Source of the DNA: Streptomyces mobaraensis NBRC 13819 = DSM 40847
Lineage (GTDB): Bacteria > Actinomycetota > Actinomycetes > Streptomycetales > Streptomycetaceae
Assembly: GCF_017916255.1 (NCBI RefSeq)
Contig: NZ_CP072827.1
Span: forward strand, 124,001-188,000
Direction: 5' to 3'
DNA: 64,000 nucleotides
This document shows positions 1-64,000 of this stretch, piece after piece. The number at the start of each line of letters is the position of its first letter. The first letter of the stretch is position 1. Both the position numbers and the translations under genes were made by a program. The notes beneath the pieces are model-generated. The model did not search any database, was not told the DNA's origin, and was given only the letters and a program-made list of their open reading frames with translations.

Positions 1-2966
1 GTGGCCGCGAGGATCTCCTCGGTGGCGGTGCGCGGCGCGACGTACGCCGCGCCGTCCCGGGCCCGGGCGTGCGGCTTGGGCAGCGCACCGCGGTCGATCT
101 TGCCGTGGCCGGTGACGGGCAGGGCGTCGAGGGTGACGAGGACGGCCGGGACGAAGTGCTCGGGCAGCCGCTCCCGGCAGTACGCGATGAGCTCCTCGTG
201 CGGGGGCGCCTGGGCACCGCGGGCCGGGACCACGTAGCCGGTCAGCGTCAGCTCGCCGGCGAGCGGCGACGAACGGCCGGGGTCCTCGTCCAGCCGGGCG
301 ACCACGACGGCCTGGCCGACGCCGGGGTGGGAGGCGAGGACGGCCTCGGTCTCGGCGGGCTCCACCCGGACGCCGCGGATCTTCACCTGCGCGTCGGTGC
401 GCCCGAGGTACTCCAGGGTGCCGTCGGCGCGCCGGCGGGCCAGGTCGCCGGTGCGGTAGACCCGGCCGCCGTCCGGCGGGTAGTCGCTGGGGAGGAAGCG
501 CTCGCCGGTGAGTTCCGGCCGCCCCAGGTAGCCGTCGGCGACACCGGCGCCGCCGATCCACAGCTCGCCGACGACGCCGTCGGGGACGGGCCGCCGCCGC
601 TGGTCGAGCAGGTGGACGGTGGTGTTGGCGATCGGCCGGCCGATGGGCACCGGGCCGGTACGGGGCGTGGCGGCGTCGACGACGTGCGCGACGCTGCCGA
701 CGACCGTCTCGCTGGGCCCGTACTCGTTGACGACCCGCGTCCCGGAGGCCCGGAACGGCTCCAGGCTCTCCGCCCGCACCGCCTCCCCGCCGACGACGAG
801 GGTGCGGACCGCGCCGCGCAGCTCGTCGGGGGTGAGCAGCTGGTTGACGACGTCGAGGTGGGTCGGGGTCAGCTTGACCAGGGTGAGGTCGCGCCGGGAG
901 CGCAGCGCGGCGATCAGGCCGGTCACGCCGGCGGTCTCGGAGAGCATGACCACCTGCCCGCCGGCGAGCAGGGGGCCGAACAGGGTGGTGAGGGTGAGGT
1001 CGAAGCTGATGGAGGTGTGCACGAGGGTGCCGGTGCCCCCGTCGAGTCCGTAGGCGCCGGTGCACCAGGTGAGGTAGTTGGTGAGGCCCCGGTGCGGGAC
1101 GCGTACGCCGTTGGGCTTCCCGGTGGTGCCGGAGGTGTAGACGACGTACGCGGGGGCGTCGGGGGTGGTGGCGATGCCGGTGGGGCCGGCGGGGTGTGCG
1201 GCGATGCGCCGCCGGTCGGCGTCCAGCGCGACGGGTGTCACCCCGGCGTCGTCGAGGGTCCGGGTGCCGACGCGGTCCCGTACGTCGGCGGTGCAGAGCA
1301 GGACCGGCGCTGCGGTCTCCCTGAGTACGAACTCCAGCCGTTTGCGGGGGAAGCCCACGTCGACGGGGACGAAGGCGCCACCCGCCTTGAGCACCCCGAG
1401 GAGCCCGACGAGCAGCTCGGCGGAGCGGCCGACCGAGACCACGACGTGCCGGCCGGGTGTCACCCCGAGCCCGGTCAGGTGGTGTGCCAGCCGATTGGAC
1501 CGCTCGTCGAGTTCGGCGTACGTGAGGGCGTCCTCGCCCGCGCTGACCGCGACCGCCCCGGGGGTGCGCGCGGCCTGCTCGGCGAAGAGTTCGTGGACCG
1601 CCTTGCCCGGAAGTTCCACGCGGGGGCCCAGCCCCGCTTCCCGGAGCAGCCGAGCGGTCTCGTCCGACAGCATGCGGATGTCGCCGACCGGGCCCTCGGG
1701 GGCGGAGACGACGCCTTCGAGAATGCGGGTGAGGCAGGCGGCGGCGTTCTCGGGAAACGTCTCGTCGATACGGCCCTCGTCGTATCCCAGTTCCATGTGC
1801 AGCCGGGCGCCGTCGCGTCGGGCGGTCAGGCGGACGGGAATCGGCGTACCCGAATCCTGATGGACGGTGGTAAAGGTGATGCCGGCCCGCCGGACCGGTG
1901 TATCGGCCTGGTGGTGGGTGAAGGTGAAGCAGGGGCCTTCCGCGGTGCCGTCTAGGCTGCCGAGCAGTTCCGGGTCGCAATGGTCGAGGAGTTCCTCGCC
2001 CTCGGCGACGAGCGCGTCCAGAGCGCGCGCGTATTCCGCGAACGCCGTCTCGTGACGGATCTCGTGGACGAGCGGGAGTTCACGCTCGAAGGCGCCGATC
2101 GCGGTGCGGAGTTCGGGGTGGGAACGGCCGTCACGAGTGAGGGCGACGGGCAGGTTCCGCTCGCCGGCGAGCCGCCAGACCGCGATACGGAAGGCGGCGT
2201 GCAGCACGGTGGCGGGATCGGTGGACAGCTTCCCGGCGACGCCGTCGATCCCCGCCACCAGTTCGGCGGGCAGTTCCCACTCCCGCGCCCGCCACGGGCC
2301 CGGGGCGGCGCCGGGCCGTACGACGCCGGGGAGCGGCCCGGTGCCGGCGGTGGCGGTGTGGGCGGCCCAGTGCGCGCGGTCGGGGGCGGCGTCCTCGGCG
2401 GTGAGCAGGTCGTGGTGCCAGGCGGCGAAGTCGGCGTACTGCAAGGGCGGCGGGCCATCGGGGGACACGGTCTCCCCGCTGTACGCCGCGAGGATCTGCC
2501 CGGCCAGCAGCCGGAGGGAGAGCCGGTCCGCGACCAGGGCGTGCGCGGTGAGCACCAGCACCGCCCGGTCCTCGCCGGCCCGCGCCAGGGCGGCCCGGAA
2601 GACGGGCCCGCCGCGCGGGTCGAGGGCGGCGCGTTCGCGGAGCCGGAGCTCGTCCAGTTCCGGGCCCGAGCCGTCGGCGCACGAGGGCGGCAGGTCGACG
2701 ACGGACAGCGGCTGCTCGTCCGGGTCATGGACGACCTGGACCGGCGCGGTCCGTCCCGCGAGACCGGTGAAGGTCGTCCGCAGCGGCTCGTGGGCGGCCA
2801 CCACGGTGGCCAGCGCGGCGCGCAGACGTGCGGCGTCCAGGGAACGGTCGACCACCACGGCGGACTGGGTGAACGCACGTCGCCCGCCGTCCCGCCCGCG
2901 GGTCAGCATGGCCCATAAATGCCGCTGCTGAGGTGAGACCCGATAGCCGGAATTCGCCGTCTCCAT
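1..2966 (-). CDS. Non-ribosomal peptide synthetase, C-A-(start of T), 3' end outside window
   Basis: The frame is open from ATG at 2966 to the window edge (988 codons), with AAGGGAG about 10 nt before the start. Residues 1 to about 440 form a condensation domain that begins YRVSPQQRHLW. Its active-site motif reads HALVADR where HHxxxDG is expected, so the second, catalytic His and the Gly are missing while the Asp remains. Residues about 455-955 are a complete adenylation domain: A3 YTSGTTGKPNG, A5 NEYGPSE, A7 YRTGDL and A10 GHGKIDR. By hand alignment to GrsA the ten specificity residues read DLTKVGEVGK, one change from the published Asn code DLTKLGEVGK. A carrier domain is starting (ATEEILAA) when the window ends. 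Any further modules or a release domain lie outside. The degenerate C domain may be non-condensing, or a receiver that needs partner activity in trans. Confidence 0.93.
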   Translation of the reverse strand, partial: METANSGYRVSPQQRHLWAMLTRGRDGGRRAFTQSAVVVDRSLDAARLRAALATVVAAHEPLRTTFTGLAGRTAPVQVVHDPDEQPLSVVDLPPSCADGSGPELDELRLRERAALDPRGGPVFRAALARAGEDRAVLVLTAHALVADRLSLRLLAGQILAAYSGETVSPDGPPPLQYADFAAWHHDLLTAEDAAPDRAHWAAHTATAGTGPLPGVVRPGAAPGPWRAREWELPAELVAGIDGVAGKLSTDPATVLHAAFRIAVWRLAGERNLPVALTRDGRSHPELRTAIGAFERELPLVHEIRHETAFAEYARALDALVAEGEELLDHCDPELLGSLDGTAEGPCFTFTHHQADTPVRRAGITFTTVHQDSGTPIPVRLTARRDGARLHMELGYDEGRIDETFPENAAACLTRILEGVVSAPEGPVGDIRMLSDETARLLREAGLGPRVELPGKAVHELFAEQAARTPGAVAVSAGEDALTYAELDERSNRLAHHLTGLGVTPGRHVVVSVGRSAELLVGLLGVLKAGGAFVPVDVGFPRKRLEFVLRETAAPVLLCTADVRDRVGTRTLDDAGVTPVALDADRRRIAAHPAGPTGIATTPDAPAYVVYTSGTTGKPNGVRVPHRGLTNYLTWCTGAYGLDGGTGTLVHTSISFDLTLTTLFGPLLAGGQVVMLSETAGVTGLIAALRSRRDLTLVKLTPTHLDVVNQLLTPDELRGAVRTLVVGGEAVRAESLEPFRASGTRVVNEYGPSETVVGSVAHVVDAATPRTGPVPIGRPIANTTVHLLDQRRRPVPDGVVGELWIGGAGVADGYLGRPELTGERFLPSDYPPDGGRVYRTGDLARRRADGTLEYLGRTDAQVKIRGVRVEPAETEAVLASHPGVGQAVVVARLDEDPGRSSPLAGELTLTGYVVPARGAQAPPHEELIAYCRERLPEHFVPAVLVTLDALPVTGHGKIDRGALPKPHARARDGAAYVAPRTATEEILAA

Positions 2967-3247
2967 CACGTTCCAACTCCCTTGGCGCGTTGTGTGGACA
3001 GCAGTACTGAGCGCACCTCGGGCACACCGAGGCATTCCACTGATCTCTGAGCGTGCCGACTGGCACCGCGAAGTGTCCGACGCGCCGATGAAGGCGTCGA
3101 GACGCAGCCGTGGGGCGGCGCACGCTTATCCGCGTACGCCCTTGGTCGAGGGAGCGCCGACGCGCCCCGGAATATCCGGAACAGCTGACCGAAAAGATTG
3201 CCGATCAGTGCGGTTCGATTCCGACCCTACCACTCACTCATTGCGCG
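2967..3247. other. Gap between condensation protein and NRPS, likely carrying the NRPS ribosome binding site and possibly a promoter
   Basis: This 281-bp stretch separates two co-directional minus-strand genes. Its half near the condensation gene stop (around 3190-3260) is less GC-rich than the surroundings, which would suit a promoter or processing region. I see no convincing gene in it. Confidence 0.4.
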
Positions 3248-5314
3248 TTACACCCTCCGTTTCTCAGCCAAATTGTCCTTCACCATACGCAGGTTGGGAG
3301 CGCTGAGGAAGTCGGCGAAGGGCACGGTGACGCCGAAGTCCTCCGCCACGCGGGCCAGGAAGCGGAGGGCGTCCTTATCGGTGACGCCGACGCGGAAGAA
3401 GGGCTCGGTCACGCTCTTCGGCGGGGCGCCCAGGATCTCGGCCCAGAGCGCGGCCAGCCGCCGCTCGGACGGGTCCGAGGGGGGCCGGCCCTCCTCGGGA
3501 AGCGGGACGCAGTCCTCGGGCGGCGGCAGCGGCTCCGCCCGTTCGCCGCCCGCCGCCCGGGCGGCCAGGGCCTTCCGGATCTCCTCCGGCGGGCGCTCGA
3601 CGAACACGGTCGGCACCCAGCCGTCGGGCAGGCGCTCCCGCAGGCGGCCGCGGATGTCGTGGGCCGCGTTCGGACGCGGCGTGCCCTCGACGGCGCAGTA
3701 GGCGACCAGTTCCCGTACGCGCAGCCCGGTGGCCAGGCGCCGGGGCGCCACCGCGACCAGGGCGGCGGTGATCCCGTCGCGCCCCGCCAACTCGCGTTCG
3801 ACGCGCCGGACGTCGATCTCCCGGCCGCCGAAGGACGTGGCGGACGGCGGTCGCGGCAGGGACAGCAGGGTGCCGAGGGCGGACAGGCGCACGCCGGGGT
3901 CGGCGACGACCGCACGGAGCACCGACCGGTAGTGCCCGGCCCACTCCCGGGCCGTCGCCGGATCGGCCAGCCGCCGGTCGAGTATCACGTCGAACGGCAT
4001 ATGGCCGGTGCCGTAGTCGTAGACGTCGAAGGTCAGGTCGGCGGTCCAGGGCACGTACTCCCCGTCGCCGCTCTCCCCGTCGTCCCCCTCCGGGTTCACC
4101 GCCGAGACGACGACGTCGCCGGAGAAGTCCATGACCGCGGGAGGGATGTTGTGGAGGTTGAACCCGAGCTGCTCCAGCGGATGGGGGTGCAACTCGCGTC
4201 CGGGGTCCATGACTTCGAGGACCTGTGAGAACGGAAGCCGCTGGTGGTCGTGGGCGGTCAGGCACTCGTCGCGTACGCGGCGCAGGGACTCCAGGAAGTC
4301 CGGATCGCCCGACAGGTCCCCGACCAGGGCCAGGTAGTCCGAGAACGGGCCGGTCATCCCCTGTACCGCGCTGCCGTGCCGGGCGGCCACGAGCGAGGTG
4401 GTCACCAGCCGGCCGGCGCCCGACATCCGCCCCACCAGCCAGTGGAACGCCGCCAGCAGCACCACGTACAGCGTGACGTCGGCGGTGCGTGCCAAGGCGC
4501 GCAGCCGGTCGCTCAGTTCGGCGTCGAAGGTGTCCCCGATCAGGAAGCAGTCCCGCCGGCGGCCCGCGGGGCGGGGCCGGTCCAGGGGCAGTTCCACGGC
4601 GGACAGCCCGTCCAGCCGCGCCCGCCACCGTCCGGCCTCCCGCTCGGTGCGGTCCCGGTTCCACCACGCGCGCTGCCACTGCGCGAAGTCGGCGTACTGC
4701 GCGACGGGGGTGGGGGCCCGGGAGGGAGTCCCCTCGGCCCCCGCCCTGTAGTGCGCCATGAGCTCGTCGTTGAGCAGGGTCGCGGACCACAGGTCCGCGG
4801 TGATGTGCGGGATGCCGACGAGGAAGAGGTGCTCCTCGGGCGCCGCCCGGATCAGCGCCACGCGGACGGGCGGCCGCTTGTCGAAGGGGACCGGCGTGGA
4901 CAGCGTCTCCTCGCGGATCCTCGCGATCTCGCGCGCGCGAAGCGCCTCCGGGAGGTGGCGCAGATCGATGAGCGGCAGCGGGCCCCCCGCTGCTTTCCCG
5001 ATGTCCTCGATCACCTGCACGGGCTCCCCGTCGATCACGGGGAAGCGGGTGCGCAGGCACTCGTGGCGCCGCACCAGCCGGGCGTAGGCCATCCGCAGGG
5101 CGGCGGTGTTCAGCGGGCCGCGGAGCCGCACGATCGTCGGCTGGTGGCTCAGATCTCCGTCGACGAGCTTGTCAAACACCCACTCGAACAACTGCCCGGC
5201 GGACAGGGGTAACGGACGGTCCCGCGGCGCCGACGGCCCGTCCGGCCTGAACCGGGCGCTCTCCCGCCGGCCCGCTCCCGGCCCACCGGCCCTCTGCGCT
5301 CGACGGAAACCCAC
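3248..5314 (-). CDS. Free-standing condensation protein with A-domain C-terminal remnant and Ser-less carrier-like domain
   Basis: 688 aa from GTG 5314, chosen because GGAGGG lies 8 nt upstream. Residues about 35-470 are a condensation domain (LPLSAGQLFEWVFDK at the start). Its active-site segment is PHITADLWS, which keeps the second His and the Asp of HHxxxDG but has Leu for Gly. Residues about 480-590 resemble only the small C-terminal subdomain of an adenylation enzyme (VRRVERELAGRDGI, then LPDGWVPTVFVE); no A3-A7 motifs are present. Residues about 615-688 have the fold signature of a peptidyl carrier (RRLAALWAEILG, FFRVGV), but the phosphopantetheine Ser motif GGxSL is replaced by VTDKDAL. 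It therefore cannot be a normal carrier. It starts 40 bp after the decarboxylase-like gene and is probably co-transcribed with it. It may join or gate substrates on partner carriers. Confidence 0.85.
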   Translation of the reverse strand: MGFRRAQRAGGPGAGRRESARFRPDGPSAPRDRPLPLSAGQLFEWVFDKLVDGDLSHQPTIVRLRGPLNTAALRMAYARLVRRHECLRTRFPVIDGEPVQVIEDIGKAAGGPLPLIDLRHLPEALRAREIARIREETLSTPVPFDKRPPVRVALIRAAPEEHLFLVGIPHITADLWSATLLNDELMAHYRAGAEGTPSRAPTPVAQYADFAQWQRAWWNRDRTEREAGRWRARLDGLSAVELPLDRPRPAGRRRDCFLIGDTFDAELSDRLRALARTADVTLYVVLLAAFHWLVGRMSGAGRLVTTSLVAARHGSAVQGMTGPFSDYLALVGDLSGDPDFLESLRRVRDECLTAHDHQRLPFSQVLEVMDPGRELHPHPLEQLGFNLHNIPPAVMDFSGDVVVSAVNPEGDDGESGDGEYVPWTADLTFDVYDYGTGHMPFDVILDRRLADPATAREWAGHYRSVLRAVVADPGVRLSALGTLLSLPRPPSATSFGGREIDVRRVERELAGRDGITAALVAVAPRRLATGLRVRELVAYCAVEGTPRPNAAHDIRGRLRERLPDGWVPTVFVERPPEEIRKALAARAAGGERAEPLPPPEDCVPLPEEGRPPSDPSERRLAALWAEILGAPPKSVTEPFFRVGVTDKDALRFLARVAEDFGVTVPFADFLSAPNLRMVKDNLAEKRRV

Positions 5315-5354
5315 GCTGTGTCCCTCCAGTTCGCCATCGCTTCGTACGCGCTCT

Positions 5355-6074
5355 TCAACGCCACCGGATCTTGACGAGCGGGTCGAGCCCCGCCTTCACG
5401 TGCCGGCCGACGGCCTCCACGGGGACGTACTTGCGGTCGGCCGCCAGCGGGATCACCAGGTCGACCTGCGATCCGTAGCGGATCTGGGAGAAGCGGCGCC
5501 CCTGGGAGCGGAACATTCCCTGCCGTCTGCAGAACGGGGTGATGGAGTCGACGTCGTAGTCGGCGATCTGGAGCATCCAGTACGGGCCCCGGAGCCGCGG
5601 CGCGTCGACCCGGTTGACCATCCGCTCGTTCAGGTGCAGATACCTCGCGTGAGCCGGATTGACCCGGAGCCGTTCGAGCAGGTCCTGCTCCATGGCCAGC
5701 ATGGGGAGGTTGAACGTCCCGATGGGCTCCTTGAGCGCGAAGGAGAGACGGCCGCCGTAAGGCATCCGGTTGATGTGCACGTCGAAGAAGGTCATGAAGA
5801 TGCCGATCACCAGGCACCGGTGACCGAACGATTCGTCACGGAGCGCGGCGGCCAGCGAGTACGGCTTCCCCTTGATGTCGATGATCGACTCCTGGGGATC
5901 CACTACTTTCTGGTAGACGATCGCGCCATCGGCCGGTGAGAAGAAGTAGGTGTGATCGACATAGGCGGCTCGCGCCGGGTCGCGGAAGAAGTGGTACTGG
6001 GAGATCCATTCGAGAGGCTTCTCCTCGTAAGGGACGACCTCGTCCTCGATCCAGTCGTTCAGGTCCTGTGCCAT
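5355..6074 (-). CDS. Phosphatidylserine decarboxylase family protein (pyruvoyl-type), NRPS-associated
   Basis: 239 aa from ATG 6074, with GGGGAG just upstream. Two motifs place it in the phosphatidylserine decarboxylase family: FFDVHINRMP near residue 101, and IRYGSQVDLVIP near residue 205. In this family the Ser of the late GS(T) motif self-cleaves into an alpha chain with an N-terminal pyruvoyl group, and that Ser is kept here as GSQ. No membrane segment is obvious, unlike classic membrane-lipid enzymes. Family members outside lipid synthesis decarboxylate amino acids (PsiD in psilocybin synthesis acts on tryptophan). Because it heads an NRPS operon with an Asn-type module, I infer decarboxylation of an amino acid or peptide intermediate. 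The substrate is not evident from the sequence. Confidence 0.8.
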   Translation of the reverse strand: MAQDLNDWIEDEVVPYEEKPLEWISQYHFFRDPARAAYVDHTYFFSPADGAIVYQKVVDPQESIIDIKGKPYSLAAALRDESFGHRCLVIGIFMTFFDVHINRMPYGGRLSFALKEPIGTFNLPMLAMEQDLLERLRVNPAHARYLHLNERMVNRVDAPRLRGPYWMLQIADYDVDSITPFCRRQGMFRSQGRRFSQIRYGSQVDLVIPLAADRKYVPVEAVGRHVKAGLDPLVKIRWR

Positions 6075-6531
6075 AGGCTCCCCGGCTCACAGCGCCGCAC
6101 GACCATCATCGGGCGAACCGCCGGCGCGCGACGCGCCGTCGGAAGCCCCCGTGGCACTTAAACACACCCGGGTGGACGCGAGCATCCCAGTTCCGGTCAT
6201 ATTTCCCTGTCACCGCCGGCGCGGCGCCACCTGCCGGACGGGCGGGAAGAAGCACAGGCCCGGCCGCCGGACCCCGCCGCTACCAGGCACCGCGGCAGGC
6301 CACGCCCAGCGCGAGGCCGGCCGCCGCGGTGGCCGGGAACACGGTCCCGCCCACGATGCCGCGGGCGCCCACCCGCGCATGGGCGGTGATCACGCCGATC
6401 AGCCCGAGGCCGGCGGCGGCAGGCCGTCCACCGCCGCCTCAAGCCGCGGACGGGCCGTCAGGAGGGACCGCCGGCATGGGGCGGCGCAACCGTGGGTGTC
6501 CGGGTGACGGAGGAGGACCTCGGTCGGCTCC
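6075..6531. other. Intergenic region upstream of the decarboxylase operon, possible membrane-protein remnant
   Basis: About 457 bp between the psd-like start and the SulP stop, containing the promoter region of the left NRPS arm. On the minus strand around 6270-6410 there is a short frame encoding hydrophobic text (GLGLIGVITAHARVGARG, then VFPATAAAGLALGVAC) closed by TAG and preceded by an in-frame TGA. It could be the tail of a decayed small membrane protein. No start codon or ribosome binding site supports an intact gene. Confidence 0.35.
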
Positions 6532-8281
6532 TCATCGTCGGGCACTCGGAGCGCACGGTGGGGGTACCGGAGGAGGCGGGCCCGGGCAGGCGGGGGCCAG
6601 GACACCGGCGCCGTGCAGGTGGCTTCGGGCGGCGGCGATGGCTTCGGGAGTGCCGGTGTAGTCGTCGCCGGTGGCGGCCCGGAGCAGACCGAGGGCGCCG
6701 ACGGAGTCGAGGACCCGGCGCTGGCCGGGGCGTACCCCGGAGGCCAGGACGGTGATGCCGCGCCGGTTCAGCTTGGTGACCGCGTCCTTCAGGACGAGGG
6801 CGCCGGTGGCGTCCATGGTGGTCACGCGGGACATGCGCAGGATCACCACGCGCACGTCCGCGACGTCCGAGAGTTCCAGCAGGAAGCGGTGGGCCCCGGC
6901 GAAGAACAGCGGACCGTCGATGCGGTACGCCACGATGTGCTCGGCGAGCAGCGCGTGTTCCTCGGCGCTGTGGTCGCCGGTCAGGTCCTCCTTCAAGGAG
7001 ACCTGGTCCAGGCGGACCTGCTTGGCCACGGCCCGCAGGGCGAGTGCGCCGGCGACCAGCAGGCCGATGATGACGGCGTAGACGAGGTCCAGGGCCACGG
7101 TGGCGACCGCCGTGAGGATCAGTACCAGGCCGTCGGAGCGCGTGGCGCGGGCCATCGCCCGCAGGCTGCCCACTTCGACCATGCGGATCGCGGTCGCGAT
7201 CAGCACGCCGGCGAGCGCGGCCAGGGGGATGCGGGAGACCAGTGGGGCGGCGGCGAAGACGATGACGGCGAGGATCGCGGCGTGCGTGAGGGCCGCCAGT
7301 CGCGAGCTCGCACCGGTACGGACGTTGACGGCGGTGCGGGCTATCGCGCCGGTGGCCGGGACGCCGCCGAACAGCGGGGCGGCCAGGTTGGCGAGACCCT
7401 GCCCGAACAGCTCCTTGTCCGGGTCGTGCTTCTGCCCGACCGTCATGCCGTCCGCGACGGACGCCGACAGCAGCGATTCCAACGCGGCAAGGGCCGCCAC
7501 GGCCACGGCAGGCGCCAGCAGCGAGCCCAGTGCTCCGAGGTCCAGGAAGGCCAGCGACGGGGCGGGCAGCCCCGCGGGCAGGTCCCCGATCGGGCGGGCC
7601 GCGTCCAGGTGGCACAGCTGGGCCACGACGGTGGCACCGATCACCGCGAGGAGGGAGAAGGGGACGACCGGCCGCCACCGCGCGCCGGTCAGCATGACCG
7701 CGACGACCGCTGCCGCCAGTCCGGCAGCGGTCCAGTTGGGCGCCCCGGCGAAGGTCTCGACCGCGCGCCAGGTCACGACGAGGACCTTGTCGCCCTCCGG
7801 CTTGGCGACTCCCAGGGCGTTCGGCACCTGCTGCAAGCCGATCACGCAGGCGATGCCGAGGGTGAAGCCCTCCACCACCGGGGCCGGCACGTACTGCATG
7901 TAGCGGCCGGCGCGGACGAGGGCGAGCGCGATCAGCATCAGTCCGGCGAGCAGGCCGACCGTGAGGACACCGCCGGGGCCGTACCGGGCGACGATGGGCA
8001 CCAGGACCACGGTCATGGCGCCCGTGGGCCCGGACACCTGGAGATTCGACCCACCGAATACCGCGGCCAGCGCGCCCGCCACCACCGCGGTGGCCAGCCC
8101 TGCCTCCGCGCCGAGACCGGAGGAGACGCCGAATCCGAGGGCGAGCGGCAGGGCCACGATCGCCACGGTCAGACCGGCCAGTAGATCAACGTCGCGGGCT
8201 GCGGCCCATGCCCGCGAGGTCGGCGCGGGTGGGCAGCACGGAACGCACCCGGGCTCCCACCCGGACGGCGAGGGAGCTCAC
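6532..8281 (-). CDS. SulP-family anion permease with STAS domain, apparent frameshift near the 5' end
   Basis: The conserved core reads without interruption to the stop at 6532. It shows the SulP signature (LAGLTVAIVALPLALGFG, then GGSNLQVSGPTGAM), about ten hydrophobic segments, and a cytoplasmic STAS domain at about residues 420-510. SulP proteins carry sulfate, bicarbonate or related anions across the membrane. A natural start is GTG at 8281, which overlaps the TGA of the upstream ArsR gene (GTGA). That frame encodes 31 residues ending LPTRADLAGMGRSPRR and then meets TGA at 8188-8186. The shifted frame continues at once with DLLAGLTVAIVALP, the expected SulP continuation. One extra T near 8187-8190 would explain this. 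If real, translation would have to begin at an internal GTG such as 8166. Confidence 0.8.
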
Positions 8282-8619
8282 CGGGCACTGACCTCGGCTT
8301 CCCTCAGCTCCTCCAGCAGCTCGTGCTGCCCATTGAGCATCTCGGTCAGGATGCGGCGCGCGGCGGACATCAGCTCCGCCACGTCGCCACCGGCCAGCTC
8401 GTAGACGACCGTGGAACCCGTGCGGGTGGAGGTCACGATGCCCGAGCGGCGCAACACCGCCAGCTGCTGGGACAGCGCCGAGGGCTCGATCTCGATCGCC
8501 GCCAGCAGATCACGCACCGGCATCGGCCCGTCCTGCAGCAGCTCCAGTACGCGGATGCGGACCGGGTGCCCCAGCATCCGGAAGAACTCGGCCTTCGCCT
8601 GATACAGCGGAACCGGCAC
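8278..8619 (-). CDS. ArsR-family winged-helix transcriptional regulator
   Basis: 113 aa from GTG 8619. It is a compact ArsR/SmtB-type repressor: FRMLGHPVRIRVLELL begins the fold, the recognition helix lies around ALSQQLAVLRRSGIV, and the wing is TRTGSTVVYEL. No Cys residues occur, so the classical thiolate metal site of ArsR is absent; the inducer is unknown. It overlaps the SulP start by GTGA, so the permease is probably translationally coupled and autoregulated with it. A near-perfect inverted repeat at 8729-8744 in the divergent gap is a plausible operator. Confidence 0.88.
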   Translation of the reverse strand: MPVPLYQAKAEFFRMLGHPVRIRVLELLQDGPMPVRDLLAAIEIEPSALSQQLAVLRRSGIVTSTRTGSTVVYELAGGDVAELMSAARRILTEMLNGQHELLEELREAEVSAR

Positions 8620-8728
8620 GGAACCTCAGCCTCTCGCCTCACCGGGCCTCCCGCGCGGTGCGCGGAGGCAGCGTCTGGTGCTGTGCCCGCAGCTACCTGC
8701 GGGCACAGCCGGACCATCATGTAGCGAC

Positions 8729-8744
8729 TTGCACAATTTTGCAA
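8729..8744. promoter_or_regulatory. Candidate ArsR operator
   Basis: The sequence TTGCACAATTTTGCAA has perfect 5-bp arms TTGCA/TGCAA around a 6-bp AT-rich centre. It stands out in a very GC-rich gap between the arsR-like gene (minus) and yjdM (plus). The position suits control of either or both promoters. Confidence 0.5.
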
Positions 8745-8781
8745 TTCGTCATCCTTGCGGGTTCGGGCTTACAGTGCTCTC

Positions 8782-9135
8782 GTGACCGAGAACCTTCCGC
8801 CGTGCCCCGAATGCTCCAGCGCGTACACCTATGAGATGGGTGCGCTCCTGGTCTGCCCCGAATGCGGCCACGAGTGGCCGCCCGCGACCGCCGAGTCCGC
8901 GGACAACCCCGAAGACGGCGCGATCAGGGACGCGGTCGGCAACGTACTCGCCGACGGCGACACCGTCACAGTGGTCAAGAGCCTGAAGGTCAAGGGCCAC
9001 CCGACCGGCATCAAGGCCGGCACCAAGGTGCGCAACATCCGCCTCGTGGAGGGTGTGGCCGGCCACGACATCGACTGCAAGATCGACGGGTTCGGCGCCA
9101 TGCAGCTCAAGTCCAGCGTGGTCAAGAAGGCCTGA
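8782..9135 (+). CDS. yjdM: Zinc-ribbon protein of the YjdM/PhnA family
   Basis: 117 aa from GTG 8782, chosen because family members start just before the first zinc-ribbon Cys pair. The N-terminus has two CPEC-type knuckles (CPECSS, CPECGHEW) that would bind zinc. The C-terminal half is the conserved PhnA domain (DGDTVTVVKSLKVKG, GTKVRNIRLVEG, DIDCKIDGFGAM). It matches Escherichia coli YjdM closely over its whole length. YjdM was once named PhnA and linked to phosphonate use, but its biochemical role remains unclear. It lies divergent from the ArsR-SulP pair; its link to the surrounding peptide cluster is doubtful. Confidence 0.92.
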   Translation: MTENLPPCPECSSAYTYEMGALLVCPECGHEWPPATAESADNPEDGAIRDAVGNVLADGDTVTVVKSLKVKGHPTGIKAGTKVRNIRLVEGVAGHDIDCKIDGFGAMQLKSSVVKKA

Positions 9136-9771
9136 CCGGTTACGCCGGCCCAGGCCCTGCCCAGGCTCCACTACGCCGCGGCGCAACCGAGCCGGAACGG
9201 GGCCCGGGCCCGCTCCAAGTCCCGTTCCCTGCGCGGCCGCGGCAGCCAGGCCGTGTTCACCCTGGGGTCGCCGTCCCCGTTCGCACGCGTCGTACACGCC
9301 ACCACGCACGGCACGGAACTCCCCGAACTCGCCACGTTCCTCAAGTCCCCGCGTGCCCGGATCCGCCCGGACCGGCGTCGGTCCGCCCGCCGGGCCGCGG
9401 CCGGGCCCCCGGGCCGCGGCGGGAGGGGGTCTCGCACCGTGGAACGCCGGCCGGAAATTTACGTATAGGTAGAGATCCCGGCGAAGCGATCGGCGCGTTA
9501 TGGCAGCATCCGCGCCGGCCCGCCGCGCAGTTCCTCGGTCCCGGACCGATGGCGTCAAAAGTGAGCGACGAAATCGCCGGATCGCGCGAGGACCGTCGCG
9601 GGCCGCACGAGGACAACCGGGGGATATATCAGCGCATTCCCAGGTCACGCGTTGACTGGAAATCGCCTACTTATCGCGTCACGCCTGTAGGGATCATGGC
9701 CGGGAATGGCCTCAGACGCTTTGAGTGCCCACCTTGAGGTTTCCGACTGTCGGCAGCGCGGGGGGATCACG
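9136..9771. other. Region upstream of the large NRPS; promoter region and one uncertain small frame
   Basis: About 630 bp. From GTG 9253 to 9468 there is a 71-codon frame with coding-like GC at third positions (FTLGSPSPFARVVHATTHG), but it has no recognisable family and no clear ribosome binding site. From about 9455 to 9700 the DNA is noticeably richer in A+T (for example TTTACGTATAGG near 9459 and GGGATATATCAGC near 9621), which suits promoter elements of the NRPS operon. A TTGACT occurs at about 9653, but I cannot pair it with a good -10 at the usual spacing. Confidence 0.4.
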
Positions 9772-12700
9772 GTGACGAATGACGGATCTGAACTCGCCGG
9801 GCAAAACGTGGCGGCGGTCCGCTTCGAGCGGTATTCCGTGATCGCGCCGGAGCGGACCGCCATCCTGCACAAAGGTGCCGCGACCGGTTACGGCGAGCTC
9901 AACCGCCGGGCCGAGTTGACAGCCACGCGCCTGGCGGACGCGGGCGCCGGCCCCTCGACCCTGGTGGCAGTGGCCCTCCCACGCGACCCCGACCTCGTCG
10001 CCACCCTGTGCGCCCTGCTCAAACTGGGTGCCGCATGCCTTCCCCTGGATCCCGGCATACCGGCCGGGCGGCTGCGCGAGATCATGGCCGACGCGTCCCC
10101 CGACGTTCTCGTCACCACCCGTGCCGTCGCTCCGGCATTCACCGGTGACGGACCCGTCCTTTTCCTGGACGACGCTCCTCCGACCTGCTCCGCCGTCCTT
10201 CCACGGCACTCAGCGGGGACCGCGTCGGAAATCGCCTATGTGCTGTACCCGACGACTCCTGACGAGAAGTCCGAAAATTCGGTCGTCTCCTATCGTGATA
10301 TGGCGCGCTACCTTGACGACCCCACTGCCGGGATTCCGGCGAGGGCGGAGATTCTCCGGCTGGTCGCGCCGCTCCTGTCCGGCGGTCGTCTGGTGCTGGA
10401 CGCCGACGAGACCCGGCCCCGGCCGGTCACCCGTGAGGCGCCGCGCGACATGGTGGAGGACGTCGTGGCGCAGGTCTGGTGCGCCGTGCTCGGCGTGGAC
10501 CGGGTGGGCGTGCGGGACCGCTTCTTCGACCTGGGCGGCAAGTCGCTGGCGGCGGTCCAGGTGGTGGCGCGCCTGCGGAAGCTGCTCGGCGTCGAGCTGC
10601 CGCTGCGGGCCCTGTTCGACGCGCCGACGGTCGAGGAGCTGGCCGCTCGGGTGCGGGCCGAACAGGCCGGCGGCCAGGGCGTCCGGGAGGAGGCGGCGCT
10701 CGAGCCGGTGGACCGGAGCGAGCCGCTGCCGCTGTCGTTCGCACAGCAACGCCTGTGGTTCCTGGACCGCTTGATGCCCGACCGCGCCTTCTACACGATG
10801 TGCGATGCGTTCCGCGTCCGGGGCGGGATCGACCTGGGTGCGCTGCGGCGGGCCCTGCGGATGCTGGTGGGACGGCACGAGACGCTGCGGACGGCGTTCG
10901 TCGAGCGGGACGGTGTGCCGTACCAGCTCGTCGGTCCGGCCGACGGGCCCGGTGCGCGGCGCGTGGCCGCTCCCACGCGGGTCGACCTGTCGCTGCTGGA
11001 GCCCGCCGAGCGGGAGGAGGCGGTGCGGAACCTGGTGGCGGCGGAGGCGCGGACCCCGTTCCGGCCGGCGGACGGCGCGCTGCTGCGCGTGGTGGTGGCC
11101 CGGCTGGCGGACGACGATCACGTGCTGGTGGTCAGCACGCACCACATCGTCTCCGACGCCTGGTCCGTGGGTGTGCTGGTGGACGAACTCGGACGGCTGT
11201 ACCGGGAGTGCGTCACCGGAGATCCCGCCGCGCTGCCCCCGCCGGCCGTCCAGTACGCCGACTTCGCGGTCTGGCAGCGGGCCTGGATGGCCGGTCCGGT
11301 GCAGGAGGAGCATCTCGCGTACTGGAAGCGGGCCTTGGACGGCGCTCCCTCGGTGCTGCGGCTGCCCATGGACCACCCGCGGCCCGCCGTGCAGTCCGAG
11401 CGGGGCGAGACGGTCGGGTTCGCGCTGCCCGACGCGCTGGTCGCCGCGCTGGAGAAGCTGGGCCGGGAGCAGGGCGCCACCCTGTTCATGACGCTGCTCG
11501 GCGCCTTCCAGGTCCTGCTGGCGCGTCACGCCGGGCAAGAGGACATCGTGGTCGGCGTGCCGGCGGCGGGGCGCACCCGGACCGAGACGGAACCTCTGGT
11601 CGGCTTCTTCGTCAACACGCTTCCCTTGCGGGCGATCTGCGCTCCGGGCCTGTCGTTCCGGGACCTGCTGGACCAGGTGCGCGAGGCCGCCCTCGGTGCC
11701 TTCGCCCATCAGGACCTGCCCTTCGAGGCGCTGGTCGAGGCGCTCGCACCCGAGCGCGACCTCGGCCACAATCCCCTCGTCCAGGTCACCTTCCAGCTCC
11801 TGGGCACACCGGCGGCGCGGCCGGACCTGATCGGGGCGGAGGTCGAGCGGTACCCGGTCCAGGAGGCCGTCTCGCAGTTCGACCTGTCCTTGGACATCAA
11901 GCGGGCCGACGACGGTTCCTACCGGGGGATCCTGAACTACTGCCCCGACCTGTTCGACCGACGCCGCATGGAGGTGCTGGTCGGCCACTATCTGACGCTG
12001 CTCGGCGCCGCCGCCGCGGACCCGGGCCGCCCGATCGGTGAGCTGCCGCTGTCCGACGGGGCCGAACGGCTGCGGCTGCTCGACGGGTTCGGGAAGCGGG
12101 ACGCGGCGTACGCCGGGCCGGGAAGCGTTCCGGAGCGGTTCGCGGAGGTGGCGCGGACGGCACCGGACGCGCGGGCGGTGACGTGTGGCGCGACAACGCT
12201 CACCTTCGCCGAGCTGAACGACCGGGTGGAGCGCCTGGCACAGGCACTGCTCGGCGCCGGGGTCACCCGCGAGACGCCGGTCGCGGTCCGCCTGCCCCGT
12301 TCCACCGACAGCGTCGTCGCCCTGCTGGCCGTCATGCGGGCGGGCGGCGTCTACGTCCCCCTGGACCCCGACTGGCCCGCGGACCGCACCGCCTACATCC
12401 TGGACGACACCGCGGCCTCCGTCGTCATCACCCGCGACCTGCCCGCACTCCCCGGTCGCCTCCACGTCGACCCGCGCCGGCCCGCGGCCGACGGCCTGGT
12501 ACCCGCGCCCCGCATCGACCCCGATCAGGCCGCGTACGTCATCTACACGTCCGGCTCGACGGGCGCGCCGAAGGGCGTCGTCGTCCGGCACCGCTCCCTG
12601 AACCACCTCACCAGCGCCCTGCAGGCCACCTTTCTCGGCCACGACCCGTATCTCGCCGGGGCCGACGGCGTACCGCCCGGGGACGCGAAGCTGCGTACGA

Positions 12701-15700
12701 CGCTCACCGCGCCCTTCACGTTCGACGCGTCCATGGAGCAACTGAGCTGGATGCTGGCCGGTCACGAGCTGTTCATCGTGCCCGAGGACGTGCGGCGCGA
12801 CCCCTCGGCGCTGGTCCGGTTCGTCCGGGAGCACCGGATCGACGTCATCGACACGACCTCCTCGCAGCTCGAACTCCTCGTATCGCACGGGCTGTTGGAC
12901 GGAGAGTGGGCGCCGTCCATGGTCATGGTGGGTGGCGAGGCGGTCTCGCCGTCGCTGTGGCGGACCTTGCGGGACCAGCGGCGCACTCGCTGTTTCAACC
13001 TGTACGGGCCTACGGAGGCGACGGTCGACGCCACCTGCCACGACCTGTCCGACCCTGCCGACGTCCCCGTCATCGGCACCCCACTCCCCCACACCCACGT
13101 CCGCGTGCTCGACGACCGACTGCGACCCGTACCCGTGGGCGTCGCCGGCGAGATCTACCTCGGCGGAACCGGCCTGGCCCGCGGCTACCTCAACCGCCCC
13201 GCCCTCACCGCCCGACGCTTCGTCGCCGACCCCTACCCCGACACCCCCGGCAGCCGCCTGTACCGCACCGGCGACCGCGCCCGCTGGCGCCCCGACGGCA
13301 CCCTCGAATACCTGGGACGCACCGACGACCAAATCAAGATCCGCGGCTTCCGCGTCGAACCCGGCGAAATCGAGGCCGTCCTCACCCACCACCCCGCCGT
13401 CAAGGAAGCCGCCGTCGTCGACGACGCGCACGCGCGGCTGGTCGCCTACGTCACGCTCGCGGAAGGCGGCGGCGCCGGCCCCACCGACGTACGCCGGTTC
13501 GCGCAGGGGCGGCTGCCCGCCCACATGGTGCCGTCGGCGGTGGTCGTCCTGGAGGCGCTGCCACTGACGTCGAACGGAAAGCTGGACCGCGCGCGCCTGC
13601 CGGCGCCCGCGGCGGGCAGACCGGAACTGGATGTCCGCTTCGTGGCGCCGCGCGACATGGTGGAGGAGGTCGTGGCGCAGGTCTGGTGCGCCGTGCTGGG
13701 CGTCGACCGGGTCGGTGTGCACGACGACTTCTTCGAGCTGGGCGGGCACTCGTTGCTGGTGGTCCAGGTGATGACCCGGATCCGGAAGCTGCTCGGCGTC
13801 GAGGTGCCGTTGCGGGAGCTGTTCGACGCCGCGACGGTCGAGGAGCTCGCCGCCCGCGTCCGTGCCGCACGGACCGAGGGCCTCGGCCGGGGGGCCGCCC
13901 CGCCCCTCGGGCCGGTGGACCGGAGCGGGCCGCTGCCGCTGTCGTTCGCGCAGCAACGCCTTTGGTACCTCGATCAGTTGGCGCCCGACAGTGTCTCCTA
14001 CAACATGTGCGACGCCTACCGGGTCCGCGGGCCCCTCGACCTGGACGCGCTGCGGCGGGCGCTGCGGACGCTGGTCGAGCGGCACGAGACGCTGCGGACG
14101 GCGTTCGTCGAGCGGGACGGGGTGCCCCACCAGGTGGTCTCGGCGCCCGACGCGCCGGCCGCGCGGCGCGCGGCGGAGGTCGTGCGGATCGAAGCGGCCG
14201 GGCGGACCGACGAGGCGGTGCGGGACCTGGTGGCCGCGGAGGCGCGCACCCCGTTCCGGCCGGCGGACGGCGCGCTGATGCGCGTGGCGGTGGCCCGGCT
14301 GGCGGACGACGATCACGTGCTGGTGGTCACCACGCACCACATCGTCTCCGACGGCTGGTCGGTCGACATCCTGGTGGACGAATTGGGGCGCCTGTATCGG
14401 GAACACGTCACGGGTGACTCCGCCGGGCTCCCTCCGCTCGACGTCCAGTACGCCGACTTCGCCGTCTGGCAGCGGTCCTGGATGACCGGCCCCGTGCGGG
14501 AGGAGCACCTCGCGTACTGGAAGCGGGCCCTGGACGGGGCACCCTCGGTCCTGCGGCTGCCTGCGGACCATCCGCGTCCCGCCGTCCAGTCCCAGCGGGG
14601 CGAGACCGTCGAGTTCCCCCTGCCCGCACCACTGGTCGCGCGGCTGGAAGCGCTCTGCCGGGAGCAGGGCGTCACCCTGTTCATGGCGCTCTTCGGCGCG
14701 TTCCAGGTGTTGCTGGCGCGCTACAGCGGTCAGGACGACGTGGTCGTGGGCGTGCCGACGGCGAACCGCACCCGGGCGGAGACCGAGCCCCTGGTCGGCT
14801 TCTTCGTCAACACCCTTCCGGTACGGGTCGCGTGCTCGCCGGAGCTGTCGTTCCGCGCCCTGCTCGACCGGGTCCGCGAGGCCGCGCTGGGCGCCTTCGC
14901 CCATCAGGACCTGCCCTTCGAGGCGCTGGTCGAGGCGCTCGCGCCCGAGCGCGACCTGGGCCACCACCCTCTCGTGCAGGTCACCTTCCAGCTCCTCGAC
15001 GCTCCCGACGAGAGGCTCGTCCTGCACGGCACGGACTGCGTCTCGCTCGGCTTCGGCGGTGTGACCAGCCGGTTCGACCTGTCCCTCGACGTCGTCTCGG
15101 GGCGGCGGGGGAAGCGGTGCGTGCTGACGTACTGTCCCGACCTGTTCGACCGGCCCCGCATGGAGGTGCTGGCCGGCCACTACCTGACCCTGCTCGGCGC
15201 GGCGGCCGACGATCCCGGTCTCCGCGTCGGCGACCTCCCGCTGAGCGACGACGTCGAACGCCTGCGCCTGCTGGGCGGGTCCCGCCCGCGGTACGTGCCC
15301 GCGCCCGGGGCGGAGACCGTCCCTGACGCCTTCGCCGCGCAGGTGCGGGCGACACCGGACGCGCCCGCGCTGGTCCACGGGGACTCGACGCTGACGTTCG
15401 CCGAGCTGGACACCCGGGTCACCGCCCTGGCCGTGCGGTTGCGGCGCTGCGGCGTGGCCGCCGAGACGCCGGTCGCGGTGTGCCTGCCGCGCTCCGCCGA
15501 CGCCGTCGTGGCCCTCCTGGCCGTCCTGCGGGCGGGCGGCGTCTATGTGCCAGTGGATCCGGAGTGGCCCTCCGGCCGCGTCGCCCACGTCCTCGACGAG
15601 ACCGCGGCCCCCGTCGTCATCACCCGCGACCTGCCCGCCGATCCCGGCCGCGTCCACCTCGACCCGCGCCAGGCCCCGGCCGGCGACCGGGATCCCCTGC

Positions 15701-18234
15701 CGCGCCTCCACCCCGACCAGGCCGCGTACACCATCTACACCTCGGGTTCCACCGGCACCCCCAAGGGCGTCACCGTCCAACACCGCTCCCTGTACCACCT
15801 CCTGGGCCACGTACGGCGCATGGCGGAGGGCAGCCCCCGGCGGAACGTCGCGCACACCACCGCTATGACCTTCGACCCGTCGCTGGAACAGTTCCTGTGG
15901 CTCGTCGCCGGACACACCCTGCACGTCGCGCCCGAGGAGGTGCGCCGCGATCCCGAGGCGCTGGTGGCCCTGGTGCGGCGCGCCGCGATCGACGTCCTCA
16001 ACGTCACCCCGTCCCACCTGACCCTGCTGATCGAGGCCGGGCTGCTGGAGGGCGACCGGGTGCCGGGTACGGTCCTGGTGGGTGGCGAGGCGGTGCCCGC
16101 GGCGCTGTGGCGGACCCTGCGCGAACGGACGGGAGCCACCCGCTTCTTCAACCTGTACGGGCCTACGGAGGCGACGGTCGACGCCACCTGCCACGACCTG
16201 TCCGACCCTGCCGACGTCCCCGTCATCGGCACCCCACTCCCCCACACCCACGTCCGCGTGCTCGACGACCGACTGCGACCCGTATCCGTGGGCGTCGCCG
16301 GCGAAATCTACCTCGGCGGAACCGGCCTGGCCCGCGGCTACCTCAACCGCCCCGCCCTCACCGCCCAACGCTTCGTCGCCGACCCCTACCCCGACACCCC
16401 CGGCAGCCGCCTGTACCGCACCGGCGACCGCGCCCGCTGGCGCCCCGACGGCACCCTCGAATACCTGGGACGCACCGACGACCAAATCAAGATCCGCGGC
16501 TTCCGCGTCGAACCCGGCGAGATCGAAGCCGTCCTCACCCACCACCCCGCCGTCAAGGAAGCCGCCGTCACCGTGGCCACCGACGACGGTGCCGCCCGGC
16601 TGGTCGCCCTCGTCGTCCCCGCCCCCCGCGCCCCGCACGGCGATTCGGCCGACGGCGCCCCGGACGCCCAGGTCGAGGAGTGGAACGCCGTCTTCGAGGC
16701 GACCCACACCGACGCCGCCGACGGCGAACTCACCTTCAACATCAAGGGCTGGAACGACAGCCTCACCGGTGCGCCGATCCCCGCCGAACACATGCGGGAA
16801 TGGGTCGACACCACCGTCGCCCGGCTCCTGGAACGGCCGGCCGAGCGCGTCCTGGAGATCGGCAGTGGCACCGGGCTGCTGATGTGGCGGCTGCTGCCGC
16901 ACGTCACCGAGTACACCGGAACCGACTTCTCGCGGCCCGCCGTGGACTGGCTCCGGGACGGGCTGCGCCGCCGCCCCGCGCACCGGGTACGGCTGCTGCA
17001 CCGCGAGGCGACCGACTTCACCGGCGTCCGCGCCGCGTCCACCGACCTCGTCGTCGTCAACTCGGTCGTCCAGTACTTCCCCGACCGCGCCTACCTCGAC
17101 ACCGTCCTGGCCCGCGCCCTCGACGCCACGGCCGACCGAGGGCGCGTCTTCGTGGGCGACGTGCGCAACCTGGCCCTCGCCCCGCAGTTCTACGCCCGTC
17201 AGGCCCTCGCCCACGCCGGTCCGGGCGCGGCGGCGCGGGACGTGGCGCGCGCCGCCGGCGAGTTCGCGGCCATGGACGGCGAGTTGCTGGTGTCCCCCGC
17301 GTACTTCGCCGCGCTCGCCGCCCGCTCGCCCCGCGTCACCGGCGTCGAGATCCTGCCCCGCCGGGGACGGCACCGCAACGAGATGAGCCTGTACCGCTAC
17401 GACGTGGTGCTGCACGTGGGCGGTGACCGCCCGGCGGCCCCGGAGGCGGAGGTGCTCACCTGGGGCGACCAGGTGCACGACCTCGCGTCGCTGTCCGCCC
17501 GCCTCGGCCGCGGGGGCCCGGACGCCCTGCTCGTGCGCGGCGTCGCCAACGACCGTCTGACGCGGGACAACGAGCTGCTCGACGCACCCGCCCGCACGAC
17601 GGCCGTCGAGCCCGAGGACCTGTGGGGGCTGGCGGACTCCACCCCCTACCGGGTGAGCGTCAGCTGGGCCGCCGCCGATCCGCGGGGCGCGATGGACGTC
17701 CTGCTGGTCCGGCGGGACGCCCACGACGACGGTCCGCTGCTCGTCCCCCACCCCGTACCGGAGCCGTCGGCACCGCTGACGAACGCGCCGACCCGGCACC
17801 CGGCCGCGCGGCAAGGGGGCTCGGCCGCGGACGGGCTGCGTTCCTGGCTCGCCGAGCGGCTTCCCGCGCACCTGCTGCCCGCGAGGATCACCGAGGTGGA
17901 CGCGCTGCCCCGCACCGGCACCGGCAAGCTCGACCGGGGCGCGCTCGGCGGACTCGTGACCGCGGGCCGTGGCGCCCGGGCGGGCGACCGCCCCGCCACC
18001 GCCCCCCGTACGGGTCTCGAACGGACCCTGGCCGACGCGTGGGCGCGGGTGCTCGGCCTCCCCGAAGTCGGCGTGCACGAGAACTTCTTCGCCCTCGGCG
18101 GCGACTCCCTCCTCGCCGTCAGGGCTGTCGCCCGGTGCCGCCGTGCCGGGGTCCGACTGACCGTCCGGCAGTTGCTGAGCGAGCAGACCGTCGCCGCGCT
18201 CGCGGCGGCCCTCGAGGAGGAGAACCATGACTGA
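9772..18234 (+). CDS. Non-ribosomal peptide synthetase: A-remnant-T-C-A-T-C-A(N-methyltransferase)-T
   Basis: 2820 aa from GTG 9772, which has GGGGGA upstream; an in-frame ATG at 9706 has no such site. Residues 10-220 are an adenylation remnant: A1-A2 text is present, A3 is ruined (YVLYPTTPDEKSENSV), and after about the A4 region the sequence jumps straight to a carrier, so A5-A10 are absent. T1 (GGKSL), C1 (HHIVSDA), A1, T2 (GGHSL), C2 (HHIVSDG), A2 and T3 (GGDSL) all keep key residues. A1 (about 777-1277) has code DAEDMGLVDK and A2 has DPENLGLVDK; Glu at position 239 suggests basic side chains such as Arg derivatives. A2 carries an inserted SAM-dependent methyltransferase (about 2300-2545, VLEIGSGTG), implying an N-methylated residue. 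There is no thioesterase and no terminal C, so the chain must pass to another protein. Confidence 0.95.
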   Translation: MTNDGSELAGQNVAAVRFERYSVIAPERTAILHKGAATGYGELNRRAELTATRLADAGAGPSTLVAVALPRDPDLVATLCALLKLGAACLPLDPGIPAGRLREIMADASPDVLVTTRAVAPAFTGDGPVLFLDDAPPTCSAVLPRHSAGTASEIAYVLYPTTPDEKSENSVVSYRDMARYLDDPTAGIPARAEILRLVAPLLSGGRLVLDADETRPRPVTREAPRDMVEDVVAQVWCAVLGVDRVGVRDRFFDLGGKSLAAVQVVARLRKLLGVELPLRALFDAPTVEELAARVRAEQAGGQGVREEAALEPVDRSEPLPLSFAQQRLWFLDRLMPDRAFYTMCDAFRVRGGIDLGALRRALRMLVGRHETLRTAFVERDGVPYQLVGPADGPGARRVAAPTRVDLSLLEPAEREEAVRNLVAAEARTPFRPADGALLRVVVARLADDDHVLVVSTHHIVSDAWSVGVLVDELGRLYRECVTGDPAALPPPAVQYADFAVWQRAWMAGPVQEEHLAYWKRALDGAPSVLRLPMDHPRPAVQSERGETVGFALPDALVAALEKLGREQGATLFMTLLGAFQVLLARHAGQEDIVVGVPAAGRTRTETEPLVGFFVNTLPLRAICAPGLSFRDLLDQVREAALGAFAHQDLPFEALVEALAPERDLGHNPLVQVTFQLLGTPAARPDLIGAEVERYPVQEAVSQFDLSLDIKRADDGSYRGILNYCPDLFDRRRMEVLVGHYLTLLGAAAADPGRPIGELPLSDGAERLRLLDGFGKRDAAYAGPGSVPERFAEVARTAPDARAVTCGATTLTFAELNDRVERLAQALLGAGVTRETPVAVRLPRSTDSVVALLAVMRAGGVYVPLDPDWPADRTAYILDDTAASVVITRDLPALPGRLHVDPRRPAADGLVPAPRIDPDQAAYVIYTSGSTGAPKGVVVRHRSLNHLTSALQATFLGHDPYLAGADGVPPGDAKLRTTLTAPFTFDASMEQLSWMLAGHELFIVPEDVRRDPSALVRFVREHRIDVIDTTSSQLELLVSHGLLDGEWAPSMVMVGGEAVSPSLWRTLRDQRRTRCFNLYGPTEATVDATCHDLSDPADVPVIGTPLPHTHVRVLDDRLRPVPVGVAGEIYLGGTGLARGYLNRPALTARRFVADPYPDTPGSRLYRTGDRARWRPDGTLEYLGRTDDQIKIRGFRVEPGEIEAVLTHHPAVKEAAVVDDAHARLVAYVTLAEGGGAGPTDVRRFAQGRLPAHMVPSAVVVLEALPLTSNGKLDRARLPAPAAGRPELDVRFVAPRDMVEEVVAQVWCAVLGVDRVGVHDDFFELGGHSLLVVQVMTRIRKLLGVEVPLRELFDAATVEELAARVRAARTEGLGRGAAPPLGPVDRSGPLPLSFAQQRLWYLDQLAPDSVSYNMCDAYRVRGPLDLDALRRALRTLVERHETLRTAFVERDGVPHQVVSAPDAPAARRAAEVVRIEAAGRTDEAVRDLVAAEARTPFRPADGALMRVAVARLADDDHVLVVTTHHIVSDGWSVDILVDELGRLYREHVTGDSAGLPPLDVQYADFAVWQRSWMTGPVREEHLAYWKRALDGAPSVLRLPADHPRPAVQSQRGETVEFPLPAPLVARLEALCREQGVTLFMALFGAFQVLLARYSGQDDVVVGVPTANRTRAETEPLVGFFVNTLPVRVACSPELSFRALLDRVREAALGAFAHQDLPFEALVEALAPERDLGHHPLVQVTFQLLDAPDERLVLHGTDCVSLGFGGVTSRFDLSLDVVSGRRGKRCVLTYCPDLFDRPRMEVLAGHYLTLLGAAADDPGLRVGDLPLSDDVERLRLLGGSRPRYVPAPGAETVPDAFAAQVRATPDAPALVHGDSTLTFAELDTRVTALAVRLRRCGVAAETPVAVCLPRSADAVVALLAVLRAGGVYVPVDPEWPSGRVAHVLDETAAPVVITRDLPADPGRVHLDPRQAPAGDRDPLPRLHPDQAAYTIYTSGSTGTPKGVTVQHRSLYHLLGHVRRMAEGSPRRNVAHTTAMTFDPSLEQFLWLVAGHTLHVAPEEVRRDPEALVALVRRAAIDVLNVTPSHLTLLIEAGLLEGDRVPGTVLVGGEAVPAALWRTLRERTGATRFFNLYGPTEATVDATCHDLSDPADVPVIGTPLPHTHVRVLDDRLRPVSVGVAGEIYLGGTGLARGYLNRPALTAQRFVADPYPDTPGSRLYRTGDRARWRPDGTLEYLGRTDDQIKIRGFRVEPGEIEAVLTHHPAVKEAAVTVATDDGAARLVALVVPAPRAPHGDSADGAPDAQVEEWNAVFEATHTDAADGELTFNIKGWNDSLTGAPIPAEHMREWVDTTVARLLERPAERVLEIGSGTGLLMWRLLPHVTEYTGTDFSRPAVDWLRDGLRRRPAHRVRLLHREATDFTGVRAASTDLVVVNSVVQYFPDRAYLDTVLARALDATADRGRVFVGDVRNLALAPQFYARQALAHAGPGAAARDVARAAGEFAAMDGELLVSPAYFAALAARSPRVTGVEILPRRGRHRNEMSLYRYDVVLHVGGDRPAAPEAEVLTWGDQVHDLASLSARLGRGGPDALLVRGVANDRLTRDNELLDAPARTTAVEPEDLWGLADSTPYRVSVSWAAADPRGAMDVLLVRRDAHDDGPLLVPHPVPEPSAPLTNAPTRHPAARQGGSAADGLRSWLAERLPAHLLPARITEVDALPRTGTGKLDRGALGGLVTAGRGARAGDRPATAPRTGLERTLADAWARVLGLPEVGVHENFFALGGDSLLAVRAVARCRRAGVRLTVRQLLSEQTVAALAAALEEENHD
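12994..13416 (+). repeat. Long direct repeat within the NRPS, copy 1 (A1 core A5-A8)
   Basis: 423 bp matching 16147-16569 with five mismatches seen by eye. It begins at the FNLYGPTE motif and ends a little after A8, in a distinctive C-rich codon style. It covers specificity positions 322, 330 and 331, so both A domains share those residues. Confidence 0.9.
16147..16569 (+). repeat. Long direct repeat within the NRPS, copy 2 (A2 core A5-A8)
   Basis: Partner of 12994-13416, offset 3153 bp (exactly 1051 codons). The flanking parts of A1 and A2 are clearly more divergent than this block, which points to recent gene conversion or copying of one segment over the other. Confidence 0.9.
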
Positions 18235-19240
18235 CCTGCCGTTGCGTACCGTCGCACTCACCGGTGAGGAGAGCGCGGAGGTCGACGACCTGCTGCGCAC
18301 GCTGGCCGACGTGCCGGTCGACTCCACCGTGGGACTGCTGCACCGCACCCGGCTCGCCGCACAGGAACTGCCGCTGCGCATCCGCGCCGAGCTCACGGGG
18401 ATGCGGCTCTACGACAGCCCGCGCGCCCTCGTCGTCACGGGCTTCGGCGTCGACGACGAACGGATCGGACCGACCCCCGCGGCCCGTCCCGCCCCGGATC
18501 CCGAGCGGACCCGCGACCTGGAGCTGCTGCTTTTGCTGCACGCGGCCCTGCTCGGCGAGGCGTTCGGCTGGGCGACCCAGCAGAACGGCCGGCTCGTCCA
18601 CGACGTGCTGCCCGTTCCCGGTGAGGAGACCGCGCAGATGGGTTCCAGCAGCGAGACCGAGCTGCTGTGGCACACCGAGGACGCGTTCCACCCGCTGCGC
18701 TGCGACTACGTGGGCCTGCTGTGCCTGCGCAACCACCAGCGCGCCGCGACCACCGTGGGCTGGCCCGACCTGTCCCGGCTCACCACCGAGGACCGTGCCG
18801 TGCTCCTCGAACCCCGCTATCTGATCCGCCCGGACACCTCGCACACGCCCGCGCAGAACGCGACGGGCACGCGGTCCGCCGAGCGTTTCGCGGCGATCGC
18901 CGAGATGGACGACGCCCCGGGGCGCGTCGCCGTCCTGTTCGGCGACCCCGAGGACCCGTACCTGCGGATCGACCCGGCCTACATGAGCCCGGCCCCCGGG
19001 GACGCGGCCGCCCGGCGGGCGTACGACACCGTCACCGCGCTCATCGAGGACGAGCTGCGGCACGTCGTCCTGGACGCCGGTTCACTGCTGCTGGTCGACA
19101 ACTACCAGGCGGTGCACGGCCGCAAGCCGTTCGCCGCCGCCTACGACGGCCGCGACCGCTGGCTCAAACGCGTCAACATCACCCGCGACCTGCGCCGTTC
19201 CCGGTCCGCGCGGCGGTCGGCCACCTCGCTGCTGGTGTGA
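18227..19240 (+). CDS. Fe(II)/2-oxoglutarate oxygenase, VioC-like arginine beta-hydroxylase family
   Basis: 337 aa from ATG 18227, overlapping the NRPS stop by 8 bp with GGAGGAG upstream. It matches viomycin VioC and its relatives along the whole chain: GWATQQNGRLVHDVLPV, WHTEDAFHPLRCDYVGL, FGDPEDPYLRIDP and DNYQAVHGRKPF, ending DRWLKRVNITRDLRRSR. The iron triad would be His and Glu of WHTE plus the His of AVHGRKPF. In VioC acidic residues near the YLRID segment bind the Arg guanidinium, and this segment is conserved. VioC hydroxylates free L-Arg at C3. I infer the same or a close reaction here, feeding one of the basic-residue A domains. No VioD-like cyclase (capreomycidine synthase) is visible in the window. 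Confidence 0.87.
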   Translation: MTDLPLRTVALTGEESAEVDDLLRTLADVPVDSTVGLLHRTRLAAQELPLRIRAELTGMRLYDSPRALVVTGFGVDDERIGPTPAARPAPDPERTRDLELLLLLHAALLGEAFGWATQQNGRLVHDVLPVPGEETAQMGSSSETELLWHTEDAFHPLRCDYVGLLCLRNHQRAATTVGWPDLSRLTTEDRAVLLEPRYLIRPDTSHTPAQNATGTRSAERFAAIAEMDDAPGRVAVLFGDPEDPYLRIDPAYMSPAPGDAAARRAYDTVTALIEDELRHVVLDAGSLLLVDNYQAVHGRKPFAAAYDGRDRWLKRVNITRDLRRSRSARRSATSLLV

Positions 19241-19250
19241 GGGAGGCACC

Positions 19251-20003
19251 ATGGATTTCCCCCTCACCCGCGTCAACCCCTGGTTCAGCGGCGGCTGCGA
19301 CGGCCGCCCCCGGGTGCGGCTGTGCGCGCTGCCGTACGCGGGCGGCACCGCCGCCGTCTTCAAGGACTGGCCCGCCGCGCTGCCCCCCGGAGTGGAGCTG
19401 CTCACCGCGCACCTGCCGGGACGCGGCGACCGGTTCACCGAACCGCCCCCGGCCACCCTGGAGGAGACCGCCGAGCGGCTGTGCGAGGCGCTGCCGCCGA
19501 GTGACCTGCCCACGGTCGTCCTCGGCCACAGCATGGGCGCCCTGCTGGGGTACGAAGTGGCGGCGCGGCTCGCGGCGCGGGGCCGCGCCCCCAACCTGCT
19601 GATCGCCGCGGCCTGCCGTCCCCCGCACGTTCCGCCGGACGCCTCCGGTCCGGTGACCGAGGCCGAGCTGGCGGCCACCCTGCGGGCCGAACGCCCATGG
19701 GACACGGCCCTGAGGGACGAGGAACTGATGGAAGCGGTGCTGCCCGCCCTGGTCGCCGACATCACGGCCGGCGACCGCTACCACCGCCCGCGGCCCCGCC
19801 CGCTCGACCTCCCGCTGAAGGTCTACATCGGCGCCGACGACGACGGCACCGACTGGCGCACCACCCTGGGCTGGCGCGCGTGCACCGCCCGGGACTGCGA
19901 GGTCGTCGTCCTGCCCGGCGGCCACTACTTCCTGGAGACCGACCGCGCGGCCGTCCTCACCCGCGTCGCCACGGACCTCGCCGAAGCCGAGGCAGGGGCA
20001 TGA
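19251..20003 (+). CDS. Type II (editing) thioesterase
   Basis: 250 aa from ATG 19251 with GGGAGG upstream. It is an alpha/beta hydrolase with the type II thioesterase features: LPYAGGTAAVF near residue 30, nucleophile elbow GHSMGA (Ser), an Asp in IGADDDG and a catalytic His in PGGHYFLE. Such enzymes clear stalled or wrong acyl groups from NRPS and PKS carriers. It lies 10 bp after the hydroxylase gene and its stop overlaps the next start (ATGA), so it belongs to the NRPS operon. Confidence 0.95.
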   Translation: MDFPLTRVNPWFSGGCDGRPRVRLCALPYAGGTAAVFKDWPAALPPGVELLTAHLPGRGDRFTEPPPATLEETAERLCEALPPSDLPTVVLGHSMGALLGYEVAARLAARGRAPNLLIAAACRPPHVPPDASGPVTEAELAATLRAERPWDTALRDEELMEAVLPALVADITAGDRYHRPRPRPLDLPLKVYIGADDDGTDWRTTLGWRACTARDCEVVVLPGGHYFLETDRAAVLTRVATDLAEAEAGA

Positions 20004-21283
20004 CCGCGCGCGTCGACGCCACACCCACCTACCTGGCGGTGCTGGCGGTGCGCGAGGCCCGCGCCCCGCTCCTCGGCAGCTGCCTGGCCCGCATGTCCTT
20101 CGCGGTGCTGCCGCTCGCCCTGCTGCTGTCGGTCCGGGACGCGACGGGGTCGTTCGCCGTCGCCGGACTGACCTCCGGCGCGCTGTCGGCCACGCTCACG
20201 CTGTTCGCGCCCGCCCGCGCCCGGCTGATCGACCGCCGGGGCTCACGGTCCGGACTGGTCCGGCTGACCGTCCCGTACCTGCTGGGGCTCGCCGTGCTGA
20301 TCACATTGGCCGAGGCGGAAGCGCCCACCGCGGCGCTGCTCGTCGCCGCCGCGGTCGCGGGCGTGTTCGCGCCGCCGCTCGGTCCGACCATGCGCGTGCT
20401 GTGGGCGAGGATCCTGCACGGCCGTCAGCCCCTGCTGCACACCGCCTACGCCCTCGACTCCGTCACCGAGGAGGTGGTCTTCACCGTGGGGCCGCTGCTG
20501 GCGGGCGGCCTGATCGCGGTCGCGGCACCGCTCGCGTCGATGATCACGGTCATGGTGCTGATCGCGGCCGGTACCGCCTGCTTCGTGCTGTCCGCCGCGA
20601 CCGCCGCCGCCCCCGCGTCGGGCGAAGCCGACGAGGACCGGCCGCACGGCCGGCCCATGGCTCTGCCCGGGATGCGCACGATCGTGCTGTCCTTCGGCGG
20701 CGTCGGCCTGGTCGTCGGGGTGCTCCAGGTCGTCCTGCCGTTCATCGCCGACCACGCGGGCTCGCCCGGCGCGGGCGGCATCCTGCTGTCCATGCTGTCG
20801 GCGGGCAGCGCGGTCGGCGGCCTCGCCTACGGGCGGATCGCCTGGCGCTCGACGCCCGTGCGGCGGTTCGTGGTGCTCGTCACCGGGTTCACGCTGGCGG
20901 TGCTGCCGCTGTGCCTGACCGCGAGCCCGGTGCCGGCCGGGGCCTTCGCCCTCCTCGTGGGACTCTGCCTCGCCCCGCTGTTCACCACCGCCTACCTGCT
21001 GGTCAACGACCTGGTGACGGCGTCGGGGACCGCACCCACCGAGGCCAACACCTGGGTCTCCACGGCCAATAACGGAGGGTTCGCCGCGGGCAGCGCCGCC
21101 GCCGGTGTGCTGCTCGACTCCCGGGGCCCCACCGTCACCGTCACCGCCGCGTTCGCGGTCGCCGCCGCGACCGCCGTCATGACCGTTCTGCGCCGCCGGA
21201 CCCTGCTCCTCGGCGCCGGACACCCCGAACCGGCCGCCGCCACACCCGCCGACCGCACCGCACCCGCCGAAGCCGAGGAGTGA
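20000..21283 (+). CDS. Major facilitator superfamily transporter, probable product exporter
   Basis: 427 aa from ATG 20000, overlapping the thioesterase stop by ATGA. About twelve hydrophobic segments are visible, with a typical first loop (LLGSCLARMSFAVLPLALLL) and a basic cytoplasmic loop (DRRGSRSG) between segments 2 and 3. Its place inside the NRPS operon suggests export of, or self-resistance to, the product. The substrate cannot be read from the sequence. Confidence 0.9.
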   Translation: MTARVDATPTYLAVLAVREARAPLLGSCLARMSFAVLPLALLLSVRDATGSFAVAGLTSGALSATLTLFAPARARLIDRRGSRSGLVRLTVPYLLGLAVLITLAEAEAPTAALLVAAAVAGVFAPPLGPTMRVLWARILHGRQPLLHTAYALDSVTEEVVFTVGPLLAGGLIAVAAPLASMITVMVLIAAGTACFVLSAATAAAPASGEADEDRPHGRPMALPGMRTIVLSFGGVGLVVGVLQVVLPFIADHAGSPGAGGILLSMLSAGSAVGGLAYGRIAWRSTPVRRFVVLVTGFTLAVLPLCLTASPVPAGAFALLVGLCLAPLFTTAYLLVNDLVTASGTAPTEANTWVSTANNGGFAAGSAAAGVLLDSRGPTVTVTAAFAVAAATAVMTVLRRRTLLLGAGHPEPAAATPADRTAPAEAEE

Positions 21284-21290
21284 ACCGATC

Positions 21291-22109
21291 GTGTCCAAGA
21301 ACGCGGCGCACTGGTCGCGCATCCGCACAGGGGACGCCCCCGGCGTCGTACTCGCCGTGGACTTCTACGGAACGGGCCGCCAGGAAGCCACCTTCCGCCA
21401 CCTGTGCGACCTGCTCACGGATCCGGTCGAGGTCTGGCACGCGGTCCCGCCCGCCCCGGACGGCGACTGGTCCACGGCCACCGGCGCCGGTCACCTGCGC
21501 TGGTGGACCGAGGGGCTCGACACGGTCCTCGCGGGACGGCCGGTGCGGGCCCTCGTCGGCTACTGCGCGGGCGGCGTCTTCGCCTCGGCCCTCGCCGACG
21601 CCCTCGTCGAACGGGAGGGCCACCGGCCGCGGGTCGTGCTGTTCAACCCCGGCGCGCCCGGCGTCGCCACGCTCACCCGCGACTTCCGCGGTCTGATCGC
21701 CGGCATGGACCTCCTCACGGACGGGGAACGCGCCGCTCTGCTGGCCGAGACGACCGCGATCCGGCGGGCACACGCCCCCGACGCGCTGGTACCGGTCGCC
21801 GAACGCTACGCCGCCCTGTACCGCGAGGGCTGCGACCTCCTGTGCGAGCGGCTCGGCGTGGACGCCTCCTTCGGCGCCGAACTGGCCGCCGTCCTCCACT
21901 CCTACCTGGCCTACCTCACGGCGGCGCTCGACGTGCCCCCCACCCCGCTGTGGCGCGGCGCCGTCTCGCTCACCTCCCGCGAGCACCAGGGCACCGACTT
22001 CACCGACGTCGAGCACGGCTTCGACGTCGCCCGTGCCGAACTGCTGAGCTCCCCCCAGGTCGTCGCGGCGCTGACCGCGCTCCTCCGCGAACACGAGGCG
22101 AGCCGATGA
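21291..22109 (+). CDS. Alpha/beta-hydrolase with Cys nucleophile, candidate aminoacyl carrier-to-carrier transferase (SyrC/CmaE-like)
   Basis: 272 aa from GTG 21291. It has a thioesterase-like fold, but the nucleophile elbow reads GYCAGG, so Cys replaces Ser. A His in DVEHGFDVARAEL near the C-terminus could complete the active site. Known Cys-type members SyrC (syringomycin) and CmaE (coronamic acid) are not hydrolases: they carry an aminoacyl group from one carrier domain to another. Here the gene is followed with ATGA overlap by a free A-T protein, then a carrier-type oxygenase, and the same operon holds an NRPS whose first T lacks a working A. That arrangement is what a shuttle needs. The alternative is an ordinary Cys thioesterase or a condensing TE. 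Overall sequence similarity to SyrC was not measured. Confidence 0.68.
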   Translation: MSKNAAHWSRIRTGDAPGVVLAVDFYGTGRQEATFRHLCDLLTDPVEVWHAVPPAPDGDWSTATGAGHLRWWTEGLDTVLAGRPVRALVGYCAGGVFASALADALVEREGHRPRVVLFNPGAPGVATLTRDFRGLIAGMDLLTDGERAALLAETTAIRRAHAPDALVPVAERYAALYREGCDLLCERLGVDASFGAELAAVLHSYLAYLTAALDVPPTPLWRGAVSLTSREHQGTDFTDVEHGFDVARAELLSSPQVVAALTALLREHEASR

Positions 22110-23842
22110 CCCTCACCCTGCGGGACGCCTTCCTCGACCAGGCCGCCCGGACCCCCGACGCCCACGCCCTCGTACACGGCGACACTGTATGGACGTACCG
22201 CGAACTGGAACTGCGGGCCGGCCGCATGGCCCGGACGCTGGCCGCACGCGGCGCGGGCCCCGGCACGCTGGTGGCGGTACGCCTGCCGCGCGGTCCCGAA
22301 CCGGTCGCCGCGCTCCTCGCGGTCGTGCTGACGGGAGCGGGCTACGTGCCGCTCGCCGACGACGACCCGCCGGACCGGTGCCGGCACATCCTCGACGACT
22401 GCGCCGCCGCGCTGCTGCTGGCCGAGCACCCCTCGCGGGACGGACGCACCCTCACCCCGGACGAGGCGCTGGCACCCGCCCGCCCGTTCGACGCGGCCCC
22501 GGTGCGGGCCGGCGACCCGGCGTACGTGATCTACACCTCCGGCTCCAGTGGCCGTCCGAAGGGCGTGCTGGTCGAACAGGGCGCGCTCGGCGCCTACCTG
22601 GCACAGGCCCGCGCGCGCTACGACGGGCTGTCCGGACGGACGGTGCTGCACTCCTCGCTGTCCTTCGACATGGCCGTGACCAGTCTGTGGGGCCCGCTCG
22701 TCAGCGGCGGCGCGATCCACGTGCTCGACCTGAAGGCGATCGCCTCCGGCACCCAGCCGCCGCCCGCCGCCTCGGCACGTCCGTCCTTCCTCAAGGTCAC
22801 TCCGTCCCACCTGCCGCTGCTGGGCCTGCTGCCGGACTCCTGCCTGCCCACCGGGCAACTCGTGATCGGCGGCGAGGCGCTGACCGGCTCCGCGCTCGGA
22901 CCCTGGCGCGCCGCGCACCCCGACGTCACGGTCGTCAACGAGTACGGGCCCACCGAGGCGACCGTCGGCTGCTGCGCGTACACCGTCCGCCCCGGTGACG
23001 CCGTGGACCCGGGTGCCGTCCCCATCGGACGGCCGTTCGCGGGCACCCGCCTGTACGTGCTCGACGCGGACGGCGAGCCGGTCGCCGTGGGCGGTGTGGG
23101 TGAACTGCACATCGCGGGCGACCAGTTGGCGCGCGGATACCTGGGGCGCCCGCGGCTGACCGAGGAACGCTTCGTCCCGGACCCGTTCGCCGCCGACGGC
23201 TCCCGGATGTACCGCACCGGCGACCTGGTGCGCGAACGCCCGGACGGCGACCTGGAGTACCTCGGGCGCGCGGACGGGCAGGTGAAGGTCTCCGGGTACC
23301 GGATCGAGCCCGGCGAGATCGAGGCCGTGCTCCGCGGCCACGCGGGGGTGAGGGACTGCGCGGTCGTCGCCGTCGGCGAGGCGGACGCCCGCCGGCTCGT
23401 CGCCTACGTGGTACCGGACCCGGACTCCCCGCCCGGCACCGCCGCGCCGGCGCGGCACGCGGCCGAGGCGCTGCCGCCGTACATGGTGCCGGCGACGTTC
23501 GTCACCGTGCCCGAACTGCCGCTCACCCCCAACGGGAAGCTCGACCGGGACGCGCTGCCCGGCCCCCCTGCCGGCGACGCCGGGCCGGGCGACCGCACCC
23601 CGGCCGAGACCCTGCTGTGCGAGCTGCTGGCACGGGCCCTGGGCATCCCGGAGATCGACGCCGACGCCGACTTCCTGACGTCCGGCGGCACCAGCATCAC
23701 CGCGCTGAAGCTGGTCGCCGGCGCCCGCCGGGTCGGCATCCGCCTCGAACTCACCACCGTCCTGCGCGAACGCACGGTGCGCCGCATCCTGGCGGCCCAG
23801 CCCGACGCCGCCTCGCCCCTCGTCGAAGGAGTGCCCGAGTGA
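22106..23842 (+). CDS. Free-standing NRPS adenylation-thiolation didomain, Asn-type code
   Basis: 578 aa from ATG 22106 (ATGA overlap upstream). The A domain is complete: A3 YTSGSSGRPKG, A5 NEYGPTE, A7 YRTGDL, A8 GRADGQVKVSGYRIE and A10 PNGKLDR. It is followed by a carrier domain with FLTSGGTSITALK, Ser present. By hand alignment to GrsA the specificity code is DMTKVGEVGK, close to the Asn code DLTKLGEVGK and to the code of the left-arm NRPS. It has no C domain, so it can only charge its own carrier. Its neighbours are a SyrP-type oxygenase (GTGA overlap) and a Cys-type transferase, as with the SyrB1 and CmaA carriers used for in-trans modification. Confidence 0.92.
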   Translation: MTLTLRDAFLDQAARTPDAHALVHGDTVWTYRELELRAGRMARTLAARGAGPGTLVAVRLPRGPEPVAALLAVVLTGAGYVPLADDDPPDRCRHILDDCAAALLLAEHPSRDGRTLTPDEALAPARPFDAAPVRAGDPAYVIYTSGSSGRPKGVLVEQGALGAYLAQARARYDGLSGRTVLHSSLSFDMAVTSLWGPLVSGGAIHVLDLKAIASGTQPPPAASARPSFLKVTPSHLPLLGLLPDSCLPTGQLVIGGEALTGSALGPWRAAHPDVTVVNEYGPTEATVGCCAYTVRPGDAVDPGAVPIGRPFAGTRLYVLDADGEPVAVGGVGELHIAGDQLARGYLGRPRLTEERFVPDPFAADGSRMYRTGDLVRERPDGDLEYLGRADGQVKVSGYRIEPGEIEAVLRGHAGVRDCAVVAVGEADARRLVAYVVPDPDSPPGTAAPARHAAEALPPYMVPATFVTVPELPLTPNGKLDRDALPGPPAGDAGPGDRTPAETLLCELLARALGIPEIDADADFLTSGGTSITALKLVAGARRVGIRLELTTVLRERTVRRILAAQPDAASPLVEGVPE

Positions 23843-24825
23843 CCGGTTCCGTAACGCTCACCCCCCTCGGCGGGATCATCCCCAGGCCCCGCGGCGAGGG
23901 GCTCACCACCGGCGCCGAGTACGACCTGGGGCCGCTCGGCGACGCGGGCCCCGACTGGGTGCGGGCCCACGGCCCGCGACTGCGCGAGCGCCTCGCCACC
24001 GACGGGCTGATCCTGCTGCACGGTCTGCCCACCGACGGAGACGGCGTCGACGGCTTCCACGACGTCGTCGGCTCCGTCGGCGGCGACCCGCTGCCCTACA
24101 CCGAGCGCTCCACCCCGCGCAGCGTGGTCAAGGGCAACATCTACACCTCGACCGAGTACCCGGCCGACCAGCCCATCCCGATGCACAACGAGAACTCCTA
24201 CGCCGCCCATTGGCCGTCCACGCTCTACTTCTTCTGCCACACCGCGCCGGACACCGGCGGGGCCACGCCGATCGCCGACGGCCGCGCCGTCCTCGACCTC
24301 ATCCCGGCCGAGGTCAGGCGGCGGTTCTCCCAAGGGGTCGTCTACACCCGTACGTTCCGCGCCGACATGGGACTGAGCTGGCAGGAAGCGTTCCAGACCG
24401 AGGACCGCGGCGACGTCGAACGCCATTGCCGCGCCCACGGCCAGGAGTTCTCCTGGGACGGCGACGTCCTGCGCACCCGCCACCACCGCCCGGCGACCGC
24501 CGTCGACCCCGGCACCGGAGCCGAGGTGTGGTTCAACCAGGCGCACCTGTTCCACCCGTCCAGCCTGGATCCCGACCTGCGCCAGGTGCTCCTGGAGACG
24601 TACGGCGAGAACGGCCTGCCCCGCGACGCCCTGTTCGCCGACGGCACCCCGATCCCCGACGCCGACCTGGCAACGGTCCGCGCGGCCTACACCCGCGCCG
24701 CGCTCGCGCTGCCGTGGCGAGAGGGCGACATCATGCTGGTCGACAACCTGAGGATGGCCCACGGCCGCGAGCCCTTCACCGGCGAGCGCCGCGTACTCGT
24801 CGCGATGACCTCGGCGGACTCATGA
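23839..24825 (+). CDS. TauD/SyrP-type Fe(II)/2-oxoglutarate oxygenase, probably acting on a carrier-bound amino acid
   Basis: 328 aa from GTG 23839, overlapping the A-T stop by GTGA. TauD/TfdA-family features are GGDPLPYTERSTPRS early on, the iron motif HNENSYAAHWP (His and Glu), GGATPIADGRAV, and the distal His of DNLRMAHGREPF. An acidic residue in HxE means a hydroxylase rather than a halogenase, which has Ala or Gly there. SyrP, the best-studied relative in NRPS clusters, hydroxylates carrier-bound Asp at C3. Coupled to an Asn-type A-T protein, the likely product is 3-hydroxy-Asn on that carrier. The sequence does not settle whether it acts before or after transfer. Confidence 0.83.
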   Translation: MTGSVTLTPLGGIIPRPRGEGLTTGAEYDLGPLGDAGPDWVRAHGPRLRERLATDGLILLHGLPTDGDGVDGFHDVVGSVGGDPLPYTERSTPRSVVKGNIYTSTEYPADQPIPMHNENSYAAHWPSTLYFFCHTAPDTGGATPIADGRAVLDLIPAEVRRRFSQGVVYTRTFRADMGLSWQEAFQTEDRGDVERHCRAHGQEFSWDGDVLRTRHHRPATAVDPGTGAEVWFNQAHLFHPSSLDPDLRQVLLETYGENGLPRDALFADGTPIPDADLATVRAAYTRAALALPWREGDIMLVDNLRMAHGREPFTGERRVLVAMTSADS

Positions 24826-25008
24826 GCCGTGCCGACGCATCGGCACGCCGTCCTCCCGTCGGGGCGCTACCATCGCCGCTGTCTCGGCCATCGCCCCACC
24901 CGGGCGGAGGCAACCGGCCGTGCACATCCCCGCCGTGGTCGCCACGGCACGCGCGATCACCCGCGCCATGACCGCCCAGCCCGTTGTCACATCTGCGGAG
25001 GCGCCGCG
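24826..25008. other. Gap before the PKS gene
   Basis: 183 bp between co-directional genes, wider than any other gap in this operon. It may hold a separate PKS promoter. GGAGG lies about 8 nt before ATG 25009. I see no gene here. Confidence 0.4.
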
Positions 25009-28000
25009 ATGACAGAGGTCCGAGGTGAACTGATCCGGGCGCTGCCGGGTGTGCTGGAGGCGCGTGCGGCGCGGGCGGGGCACACGACCGCCTTCCTCGA
25101 CGCACGACGGTGTGTCACGTACCGGGAGTTGGAGGCGCGGACCCGCCGGCTGGCGGGTCACCTGGTGCGGTTGGGGGTGCGCAGGGGCGACCGGGTGGCG
25201 CTCGTCATGGGCAACCGGGTGGAGATGGCGGAGGGTTCCCTCGCGGTGCTGCGGGCGGGAGCGGTAGGGGTGCCGCTCGATTCCGGGGCCACGGACGCGG
25301 AGCTCGCGTACTTCCTCGACGACTGTGGAGCGGTGGCGGTGGTCACCGAGGAGACGCTGCTGCCGCGGGTCTCGCGATCGGCGGGCGTACGGATCCTGGT
25401 GGGGGGTTCGGACGCCGTCCCGGAGGGAGCGGCTGCCGGCACCCACTCCTTCGAGCGGCTCGCGGCGTCGGATCCGGGGTGCGCGCCACGGGACGACCTC
25501 GGCCTCGACGAGCCGGCCTGGATCCTCTACACGTCGGGGACCACGGGCCGGAGCAAGGGCGTGGTCTGCGGCCAGCGCGCCGCGCTGTGGTCCGTGGCGG
25601 CGGCGTACGTGCCGTCGTGGGGTCTGGGGCCGCAGGACCGGCTGTTGTGGCCGCTGCCCATGTTCCACGCCTACGCGCACTCGCTGTGCCTGCTCGGGGT
25701 GGTGGCCGTGGGCGCGAGCGCGTACCTCCTCGACCGGGGCGCGAGCGTCGTCCGGGCGCTTGAGGAACAGCGGTGCAGCGTCGTGGCCGGTGTACCCGCC
25801 ACCTACCGCCTGCTCACGAGCGCCTTCCGCGACGCCCCCCGGCCACCGGCCGGCCTGCGACTGTGCGTCACCGGGGGCGCGCCGTGCCCGCCGGGGCTGC
25901 GGGCGGACGTCGAGGAGCTGCTGGGCGTCCCGCTGCTCGACGGTTACGGCAGTACCGAGACCTGCGGCAAGATCACGGTTGAGCGGCTCGGCGGCTCCGG
26001 GGAGGGCGGCTTGCCGGTGCCCGGCGTCGAGGTGCGGCTGACCGACCCCACCGGGGACGGCGATGTCGCCGGCGGGGAGGAAGGGGAGATCCGGGTCCGC
26101 GGCCCGAACCTGATGCTCGGGTACCACGACCGCCCCGACGAGACGGCGCGCGCGGTGCGGGACGGCTGGTACCGCACCGGAGACCTCGGCCGTCGCGAAC
26201 GGCACGGCGGTCTGCGCGTCACCGGCCGCGTCAAGGAACTGATCATCCGCGGTGGCGAGAACGTCAATCCGGTCGAGGTCGAGCACGTGCTCCTCGGCTG
26301 CCCCGGCGTCGTGGACGCGGCCGTCGTCGGCAGGCCGCACGACACGCTGGGCGAGGTGCCGGTCGCCTTCGTCGTCGCCGATCCGCGGCGCGGCGTCGAC
26401 CCGGACCGGGTACGCGCCCTGTGCCGGGAGCGGCTGTCGGACTTCAAGGTGCCCGACGAGGTGTACGAGACCGACGCCGTGCCCCGCACTCCGTCCGGCA
26501 AGACCGACCGCCCCGCCCTGGCCCGGCAGTTGGCGGAGGGCCCGGGCCCGGCGCGCGAGGCGACGGCGTCCGCCCTCCGCCGGCGCCTGTCGGCGCTGTC
26601 CCCGTCCGGGCGGTACGACGCCGTGCTGCGTCTCGTCCTGGCCACGGTGGCACACGCGAGCGGCGCGCCGGAACGGGAGCCGGAGCCGGGCCGGTCCTTC
26701 ACCTCCTTCGGGATCACGTCCCTCGGAGGCGTACTGCTGCGCGACCGGCTGGGCACGGCCACCGGCCTGGAGCTGCCCGCGACCTTGGTGTTCGACCACC
26801 CGACGCCCGCCGCGGTGGCGGCGTTCCTGGAGACCGCGCTGCTCGGCGGCCCGGTCCCGGACGGCCAGGGGACGCGGGCGTCCTCGGCGGAGCCCGTCGC
26901 CATCGTCGCGATGGCCTGCCGGTATCCGGGCGGCGTGACCTCGCCCGAGGACTTGTGGCGACTGGTCGCCGACGGGGTCGACGCGACCTCGGACCTCCCG
27001 GCCGACCGTGGCTGGGACCCCTCCGCTCTCCACGACCGGGACCCCGACCGGCTCGGCACCTCCGTCACCCGCCGCGGCGGATTCCTGCGCGGGGCGGCCG
27101 ACTTCGACGCGGCCTTCTTCGGGATGTCCCCACGGGAGGCGCTGGCCACCGATCCGCAGCAGCGGCTGCTGCTGGAGACCACCTGGGAGGTGTGCGAGCG
27201 GGCCGGCATCGACCCGACGTCCCTGCGCGGCACCGACACGGGCGTGTTCGTCGGCGTGATGCACGACGACTACGCCGGCCGCTTCCTGCACCGCGGCCCG
27301 CACGAGCTGGAGGCGCACCTCGCGCTGGGCTCGGCGGGCAGCGTGGCCTCGGGTCGTGTCGCCTACGTCATGGACCTGCGCGGGCCGGCCGTGACCGTGG
27401 ACACGGCCTGTTCGTCGTCGCTGGTGGCGATGGACTCGGCGGCACGGGCGCTGCGCTCGGGCGAGTGCTCGCTGGCCGTGGCGGGAGGCGTGACCGTGAT
27501 GGCGACTCCGGCGTCGTTCGTCGCGTTCAGCAGGTTGCGCGGCCTGGCGCCGGACGGCCGGTGCAAACCGTTCTCGGCCGCGGCCGACGGCACCGCCTGG
27601 GCCGAGGGGGTGGGCGTGGTCCTGCTGGAGCGGCTGTCCGACGCCCGGCGCAACGGGCATCCGGTGCTGGCCGTGCTCCGCGGGTCGGCGGTCGCGTCCG
27701 ACGGCGCGTCCAACGGCCTGACCGCGCCGAGCGGCCCGGCCCAGCAGGAGGTGATCCGCCGGGCCCTGGCCGCCGCCGGGCTGTCCCCGGCGGACGTCGA
27801 CACGGTCGAGACGCACGGCACGGGTACCGCGCTCGGCGACCCGGTGGAGGCGCGGGCGTTGCAGGCCGCGTACGGGAAGGAGCGGCCCGGCGGCCGGCCG
27901 CTGTGGCTCGGGGCGCTCAAGTCCAACATCGGGCACACGCAGGCCGCGGCCGGTGTGGGAGGGGTCATCAAGACCGTCATGGCCATGCGCCACGGGCGAC

Positions 28001-31000
28001 TGCCGCGCCTGCTGCACTGCGAGGAGCCGTCACCGCACGTGGACTGGGCGTCGGGCACCGTACGGATTCCGACGCGCGAGGAGGAGTGGCACCCGGCGCC
28101 CGGCGGCCCGCGCCGGGCAGGGGTGTCCGCGTTCGGCATCGGCGGGACGAACGCCCACGTCATCCTGGAGGAGGCCGAGGAGGAGAGCACCGAGAAGGCT
28201 TCCCCGGAACGGTCCCGGAGTACGGTGCCCCCTCTGCTGCTGTCGGCCGCCGATCCGCGAGCCCTGCGCGCGCAGGCCGGGCGGGTGGCCTCCCTGCTGC
28301 AGGAGCGGCCCGGGCTGTCCGCGCTGGATGTCGCGTTCTCCCTGGCCACCACCCGAGCGGCGCTCACGCACCGCGCGGCTGTGCCCGTAGGGGACCGCGA
28401 GACGCTGCTGACCGCCCTGGACAGGTGGGCGGCGACCGGGGCCGGACCGGGCAGCGCCGGGACGGGGCGGGGCGCGCCCGCCCGGCGGTTGGCCCTGCTG
28501 TTCTCGGGGCAGGGCTCGCAGCGGCTCGGCATGGGCCGGCACCTGCACGCCGCGTACGGCGACTTCGCGACCGTCTTCGACGCCCTGTGCGAACGGTTCG
28601 ACGGCACCGGTGTCCTGGAACGGCCCCTGCGGTCCGTGCTGTGGGCGGACGGGAACACCGGTGACGCCGCTCTGCTGGACCGGACCGACTTCGCGCAGGC
28701 CGGGCTGTTCGTCTTCGAAGTGGCGCTGTTCCGGCTGCTGGAGTCCTGGGGAGTGCGGCCGTACGCCGTCGCCGGCCATTCCGTGGGCGAGCCGGCGGCA
28801 GCTCATGTCGCGGGCGTCCTGTCGGAGTCGGACGCGGTGGAGCTGGTCGCGGCCCGGGGCCGGCTGATGCGTCACCTCCCCGGCAGTGGCGCCATGGTGG
28901 CCCTGGAGGCCACGGAGGACGAAGCGGCGGAAGAACTGGCGGGGTCGGCACGCGAGTTGGCGATCGCGGCGGTGAACGGTCCGCGGTCGGTGGTCGTCTC
29001 CGGGGAGGAGGACGCGGTGCGGGCCGTCGCGGCCCGGTTCGCCGGGCGCGGACGCCGCACCGCGCGGCTGCGGGCGAGCCACGCCTTCCACTCGCCGCTG
29101 GTGGAACCGATGCTCGCCGAGTTCGGCCGGATCGCGTCGGGGATGGCGTACGGGAGGCCGCGCATCCCGGTGATCTCGACCCTGACGGGGCGCCGGGCGG
29201 ACGGGGACGATCTGCGCTCGGCGGCGTACTGGGTGCGCCAGGCCCGCGAGACCGTACGGTTCGGCGACGCGGTGCGGCACCTCGTGGGCGTCGAGCAGGT
29301 CACCGCCTGCGCCGAGGTGGGCCCCGACGCGCAGCTCACAGCGGCTGCCATGGGCGCCGCCGCCGGGAAGGGGCCGGTGTGCACGGCCACCGCACGGGCC
29401 GGGGTACCGGAGGCGGAGGCGGTACTGACCGCGCTCGGCGAACTGCACGCGCACGGCCTGCCGGTGGACTGGGCCCGGGTGTACGCGGGCAGCGGCGCCC
29501 GGCGGGTGGACCTGCCCACCTACCCCTTCCAGCGGCAGCGCTACTGGCTGGACGACACGGTCACCGCCTCCACCACCCCCGTGTCGGCCGGCGGCGGGCA
29601 CCCTCTGCTGACCGGGGCGACCACCGTTCCCGGCACGGAACGCCTGCTGTGCACCGGCCACCTCTCCGTCGCGGCCCAGCCGTGGCTGCGCGACCACGTC
29701 GTCGCCGGGCGGGTGCTCGTACCCGCCGCCGCCTTCGCCGAGATGCTGGTCCACGCGGGCGACCTGTGCGGGCTGGACGTCGTCGAGGACTTCGTGCTGC
29801 CGACCCCGCTGCCCCTGGCCGGATCGGGGGAAGGGGTCCGGATACAGGTGGCGCTCGGCGAACCGGACGCCTCCGGCCGCCGTACCGCCGACGTCCGCTC
29901 CCGCCCGTGGGAGGCGGGCCCGCTCGGCGCCTGGACGCACCACGCGACCGGGCGGCTCGGCCCGGCCACCAGCCGGGGAGAGCACGATTCCGGTGCCTCC
30001 GTGTGGCCGGCCCCGGGTGCCGTGCCCGTGGACCTCACGGATGCGTATGACCGCCTGGCCGACGCCGGTTACGCGTACGGCCCCGCCTTCCGGGGTGTCT
30101 CGGCCGTCTGGCGGGGGCCGGACGGGGAGGTGTTCGCCGACGTCCGGCTGCCCGGGGCGACGCGCGCCGAGGCCGGCCGGTACGGCGTGCACCCCGCCCT
30201 TCTGGACGCCGCCCTGCACGCGTCGCTGCTCGCCGCGCCGCCCACCGGTCCCGCCTGGATGCCGTTCGCCTGGCGCGGCCTGAGGGTGTACGCGGTCGGT
30301 GCCACGGCACTGCGCGTCCGCACGCGCGCCACCGGCACCGGCACGGTCTCCGTGGAGCTCGCCGATCCGGCGGGGAGGCCGGTGGCCGAGGTGGAGTCCC
30401 TGACCACCCGGGCGGTGCCGGCGGCCACCGACGCCGCGGCCCGGGGACTGTACGGCCTGCGATGGACCGGCGTTCCGGCCGGCGGCGACGGGCCGCCCCT
30501 GTCCGTGGCGGACCCCGACGACCTCGGCCTGCGCTCCGCGCTCCCCGCACCGCCGGCCGGACGGCGCGACGTCCCCGAGGCGGTGACGGTCTCCCTGTCC
30601 TCCCGCTCCACGGACCCGGACCCGGTCGCGGACGCCCATGCCCTGACGGCACGCGCCCTGGCCGTGCTCCGAGCCCGCCTGTCCGCCCCGGCCGCGCCCG
30701 GATCGCGCCTCGTCGTGGTGACCCGTGGCGCCACCTCCGCGACGCCGGACCTGCCGGCCGCGGCGGTATGGGGCCTGGCGCGTTCCGCGCAGGCGGAGTA
30801 TCCCGGGCGCCTCACGGTCGTGGACACCGACGGCCGGCCCGAGTCGCTGCGCCTCCTGCCCGCCGCCGTCGCCACCGGCGAACCCCAACTCTCCCTGGTG
30901 GAAGGAGCGGTGCTCGTCCCCCGGCTCGTCGGCTCGGAGTCCCGGCCGGGCGGTTTTCCGGCAGAGGGCACAGTCCTGATGACAGGAGGCACCGGAGCCC

Positions 31001-32982
31001 TCGGCGGCCTGCTGGCCCGGCACCTCGTCGCCCGGCACCACGTCCGCCGCCTCGTCCTCGTCAGCCGTCAGGGCACGCGGTCGCGGGCCGCGCGGCGGCT
31101 GCGGGCGGAGCTGGCGGAGTCCGGCGCCCGCGTGGACGTGATCGCGTGCGATGCCGCCGACCGCCCCCGGCTGGCCGGCGTCGTGCGGACGTACGCGCAC
31201 GAGCTGAGCGCCGTCGTGCACGCGGCCGGGGTCCTGGACGACGGCGTGCTGGAGTCCCTGACGCCCGGGCGGCTCGCGGCGGTGCTGCGGCCGAAGGCCG
31301 ACGCCGCCTGGAACCTCCACGAGCTGACGAAGGTCCTGCCCCTGTCGCACTTCGTCCTCTTCTCCTCGGCGGCCGGCCTGCTGGGCACCGCCGGCCAGGC
31401 CAACTACGCCGCCGCGAACGCCTTCCTGGACGCCCTCGCACACCACCGCGCCGCCCTCGGCCTGCCCGCGCTCTCCCTCGCCTGGGGCCCGTGGGCGGGC
31501 GGGGAGGGGATGGCGGCACGCACCCCGGACCGCGGCCAGGGCCTGGGCGGCGTGCTGCGGGCCGTCTCCCCCGCACAGGGCCTGGCGATGTTCGACGCCG
31601 CGCTGGGCAGCGGTGAACCGGTGCTCGCCCCGCTGCTGCTGGACCGTTCCCAGCGGGCGGAGACCGCCGGGCGCCCGGTGCCGCCGCCGCTGCGCGGGCT
31701 GTTGCGCGCGGCCCGTCCGGCGGCCGGGGCGGGCGACGCACCCGGAGGCGACGCACCCGGAAGCGCGGCCGGAGCCTGGCGCGAACGGCTCGCCGCGCTG
31801 CCCGTACCCGACCGGGCGCCGGCCCTGCTGGAGCTCGTCCGCGAGGAAGCCGCCACGGTGCTCGGCCATGCCGGGGCGGACGCCGTGGCCCCCGAACACC
31901 CCTTCACCGAGCTGGGATTCGACTCTCTGACGGGAGTGCACCTGCGCAACCGTCTGAGTACGCTCACCGGTCTGCCGTTGCCCGCCACGGTCGTGTTCGA
32001 GCGGCCCAGCGCCGCGGAGCTGGCCGGCCATCTCCACCAGGAGTTGAGCGCTCTGCTCGACGACGCCGCCACGACCGGACCGGCCGCACCAGGGACAACG
32101 CCGCGACCGCCGCAGACCCTCGCCTCCCTCTACCGGCGCGTGTGCGAGACGGGCGACGTCGTCTCGGCGATGCACATGCTGGTGACCGCCTCACTCGCCG
32201 TGCCCGCCTTCGAACGCGCCGACAGCGCCCCGCACGAGCTCGCACCCCTGAAGCTCGCCGCAGGCACCGCCGGTCCCGCGCTCGTGTGCTTCCCCGGCTT
32301 CTCCCCCGCCCTCGGCCGCCCCTGGCACGCCGCGCTGGCCGCCTCCTTCGACGGCGAGCGGGACGTTCTCGAGATCCGGCACCCGGGCGTCGTCCACGGC
32401 CGGGCCGTTCCGCGCGACTGGGAGACCCTCGTCGACCTGCACGCCGGCACCGTGCGCAAGCACCTCGGCGACCGCCCGTACGCCGTCCTCGGCTCCTCGA
32501 TGGGCGGCTGCCCGGCGCACTCGGTGGCCGCGCGCCTCGCGGCGACCGGCACACCGCCGGTCGGCCTCGTTCTCCTCGACAGCCACCACGTCACCCCCGA
32601 CCTCGAACACGAGCCGTGGCTGCTCGCCCTGCCCGCCCGCCTCCCGCTGCGGATGGGCGAACGCTTCGACACGGCCGTGGACGACATGTCCATGGCCGCC
32701 CTCGGCGCCTACACCCGCATCGCCCGCGGTTGGCGGCCGGAACCCATGGACGTCCCCACCCTCCTGCTCCGCGCCGGCGATCCGCTGCCGAAGCCGTCGA
32801 TCGACGGCGGGCTCCACCCGGCGACCAGGGAGCCGCGAACCTCGTGGCCGGTGCCGCACACCACCGTGCACGTCCCCGGTGACCACTGGAGCATGACCGA
32901 GGAGCACGCCGACACGACCGCGCAGGCGATCAGGGCATGGCTCGGCACGCCGCTCACGACCGCTCCCGACAACCGGGTCTGA
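25009..32982 (+). CDS. Type I polyketide synthase: acyl-ligase-ACP-KS-AT(malonyl)-DH-KR-ACP-TE
   Basis: 2657 aa from ATG 25009. Residues 1-517 are an acyl-CoA-ligase-type loading domain ([29 protein letters not shown] Lys). ACP1 is at about 530-610 with GITSL, Ser kept. KS at 628-1054 has [15 protein letters not shown] and KSNIGHT. AT at about 1160-1475 has GHSVGE and HAFHS, the pattern for malonyl-CoA. DH at about 1530-1805 has [10 protein letters not shown] and a later Asp ([10 protein letters not shown]). KR at about 1985-2175 has TGGTGALGG, the LDD motif of B-type ketoreductases, and a Ser-Tyr-Asn active site. ACP2 has GFDSL, and TE at 2400-2654 has LGSSMGG and GDHWSM. There is no ER, so the expected output is a starter acid lengthened by two carbons as an alpha,beta-unsaturated acid, released by its own TE. 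The starter identity is unknown. Confidence 0.95.
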
Positions 32983-33073
32983 CCGAACGCCCCTTTCAAC
33001 AGGCGTGCCCCGCACGGCGCATCCGTGTGGCGGTGCAGCGCGTCGCCGAGCGACCCGGGTGTCCCACCGGCAA

Positions 33074-33727
33074 CTACCGCGCGAATACGCCTTGCTGGTG
33101 ACTTGATACCGAATGCGCGCCGGTTCCGCGGCCGGCGGCCGGAGGGGTGCGCGGCCGTAGACGTTCTCCTTGGGGCCCGAACAGGATCAGGTACTCGACC
33201 GGTCCGGCGGACCCCGCGTTCGCGACGCCGTGGGGGACGCGGGTGTCGAACTCGACGACGTCCCCGGCGGTCAGGACGAGGTCCTGGTCGCCGAGTGCGA
33301 GCCACAACCGCCCGTACAGCACGCACAACCACTCGTAGCCCTCGTGGGACACCTGCCGGGGCCGCCCGGGCGGCTTCGCGACCGCGGGCAGGACGTGCTT
33401 GTGGGCGTGCAGGCCGCCGACGTACGGGGTCAGCGGCAACACCGCCTTGTCGTCGCCGAAGCTGTGCGGCGCCGTGCCGCGGGGCTCGGCCGCGGGGGCG
33501 GGCGCGGTGCCGGCCAACTCGTCCAGGGCGACCGCGTACTCCTTCGCCAGCCGCAACACCACCTCCAGGGTGGGCTTGCGCCGGCCGGTCTCGATCCGCG
33601 ACAGCGTGCTGGACGAGATGCCGGTCGCGCGGCCGACATCGGCCAGTGTGACGCCACGGCGCTCGCGCACGGCCCGCAGTCGCGGCCCCATCGCCGTCAG
33701 CCTCCGGGTCACGTCGTCATCCGCCAC
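33074..33727 (-). CDS. XRE-family regulator with C-terminal cupin domain
   Basis: 217 aa from GTG 33727, with GGGAGGG about 10 nt upstream. Residues about 12-70 are a Cro/C1-type helix-turn-helix (LRAVRERRGVTLADVGRATG, then SSSTLSRIETGRRKPTLE). Residues about 110-190 form a small cupin barrel (HEGYEWLCVLYGRLWL, LTAGDVVEFDTRVPHGVAN) that usually binds a small-molecule effector. It is convergent with the PKS gene and divergent from an epoxide-hydrolase-like gene, so its nearest target is probably that gene. A role in the peptide cluster is possible but not shown. Confidence 0.9.
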   Translation of the reverse strand: MADDDVTRRLTAMGPRLRAVRERRGVTLADVGRATGISSSTLSRIETGRRKPTLEVVLRLAKEYAVALDELAGTAPAPAAEPRGTAPHSFGDDKAVLPLTPYVGGLHAHKHVLPAVAKPPGRPRQVSHEGYEWLCVLYGRLWLALGDQDLVLTAGDVVEFDTRVPHGVANAGSAGPVEYLILFGPQGERLRPRTPPAAGRGTGAHSVSSHQQGVFAR

Positions 33728-33872
33728 CGTGCCCGTTCCCTCCCGCCGTGCCGCTTCGCCGCCCTGTCTCGCACCCTTGCCAGTATGGCAACGCCGATCG
33801 CGCCGAGTGGCCGCGGCGTCGCATGATCGACGGGTTCCCGCCGGCCGCCCGCGAACCGAGGAGAAGTCCGCC

Positions 33873-34889
33873 ATGCGATCCGACCCGTCCACCGCACTCC
33901 GCCACCGCACCGTCGAGGTCCCGGCCGGGCGCCTTCACCTGGTCGAGCAGGGCACCGGCCCGTTGGTCCTGCTCGTCCACGGCTTCCCCGAGTCCTGGTA
34001 CTCCTGGCGCCGCCAACTCCCGGCCCTGGCCGCGGCCGGCTACCGGGCGGTGGCGATCGACGTGCGCGGCTACGGCCGCTCCTCCAAGCCCGCGCGGACC
34101 GACGCCTACCGGATGCTGGACCTGGTGGCGGACAACGTCGCCCTCGTGCACGCCCTCGGCGAGGAGAGCGCGGTGGTCGTCGGCCACGACTGGGGCTCCA
34201 CCATCGCCGCCACCTCCGCCCTGCTCCACCCCGAGGTCTTCCGGGCCGTCGGCCTGCTGAGCGTCCCCTACGCGCCGCCCGGCGGCCCCCGCCCCACCGA
34301 CGTCTTCGGCCGAATCGGCGGGCCCGGGCAGGAGTTCTACGTCTCGTACTTCCAGGAGCCCGGCCGCGCCGAGAGGGAGATCGAGCCCGACGTCCGCGGC
34401 TGGCTCGCGGGCTTCTACGCGGCCCTGTCCGCCGACACCATGCCCGCCGAGGACGAGCCCGACCCGCACTTCGTCGTCCGCGGCGGCCGGTTGCGCGACC
34501 GCTTCCCAGCCGGCCCGCTCCCGGCCTGGCTGGGCGAGGACGACCTCGACGTCTACGCCGGGGAGTTCGAGCGCACCGGCCTGACCGGCGCCCTCAACCG
34601 CTACCGCAACATGGACCGCGACTGGGAAGACCTCGCCCCGCACCGCGGAGCCCCGATCAGGCAGCCTGCCCTGTTCATCGGCGGCGCCCTGGACGCCTCC
34701 ACCACCTGGATGTCCGACGCCATCGACGCCTACCCCACCACCCTCCCCCGCCTGTCCGCCTCCCACATCCTGGAAGGCTGCGGCCACTGGATCCAGCAGG
34801 AACGCCCCGACGAGGTCAACGACCTGCTGACCGACTGGCTCGCCACGGAGGCGGGCCCCTGTTCCGCGGGAGGCAGGCCCCATGCCTGA
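33873..34889 (+). CDS. Alpha/beta hydrolase, epoxide-hydrolase-like
   Basis: 338 aa from ATG 33873 with GAGGAG upstream. It shows HGFPESWYSW (oxyanion-hole HGxP), the nucleophile elbow GHDWGS with Asp as in epoxide hydrolases and haloalkane dehalogenases, and a late His (GCGHWIQQERP). Epoxide hydrolases of this family form an ester with the Asp and then hydrolyse it to a diol. It is transcribed away from the XRE-cupin gene, its likely regulator. It could detoxify or tailor, but nothing ties it to the PKS product. Confidence 0.88.
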   Translation: MRSDPSTALRHRTVEVPAGRLHLVEQGTGPLVLLVHGFPESWYSWRRQLPALAAAGYRAVAIDVRGYGRSSKPARTDAYRMLDLVADNVALVHALGEESAVVVGHDWGSTIAATSALLHPEVFRAVGLLSVPYAPPGGPRPTDVFGRIGGPGQEFYVSYFQEPGRAEREIEPDVRGWLAGFYAALSADTMPAEDEPDPHFVVRGGRLRDRFPAGPLPAWLGEDDLDVYAGEFERTGLTGALNRYRNMDRDWEDLAPHRGAPIRQPALFIGGALDASTTWMSDAIDAYPTTLPRLSASHILEGCGHWIQQERPDEVNDLLTDWLATEAGPCSAGGRPHA

Positions 34890-35381
34890 CAAGCCCGCGA
34901 TCGTCCCGACTGCCGACCGGCCCCCACCAGCTGCTCCGAGCGCGGACGTCGGCGAACCGGCCACGCCGCCGGCCCCGGACACACGGCGGTTGGGGCCCAG
35001 GCGCCGCAGGGCCGCTCCGGATGCCGCCGGCGTCCGGCCGGTGACCTGTCACGGTCCGCCCGCCGCGGGCGCCGTCATCGCGGCGCCGCCGCCGGGTGCG
35101 CGGGCGGACACGGCGAAGGCCCGGGTGTCGGCTGCCGCGGTCCGCGGCCGGGACCTTCGGCCCTTCTGATGTGCGCCCGGTAGGCCCTCCGCGGACCCCG
35201 CGGCGCGCGTCAGCCTGTAGCTGGGAACCGGGAAACGAGACGGCGGGCGAACGGGCGGCGGGCAGCCGCACCGGCTCCCCCTGCCGCACCGCCCGGGTCT
35301 CCGGCCTGGCCGTCCGCCCGCCCCGGCCCCCTGGCCGGGGACCGGACCGCCGGGGCCGATCCCGACGACAAGGAGACGTTC
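34890..35381. other. Region upstream of phosphoketolase
   Basis: About 490 bp. It contains one exact copy of the dormancy-island site (35150-35163) roughly 220 bp before the phosphoketolase start. An open frame from 34882 to 35169 has low-complexity Pro/Arg/Ala text and no family, and I do not call it a gene. Confidence 0.5.
35150..35163. promoter_or_regulatory. DevR/OsdR-like box upstream of phosphoketolase
   Basis: GGGACCTTCGGCCC, identical to the copy at 49079-49092. The GGGAC...(G)CCC layout resembles the mycobacterial DevR box (GGGACTNNNGNCCC type). Confidence 0.55.
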
Positions 35382-37781
35382 ATGCAGGACGCTACGGAGA
35401 CGACAGGGACGGTCGGCGGCGTGTCCGGCCTCACCGACGACGAACTGCGGGAGCTGGACGCGCACTGGCGGGCCGCGAACTATCTGGCCGCCGGGCAGAT
35501 CTATCTGATGGGCAACCCGCTGCTCACCGAGCCCCTGCGGCCGGAGCACGTCAAACCCCGGCTGCTCGGGCACTGGGGCACTTCGCCCGGTCTGAACCTC
35601 GTGTACACCCACCTCAACCGGGTGATCAAGAAGCGGGGGACGGAAGCGCTCTGCGTCTGGGGACCCGGGCACGGCGGACCGGCTGTGCTGGCCGGCTCCT
35701 GGCTGGAAGGTTCCTACTCCGAGACCTACGCCGACGTCGGCCGCGACGCGGCGGGCATGGAGCGGCTGTTCCGGCAGTTCTCCTTCCCCGGCGGCGTGCC
35801 CAGCCACGTCGCGCCGGAGACGCCGGGATCGATCCACGAGGGCGGGGAGCTCGGCTACGCGCTCTCCCACGCCTACGGCGCCGCGCTGGACAACCCGCAC
35901 CTCGTGGTCGCCTGCGTGATCGGGGACGGCGAGGCGGAGACGGGGCCGTCGGCCGCCTCCTGGCACTCCAACAAGTTCCTCGATCCCGTACGCGACGGTG
36001 CCGTGCTGCCGATCCTCCATCTCAACGGGTACAAGATCGCCAACCCGGCGGTCCTGGCCCGCCTGCCCGAGGCGGAGCTCGACGAACTGCTGCGCGGCTA
36101 CGGTCACGAACCCCTGCACGTGACCGGCGACGACCCCCTCACCGTGCACCGGGCCATGGCCGCCGCCATGGACACCGCCCTCGACCGGATAGCCCTGCTC
36201 CAGCGCACCGCGCGGGAGGAGGGCATGGCCGAACGGGCCCGCTGGCCGGTGATCGTGCTGCGGACGCCCAAGGGCTGGACCGGACCGGCGGAGGTGGACG
36301 GCCTCCCGGTGGAGGGCACGTGGCGTGCCCATCAAGTACCGCTCTCCGAGGTCCGCGACAATCCCGAGCACCTGCGGCAGTTGGAGGCGTGGCTGCGGTC
36401 GTACCGGCCGGAGGAGCTGTTCGACGAGCAGGGGCGTCCCCGCCCGGACGTGCTGGCCTGCGTGCCCGAGGGATCCCGCAGGCTCGGGGCGACCCCGCAC
36501 GCCAACGGCGGCCTGCTGCTGCGCGAGTTGCCCCTTCCCCCGCTCGAACGCTTCGCGGTGCCGGTCGAGAAACCGGGCGGCACCCTGCACGAGCCCACCC
36601 GCGTCCTCGGCGACCTGCTGGAGGAGGTGATGGCGGCCACCTCCGACCGTCGCGACTTCCGTCTCGTGGGCCCTGACGAGACCGCTTCCAACCGGCTGCA
36701 GGCGGTCTACGGTGCGACGGGCAAGGCGTGGCAGGCGGGCACTTTGCCCACTGATGAGCATCTGGACCGGCACGGGCGGGTGATGGAGATCCTGTCCGAG
36801 CACACCTGCCAGGGGTGGCTGGAGGGGTACCTGCTCACCGGGCGGCACGGGCTGTTCTCCTGCTACGAGGCGTTCGTGCACATCGTCGACTCGATGGTCA
36901 ACCAGCACATCAAGTGGCTGCGCGTCTCCCGGCGGCTGCCCTGGCGGCGGCCCATCGCCTCCCTGAACTACCTGCTCACCTCGCACGTGTGGCGCCAGGA
37001 CCACAACGGCTTCTCCCACCAGGACCCCGGGTTCGTCGACCACGTCCTGAACAAGAGCCCCGAAGTCGTGCGGGTGTATCTGCCGCCGGACGCCAACACC
37101 CTGCTGTCCGTCGCCGACCACGCCCTGCGCAGCCGCGACTACGTCAACGTCATCGTCGCCGGCAAACAGCCCTGCTACGACTGGCTCACCCTGGAACAGG
37201 CCCGCGCCCACTGCGCCCGCGGCGCCGGCGTCTGGGAATGGGCCGGCACGGAGGACGGGCGGCGGGAACCCGACGTCGTCCTCGCCTGCGCCGGGGACGT
37301 ACCCACCCAGGAGGTCCTCGCGGCGGCGAGCCTCCTCCGCCACCACTTGCCCGACCTCGCCGTCCGCGTCGTCAACGTCGTGGACCTGGCCCGGCTGCTG
37401 CCGGCCGAGGAACACCCGCACGGCATGACCGACGCCGAGTACGACGCGCTGTTCACCCCGGACAAACCGGTGATCTTCGCGTACCACGGCTACCCGTGGC
37501 TCATCCACCGCCTCACCTACCGGCGGACCGGCCACCACGACCTGCACGTCCGCGGCTACAAGGAGATCGGCACCACGACCACGCCGTTCGACATGCTCGT
37601 CCGCAACGACCTCGACCGCTACCGCCTCGTCATGGACGTCATCGACCGCGTCCCCGGCCTCGCCGCCCGCGCCGCCGCCGTGCGGCAGGCGATGGACGAC
37701 GTCCGGACCCGCCACCACGCCTGGATCCGCGAGCACGGCACGGACCTGCCGGAGGTCGCGGAGTGGGGGTGGTCCGGCTGA
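35382..37781 (+). CDS. xfp: Phosphoketolase (xylulose-5-phosphate/fructose-6-phosphate)
   Basis: 799 aa from ATG 35382 with AAGGAGA upstream, the usual length for the family. This thiamine-diphosphate enzyme cleaves xylulose-5-P (and often fructose-6-P) with phosphate to acetyl-P. Signature text includes [25 protein letters not shown], the ThDP-binding segment [11 protein letters not shown], and GYKIAN. The C-terminal transketolase-like part is complete. Acetyl-P can yield ATP through acetate kinase without oxygen, which fits the fermentative set in this island. A strong hairpin terminator follows at once. Confidence 0.97.
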
Positions 37782-37790
37782 CGGACGGCG

Positions 37791-37834
37791 CAAGCCGCTC
37801 CTCCGGCCCGCGGGTGGGCCGGAGGAGCGGCTTG
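37791..37834. terminator. Hairpin terminator after phosphoketolase
   Basis: Perfect 19-bp arms (37791-37809 and 37816-37834) with a 6-nt loop, starting 9 bp after the stop codon. Confidence 0.85.
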
Positions 37835-37958
37835 TCCGTCAACGCGGCCTGTCCCTACTGGCCGGCGCCCCCCGAACAGGCAAGCGAGCCGCCCTTCGAT
37901 CAGGTGGCGGCGCGTGCGGAGGCTCATCGGTACGTCGGTGCCCGGGAAACCTCCCACC

Positions 37959-38282
37959 ATGAAGAGCCTCAGGTTCACCGCCCGTGCCGTACTGACCGCC
38001 GGCGCCGCGTTCCTCCTGCTGACCGGGCCCGCCCTTGACGCGCAAGCGGCCACCGGCACGTTCGTCTACGACCGGATCGACGGCACCCATGGGACGATCA
38101 CGAACCCGGTCGACGGCGTGTGCTACGACTTCGACACGCCGGCCCGGGGCGCCGACAACCAGACCGACACCGACGCCGTCGTGTACGACACCTACGGCTG
38201 CGGCGGCACCAGGCAGCCGTTGCCGAAGCGCACCGGCGAGTCATGGGGGACGTACAGGGGGGAGAGTGTGGTGTTCGGCTGA
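37959..38282 (+). CDS. Small secreted protein of unknown function
   Basis: 107 aa from ATG 37959, chosen because it gives a clean signal peptide (MKSLRFTARAVLTAGAAFLL, then cleavage after AQA). The mature part of about 78 residues begins ATGTFVYDRIDG and has two Cys (GVCYDF, YGCGG) that could form one disulfide. Many Streptomyces have short secreted proteins of this general look, but I do not recognise a named family. It lies after the phosphoketolase terminator and so has its own promoter. Confidence 0.7.
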   Translation: MKSLRFTARAVLTAGAAFLLLTGPALDAQAATGTFVYDRIDGTHGTITNPVDGVCYDFDTPARGADNQTDTDAVVYDTYGCGGTRQPLPKRTGESWGTYRGESVVFG

Positions 38283-38303
38283 CGGCCCAGGTGCGTGGGG
38301 TGG

Positions 38304-39008
38304 TCACAACCGACTCGTGTCGGACTGCTGCCGGCGCTCGGCCCTGGCCTCCGTGGCGATGACCGCCGCCTGGACGCGGCGTTCCACACCCAGTTTGGCG
38401 AGCAGCCGCGAGATGTGGTTCTTGACCGTCTTCTCGGCGAGGTAGAGCCGCTTGCCGATCTCGCGGTTGGTCAGGCCGTCGCCGATCAGGTCGAGGATCT
38501 CGCGCTCCCGCTCGGTCAGCGAGGTCAGGGCCGCCGGCTCCGGCGGCTCCGGCGCGGTCGTCTGGCCGCGGAGCTTGGCCATGAGCCGGGTGGTGGCGCC
38601 GGGGTCCAGGGTGGACTGCCCGCCGGCGACGGTACGGACCGCCGTCACCAGGTCCGTACCGCTGATCTGCTTGAGGACGTACCCCGAGGCGCCGGCCATG
38701 ACGGCGTCCAGCAGGGCCTCCTCGTCGTCGAAGGAGGTGAGCATGAGGCAGCCGAGCCCCGGTACGCGCGAGCGCAGTTCGCGGCAGACGCCGACCCCGT
38801 CGCCGTCCGGGAGCCGCACGTCCAGCACCGCGACCTTCGGGCGGAGCGCGGGGATGCGGACCAGGGCCTGCTCGACGGTGCCGGCCTCGCCGACCACGAC
38901 GAGGTCGTCCTCGGCCTCCACCAGGTCGCGGATGCCGCGCCGGACGACCTCGTGGTCGTCGAGGAGGAACACGGTCACCGGCTCGGTGGCCGTCGCGTCG
39001 TCGGTCAC
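38304..39008 (-). CDS. NarL/LuxR-type response regulator, DevR/OsdR-like
   Basis: 234 aa from GTG 39008, overlapping the stop of the upstream gene by GTGA. The receiver domain has the acidic pair in LLDDHEVV and the phospho-acceptor Asp in [11 protein letters not shown]. The C-terminal LuxR helix-turn-helix is [20 protein letters not shown], with [20 protein letters not shown] as in DevR. M. tuberculosis DevR (DosR) and S. coelicolor OsdR switch on dormancy/hypoxia genes. The genes around this one are members of those regulons, and repeated DevR-like sites precede them. It is probably the local master regulator, paired with the GAF kinase just upstream. Confidence 0.93.
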
Positions 39009-39412
39009 GCTGTCTCCGTCCTGATGCGGTAGCCCGTCACCAAGTCGAGGCTGATGCTCACCGTATGGGCCATCTCGCCGCCGATCCAGGGGGTGAGGGC
39101 GGCCTGGTAGCGGCTCTGCAGGGCCGGATCGGTCACCAGGTGCGCGGCGCCGGTCACGACCACGCTCCATCCGGTGCGCCGTTCGTTGTCGAGTTCGTCC
39201 GCCTCGTAGGCGACCACCGCGCCGTCCCGGGCCGGGCCGAGCAGCGCGGCACCGGTGTGGGCACGGATGATGATCCGGTCGTCCATGAGGACGTGGTTGA
39301 CGGGGCGGATGGCGGGCAGCGCCTGGTGGCTGAAGACCAGACGTCCGATCTGCGCGCCCTTCAGCAGTGCGAGCGCTTCCTGACGCGGGAGCGGCTCGGT
39401 GATGGGGGCCAT
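39005..39412 (-). CDS. Pyridoxamine-5'-phosphate-oxidase-like flavin-binding split-barrel protein
   Basis: 135 aa from ATG 39412. The PNPOx-like split barrel is recognised from the early Gly-Arg-Leu strand ([20 protein letters not shown]), [32 protein letters not shown] and a C-terminal GYRIR strand. Related proteins bind FMN, F420 or heme, and several are in the M. tuberculosis DosR regulon. It is translationally coupled to the response regulator gene (GTGA), which is unusual and suggests fixed stoichiometry or shared sensing. A palindromic site lies 37 bp upstream. Confidence 0.87.
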
Positions 39413-39448
39413 GCCCCCAGTAGACGTATCACCCGGGCCGGACGGACA

Positions 39449-39462
39449 GGGCCGAACGGCCC
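39449..39462. promoter_or_regulatory. Palindromic site upstream of the PNPOx-like/response-regulator pair
   Basis: GGGCCGAACGGCCC has arms GGGCC/GGCCC around GAAC. It resembles the reverse of the island's GGGACCTTCGGCCC site. The position suits autoregulation by the response regulator. Confidence 0.45.
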
Positions 39463-39530
39463 TTGCGTCCGGCCCGGTCGGCCCCGTCGGCCTTGCCGGG
39501 GCCGCCGGTGCGTCGTCGGGCGGCCTCCGG

Positions 39531-41519
<1,989 letters not shown>

Positions 41520-43079
41520 TCAGCCAAGGGCCGCGCCCAGCACCATGAACCCGGCGACCGCCACGAGCAGGATGCCCATGAGAGGGGCGATGAACCGCAG
41601 GTAGCGGTCGTAGCGAACCTTGGCCAGGGCCAGGCCGCCCATCACCACCGCCGAGGTGGGGGTGATCAGATTCACCCAGCCCGAGGCCGACTGGTAGGCG
41701 GTGACGACCGCGGCCCGGCTCACTCCGGCGAAGTCGGCGAGCGGGGCGAGGATGGGCATGGCCAGGGCCGCGTGGCCCGAGGACGAGGGCACGAAGAACG
41801 CCAGCGGCAGGTTGACCAGGAACATCAGCACCGCGAAGAACCCGGACGAGGTGCCGGACACCGCGTGCTGGAGCCGGTCGAGGATGGTGTCGGTGACGCT
41901 GGCGTTGTTCATGATGACGGTGACACCGCGGGCCAGCATGATGATCATCGCCGCGCCGATGAAGTCCCCGGCGCCCGCCGTGATGGCGTTGGTGATTCCC
42001 TTCTCGCCGAGCCCCGCCACCAGTCCGACCAGCACGGCGGCGGCGATGAACAGGGCGGCCAGTTCGGGGAAGTACCAGCCCAGGGTGGGCAGGAAGGTGA
42101 CGTGGAGGTCGGCCCAGGGGATCACCGCGAAGATCATGAAGAGGAAGGTGGCGGCGAAGAGGGCGAGGACGGCCTTCTGCCGTGCGGTGAGCTTCCCCGC
42201 GTCCGCGCCCTCCTTCCGCAGCGCCTCGTCCTCCGGCAGCGGCGCGACGAGCGAGCGCCCGGGTGCGGCGTGGACGCGGTCGGCGTAGCGGACCACGTAG
42301 CCGGCGGCCAGCGCGGTCAGCACCGCCCACATCAGCAGCCGGAGCACGATGCCGTCGCCGGTGCCGATGCCTGCGCTGTCGGAGGCCACGCCGGTGGCGA
42401 AGGGGTTGACGGTGGAGGCGAGGGTGCCGACGCCGGCGCCGACCATGATGACCGTCGCGCCGACCATGCGGTCGTAGCCCAGCTTGAGCATCAGCGGGAT
42501 CATCAGCCCGTAGAAGCCCAGGGTCTCCTCCGCCATCCCGTAGGTGGTGCCGCCGAGGGAGAACAGGCTCATCAGCACGATCAGCAGCAGCGTGCGGTGC
42601 CGCTGGAGGCGGTCCGCCAGCCGGGCCACGCCGGAGGTCAGGGCGCCGGTGCGGAGGGTGACGGTGATGAACGCGCCGACGGCGAGGACGAAGAGGAAGA
42701 CGCCGGCGGCGCCGAAGAAGGCACCGGTGCCGCCGGGGGCGGTGAGGCCGGACGTGTCGTCGGTGACGCCGTAGAGCCCGTTCACCGGGGAGAGGAAGAG
42801 GTCCTTGAGGCGGGCGCCGAAGTCCTGGGTGAGGTGGACGGAGTGGTAGGTGCCGGGGACGGGGCCGCCGTCCTTGGTCTCGTACCGGCCCGAGGGGATG
42901 ACGAAGGTCAGCGCCCACACGGCGAGCGTGACGGCGGCCAGCACGGTGAAGGCGGAGGGGAAGTGGAACCCCTTCTTCTTGGGCACGGCGGGGGGCGCCG
43001 GAGTTCCGGGTGCCGCGGGGGCCCCGCCCCCGGCCTCGTCGGCCGGGGCGGGGGTGGGAGCGGAGGCGCGGGGGCTCAT
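41520..43079 (-). CDS. arcD: YfcC/DcuC-family membrane transporter, probable arginine/ornithine carrier of the arginine deiminase operon
   Basis: 519 aa from ATG 43079, overlapping the carbamate kinase stop by ATGA. It is a multispanning protein of the YfcC (C4-dicarboxylate anaerobic carrier-like) family: KKKGFHFPSAFTVL before segment 1, LGGTTYGMAEETLGFYGLMI, VGAGVGTLASTVNPFATGVA, and FVPSSSGHAALAMPILAPLA late on. In arginine deiminase operons this family often replaces the classical ArcD antiporter and is thought to exchange arginine for ornithine. The symbol reflects role by position, not sequence identity to Pseudomonas ArcD. Confidence 0.85.
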   Translation of the reverse strand: MSPRASAPTPAPADEAGGGAPAAPGTPAPPAVPKKKGFHFPSAFTVLAAVTLAVWALTFVIPSGRYETKDGGPVPGTYHSVHLTQDFGARLKDLFLSPVNGLYGVTDDTSGLTAPGGTGAFFGAAGVFLFVLAVGAFITVTLRTGALTSGVARLADRLQRHRTLLLIVLMSLFSLGGTTYGMAEETLGFYGLMIPLMLKLGYDRMVGATVIMVGAGVGTLASTVNPFATGVASDSAGIGTGDGIVLRLLMWAVLTALAAGYVVRYADRVHAAPGRSLVAPLPEDEALRKEGADAGKLTARQKAVLALFAATFLFMIFAVIPWADLHVTFLPTLGWYFPELAALFIAAAVLVGLVAGLGEKGITNAITAGAGDFIGAAMIIMLARGVTVIMNNASVTDTILDRLQHAVSGTSSGFFAVLMFLVNLPLAFFVPSSSGHAALAMPILAPLADFAGVSRAAVVTAYQSASGWVNLITPTSAVVMGGLALAKVRYDRYLRFIAPLMGILLVAVAGFMVLGAALG

Positions 43080-44029
43080 GACCGGTCCTGTGGCTGGTCG
43101 TCCGCGCCGTCGAAGGGGCGGCCGCTGGGGGTGACGACGGTGCCGGCGGCTCCGTCGAGGAGGGCGGCGGCGTCCTGGAGGGCGCCGATGGCGGCCATGC
43201 CGCCGGTCAGTTCCACGAACCGGCAGACGGCCTCGACCTTGGGTCCCATCGAGCCGGCGGGGAACTCCTCGGCCCGCAGCCGGCCCGGCGTGGTGTACCG
43301 GATCGGCTCCGCGTCCGGCGTGCCGTACCCGCGGACGACCGCGGGCACGTCCGTCAGCAGGAGCAGGGCATCGGCGTCCAGCGCCTCGGCGAGCAGGGCG
43401 GCGGTGAGGTCCTTGTCGACGACCGCCTCCACGCCGGTGAGCCGCCCGGCCTCGTCGCGGACGACGGGGACCCCGCCGCCGCCGGCGCACACGGCCACCG
43501 CGCCGGAGTTGAGCAGCAGTCGGATCAGCCGGGTCTCGACGACGCGCTGGGGATCGGGCGAGGGGACGACGCGCCGCCAGTGGTCCCCGTCCCGCCGGAC
43601 GGTCCAGCCGCGCTCGGCGGCGAGCCGTTCGGCCGTTTCCTCGTCGTACACCGGCCCGACGAACTTGGTCGGTTCGGCGAAGGCCGGGTCGGCGGCGGAG
43701 ACGAGGGTCTGGTTGAGCAGGGCGCAGATCTGGCGGCCGGGGAGGGCGTTCTGCAGGGACTGGAGGAGCCAGTAGCCGATCATGCCCTGGGTCTCGGCGC
43801 CCAGGACGTCGAAGGGGTAGGGCGAGGTGAGGCTGTGGTCGGCGGCGCTCTGCAGGGCGAGCAGGCCGACCTGGGGGCCGTTGCCGTGGGTGATGACCAC
43901 CTCGTGCCGGTGGGCGAGGGGGGCGAGGGCGGCCACGGCCGTCCGGACGTTGGCGAGCTGCACGGCCGCGTCCGGCCGGTCTCCTCTGCGCAGCAGGGCG
44001 TTTCCGCCGAGCGCGACGACGACGCGCAT
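43076..44029 (-). CDS. arcC: Carbamate kinase
   Basis: 317 aa from ATG 44029. Amino-acid-kinase fold with VVVALGGNALL at the N-terminus, ITHGNGPQVGLLALQ, and CAGGGGVPVV near the middle; VDKDLTAALLA is also typical of carbamate kinase. It turns carbamoyl phosphate plus ADP into ATP, CO2 and ammonia, the energy-yielding last step of the arginine deiminase pathway. It lies 33 bp after arcB and overlaps the transporter gene. Confidence 0.96.
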   Translation of the reverse strand: MRVVVALGGNALLRRGDRPDAAVQLANVRTAVAALAPLAHRHEVVITHGNGPQVGLLALQSAADHSLTSPYPFDVLGAETQGMIGYWLLQSLQNALPGRQICALLNQTLVSAADPAFAEPTKFVGPVYDEETAERLAAERGWTVRRDGDHWRRVVPSPDPQRVVETRLIRLLLNSGAVAVCAGGGGVPVVRDEAGRLTGVEAVVDKDLTAALLAEALDADALLLLTDVPAVVRGYGTPDAEPIRYTTPGRLRAEEFPAGSMGPKVEAVCRFVELTGGMAAIGALQDAAALLDGAAGTVVTPSGRPFDGADDQPQDRS

Positions 44030-44062
44030 GATGTCTCCTGTGGAGGGCGGGAGTCGGGGGCG

Positions 44063-45064
44063 TCAGTCGCCGAGGGTGGCGACGAGGACGGCCTTGATGG
44101 TGTGCAGCCGGTTCTCGGCCTGGTCGAAGACGACGGAGTGGGGCGACTCGAAGACCTCGTCGGTGACTTCGAGGGCCGTCATGCCGGTGCGGGCGAGTAT
44201 CTCCGCGCCCACGGTGGTGCCGCTGTCGTGGAAGGCGGGCAGGCAGTGCATGAACTTGACGCGCGGGTTGCCGGTGGCCTTCAGCACGTCCATGGTCACC
44301 TGGTAGGGCTTGAGGAGTGCGATCCGCTCGTCCCAGATCTCCTTGGGCTCGCCCATGGAGACCCAGACGTCGGTGTAGACGAAGTCGACGCCGGCCACTC
44401 CCCCGTCGACGTCCTCGGTGACGGTGATCCGCGCGCCGGTGGACCCGGCGACGCGCCGGGCCTCCTTGACGACGTCGGGGCTGTTGCGCAGGCTCGCCGG
44501 GCCGACCATGCGGACGTCCATGCCGAGCATCGCGCCCATGACGAGCAGGGAGTTGCCGACGTTGTTGCGGGCGTCGCCGAGGTAGGCGAAGGAGATCTCG
44601 TGCAGCGGCTTCTGGGTGTTCTCCCACATGGTCAGGGCGTCGGCGAGCGACTGGGTGGGGTGCCACTCGTCGGTCAGGCCGTTCCACACCGGGACGCCCG
44701 AGTGGTCGGCCAGTTCCTCGACGGCGTGCTGACTGCTGCCGCGGTACTCGATGCCGTCGTACATCCGGCCCAGGACGCGGGCGGTGTCCTTCACGGACTC
44801 CTTGTGGCCCATCTGCGAGCCGGTGGGCTCCAGGTAGGTGACGTGGGCGCCCTGCTGGTGGGCGGCGGCCTCGAAGGCGCAGCGGGTGCGGGTGGAGGTC
44901 TTCTCGAAGATGATGACGATGTTGCGGCCGCGCAGCCGCTGCTGCTCGGTGCCGCTGTTGCGGGCGGTCTTCAGCTGGGCGGACAGGTCGAGGAGGTAGC
45001 GGAACTCGGCGGTGGTGAAGTCGAGTTCCTTGAGGAAGCTGCGGTGGCGGAGGTTGAGGGCCAT
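44063..45064 (-). CDS. arcB: Ornithine carbamoyltransferase, catabolic
   Basis: 333 aa from ATG 45064. It has the carbamoyl-phosphate motif [13 protein letters not shown], the [12 protein letters not shown] segment and the ornithine loop HCLPAFHD. In this operon it should run in the catabolic direction, splitting citrulline with phosphate into ornithine and carbamoyl phosphate. It lies 42 bp after arcA on the same strand. Confidence 0.96.
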
Positions 45065-45106
45065 GGTCGTGTGCTCCTGACAGGTGGGATGCGGCGGGCG
45101 GTGGGG

Positions 45107-46330
45107 TCAGACGGCGTCGCGCTCGACGGGGCAGCTCATGCAGCGCGGGCCGCCGCGCCCGCGGCCGAGTTCGCTGCCGCGGATGGTGATGACCTCGATG
45201 CCGTTGCGGCGCAGGTGGGTGTTGGTGGTGACGTTGCGTTCGTAGGCGACGACGACGCCGGGCTCGACGGCCAGGACGTTGCAGCCGTCGTCCCACTGCT
45301 CCCGTTCGGCGGAGTGGACGTTCTGCGTCGCGGTGAGCACCTTGATCGCGGGCAGGCCCAGCGCGTCGGCGATGGCGTGGCGCGTGTCGCCGGGCGCGTG
45401 GTCGGTGAGGTGCAGCTTCTCGCCGTCGCCGCCCGGTTCGACGGTGACCGACGGCAGCGCGCCGAGGCCGGCGTACTGGGTGAAGGTGTCACCGCTCACC
45501 ATGGTCATGACAGTGTCGAGGTGCATGAAGGTGCGCTTCTTGGGCATCTCCAGCGCCACCACCTTGCGGGCCGAGCCGGCCGCGAACATCCGCAGGGCGA
45601 GGGCCTCGACGGCCTGCGGCGTGGTGCGCTCGCTCATCCCCACCAGGACCGCGCCGTTGCCGATGACCAGGACGTCGCCGCCCTCGATCGTGGACGGGTG
45701 GTCGGCCTGGCCCGCCGACCAGCGCTGGAACTCCTGCTTCTCGAACAGCGGGTGATGCGCGTAGATCGCCTCGAAGTGCACCGTCTCGCGGCGCCGGGCC
45801 CGCTTCTTCATGGCGTTCACGCTGACGCCGTCGTAGACCCAGCAGGAAGTGTCGCGGGTGAAGAGGTGGTTGGGCAGCGGCGCGAGGACGAAGTCGTCGG
45901 GGGCCATGGCGTGCAGCCGCACGCTGGGCAGGACGCCCATGCGCTGGTCGAGCTCGCGCTTGGTCACGCCGCCGATGAGGCAACCGGTCAGCTCGGCCGG
46001 CTCCATGGCGTCGAAGACGGCCCGCATGCGGTCGGTGGCCAGGATCCCGAACTCCCGCTCGTCGAACACCCGGTCGACGACCAGTGAGCGGGCGGCCGGC
46101 AGGGCCAGGGTCTCGGTGAGCAGGTCGGCCAGGTAGTGCACGCGCACACCGCGGTCCCGGAGGGTGTCGGCGAACGCGTCGTGCTCCTCGCGGGCGCGCT
46201 TGACCCACAGCACGTCGTCGAAGAGCAACTCGTCCTTGTTGCCGGGGGTCAGCCGCTTCAGTTCGAGGTCGGGGCGATGGAGGATCACCTGCCGCAGCCG
46301 GCCGGTCTCGGAATCCACGTGGAAGGTCAT
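45107..46330 (-). CDS. arcA: Arginine deiminase
   Basis: 407 aa from ATG 46330, which gives the standard N-terminus [20 protein letters not shown]. Active-site text includes [32 protein letters not shown] and the catalytic Cys region GGPRCMSCP near the end. It hydrolyses arginine to citrulline and ammonia. It opens the arc operon; the 354-bp gap shared with the divergent nitroreductase gene holds several GGGACC-type sites. Confidence 0.97.
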
Positions 46331-46684
46331 GAGGGTCTCCTGCACGGAGGGGGAGCGGCGCGCCGGGCGGTGCCGGGCGCTCGTCTCCGAAGGACCGGAA
46401 GCCTCGGAAGGGGAGTCCGGTTCGAGCGGTTCCACCGTGTCACGGGGACCTCGCCCGGCCGCACCGCCGCTGGTCCCCAACGCAGGCCCCCTGGTCCCGG
46501 CTTCACCAGGGACCACGCCCGTCACGACCGGGACCATCGGCCCCGGGACCGTCCCGGCCGGGGACGGACTCCGGCGGGCCCGGGACGGATGGTCCATGGC
46601 CCGTGCCCGCCTCGCGGGCGGACGGTGGAGGCGCCGGAGGACGACGGGCCCGGCCCGGCCGGGCCCGGAGAGGACTCGATCGCC
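46331..46684. promoter_or_regulatory. Divergent promoter region of arcA and the first nitroreductase
   Basis: 354 bp holding a cluster of GGGAC/GTCCC elements: a good match at 46530-46543, with partial ones near 46444 and 46546. No gene is seen. Confidence 0.55.
46530..46543. promoter_or_regulatory. DevR/OsdR-like box between arcA and nitroreductase
   Basis: GGGACCATCGGCCC, one base different from the commonest form in this island (A for T at position 7). It sits about 140 bp from the nitroreductase start and 200 bp from the arcA start. Confidence 0.5.
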
Positions 46685-47671
46685 ATGTATGTGCCCGAAC
46701 TCGACGCCGCGGCCCTGGAGACCCTGGTCGCCGCCGCGGTCGCCGCTCCCTCCCTCCACGCCGCGCGGCCCTGGCGGCTACGGCTGGAACCCGACTCCCG
46801 GGCGCTGGAGGTGCGGTCCGCACGGGGACTTCCGCCGTCACCGGCGGACCCGGCGGCGCGGTCCCTGCACTTGTCCGCGGGGGCCGCGGTGTTCAACCTG
46901 CGGGTGGCCGCCGCCCACCTGGGCTGGGAGGCGGTGGTCCGGCCGCTGCCGGCTCCGGACGACCCCGGCCTGCTCGCCGTCGTCACGCTCCGGGCGGCAG
47001 GGGCCGGCCGCTCGCGCGACCGGGACCTCTACGCGGCCGTGGCCCGGTGCCCCGTCAGCCGGCTGCCGTTCACCGCGCGGCCGGTCCCCGCGTCCGTCGT
47101 GGCGGAGCTGTGCGCGGGCGCCCGCGCCGAGGGCACACGGCTGTACGTCCCGGATCCCGCCGCCACGCGCCGCGTCCTCGGGCTGACCGCGGAGGGCGAA
47201 CAACGCTCCTTCGGCGGGTGGGGCCACCGGGCGGACACGGGCCGCTCGCGGGAGCACCGCGCCTGGGTCACACCGCCCGGCGCCTGCCCGTACGGCACCC
47301 CGCCCATCGCCCCGGAACCGCTCGACCTGACACGGAAGGCGCCGGTGGGGGACTTCCTGGGCAGCGGCCGCACGGCGCGGATCCGCGCGCTGCCCCTGGA
47401 ACCCCATGTCAGGGTGGCGCTGTTGCTGACCGACGGCGACGGGCCGGAGGACTGGCTGCGGGCCGGGCAGGCCGTGGAGCGGGTACTCCTGGTGGCCGCC
47501 GCCCGGGGCGTGCGGACGGCCGTGCTCCAACAGGCGCTCGACTGGCCGGATCTGCGCCGCGAGTTGCCGGGCGGCGGCTTTGGGCGCCCGCAGTGCCTCA
47601 TCCGCTTCGGCTACGGCCCCGACGACGAGCCGGTCCCGCGCGCGACGGCCGGCGCGGTGACGCGGATGTGA
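46685..47671 (+). CDS. Acg-type nitroreductase-fold protein
   Basis: 328 aa from ATG 46685. It resembles the Acg (Rv2032)/Rv3131 group of flavin-fold nitroreductase-like proteins: [17 protein letters not shown] at the N-terminus, [30 protein letters not shown], and [20 protein letters not shown] near the C-terminus. In M. tuberculosis these genes belong to the DosR dormancy regulon; Acg binds FMN but lacks ordinary nitroreductase activity. It is divergent from arcA and ends just before a strong hairpin. A paralogue is at 54253-55233. Confidence 0.9.
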
Positions 47672-47700
47672 CGGGGACTGTGCCGAGGACGACGGGGCGC

Positions 47701-47734
47701 GAAGGCCCCCGGCCGATCGCGGCCGGGGGCCTTC
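47701..47734. terminator. Hairpin terminator after the first nitroreductase
   Basis: Perfect 15-bp GC-rich arms with a 4-nt ATCG loop, 29 bp after the stop codon. Confidence 0.85.
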
Positions 47735-47968
47735 TTCCGTGGGCGGACGGGCGTTCGCGACGAAGGCCCGGTCATGGTCCGTGCGACGGGTGTACGCGGG
47801 CGTGGGCGCGGGGCCGCACAAGGGGCACCCGGGCGGCAGCGGATCACCCGAGCGCACGTCGTCCGGCAGGTCACGCGCCCGCCCACCACCTCACCGCATG
47901 CCGGTGCGCCGGGCCGCGCACGGCAGCGGCCGGGCCCGCGCGAGTGCCCGATCCCGTCGGACCGCGTG

Positions 47969-48024
47969 GGGAACGGCGAACGGCCCGCCACCGCGGGCGC
48001 GGTGGCGGGCCGTTCGCCGTTCCC
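47969..48024. terminator. Very long perfect hairpin downstream of the universal stress gene
   Basis: Arms 47969-47994 and 47999-48024, 26 bp each and perfectly complementary, with a 4-nt loop. It lies 29 bp past the stop of the minus-strand usp gene and probably ends its transcript. Confidence 0.85.
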
Positions 48025-48053
48025 GGTCCGGGCCCGGGCGGCCGGGCCCGGGA

Positions 48054-48929
48054 CTACGGGCAGGGGACCACGGCGACGGGGCAGGGCGCATGGTGGAGGA
48101 CCGCCTGGGTGACCGCGCCGATCCGGGCGCGTCCGTGCTCTCCCCCGGTCCGGTGGCCGACGACCATGAGGGCGGCCGACCCGCCGTAGGACAGCAACAG
48201 CTCGCCGGCGCTCCCCAGTTCGAGGGTCTCGACGACCTCCACCCCGGGGTACCTGGCACGCCACGGCCGGAGCGCCTCGGTCAGCCGCTCCCGCTCCAGC
48301 GCCGACAGGCCGCCCGTCTCCTCGCCCACCCACGCCGAGCCGGCGCTCCAGGCGAAGACCGGCGGGAGGTGCCAGGCCCGGACGGCTCGCAGCCGGACGC
48401 CGCGTGCCGCCGCGGCGGCGAAGGCGAAGTCCAGGGCCGGTCCGGAACCGTCGTCGTCGACGTCCTGGACACCCACCACGATCTCCGTCGCCGTCGCGTC
48501 CGCCCGCTTCTCGTCCGGCCGGCGCACCAGGACCACCGGCCCGCCGGCCCGCGGCAGCACCCGGAGGGCGACGGACCCCAGCAGCCGGCCGACGAGCGCG
48601 CCGTGGCCGCGGGAGCCCAGCACGAGCAGGTCGGTCTGCCCGGCCTCGGCGACCAGGGCGGGCACCGGATCGTCGGAGAGCACCTGGGTGACGACCGTCA
48701 GCTCCGGGTGCGCGGAGCCCGCCCGCTTCTCCGCCTCCCGCAGCACGTTCTCGGCCCACTCCCGCTGCACGGCCTCGTCGGCGGCGACCGGCACGTCCAA
48801 GGGCCGCCACACCCAGGCGAACACGACGCGAAGGACCGCGGCACGGCGGGACGCCTCGGCGGCCGCCCAGTCGACGGCGGCGAGGCTGTGGTCGGTTCCG
48901 TCGACTCCGACGGTGATGGTGCCGGGCAT
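48054..48929 (-). CDS. Tandem universal stress protein
   Basis: 291 aa from ATG 48929. Two UspA domains are joined: the first starts TITVGVDGTDHSLAAVDWAA and carries an ATP-binding GSRGHGALVGRLLGSVALRV motif; the second starts EIVVGVQDVDDDGS and has the looser VVGHRTGGEHGRARIGAVTQ. Double-domain Usp proteins are abundant in the DosR regulon (for example Rv2623). Two GGGACCTTCGG sites lie in the upstream gap, which is shared with the Rv1733c-like gene. Confidence 0.95.
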   Translation of the reverse strand: MPGTITVGVDGTDHSLAAVDWAAAEASRRAAVLRVVFAWVWRPLDVPVAADEAVQREWAENVLREAEKRAGSAHPELTVVTQVLSDDPVPALVAEAGQTDLLVLGSRGHGALVGRLLGSVALRVLPRAGGPVVLVRRPDEKRADATATEIVVGVQDVDDDGSGPALDFAFAAAAARGVRLRAVRAWHLPPVFAWSAGSAWVGEETGGLSALERERLTEALRPWRARYPGVEVVETLELGSAGELLLSYGGSAALMVVGHRTGGEHGRARIGAVTQAVLHHAPCPVAVVPCP

Positions 48930-49078
48930 GGAGTGCCTCCTTGTGGCGGGGAGCGGATGGACTCCCGTCCACTGTGGCGCCGGGCGCGGCCGGGCGCACG
49001 GAGGACGGAGTCCTCGACACCGGGGCCGGACGGTCCTGCTCCGCGCGGCCCGCCGCTCCGGGTGGCCCGGGCACGGCC

Positions 49079-49092
49079 GGGACCTTCGGCCC
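49079..49092. promoter_or_regulatory. DevR/OsdR-like box upstream of usp
   Basis: GGGACCTTCGGCCC, identical to the phosphoketolase-upstream copy. It lies 150 bp before the usp start. Confidence 0.55.
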
Positions 49093-49516
49093 TGCGAACC
49101 GGTCAGGGCACGGGCACCGGGGTCACCCGGCGGCGGGCGCGGCACAGCGCGGAGTGGGTGCCGGGGCCGAGCCGCTATCCGGCACCGTGCCGCCCGCGCC
49201 GCGCACCGGGAGCGGGGTCGCTCGCCGCGGCCAGTGGCCGCCCGGCGGCCCGTACTCGGCCTCGGCGCGGACCCCGGCGTCCGGGTGCTTCGGGGCGCCG
49301 CCGAGCCGCGCCGTCCCGGTGCCGCTCCGCGGGAGGCAGCGTGCAGGGCACTACCAGTAGCGCAAGCCGCGCGGCACGCGCAGGTCAGTGCGGCGGCGCG
49401 CGGCCTCCTCGGAGCCGAAGCGCGGACGTTGCGCCCGGGCCGTCACCGAAGGGCCATGGCACGGCTCCGCGGGGGCCCGTTCGGTCCCCTCCGGTGCCGC
49501 CGGGCGTCCTGGCCTC

Positions 49517-49530
49517 GGGACCTTCGGCCT
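49517..49530. promoter_or_regulatory. DevR/OsdR-like box upstream of the Rv1733c-like gene
   Basis: GGGACCTTCGGCCT, one base from the exact form, about 80 bp before ATG 49609. Confidence 0.55.
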
Positions 49531-49608
49531 CGTGACGCCGGACCGCCGGGGGTCCCACGGTCGGAGCAGCGCGCCGAGCCGTACGGATTCCCGCCCGCGG
49601 AGGCACCC

Positions 49609-50175
49609 ATGACGACGCACCACCCACGCCGCCGGCACGACTCCGTGCGGCGCGCCTGCGACCGCTGCCAGAGCCGGCTCTGCGCCTGCCTGCTGGTCCT
49701 GCTGGTCCTCGCCCTGGCCACCGTGCCGTTCCTGGCGGGCGAGGCCGCCTACGCCGCCGAGTCGCGGGTCGCGGCACGGCAGTCGGCCGCCCGGCACCGG
49801 GTCACCGCGCACGCGGTGACCGACGCTCAGGGGGTCTCGGCCGCGAGCGGTGTCCGGTGGGCACCGGTCCGCTGGACCGACGGGCGGGGCGGGTCCCACA
49901 CCGGTTTCACCGAGGTCCCCGGAGACATCGTCGAGGGCGGAGCGGTCGAGGTGTGGGTGGACGGGTCGGGGCGGCTCGTCAAGCCTCCGACGACCCGTCA
50001 GGAGGCTCTGAGCACCGGGTGGTTCACGGGCGCCATGGCGGCCGTGGCGGTGCTGCTCGTCCACCTCGGCGCGCGGACCGCGCTGATCGCCGCGATCGAC
50101 CGCCGACGGTACGAGCAGTGGGCGGCCGAGTGGCGCGTCGTGGAACCGCTCTGGTCGAAGCGGCTGCCCACCTGA
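49609..50175 (+). CDS. Two-span membrane protein, Rv1733c-like
   Basis: 188 aa from ATG 49609. A basic N-terminus (HHPRRRHDSVRRACDR) precedes a first membrane segment (LVLLVLALATVPFLAGEAAY). A loop of about 90 residues follows with the GAVEVWVDGSGRLVKPPTTR pattern, then a second segment (TGWFTGAMAAVAVLLVHLGA) and a cytoplasmic tail RYEQWAAEWRVVEPLW. This layout is that of the actinobacterial Rv1733c family, whose M. tuberculosis member is a DosR-regulon protein of unknown function. Placement among other dormancy genes supports the assignment. Confidence 0.78.
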   Translation: MTTHHPRRRHDSVRRACDRCQSRLCACLLVLLVLALATVPFLAGEAAYAAESRVAARQSAARHRVTAHAVTDAQGVSAASGVRWAPVRWTDGRGGSHTGFTEVPGDIVEGGAVEVWVDGSGRLVKPPTTRQEALSTGWFTGAMAAVAVLLVHLGARTALIAAIDRRRYEQWAAEWRVVEPLWSKRLPT

Positions 50176-50373
50176 CGTCCGGCACCGGCCCCTCCAGTCG
50201 TCACCCGCGCGGCCCCGAACCGACCACACATGGCCTCGGGACCGCGACTGAACCGCGCGCGGTCCCGGAGCCGCTGCGGGCCGGCCCGCTGAACGGGCCC
50301 GGCCGGCCGAGCCCGACCGACCCGCCCATCCCCACTCACCGCCCCGCACAACCCGCCCGACCCGCCCGCCGGC

Positions 50374-51006
50374 TCACCCCGTCGGCCCGCGCTCGGCGGC
50401 CCGCCCGCGCCCACCGCCCCACCCCGGTTCGCCACCGGTGTGCAGTCGGCTGACGACGCCGGTGACGCCGTCCACCCGCCAGGTCTCCCGCACGGCCCCC
50501 GGGACGTCCACGGTGGCCGGCACCCGGCCGTCCAGCGTGACGAGGCCGTCGCGGACCGCGACGCGCACGGCCCCCTCGGGTACCCGCAACACCCCGGGCA
50601 GGACGCGGCCCTCGATGTCCTCGCGGATCGCGGCGTCGGTCCGCAGGAAGACGCGCAGCAGGTCGCCGCGGGTGACGATGCCGATGAGCCGGTCCTCCTC
50701 GTCCACGACGGGCAGCCGGTTGACGCGGTGGCGGTCCATGACGCGGGCGGCGTCGGCCGCGCGCTGTTCGGGGTGCACGGTGAGGGCGGGGCTGGACATC
50801 AGCTCCGCCGCGGTGCCGCCGCGCTCCCGATGGCGTGCCAGGTCCTTCTCGGACACCACCCCGACGACCTTGTCGTCCGGGTCGAGCACCGGAACGCCGC
50901 TGACGCCGCGCCGGCGCAGCAGCCGTACGAGGCCCTCGAACGACGTGCCCGGACGGGCACGCGCCACGGGGCTCGTCATGATCTCCCCGACGATCGGCGT
51001 CTGCAC
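50374..51006 (-). CDS. CBS-pair protein with C-terminal BON domain
   Basis: 210 aa from GTG 51006 with AGGAGGG upstream. Two CBS repeats (VGEIMTSPVARARPG; VSGVPVLDPDDKVVGVVSEK; AELMSSPALTVHPEQ; RLPVVDEEDRLIGIVTRGDL) occupy residues 1-125 and probably bind adenosine nucleotides. A BON domain follows (VRDGLVTLDGRVPATVDVPG). CBS proteins such as Rv2626c (Hrp1) belong to the DosR regulon. It is divergent from adhE, sharing a gap with a DevR-like site. Confidence 0.93.
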   Translation of the reverse strand: MQTPIVGEIMTSPVARARPGTSFEGLVRLLRRRGVSGVPVLDPDDKVVGVVSEKDLARHRERGGTAAELMSSPALTVHPEQRAADAARVMDRHRVNRLPVVDEEDRLIGIVTRGDLLRVFLRTDAAIREDIEGRVLPGVLRVPEGAVRVAVRDGLVTLDGRVPATVDVPGAVRETWRVDGVTGVVSRLHTGGEPGWGGGRGRAAERGPTG

Positions 51007-51207
51007 GGGGCTGCCCTCCTCTCCTACCGGTTCCTCGGTGACGCGTCCCCCGGCCGCCCGGGAACCGGCGGGCGTCCGTTCCCTCCAGCGTGCCGCGCCG
51101 TCCGCCACGCCGCTGGGGCCGACCGGTCCCGTACGCGGTCCCTCCCCGGTGCGGGGCCGAACGGCCTCCCGGCAGGCGCCGGTTCGCGGACCACCGGGCC
51201 GCGGCGG

Positions 51208-51222
51208 GGGACCTTCGTACCC
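51208..51222. promoter_or_regulatory. DevR/OsdR-like box between the CBS gene and adhE
   Basis: GGGACCTTCGTACCC, a close variant of the island motif, about 115 bp before the adhE start and 200 bp before the CBS-gene start. Confidence 0.5.
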
Positions 51223-51337
51223 TCGGTGCCGCGGGGGCGGTGGGTGAGGCTGGCGGTGCGGGCGGCACCCCGGGCGGGCGCCGCCCGGTCAGGCCGCCGG
51301 CACCCCGGCCGCGTACCGACCACGACGGAGTCCCCCC

Positions 51338-53998
51338 ATGAACCGACACGACGACGGACGGCGCACCGCCACCGACGTACCCTCCGACACCGCCGTGGCG
51401 GTGGACCGGCTGGTCGCCAACGGGCTGAAGGCGCTCGACGACTACGCCGCCCTGACCCAGGAGCAGGTCGACCACATCGTGGCCAAGGCGTCCGTGGCCG
51501 CGCTGGACCGGCATACGTACCTGGCCCGGCTGGCGGTGGACGAGACCGGCCGGGGGGTGTTCGAGGACAAGGCGGCGAAGAACATGTTCGCCTGCGAGCA
51601 CGTCACGGACGGCATGGCCCGGACGCGGACGGTCGGGGTCGTCTCCCGGGACGAGACGGAGGGCATGGTCGAGATCGCCGAGCCGGTGGGCGTGGTCTGC
51701 GCGGTCACCCCCGTCACCAACCCCACCTCCACCACCGTTTTCAAGGCGCTGGTGGCGCTGAAGACCCGCAACCCCGTCGTCTTCGCCTTCCACCCCGCCG
51801 CCCAGCGGTGCAGTGCCGAGGCGGCGCGCGTCGTCCGGGACGCGGCCGTCGCGGCCGGGGCGCCGGAGCACTGCGTGCAGTGGATCGAGGAGCCCTCGCT
51901 GGAGGCGACGCGGCTGCTGATGCGCCACGAGGGCGTCGCGCTGATCCTCGCCACCGGGGGCAACTCCATGGTCCGGGCCGCCTATTCGGCGGGGAAGCCG
52001 GCCATCGGCGTGGGCGCCGGGAACGTCCCCGCGTACGTCCACCGCAGCGCGGACGTCCGGCGGGCGGTCAACGACCTGGTGCTGTCGAAGTCCTTCGACA
52101 ACGGCATGATCTGCGCGTCGGAGCAGGCCGTGATCCTGGACGACGAGGTGTACGACCGGGGGCTGGCGGAGTTCCGCCGGCTGCACGCGCACGTGGCGAC
52201 GGCGGAGGAGAAGCGGCTGCTGGAGGAGTTCCTGTTCCCCCCGGACCCCGCGGCCGAGGGCGAGCCGCGGGTGAACCCGGCCGTCGTCGGGCGGGGACCC
52301 GCGTGGATCGCCGACCAGGCGGGGTTCAGCGTGCCGGAGGAGACCTCCGTCATCCTGGTCGAGGCGGAACGCGTGGGCCCCGCCGAGCCGCTGACCCGCG
52401 AGAAGCTCTGCCCGGTGCTGGCGGTCCTGCGGGCCGGGAGCCAGGCCGAGGGCTTCGGCCTCGCCGCGGACATGGTGGCCTTCAACGGCCGGGGGCACAG
52501 CGCCGTCGTGCACACCGGGGACCCGGCGGTCGCCGAGGAGTTCGGGCACCGGATGCAGACGGTACGGGTCATCGTCAACGCGCCGTCGTCGCAGGGCGCC
52601 ATCGGCGGCGTCTACAACCACCTGGTGCCGTCGCTGACGCTGGGCTGCGGCTCCTGGAGCCACACCTCGGTCTCCGACAACGTCTCGGCGGTCAACCTGC
52701 TGAACATCAAGCGCGTCAGCTCGCGCCGCAACAACCTCCAGTGGTTCAAGGTCCCGCCGAAGGTCTACTTCGAACCGCAGGCCATCCGCTACCTCGCGGC
52801 CATGGCGGGGGTCCGGCGCGTCACCGTCGTCACGGACGCCACCATGACCCGCCTCGGCTACGTCGACCGCGTCTCCCGGGTCCTGCGGCACCGGGCCGAG
52901 CCGGTGACCCTCCAGATCATCGACAACGTGGAGCCGGAGCCGAGCATCGACTCCGTGCGGCACGGGGCGCGGCTGATGCGGGAGTTCAGGCCCGACACCA
53001 TCATCGCCCTGGGCGGCGGCTCCCCGATGGACGCGGCGAAGGTGATGTGGCTCCTCTACGAGCAGCCCGACGTCGACTTCTCCGACATGCGGCAGAAGTT
53101 CTCCGACATCCGCAAGCGGGCCTTCCGCTTCCCCGAACTGGGCGGGCGGGCGCGGCTGGTGTGCGTCCCGACGACGTCCGGCACCGGCGCGGAGGTCACC
53201 CCGTTCGCGGTCATCTCCGACCCGGCGACCGGCCGCAAGTACCCGCTGGCCGACTACGCGCTGACCCCGAGCGTCGCCATCGTCGACCCGCTGCTGGCGA
53301 AGGACCTGCCCGCGGCCCTGGCGGCGGACAGCGGCTTCGACGCGCTGACGCACGCGACGGAGGCGTACGTCTCCGTGTACGCCAGTGACTTCACCGACGG
53401 CCTCGCCCTGCACGCCATCAAGCTGATCTTCGAGAACCTGGAGGCGGCCGTCACCGACCGGGCCGCGCGTCCCGCGGCCCGGGAGAAGGTGCACAACGCC
53501 TCCACCATCGCCGGCATGGCCTTCGGCAACGCCTTCCTCGGCATCGTGCACGCCATGGCGCACACCCTGGGCGCCACCTTCCACGTCGCCCACGGCCGGA
53601 CCAACGCGATCCTGCTGCCGCACGTCATCCGCTACAACGGCACCGTCCCCACCAAGCTGACCGGCTGGCCCAAGTACGAGACGTACCGGGCCCCCGAGCG
53701 CTTCCAGGAGCTCGCCCGCGCCCTGGGCCTGCCGGCCGCCACGCCCGAGGAGGGCGTCGCCTCCTACGCGGCGGCCGTGGAGCGGCTGCGCGAGGCGGTG
53801 GGCATCGAACCGTCGTTCCGGGCGCTGGGCATCGACGAGGGCGTCTTCCTCGACGCCCTCCCCCGGCAGGCGCTCAACGCCTTCGAGGACCAGTGCGCGC
53901 CCGCCAATCCGCGTATGCCCATGCTCGACGACCTGCGGGAGATCATGCGCACCGCCTACTACGGGAGCGACGACGCGGCCCCGGCGGACGGCCGCTGA
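51338..53998 (+). CDS. adhE: Bifunctional acetaldehyde-CoA/alcohol dehydrogenase
   Basis: 886 aa from ATG 51338, full AdhE length. The N-terminal half is a CoA-acylating aldehyde dehydrogenase (CAVTPVTNPTSTTVFKALVA, catalytic Cys in SFDNGMICASEQAV). The C-terminal half is an iron-containing alcohol dehydrogenase (IIALGGGSPMDAAKVMW, CVPTTSGTGAEVTPF, GIVHAMAHTLGATFHVAHGR with metal-binding His residues). It reduces acetyl-CoA to ethanol and reoxidises two NADH, a classic anaerobic enzyme. A strong hairpin terminator follows 12 bp after the stop. Confidence 0.97.
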   Translation: MNRHDDGRRTATDVPSDTAVAVDRLVANGLKALDDYAALTQEQVDHIVAKASVAALDRHTYLARLAVDETGRGVFEDKAAKNMFACEHVTDGMARTRTVGVVSRDETEGMVEIAEPVGVVCAVTPVTNPTSTTVFKALVALKTRNPVVFAFHPAAQRCSAEAARVVRDAAVAAGAPEHCVQWIEEPSLEATRLLMRHEGVALILATGGNSMVRAAYSAGKPAIGVGAGNVPAYVHRSADVRRAVNDLVLSKSFDNGMICASEQAVILDDEVYDRGLAEFRRLHAHVATAEEKRLLEEFLFPPDPAAEGEPRVNPAVVGRGPAWIADQAGFSVPEETSVILVEAERVGPAEPLTREKLCPVLAVLRAGSQAEGFGLAADMVAFNGRGHSAVVHTGDPAVAEEFGHRMQTVRVIVNAPSSQGAIGGVYNHLVPSLTLGCGSWSHTSVSDNVSAVNLLNIKRVSSRRNNLQWFKVPPKVYFEPQAIRYLAAMAGVRRVTVVTDATMTRLGYVDRVSRVLRHRAEPVTLQIIDNVEPEPSIDSVRHGARLMREFRPDTIIALGGGSPMDAAKVMWLLYEQPDVDFSDMRQKFSDIRKRAFRFPELGGRARLVCVPTTSGTGAEVTPFAVISDPATGRKYPLADYALTPSVAIVDPLLAKDLPAALAADSGFDALTHATEAYVSVYASDFTDGLALHAIKLIFENLEAAVTDRAARPAAREKVHNASTIAGMAFGNAFLGIVHAMAHTLGATFHVAHGRTNAILLPHVIRYNGTVPTKLTGWPKYETYRAPERFQELARALGLPAATPEEGVASYAAAVERLREAVGIEPSFRALGIDEGVFLDALPRQALNAFEDQCAPANPRMPMLDDLREIMRTAYYGSDDAAPADGR

Positions 53999-54009
53999 AC
54001 CGGCGCACA

Positions 54010-54066
54010 CCGTACGGGCGTCGCCCGTCACCACATGCTCGGTGGTGACGGGCGACGCCCGTACGG
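54010..54066. terminator. Long perfect hairpin after adhE
   Basis: Perfect 25-bp arms (54010-54034 and 54042-54066) with a 7-nt loop, immediately downstream of adhE. Confidence 0.88.
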
Positions 54067-54207
54067 CGGAACTCTTGGCGGTCTTCTCGGCGAGGTTCGC
54101 AGCGGGCCTTCGGCGGACTCTCTACGCGCCTCGCGGCGGGTCTCGCGACGGGCCTCACGACGGCCCTCTCAGCGAACCTCGCGGCGGACCTCTCAACGGG
54201 CCCCTCC

Positions 54208-54255
54208 GCGGGCTTCTGTGCGGGCTTCTGTGCGGGCTTCTGTGCGGGCTTCTCA
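54208..54255. repeat. 12-bp tandem repeat at the 3' end of the second nitroreductase
   Basis: Four head-to-tail copies of GCGGGCTTCTGT, the last ending CA. On the minus strand they read EART repeats in frame just after the nitroreductase stop codon. Looser versions of the pattern extend back to about 54090. Confidence 0.9.
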
Positions 54256-55233
54256 GTGGGCCATGACGGACGTCACGGCGGCCCGTGGTGTCAACGCCCC
54301 CTGCGGGCCGTAGCCGAAACGGATGAGGAACTGCGCGCGCCCCGAGCGGCCGCCCAGCAGTGCCCTGCGCAGGTCGGGCCATTCCAGGGCCTGGTGGAGG
54401 GGGGAGGTCCGCACTCCGTGCGCGGTCGCCAGCAGCAGCACCCGCTCCAGCGCCTGTCCCGCGCGCAGCCAGTCCAGGGGCCGGTCGTAGCCCGTGCACA
54501 CCAGTGCCAGCTGGGGGTGGCGTTCGAAGGGCAGGGGGCGTACGGGGTAGGCGCGGGGCGCCCCGGTGAAGTCCCGCATCGGCACGCGCCCGCGCGCGTC
54601 CTGGGCGCCCAGGGCGGTGACGGGGATCCCGTACGGCCCGGCGCCCGGAGGAACGACCCAGGCCCGGCTCTCCCGGACGCGCGCCCAGTCCACGTGGTTG
54701 CGCCGCTCGGCCTCCGCCGTCAGGGCGAGGGTCCGGCGGGCGCCGACGATGTCCGGCAGGAGGAGCCGGGCCCCTTCGGCCCGCGCGCCGGCGGCCATCC
54801 GGGCGACGACCCCTTCCGGCACGGGCCGGCCGGTGAACGGCATCCGGCTGCTGCGCCGCTGCCGGATGGCGTCGTACAGCCGAGGGTGCCGGGAGCGGTC
54901 GGGGGGACCGTCGTGCAGGGCCACCCTGGCCAGCAGGCCGGGGTCGCGGGGTTCGGGCAGCAACTCCACCGCGGGCGTCAGACCGGCCTCGGCGGCGGCG
55001 ATCCGCAGGTTGAACACGGCGGCGCCGACCGCCAGGTACTGGGCCCGGCGCCACGGATCGGCCAGCGGCGCCGTCCAGCCGGGAACGGCACGGATCCCGA
55101 GGGTGCGCGCGGCGGGATCGGCACTGAACCGCCACGGCTGGGAGTTGTACATCGACGGCGCGGCCACCGCGGCGGCCACCAGACTGTCCAGGATGCCGGC
55201 CCGAACAGGCGCGGCGGTCTCCGGTAGGGACAT
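54253..55233 (-). CDS. Acg-type nitroreductase-fold protein, second copy
   Basis: 326 aa from ATG 55233. It is a paralogue of 46685-47671 with the same landmarks: [67 protein letters not shown] and [20 protein letters not shown], ending with a matching [11 protein letters not shown]. It keeps the NSQPWR text of true nitroreductases, which the first copy has lost (HAARPW), so it may be the more enzyme-like of the two. The stop abuts a 12-bp tandem repeat. A DevR-like site lies 118 bp upstream. Confidence 0.9.
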   Translation of the reverse strand: MSLPETAAPVRAGILDSLVAAAVAAPSMYNSQPWRFSADPAARTLGIRAVPGWTAPLADPWRRAQYLAVGAAVFNLRIAAAEAGLTPAVELLPEPRDPGLLARVALHDGPPDRSRHPRLYDAIRQRRSSRMPFTGRPVPEGVVARMAAGARAEGARLLLPDIVGARRTLALTAEAERRNHVDWARVRESRAWVVPPGAGPYGIPVTALGAQDARGRVPMRDFTGAPRAYPVRPLPFERHPQLALVCTGYDRPLDWLRAGQALERVLLLATAHGVRTSPLHQALEWPDLRRALLGGRSGRAQFLIRFGYGPQGALTPRAAVTSVMAH

Positions 55234-55350
55234 GCGGATCCGTCCTCTCTCCGGCCCCTGACGTACGGAGGAGCCGGTGGTGCTTCGGTCCAGGCTGGGC
55301 CGCCGACCGCCGGCGCGGTACGGGCCGGGGGTCCCTGCCGGCCGGAATCC

Positions 55351-55364
55351 GGTCCCTTTCGGCC
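55351..55364. promoter_or_regulatory. DevR/OsdR-like box upstream of the second nitroreductase
   Basis: GGTCCCTTTCGGCC on the plus strand (GGCCGAAAGGGACC on the gene strand), a weaker match lying in the gap between the ATPase gene and the nitroreductase gene. Confidence 0.4.
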
Positions 55365-55504
55365 GCGATCGCGCCACCTGCCCGAGGCCGTCGGGGCGTC
55401 AGAGCCGCCCGAAGACCCGCCGGCGCCGGCACTCGCATCGCGTCCGGTCCCGTCGCGCCGCGTCCCGTCCCGTCGCGGCAGGGACGGACGGCGCCCGCAG
55501 GACC

Positions 55505-56008
55505 TCACGGCCCGTCGCCGCCGGTACACCTCCCTCCATACGGGCCCATGCCCTCGGGCAGGCGGAACCGGGCCACCACCACCACCTTCCCCGGGCCGCG
55601 CGCCGGCCGCTCCACGGTGAGGGAGCCGCCGTAGCCGGCCACCAGGCCGGCGACGGTCCGCAGGCCGGCGCCGGGGGCTCCGGGCGACAGGTCGGGCAGG
55701 CGGGGGTCCCGGTCGGCGACGCCGACCGCGAGTTCCCCCTCCCCCACCGCGAGGGTCACGTCGGCGGTCGGGGAACGCCGGGCGGCGTGGCGGACGGCGT
55801 TGGTCACCAGCTCGCTCACCACCAGAAGCACGGTCCCGCCGAAGACGGAGTCCGGGGGGACCACCCGTCCGGTCAGGGCCATGGCCGTGTCGCGCCGCGT
55901 CTGCCGTACGGCCTCGGGGACCAGCGGCACGGTCAGGACGCACCACCACACCGACGGGGCGTCACTCTGGTACGCGGTCCCGGCCGTGGGACGGAGCCGC
56001 CTGATCAC
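55505..56008 (-). CDS. Anti-sigma-factor-type ATP-binding protein (HATPase_c_2)
   Basis: 167 aa from GTG 56008 with GGGAGG upstream. It is a single histidine-kinase-like ATPase domain without a dimerisation helix: VPLVPEAVRQTRRDTAMAL, the N-box VVSELVTNAVRHAARRSP, a degenerate G1 box VADRDPRLPDLSP, and GAGLRTVAGLVAGYGGSL. Streptomyces has many such RsbW/SpoIIAB-like proteins, some acting as anti-sigma factors and some without a known partner. A 16-codon frame (ATG near 56053) ends in GTGA overlapping this start. A DevR-like site lies about 90 bp upstream. Confidence 0.87.
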   Translation of the reverse strand: MIRRLRPTAGTAYQSDAPSVWWCVLTVPLVPEAVRQTRRDTAMALTGRVVPPDSVFGGTVLLVVSELVTNAVRHAARRSPTADVTLAVGEGELAVGVADRDPRLPDLSPGAPGAGLRTVAGLVAGYGGSLTVERPARGPGKVVVVARFRLPEGMGPYGGRCTGGDGP

Positions 56009-56094
56009 CGGTCCTCCCCCGGCCCGCCGGACCGCCCGGGCGTGTCGTTGTCCATGCCGGTGAACACTAGGCGGAACCACCCGTGCCGCCCTGA

Positions 56095-56107
56095 GGCCGA
56101 AGGTCCC
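56095..56107. promoter_or_regulatory. DevR/OsdR-like box upstream of the ATP-binding protein
   Basis: On the gene (minus) strand it reads GGGACCTTCGGCC, identical to the core of the commonest form. It lies in the divergent gap with the first CNB gene. Confidence 0.5.
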
Positions 56108-56180
56108 CGCTTCCCGGCCCGGCCGGCATCCGAACGGGCCGGGGAGAGAGGGCCTCCCGCGCTTGCCCGCGCTGTCAAGG

Positions 56181-56194
56181 GGGACCCTTGTCCC
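56181..56194. promoter_or_regulatory. DevR-like palindrome upstream of the first CNB gene
   Basis: GGGACCCTTGTCCC: perfect arms GGGAC/GTCCC with a 4-bp centre, closest of all sites here to the mycobacterial DevR consensus. About 135 bp before the CNB start. Confidence 0.5.
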
Positions 56195-56329
56195 TCGCCC
56201 TCCGTACCGTCCGGCCCTGTCCCGCGGGCCCACGGGCCCGGCAGGCTGGAACGCGAACCGGCCGGACGGGCCGCGGCGGCGAAGGGCAGGTCCGCGGCGC
56301 GTCACCCGCCGAGAGAGGGACGGACCACC

Positions 56330-56785
56330 ATGAGGCGTACGGGTTTGCTTGCCGCCATCCCCGAGGGGCCCCGGGAGCGGTTGACGGCGTTGGGCCGTGA
56401 GGTGTCGTTCCCCGCGGGCACCCGGATCTTCGAGGAGGGCGGCCGGGCCGACCGTTTCTGGGTCATCCGCACCGGCAGCGTCAGCCTCGACCTCCATGTG
56501 CCCGGGAGCCGAGCGGCGGTCGTGGAGACCCTGGGCGCGGGCCGGCTGCTGGGCTGGTCCTGGTTGTGCCCGCCGCACCGCTGGCACTTGGGCGCCGAGG
56601 CCGAAAGCCCCGTACGCGCCTGGGAGTACGACGCGGCGCGGGTGCTGGACCTCTGCCGGACCGATCCGGAACTCGACCACGCCCTCCTCTCGTACGTCGT
56701 CGGCGTCATGGGCCAACGCCTGCGGTCGGCCAGGAGCAGGCTGCTCGACCTGTACGGGCCGTACGCCAGCCGCCGCACGGCCTGA
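56330..56785 (+). CDS. Cyclic-nucleotide-binding-fold protein without DNA-binding domain (copy 1)
   Basis: 151 aa from ATG 56330 with GAGAGG upstream. It is one CNB (Crp/Fnr sensor) domain: LGREVSFPAGTRIFEEGGRA, FWVIRTGSVSLDLHVPG, VETLGAGRLLGWSWLCPPHR and a C-terminal helix LSYVVGVMGQRLRSARSRLL. The chain ends there, so the helix-turn-helix of Crp/Fnr is absent. The phosphate-binding RxA signature of cAMP sites is not evident, so the ligand may differ. A very similar paralogue starts 870 bp downstream. Confidence 0.9.
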   Translation: MRRTGLLAAIPEGPRERLTALGREVSFPAGTRIFEEGGRADRFWVIRTGSVSLDLHVPGSRAAVVETLGAGRLLGWSWLCPPHRWHLGAEAESPVRAWEYDAARVLDLCRTDPELDHALLSYVVGVMGQRLRSARSRLLDLYGPYASRRTA

Positions 56786-57055
56786 CGGGCCGCCGCTCCA
56801 CTCGTTCGCGCGCACGGGCGGAGTGATGGCGCTCGCGTCATGGCGCTCGGCGCGCAGCACACGACCCGCCCGTACACGTGCGCGGCGCCCGCGCTGACGC
56901 CTGGTCGACCCGCACCCCTCCGACGCGCTCGGCGTGCGGGCCGCCACGGGCGCGGTCAGGCTGGGGGCAGCACCGCCTTCGAAGCACCGCCCCTTCGGGC
57001 ATCGGGCTTTCCGGGCTCCGAGCCCTTCGAGCCCTTCGAGCGAGCAGGAGACGCC

Positions 57056-57202
57056 ATGCCCTCCGCGACGGCATCGCCGCACGCCGACGCCACGGCGTGC
57101 GTGCCGGACGGGGACGGCAACGGGACGCCGGCACGGGAGTCGCGCGCCGAGGGCCGGACGGTCGTCGGCCCGGCCGGTGACGGAGAGGACGCGGCGTCGT
57201 GA
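57056..57202 (+). CDS. Short open frame coupled to the second CNB gene
   Basis: 48 codons from ATG 57056 with GCAGGAG 5-6 nt upstream, and its TGA overlaps the GTG of the next gene (GTGA). The text is low-complexity and acidic (SPHADATACVPDGDGNG) without a recognised family. Strong ribosome binding and the overlap suggest it is translated, perhaps only to set translation of the CNB gene. It could equally be a degenerated gene. Confidence 0.5.
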   Translation: MPSATASPHADATACVPDGDGNGTPARESRAEGRTVVGPAGDGEDAAS

Positions 57203-57654
57203 ATCGTTCGGGAGTGCTGGCCGCCCTGCCCGACGGGCCCCGGGAACGGCTGACGGAGCTGGGCCGCGAGGTGTCCTTCGACGCCGGCACGCGCCTGTTC
57301 GAGGAAGGCGGCCACGCCGACCGCTTCTGGATCCTGCGCACCGGCAACGTCAACCTCGACATCCACGTGCCCGGCCGCCGGCCCGCGGTCGTCGAGACCC
57401 TCGGCCCGGGGCGCATGCTGGGCTGGTCCTGGCTGTGCCCGCCGCACCGGTGGCACCTCGGCGCGGAGGCGATCAGTCCGGTACGGGCCTGGGAGTTCGA
57501 CGCCGCCGAGGTGCTGGCCCTCTGCGAGCGCGACCACGAACTCGACCACGCCCTCCTCACCTACGTCGTCGAGGTCATCGGCCGCCGCCTGCGCGCCGCC
57601 CGCACCCGGCTCCTCGACCTCTACGGCCCCTACGGCAGCGGACCGACGCCGTGA
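57199..57654 (+). CDS. Cyclic-nucleotide-binding-fold protein without DNA-binding domain (copy 2)
   Basis: 151 aa from GTG 57199, the same length as copy 1 and similar throughout (LPDGPRERLTELGREVSFDA, FWILRTGNVNLDIHVPG, LGWSWLCPPHRWHLGAEA, ending LLDLYGPYGSG). It too lacks a helix-turn-helix. Two CNB-only proteins side by side may dimerise or control partner proteins allosterically. It is translationally coupled to a 48-codon frame and convergent with the lactate-dehydrogenase-like gene. Confidence 0.9.
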   Translation: MNRSGVLAALPDGPRERLTELGREVSFDAGTRLFEEGGHADRFWILRTGNVNLDIHVPGRRPAVVETLGPGRMLGWSWLCPPHRWHLGAEAISPVRAWEFDAAEVLALCERDHELDHALLTYVVEVIGRRLRAARTRLLDLYGPYGSGPTP

Positions 57655-57769
57655 CCGCCTTCGCCTCGCCGGCCGGACGCGGCCGATCGTGCGGTTGTCC
57701 GCGGCCCGGAAGGGCACGGGACCGGATGGACCGGACGGCGACGCTCCCGCGCCGGCTGACGCCCCCGCG

Positions 57770-58798
57770 CTACCCCCCTCCGCCGCCTTCCCCGTCCGCC
57801 CGCCCGGGCGCGACCAGCGTGTCGTCGCCGGTCCGGCCGGCGAGGTGGTCCGCGATGTTGCGGGCGGTGGTCTCGACGATCTGTCGCACGGCGTCCCGGC
57901 TGAAGTAGCCCTGGTGGGAGGTGACCAGGACGTTGCCGAAGGTCATCAGCCGGGCGAGCGTGTCGTCGGTCATCACCTCCAGGGACTTGTCGAAGAAGAA
58001 GACGCCGGCCTCCTCCTCGTACACGTCCAGGCCCACCCCCAGGAGCCGCCCCGCGAGCAGGGTCTCGACGAGCGCGTGGGCGTCGACGAGCCCTCCCCTG
58101 CTGGTGTTGATCAGGATGGCGTCGTCCTTCATCCGTGCCAGCGCCGCCGCGTCCACCACGTGGCGGGTATCGGGCACCAGCGGCGCGTGCAGGCTCAGCA
58201 GGTCGGACTCGGCGAACAGCCGGTCCCGGCCGACGTACTCCACGCCCAGCGCACGGCACTCCTCGCTCGGGGCCACGTCGTTCCCCAGCAGCCGCATGCC
58301 GAATCCGGCGGCGACGCGGGCGAACGCGGTGCCGATCCGGCCGGTGCCCAGGATGCCGGCCGTCCGTCCGTGGAAGTCCCGGCCCATGAGGCCGTCCAGC
58401 CGGAAGTCGAAGTCCCGGGTGCGGGACACCGCCCGGGGGATCCTCCGGTTGACGGCGAGGGCGAGCGCCCAGGCGAACTCGGCCACGGCGTACGGCGAGT
58501 AGGACGACACCCGGGCCACCGACAGGCCGAGGGCGCGCGCCGCGCTCAGGTCGATGTTGTTGTAGCCGGTGGCCCGCTGCGTGACCAGCTCGGTCCCGCC
58601 GTCGGCGAGGACGCGCAGCACCTCCTCGTCGAGGACGTCGTTGACGCTGCTGCACACCACACGTCGCCCCGCTGCGGTCGCGGCCGTGTCCCGGTTGAGG
58701 ATCAGGTCCAGACACCGCAGGTCGTACGTTCCGCCGAGGGCCCGCTCCAGCAGTGGCCGCTCGTCGGCGGTCACCCCGTACGCGACGACTCCCACCAT
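57770..58798 (-). CDS. D-2-hydroxyacid dehydrogenase, D-lactate-dehydrogenase-like
   Basis: 342 aa from ATG 58798, chosen for GGGAG 8-9 nt upstream. It has the LdhA pattern: LVTQRATGYNNIDLSAAR, VSSYSPYAVAEFAWALALAV, the NAD fold GILGTGRIGTAFARVAAGFG, LHAPLVPDTRHVVD, LINTSRGGLVDAHALVE, DVYEEEAGVFFFDKS and VTSHQGYFSRDAV (catalytic His). The family reduces pyruvate to D-lactate with NADH, consistent with the fermentative character of the island. Exact substrate is inferred from motif similarity to bacterial LdhA. Confidence 0.92.
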   Translation of the reverse strand: MVGVVAYGVTADERPLLERALGGTYDLRCLDLILNRDTAATAAGRRVVCSSVNDVLDEEVLRVLADGGTELVTQRATGYNNIDLSAARALGLSVARVSSYSPYAVAEFAWALALAVNRRIPRAVSRTRDFDFRLDGLMGRDFHGRTAGILGTGRIGTAFARVAAGFGMRLLGNDVAPSEECRALGVEYVGRDRLFAESDLLSLHAPLVPDTRHVVDAAALARMKDDAILINTSRGGLVDAHALVETLLAGRLLGVGLDVYEEEAGVFFFDKSLEVMTDDTLARLMTFGNVLVTSHQGYFSRDAVRQIVETTARNIADHLAGRTGDDTLVAPGRADGEGGGGG

Positions 58799-59040
58799 GT
58801 TCCGCACTCCCGTAGCCGGCCCCGTACCCATGGTCCCGGAATTCGGAACGGCGCCTCGGGGGAACCGTCCATCAGGGTGACGGAGTACGCGCCAAGTCCC
58901 GGAAGCCGACGGCGTCCGCCCGGTTCCGGTCCCGAACGGCGGCGCAGCGCTGGCACGGACCGTCGGTCTCTGGTCCCCTGGAGGGCGGGCGCGGCTCAGC
59001 GGCCCCAGGCGTACCTGACGCGCACGCGGAGGTCGAGGAG

Positions 59041-59745
59041 ATGCACAGCGACGGTCCGCAGGCTCCTTCCTCGCGGCCACCGGGCGACCCCGGGGACACG
59101 GCGGACCCCACGGACACCGTCGCCACACGCTGTGCCGTCCGCCGTCGGCAACTCGGGCTGACGCGGGAGGAGCTGGCACACCGCGCCGGCATGTCCGTGG
59201 CCTATCTGGACCGGCTGGAGTCCTTGAGCGACGACTTCGACCCCAACGCCCTCATGCGGCTCGCCGCCGCCTTGGAAATGCCCTACCCCGAACTCCTCGA
59301 AGGCCCCCCGCAAGCCGCTCCCGGGAAGAGGGAAGCCGCTCCCCACCCGCTGCTGGCACGGCTGTCGGAGGACGAGTGCTGGCGGCTGCTGGGCACACAC
59401 GGCATCGGCCGGGTCGGGCTGACCGACGCGGGCGGAACCCCCGTCGTCCTGCCCGTGAACTTCCTGGTCGACGGCCGCACCATCGTCTACCGCACCGAGT
59501 CCGGCGACGCGGCGGCCCCGGCGGAAGGCGGCCCGATGGCGTTCGAGGCCGACCACATCGACGAACACCTCAGCCGCGGCTGGAGCGTCCTGGTCACCGG
59601 ATCGGCCGAACACGTCACCGACACGGACACGATCGAAGACCTGGTCACCCGGCCCGGCGCACGCCCCTGGGCCGGAGGCCGACGCGACCTGTGGGTCCGG
59701 CTCCGGCCCGGCGAGGTGACCGGACGCACCATCCGCACAGGGTGA
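59041..59745 (+). CDS. Helix-turn-helix/PNPOx-like fusion protein
   Basis: 234 aa from ATG 59041 with GGAGGT upstream. Residues about 30-85 form a XRE-type helix-turn-helix (RRRQLGLTREELAHRAGMSV, YLDRLESLS). Residues about 105-234 are a pyridoxamine-5'-phosphate-oxidase-like split barrel (LLGTHGIGRVGLTDAGG, VVLPVNFLVDGRTIVYRTES, GPMAFEADHIDEHLSRGWSV). This joins in one chain the two functions that are separate elsewhere in the island, suggesting a flavin- or redox-responsive DNA-binding protein. Confidence 0.9.
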   Translation: MHSDGPQAPSSRPPGDPGDTADPTDTVATRCAVRRRQLGLTREELAHRAGMSVAYLDRLESLSDDFDPNALMRLAAALEMPYPELLEGPPQAAPGKREAAPHPLLARLSEDECWRLLGTHGIGRVGLTDAGGTPVVLPVNFLVDGRTIVYRTESGDAAAPAEGGPMAFEADHIDEHLSRGWSVLVTGSAEHVTDTDTIEDLVTRPGARPWAGGRRDLWVRLRPGEVTGRTIRTG

Positions 59746-59865
59746 GCGGTCGGCCGACGCGCCTCAGGCGGTCCGGCAACGCTCGGCAGACCTCGACGGT
59801 CGCCTCGTCACCGTCGCCTCGTACCACCGGCCCGTCGCACGGCTCGCCACCACCGGCCTGAGTCC

Positions 59866-59890
59866 ACCCGGGCGCCACTGCCGCCCGGGT
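59866..59890. terminator. Short bidirectional hairpin
   Basis: Perfect 9-bp arms around a 7-nt loop, between the convergent HTH-PNPOx gene and the secreted lectin-like gene. Confidence 0.6.
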
Positions 59891-59936
59891 TTCCTCAGCC
59901 GGTGCTCCTGCCCACGCCGACGGGCGGGCGGGGCGG

Positions 59937-61253
59937 CTACGCCGGTACCAGTACGTACGTTCCGGTGCCGTCCTGCTTGCCGCTGCTGTACTGGCGCAGG
60001 GGCTGGCCGTCGGCGTAGCGGTCATGGCCGATCATGGAGCCGGTGTACTTGTTCTGGACCCCGATCTTTCCGGAGCCGGGGACGTCGCGGTAGACGTAGA
60101 ACCGCTGGAGGTCGTCCGCCTTGCAGTCGGCCTGGATCAGGGGCGCGCCCTCGTCGGCCGCGTTCTGCTCCGGGACGGCCAGGCACATGAAGGTGCGGTG
60201 GTTGACGAGGACCTCCTCGGCGATGCCGTTGTGCTCCGGTCCGTGGCACAGCGACCACTGGTCCAGGTCGCCGCTGAAGATCGTGGAGGGCCTGAGCCGG
60301 ACGTAGTCGGCTCCCAGGAGGGGCGCGGTCCAGAAGAGTGCCCGGTCGGGAGTGCCGATCTTGTAGAAGCCCGCGTCGCAGGCGAAGCCCGACAACGCGG
60401 CGGGGCGGGCGGGCCGGCCGGTCGCGTCCCGCTTCGCCGTCGCGGAGGAGTTCAGCGTCGCGGAGGACTTGGCCGCCGCGGGTGCCTTCGCCGTCGCGGA
60501 CGGTTTCACGGCCGCAGATGCCTTCACGGCCGGCGTGTGGGCGCGCCGGACGGCGGTGGTCCCGCAGTCGAGGAGTTCCTGCGCCTTGCGCATGATGCTG
60601 TTCGCCGGCACCTTGTCCTCGCACCGCACCGCGCCCTCTTCGAGGGTCGTGTAGGTGGTGTAGCTGCCGCTGTCGGGGCCCTCGACCCACTTCAGGCCGT
60701 AGGTGTTGTCACCCAGGTCCACCCGGTTGCAGTTGAGGCTGCCGTACTGGCCGGTGACCTTCTTCGTGCCCTCGTAGAGGCCGTAGTAGCCGGGGCGGCG
60801 GAAGTCCCAGGAGATCGTCTTGGACTGGCTGCTGGTGGTCGAGGAGGACATCTGCACGTTCAGGCCCAGGCTCCCGCCCACCTGGCCGAGCACGCCGATC
60901 TGGAAGCTGCCCTGGATGTTGGAGGAGAGGCCGACCTGGACCGTGACCACGGTCTGTGTGCTGGTCTCGACCGTCTGGGAACCCGTCGATCCCTCGGTGA
61001 CGTACCAGCCTTTGAAGTGGGTGATCGTCGGCTGGACTTGGGCGCTCTTGACGTACGGGTACCGCTTGCCGAGGTCGGCGGAGGTACAGGCGTCGCCGAG
61101 CCTCGGCTGGTCGGCGGTGGTGACGGGCTTCGGGTGCCCTGCCGCGGCGGCGGGGCCGGCCGTGAACTGGAGAGCGGCGAGCGCCGAGGTGGCGGTCACG
61201 GCAAGGGCGACCAGCCCCCTGGCCCGGCGGCCGGAGGATCTCAGATGATTCAC
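59937..61253 (-). CDS. Secreted protein: aerolysin-like strand region plus ricin-B-like C-terminus
   Basis: 438 aa from ATG 61253. A signal peptide is clear (basic start NHLRSSGRRARG, hydrophobic core, cleavage near PAAAA-GHP). Residues about 80-165 alternate Ser/Thr and hydrophobic residues (VETSTQTVVTVQVGLSSNIQ, LGLNVQMSSSTTSSQSKTIS), the look of the pore-forming beta-hairpin of aerolysin-type toxins. Residues about 245-285 are an Ala/Lys/Ser-rich linker. The C-terminal 140 residues resemble a beta-trefoil lectin (FMCLAVPEQNAADEGAPLIQ, DDLQRFYVY). Six Cys occur in the mature part. I infer a secreted binding or pore-forming protein; fold prediction would be needed to be sure. Confidence 0.65.
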   Translation of the reverse strand: MNHLRSSGRRARGLVALAVTATSALAALQFTAGPAAAAGHPKPVTTADQPRLGDACTSADLGKRYPYVKSAQVQPTITHFKGWYVTEGSTGSQTVETSTQTVVTVQVGLSSNIQGSFQIGVLGQVGGSLGLNVQMSSSTTSSQSKTISWDFRRPGYYGLYEGTKKVTGQYGSLNCNRVDLGDNTYGLKWVEGPDSGSYTTYTTLEEGAVRCEDKVPANSIMRKAQELLDCGTTAVRRAHTPAVKASAAVKPSATAKAPAAAKSSATLNSSATAKRDATGRPARPAALSGFACDAGFYKIGTPDRALFWTAPLLGADYVRLRPSTIFSGDLDQWSLCHGPEHNGIAEEVLVNHRTFMCLAVPEQNAADEGAPLIQADCKADDLQRFYVYRDVPGSGKIGVQNKYTGSMIGHDRYADGQPLRQYSSGKQDGTGTYVLVPA

Positions 61254-62194
61254 GATGCCCTTTCCCTGGCCGGGTGCCCTGCGTCCCCAGGCCGGATCCC
61301 TGCCAGTGGTGTGGTGGGAGCGGTGCTCGATCGAGGTGAACTTAGCGTCGTCGGCGGCGGGTTGATGACGACGGAATCGGCCGGTCCGGGGGTGGGACGC
61401 CTAGCCCCTCATGGGCTGTTCGGCGGCTTTGCCCCGCCCTGACTCGACGGAATTCCCCCGTGCGCGGCGACGTTCGGCCGCCGCCCTCGTGCGGACGCGC
61501 TACCTGGTCGGAACCACTGCCGCCCGTTCCCCGCGCGCCGGCTGCCGGAACGGCCTTCGGCATCCGCCGACGTGGCCGTCCGCCGTCGAGCGGTCACGGC
61601 GTCTGGCCGACTTGCGCCTTCCCAAACCGCGCCGGTGCGGCGCTCCGTGACGGCCCGGGCACGCACCGCCGCCCGAACACGTCCGTGGACGACGGAGGCG
61701 GGCCATCGCCGGCCCGGCGTGGCGCGGGGATCCGGCGGGGGCGGAACCTGCCTTCCGGTGACCCCGTTCGAGCCGGAGGCAGGCATTTCGATTGAGGAGA
61801 CCATGTCAAGGACGGGTGGCCGGGCCCCTGTCACGCGCTATCACTGGTGCCGCACCTCGTGTCAGGAACACCGCCCTCCCAAGGAGAGGCAGGCCCTCCA
61901 TGGCCTCGTCCGGTCGGCACGGAGCGTTCTCTCATGACCACGCCCGGAGGCGTTCTCCGGACCGGGCGCGGGTGCGAGCGCCGGAGACCCCCGTCGTCCC
62001 GCGGGCCGGACGCGTGGCGACACGGCACGACCACCTCACCAGCCTCACCCGCCGGCCTCCTGAGCCACCCTGCGGCTGAGGCCCGACCCCGCCCCGCAGC
62101 CGGCCCGCCCGGCAGCCGCGGCCGTTGAGGCCCTGGCACCTCCGAGGACGGGCACGGAATAGCACCGACCGGAAGACAGGAAGAGGGGACGAGC
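61254..62194. other. Gene-poor region between the two secreted-protein genes
   Basis: About 940 bp with the divergent promoters of the lectin-like gene and the nuclease gene. Apart from a possible 44-aa frame at 61803-61937 I see no supported gene. Base composition is somewhat more even than in the neighbours around 61320-61450. Confidence 0.5.
61803..61937 (+). CDS. Possible 44-aa peptide
   Basis: ATG 61803 follows a good GAGGAG at the right distance, and the frame runs 44 codons to TGA 61935. The peptide is basic with two Cys (TRYHWCRTSCQEHR). No family is recognised. It may be a small gene or chance. Confidence 0.3.
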   Translation: MSRTGGRAPVTRYHWCRTSCQEHRPPKERQALHGLVRSARSVLS

Positions 62195-63490
62195 ATGCCC
62201 ATACCTGGTTTACGCCGCCGTCACAGAGGGCCGGACCGGAAGCCGAACCGGCTGCGCCGCGTCCTGTCCGGTGCGACGGTGGCCGCGACGGCGGCCGCCG
62301 TCGCCTTCGGCGGCACGGCGACGGCCGCCACCGCGCCCGCACCGCCCGCCGACCGCTCGGGCACCGTCACGAAGGGCCCGGCGGAACGCACCGTCACGTC
62401 CCCCATGACCACGGTGCGGGTGACCGGCCTGGTCGACGGGACCCCGGACCGCGCGGGCAAGGTCACCGTGCGGCTGGCCGACGGAAAGACCCTCGCCATC
62501 CCGGCGGCCGCCAAGGACGTCGTGCTGCGGCGCGCCGCCCAGCAGGCCAGGGCCCACGCCAAGGACTCGGGCGAGAGACCGTGCGGCGTCTCCTGGGTCA
62601 GGCTCAAGGAGAAGGCCGACCACCACCCGGTCGCCATGGAGACCGGGTTCGACCTGAACTCGCCGGCCACCGGCTACGAGTGGCTCGTCACCACCACGGG
62701 ACCGAACGACTACGCGCAGAAGTTCAGCCAACACGGCAACCTCGCCCTGCGCGAGAGCTGGCAGGGCGGTGACAAGAGCGACAAGGACCAGGCCGACGGC
62801 TTCTACTCGGCCGCCGTCGACCCGGAGGTGTCGTACGTCCGGCTCCTGTCCGGCGAGTTGTGCCGCGACATGGGAGCGCACACCACGGTGCGCCTCACCG
62901 GACCGAAGGCCGCGTGCCTGAAGACCGTGTCGGCCAATTCCGGCGCCGGCTGGATCCTGAACAGCACCCAACCGGTCCCGCACCGCAACCGGACGGACCC
63001 GAGCAGCCCGGCCGGTACCCGGGCCACCGGGGCGCAGGCTTGCCTGCGGAACCCGCTCGGCACGGGCAGCGCGGCTTCGGGGGACATCACCGGCTGGCAG
63101 GACGCGCAGCAGTTCGTCGCCACGCACCCGCCCGCGGCCGCGATCGCCCGGTGCCACCTGATCGCCAACATCCTCGGCGGGAAGGGGCAGATCCTGGACG
63201 GCGGACAGGCCAACCTCGTCCCCTGCTGGCAGGTGGGGATGAACACCGGAACGCCCAGCATGCGGACCTACGAGAAGCAGGTGCAGGACCAGGTCGCGGA
63301 CCCCGGCATGGGGCCGGACGACGCGGTCTTCTACCAGGTGACGCCCCTCTACCAGGACGGCGCCAGCACCATCCCCACGGGGGTCGTCATGAGCGCCAAG
63401 GTCCAGCGTGCGAACGGGACGGAGAGCCTGATGTTCACCACCAGCGTCCCCAACACGCAGGCCACCAGCGGACTCAACCTCGGAAACTGA
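62195..63490 (+). CDS. Secreted DNA/RNA non-specific endonuclease
   Basis: 431 aa from ATG 62195 with GAGGGGA upstream. A signal peptide spans about residues 1-46 (RRVLSGATVAATAAAVAFGG, then ATA-AT). The C-terminal 120 residues match the His-Me-finger nuclease domain of the Endonuclease_NS_2 type: ARCHLIANILGGKG (catalytic His where others have RGHL), GGQANLVPCWQVGMNTG (metal-binding Asn region), MRTYEKQVQDQVA and VFYQVTPLYQDG. The middle (about 110-300) has several Cys and no domain I can name. It is probably an extracellular nutritional or competitive nuclease. Confidence 0.88.
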   Translation: MPIPGLRRRHRGPDRKPNRLRRVLSGATVAATAAAVAFGGTATAATAPAPPADRSGTVTKGPAERTVTSPMTTVRVTGLVDGTPDRAGKVTVRLADGKTLAIPAAAKDVVLRRAAQQARAHAKDSGERPCGVSWVRLKEKADHHPVAMETGFDLNSPATGYEWLVTTTGPNDYAQKFSQHGNLALRESWQGGDKSDKDQADGFYSAAVDPEVSYVRLLSGELCRDMGAHTTVRLTGPKAACLKTVSANSGAGWILNSTQPVPHRNRTDPSSPAGTRATGAQACLRNPLGTGSAASGDITGWQDAQQFVATHPPAAAIARCHLIANILGGKGQILDGGQANLVPCWQVGMNTGTPSMRTYEKQVQDQVADPGMGPDDAVFYQVTPLYQDGASTIPTGVVMSAKVQRANGTESLMFTTSVPNTQATSGLNLGN

Positions 63491-63519
63491 TCGGATCCGG
63501 CCCTCCGGCCGGAATCCGA
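63491..63519. terminator. Hairpin after the nuclease gene
   Basis: Imperfect 12-bp stem with one bulged base, starting right after the stop codon. Confidence 0.6.
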
Positions 63520-63558
63520 CCTCGCGATCCGGCCCGACGCGCACCCCAGGGAGCCGCA

Positions 63559-64000
63559 ATGCCCGGAACGGGCCGAACCACCCCGCCGCGACCGGTCGAC
63601 GTCACGGCCGTCCTCCCGCGGCTGGCTCCGCTGGCGCGCACGGCGACCCGGCTGCACCCGCGCCCCGGGTCGCCGTCACCGCACCACAGCTCGGTCGGCG
63701 GGCCACCGCTGTGGCCCGCCGGCGAACCGTGGCCGTACTGCGCCGGCCCGCACGTGCCGGACGGGAACCCGGCCACCTCGCCACAGGACGTGCGACTGGG
63801 CCGGCGCATCCGGGCGGCGGCGGAGAGCAGACCGCCGGGCCACCCCCGCTTCACCCCCGAGGAGACGGCGGTCCTCCGGCGGATCAGCGCCGGCCACCCA
63901 TGGCCCGACGGCCCGGTCGCCATGCTGCCCGTGGCCCAGCTGTACGCACGCGACGTCCCCTCACTGCGCCCGCCCGGGCGGGCGGATCTGCTCCAGGTGC
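63559..64000 (+). CDS. DUF1963-like protein, 3' end outside window
   Basis: 147 codons are visible from ATG 63559 (GGGAG upstream). Text such as VGGPPLWPAGEPWPYC, then AMLPVAQLYARDVPSLRPPG and ADLLQV, resembles the YwqG/DUF1963 group of uncharacterised bacterial proteins. The reading frame is open at the window edge. Confidence 0.65.
   Translation, partial: MPGTGRTTPPRPVDVTAVLPRLAPLARTATRLHPRPGSPSPHHSSVGGPPLWPAGEPWPYCAGPHVPDGNPATSPQDVRLGRRIRAAAESRPPGHPRFTPEETAVLRRISAGHPWPDGPVAMLPVAQLYARDVPSLRPPGRADLLQV

Follow-up and report, generated by a model that had tools for sequence, protein, structure and literature searches.

The window, by which we mean the whole 64,000-nucleotide stretch analyzed here (positions 124001–188000 of a 7.57 Mb contig), carries a plus-strand operon that encodes, in order from position 9772, a nonribosomal peptide synthetase (NRPS), a VioC-like hydroxylase, a type II thioesterase (TEII), an MFS transporter, an alpha/beta hydrolase with the motif GYCAGG, a free A-T protein, and a TauD oxygenase. 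Pfam matches and comparison with homologues give the NRPS (9772–18234) the arrangement A1 remnant-T1-C-A2-T2-C-A3-T3, with a methyltransferase inserted in A3; no TE domain was found in it with Pfam, and its GTG start at 9772 is plausible because the homologue P0055 has the same start point. The codes of A2 (12139–13605) and A3 (15394–17145), read by hand, are DAEDMGLVDK and DPENLGLVDK. The hydroxylase (18227–19240) resembles VioC and GntD, beta-hydroxylases of the arginine type, and is the second 2OG oxygenase of the operon; it is followed by the RifR-like TEII (19251–20003, Pfam match, GHSMG) and by the transporter (20000–21283). Neither this hydroxylase nor the TEII figured in the original prediction, which thus did not consider the TEII as a rival shuttle.

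The last three genes are linked by overlaps, ATGA at 22106 and GTGA at 23839, and the parts that the original prediction had assigned to them were all located. GYCAGG occupies residues 90–95 of the hydrolase (21291–22109). The A-T didomain (22106–23842), the proposed donor, has Pfam matches to AMP-binding, AMP-binding_C and PP-binding, and its code, located by motif, is DMTKVGEVGK, close to the reference code for Asn, DLTKLGEVGK. The oxygenase (23839–24825) belongs to the TauD family and is SyrP-like; its HNE motif and distal His align with those of 1y0z, giving the HxE...H iron triad of an Fe(II)/2OG enzyme, and we propose that it beta-hydroxylates carrier-bound Asn.

The NRPS opens with a collapsed A1 domain (9805–10410, residues ∼34–235), followed by an intact T1 (10423–10659, GGKSL at 10534), which is the proposed acceptor. 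The remnant scores 98.4 bits against an HMM built from 22 A domains (best of 1000 shuffles, 6.1), which bears out the predicted opening. Motifs A1 and A2 can still be read, the region from about A5 to A10 is deleted, and the P-loop of motif A3 has decayed (YVIYTSGSTGAPKG in the A2 domain versus YVLYPTTPDEKSEN). The collapse is common to four homologues (P0055, P0058, P0059 and P0066; the best 120 of 2744 were scored in this comparison), which have identical layout and boundaries and a T1 motif of GGKSL or GGRSL, and to two further genomes (G076 and G399), where the remnant has 73% identity. Across three pairwise comparisons, remnant identity is 59–80%, versus 84–88% for the C domain and 86–93% for T1. 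The dN/dS ratios of three pairs, limited by the few synonymous changes possible at the G+C content of the window, are 0.34–0.54 for the remnant (0.34–0.57 for its two parts with T1 included), 0.42–0.57 for T1, 0.30–0.50 for A2 and 0.24–0.29 for the C domain; since T1 and A2 give similar values, the remnant does not stand out by this ratio. The collapse is old, fixed and still in frame, and its protein sequence has changed faster than that of its neighbors. A sequencing error or recent frameshift was set aside, as the reading frame runs through the remnant in the window, in G076 and in G399, and its boundaries are shared by the four homologues.

The GYCAGG protein has clear relatives in the Dieckmann cyclases NcmC and TrdC, both in sequence and in fold: with these and with BpdE it has in common an alpha/beta-hydrolase fold with a helical insertion, an active Cys, and a Tyr at position 208. 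It matches no Pfam family at E 0.001, and so has no Thioesterase-family match of the kind that would place it with TEII shuttles of the LgnA/WS5 type. The original prediction had grouped the shuttle with SyrC and CmaE; the relatives found do not support that placement, and the likeness that we propose to those proteins is one of role. Unlike the cyclases, the window protein does not have the Cys-Asp-His triad: Cys92 is kept, but Asn119 stands for the catalytic Asp and Arg248 for the His (NcmC itself has D and H at these positions), and beside the Asp position there is an E to G change. Nor, in the stretches examined at the C-N-R places, is the gene surrounded by a conserved PKS-NRPS gene set for tetramate formation. 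Cys92 is retained in all 27 rows with this C-N-R site. These sequences form a branch with SH-aLRT 82 in a first tree (92 rows, 26 of them N-R), which omitted P0006 and some places; a second tree of 106 rows adds the remaining places except P0006 and repeated loci. We regard the support for this branch as moderate, the tree being a quick one with long branches. The N/R site could also mark another reaction, or a protein that only binds. Three NcmC-like proteins (L071, L072 and L073) have a C-D-T site and are neighbors of an A-T protein whose code is DVRAVGVVDK; NRPS, KS-AT and TE matches occur close by, and these proteins are possibly another departure from cyclase chemistry.

We compared gene neighborhoods at 58 places (56 loci, two of which are one place, plus three more; most with 1.5 kb flanks), drawn from samples of 392 genomes of the genus, 394 of the family and 394 of the class, with one homologue search scoring 7997 candidates that shared most words. 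The C-N-R site is rare in these samples: among matches with a locus, 4 of the 394 family genomes separate by score and carry it, and in the genus sample G000 and G076 do so among the places checked. At all six C-N-R places an A-T protein lies directly downstream. At 8 of the 52 other places, C-D-H relatives also adjoin an A-T protein whose code is of the Asn type, several with PKS genes near (the codes of L024, L047, L049 and L052 were read at 9 of 10 positions), so adjacency alone is no proof of a shuttle. At 3 of the 52 the A-T protein has the other code, DVRAVGVVDK, at many of those remaining a C domain adjoins, and two C-D-H loci (L020 and L032) likewise have a downstream A domain, for which A2 is the best match.

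A free loader occurs together with an acceptor T domain that has no working A domain at all six C-N-R places, and the acceptors are of three kinds. In the window, G076 and G399 (the NRPS being split over contigs in the latter two) the acceptor is the A remnant with T1. In Actinomadura chibensis it is a terminal C-T-TE module with no A domain match, the A scrap there giving a weak score of 6.2 bits (4.0 for the best of 1000 shuffles). In G572 a 94-residue T protein lies just upstream of the cassette, and a similar protein is found in G565; both genomes are probably Kitasatospora, judging from their tree neighbors P0031 and P0032. Loading of T1 in trans by the Asn A-T protein, as first predicted, fits these comparative data, and the idea that the remnant is a fossil of a normal loading module fits the broken, half-lost, scrap-only and absent A domains seen in acceptor modules across relatives. 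At the C-D-H locus L077, the neighboring C-A-T protein retains no more than fragments of its A domain, which lack the P-loop region and give no AMP-binding match in Pfam, a state to set beside the silent A domain of BpdC. No match to the oxygenase of the window was found in the 20.8 kb examined of the Actinomadura cassette; the pairing can therefore do without hydroxylation. The G572 cassette is preceded (L069:14953–18931) by a free C domain, a protein with a match to the N-terminal part of lantibiotic dehydratases (15780–18572) and the free T protein, an odd combination and perhaps a hint of tRNA-dependent chemistry on a carrier protein.

Two neighbors of the operon, a PKS and a minus-strand NRPS, were not counted among its core parts because the stretches examined of G076 and G399 hold no counterpart of either. 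The PKS (24829–32982), with the domains AL-ACP-KS-AT-DH-KR-ACP-TE, directly follows the oxygenase; in those stretches nothing next to the NRPS or the cassette matches it, and a KS match is absent from the other C-N-R stretches examined. At the left, the minus-strand NRPS, of several proteins, extends beyond the window (L002, contig 106001–125000), where its far end has an AMP-binding protein with a DIP2-like AMP domain. This NRPS, including its C-T protein (3248–5314, minus strand) as a possible acceptor, has no match of its own kind in the G076 and G399 stretches, the NRPS-to-NRPS matches there being general. Another collapsed A domain lies between C and T of the C-T protein, as a C-terminal A-domain fragment that scores 16.0 bits (2.4 for the best of 1000 shuffles). 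Genes for an amino acid kinase, an ornithine carbamoyltransferase and an arginine deiminase stand in a row at 43076–46759 (minus strand).

With a probability of roughly 0.6, we interpret the GYCAGG protein as a Cys-based shuttle for Asn, built on the scaffold of a Dieckmann cyclase, that feeds T1 in a role like that of SyrC, CmaE and CysB. The gene content, the fold family, the changed site and the co-occurrence with a T domain lacking its A domain are observed; from these we infer every reaction step, including transfer, hydroxylation and product. The A-T protein would adenylate Asn and load its own T domain, where the oxygenase probably beta-hydroxylates it; the GYCAGG protein would accept the aminoacyl group as a Cys92 thioester and pass it to the phosphopantetheine thiol of T1. 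T1, perhaps charged with 3-hydroxy-Asn, would begin a three-residue chain completed by the A2 and A3 residues. The shuttle would descend from a cyclase of the TrdC/NcmC type that had an A-T protein as its partner beforehand. Without the acid–base pair (D to N and H to R, alongside the neighboring E to G change), attack by water and Dieckmann closure would be disfavored, ending hydrolysis and cyclization, and thiol–thioester exchange at Cys92 would stay possible.

How could T1 be charged if this protein were not the shuttle? The A-T protein might charge T1 itself, or its T domain might transthiolate directly, with the GYCAGG protein acting elsewhere. Direct transfer is suggested for BpdD and BpdC in PMC10956176, where deletion of a TEII was without effect and a BLAST search with SyrC gave no obvious homologue in the genome carrying bpdE; spontaneous transthiolation is reported for pacidamycin in PMC8748450. 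However, the constant pairing of the C-N-R protein with the A-T gene across three kinds of acceptor, and the invariant Cys92, argue against direct loading, which we hold to be improbable. Alternatively, the TEII could be the shuttle: LgnA, itself a TEII, takes Thr from an A-T protein and delivers it to an A-less module (PMC8748450), WS5 and WS20 are proposed to act likewise, and the operon has a TEII gene in the window and at L003 and L066. The best solved match of the window TEII is nevertheless RifR, and a TEII is unlikely as the common shuttle because no TEII match occurs in the stretches examined at three C-N-R places (G565, G572 and Actinomadura); we give this candidate little weight. That the GYCAGG protein is a Dieckmann-type off-loader, releasing or cyclizing the chain of an NRPS without a TE, would suit its NcmC family membership, but we consider it improbable: its Asp and His are replaced (C89, D116, H245 and Y204 are reported to be essential in BpdE, PMC10956176), the lack of a PKS match beside the NRPS and cassette in the stretches examined of G076 and G399 also speaks against it, and release is unlikely as a common role because the NRPS of Actinomadura includes a TE domain.

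It is instructive to compare the proposed Asn shuttle with known systems. In the open-licence PMC literature consulted, aminoacyl shuttles between carriers are known from two protein groups: SyrC/CmaE/CysB, and TEII proteins such as LgnA. The cystobactamid proteins CysH, CysJ and CysB provide the closest worked logic by analogy: Asn is loaded on a free module, where CysJ hydroxylates it, and CysB then carries it to a module whose A domain is inactive (PMC7966384). The window appears to have the same set of roles, with the shuttle best filled by the NcmC-family protein. The likeness to CysB, SyrC and CmaE lies in the proposed logic of a free loader, 2OG hydroxylation of carrier-bound Asn, a transferase and an acceptor without a working A domain; among the sequences compared, the GYCAGG protein groups with NcmC. 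LgnA (shown) and WS5/WS20 (proposed) perform the same transfer from a free A-T protein to an A-less module, but these are TEII proteins, whereas the TEII of the window is a separate gene. BpdE also resembles the GYCAGG protein in its partners: BpdD is an A-T protein for Asn, and the acceptor BpdC bears an A domain silenced by point changes (PMC10956176).

Both A2 and A3 codes, as read by hand, have E239 with D278 or N278, and the protein at 18227–19240 is closest to hydroxylases of the arginine type. The code DLAESGAVDK, assigned to arginine or capreomycidine in PMC8399532, differs from both, which argues against a firm basic assignment; a basic residue is our guess. We would guess, in turn, at a tripeptide in which (hydroxy)Asn is joined to two basic residues, of which one may be N-methylated; a search of the open-licence PMC literature gave no fitting product.

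If the Dieckmann-cyclase origin and the C-N-R signature are as we propose, they would provide a sequence marker for in-trans loading of Asn, and would put forward a shuttle of this type as a candidate for the transfer in clusters of the bripiodionen type. From silent or broken through half-lost and scrap to absent, the acceptor A domains form a natural series toward trans-loading that would be useful for engineering. We suggest, tentatively and with more doubt than confidence, that the A-T-paired NcmC-like proteins, including BpdE, were ancestrally bifunctional, the same Cys shuttling Asn and later cyclizing the chain, and that only the shuttling survived in the C-N-R clade once its clusters had lost tetramate chemistry. 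If true, this would explain the delivery of Asn to BpdC in bripiodionen synthesis.
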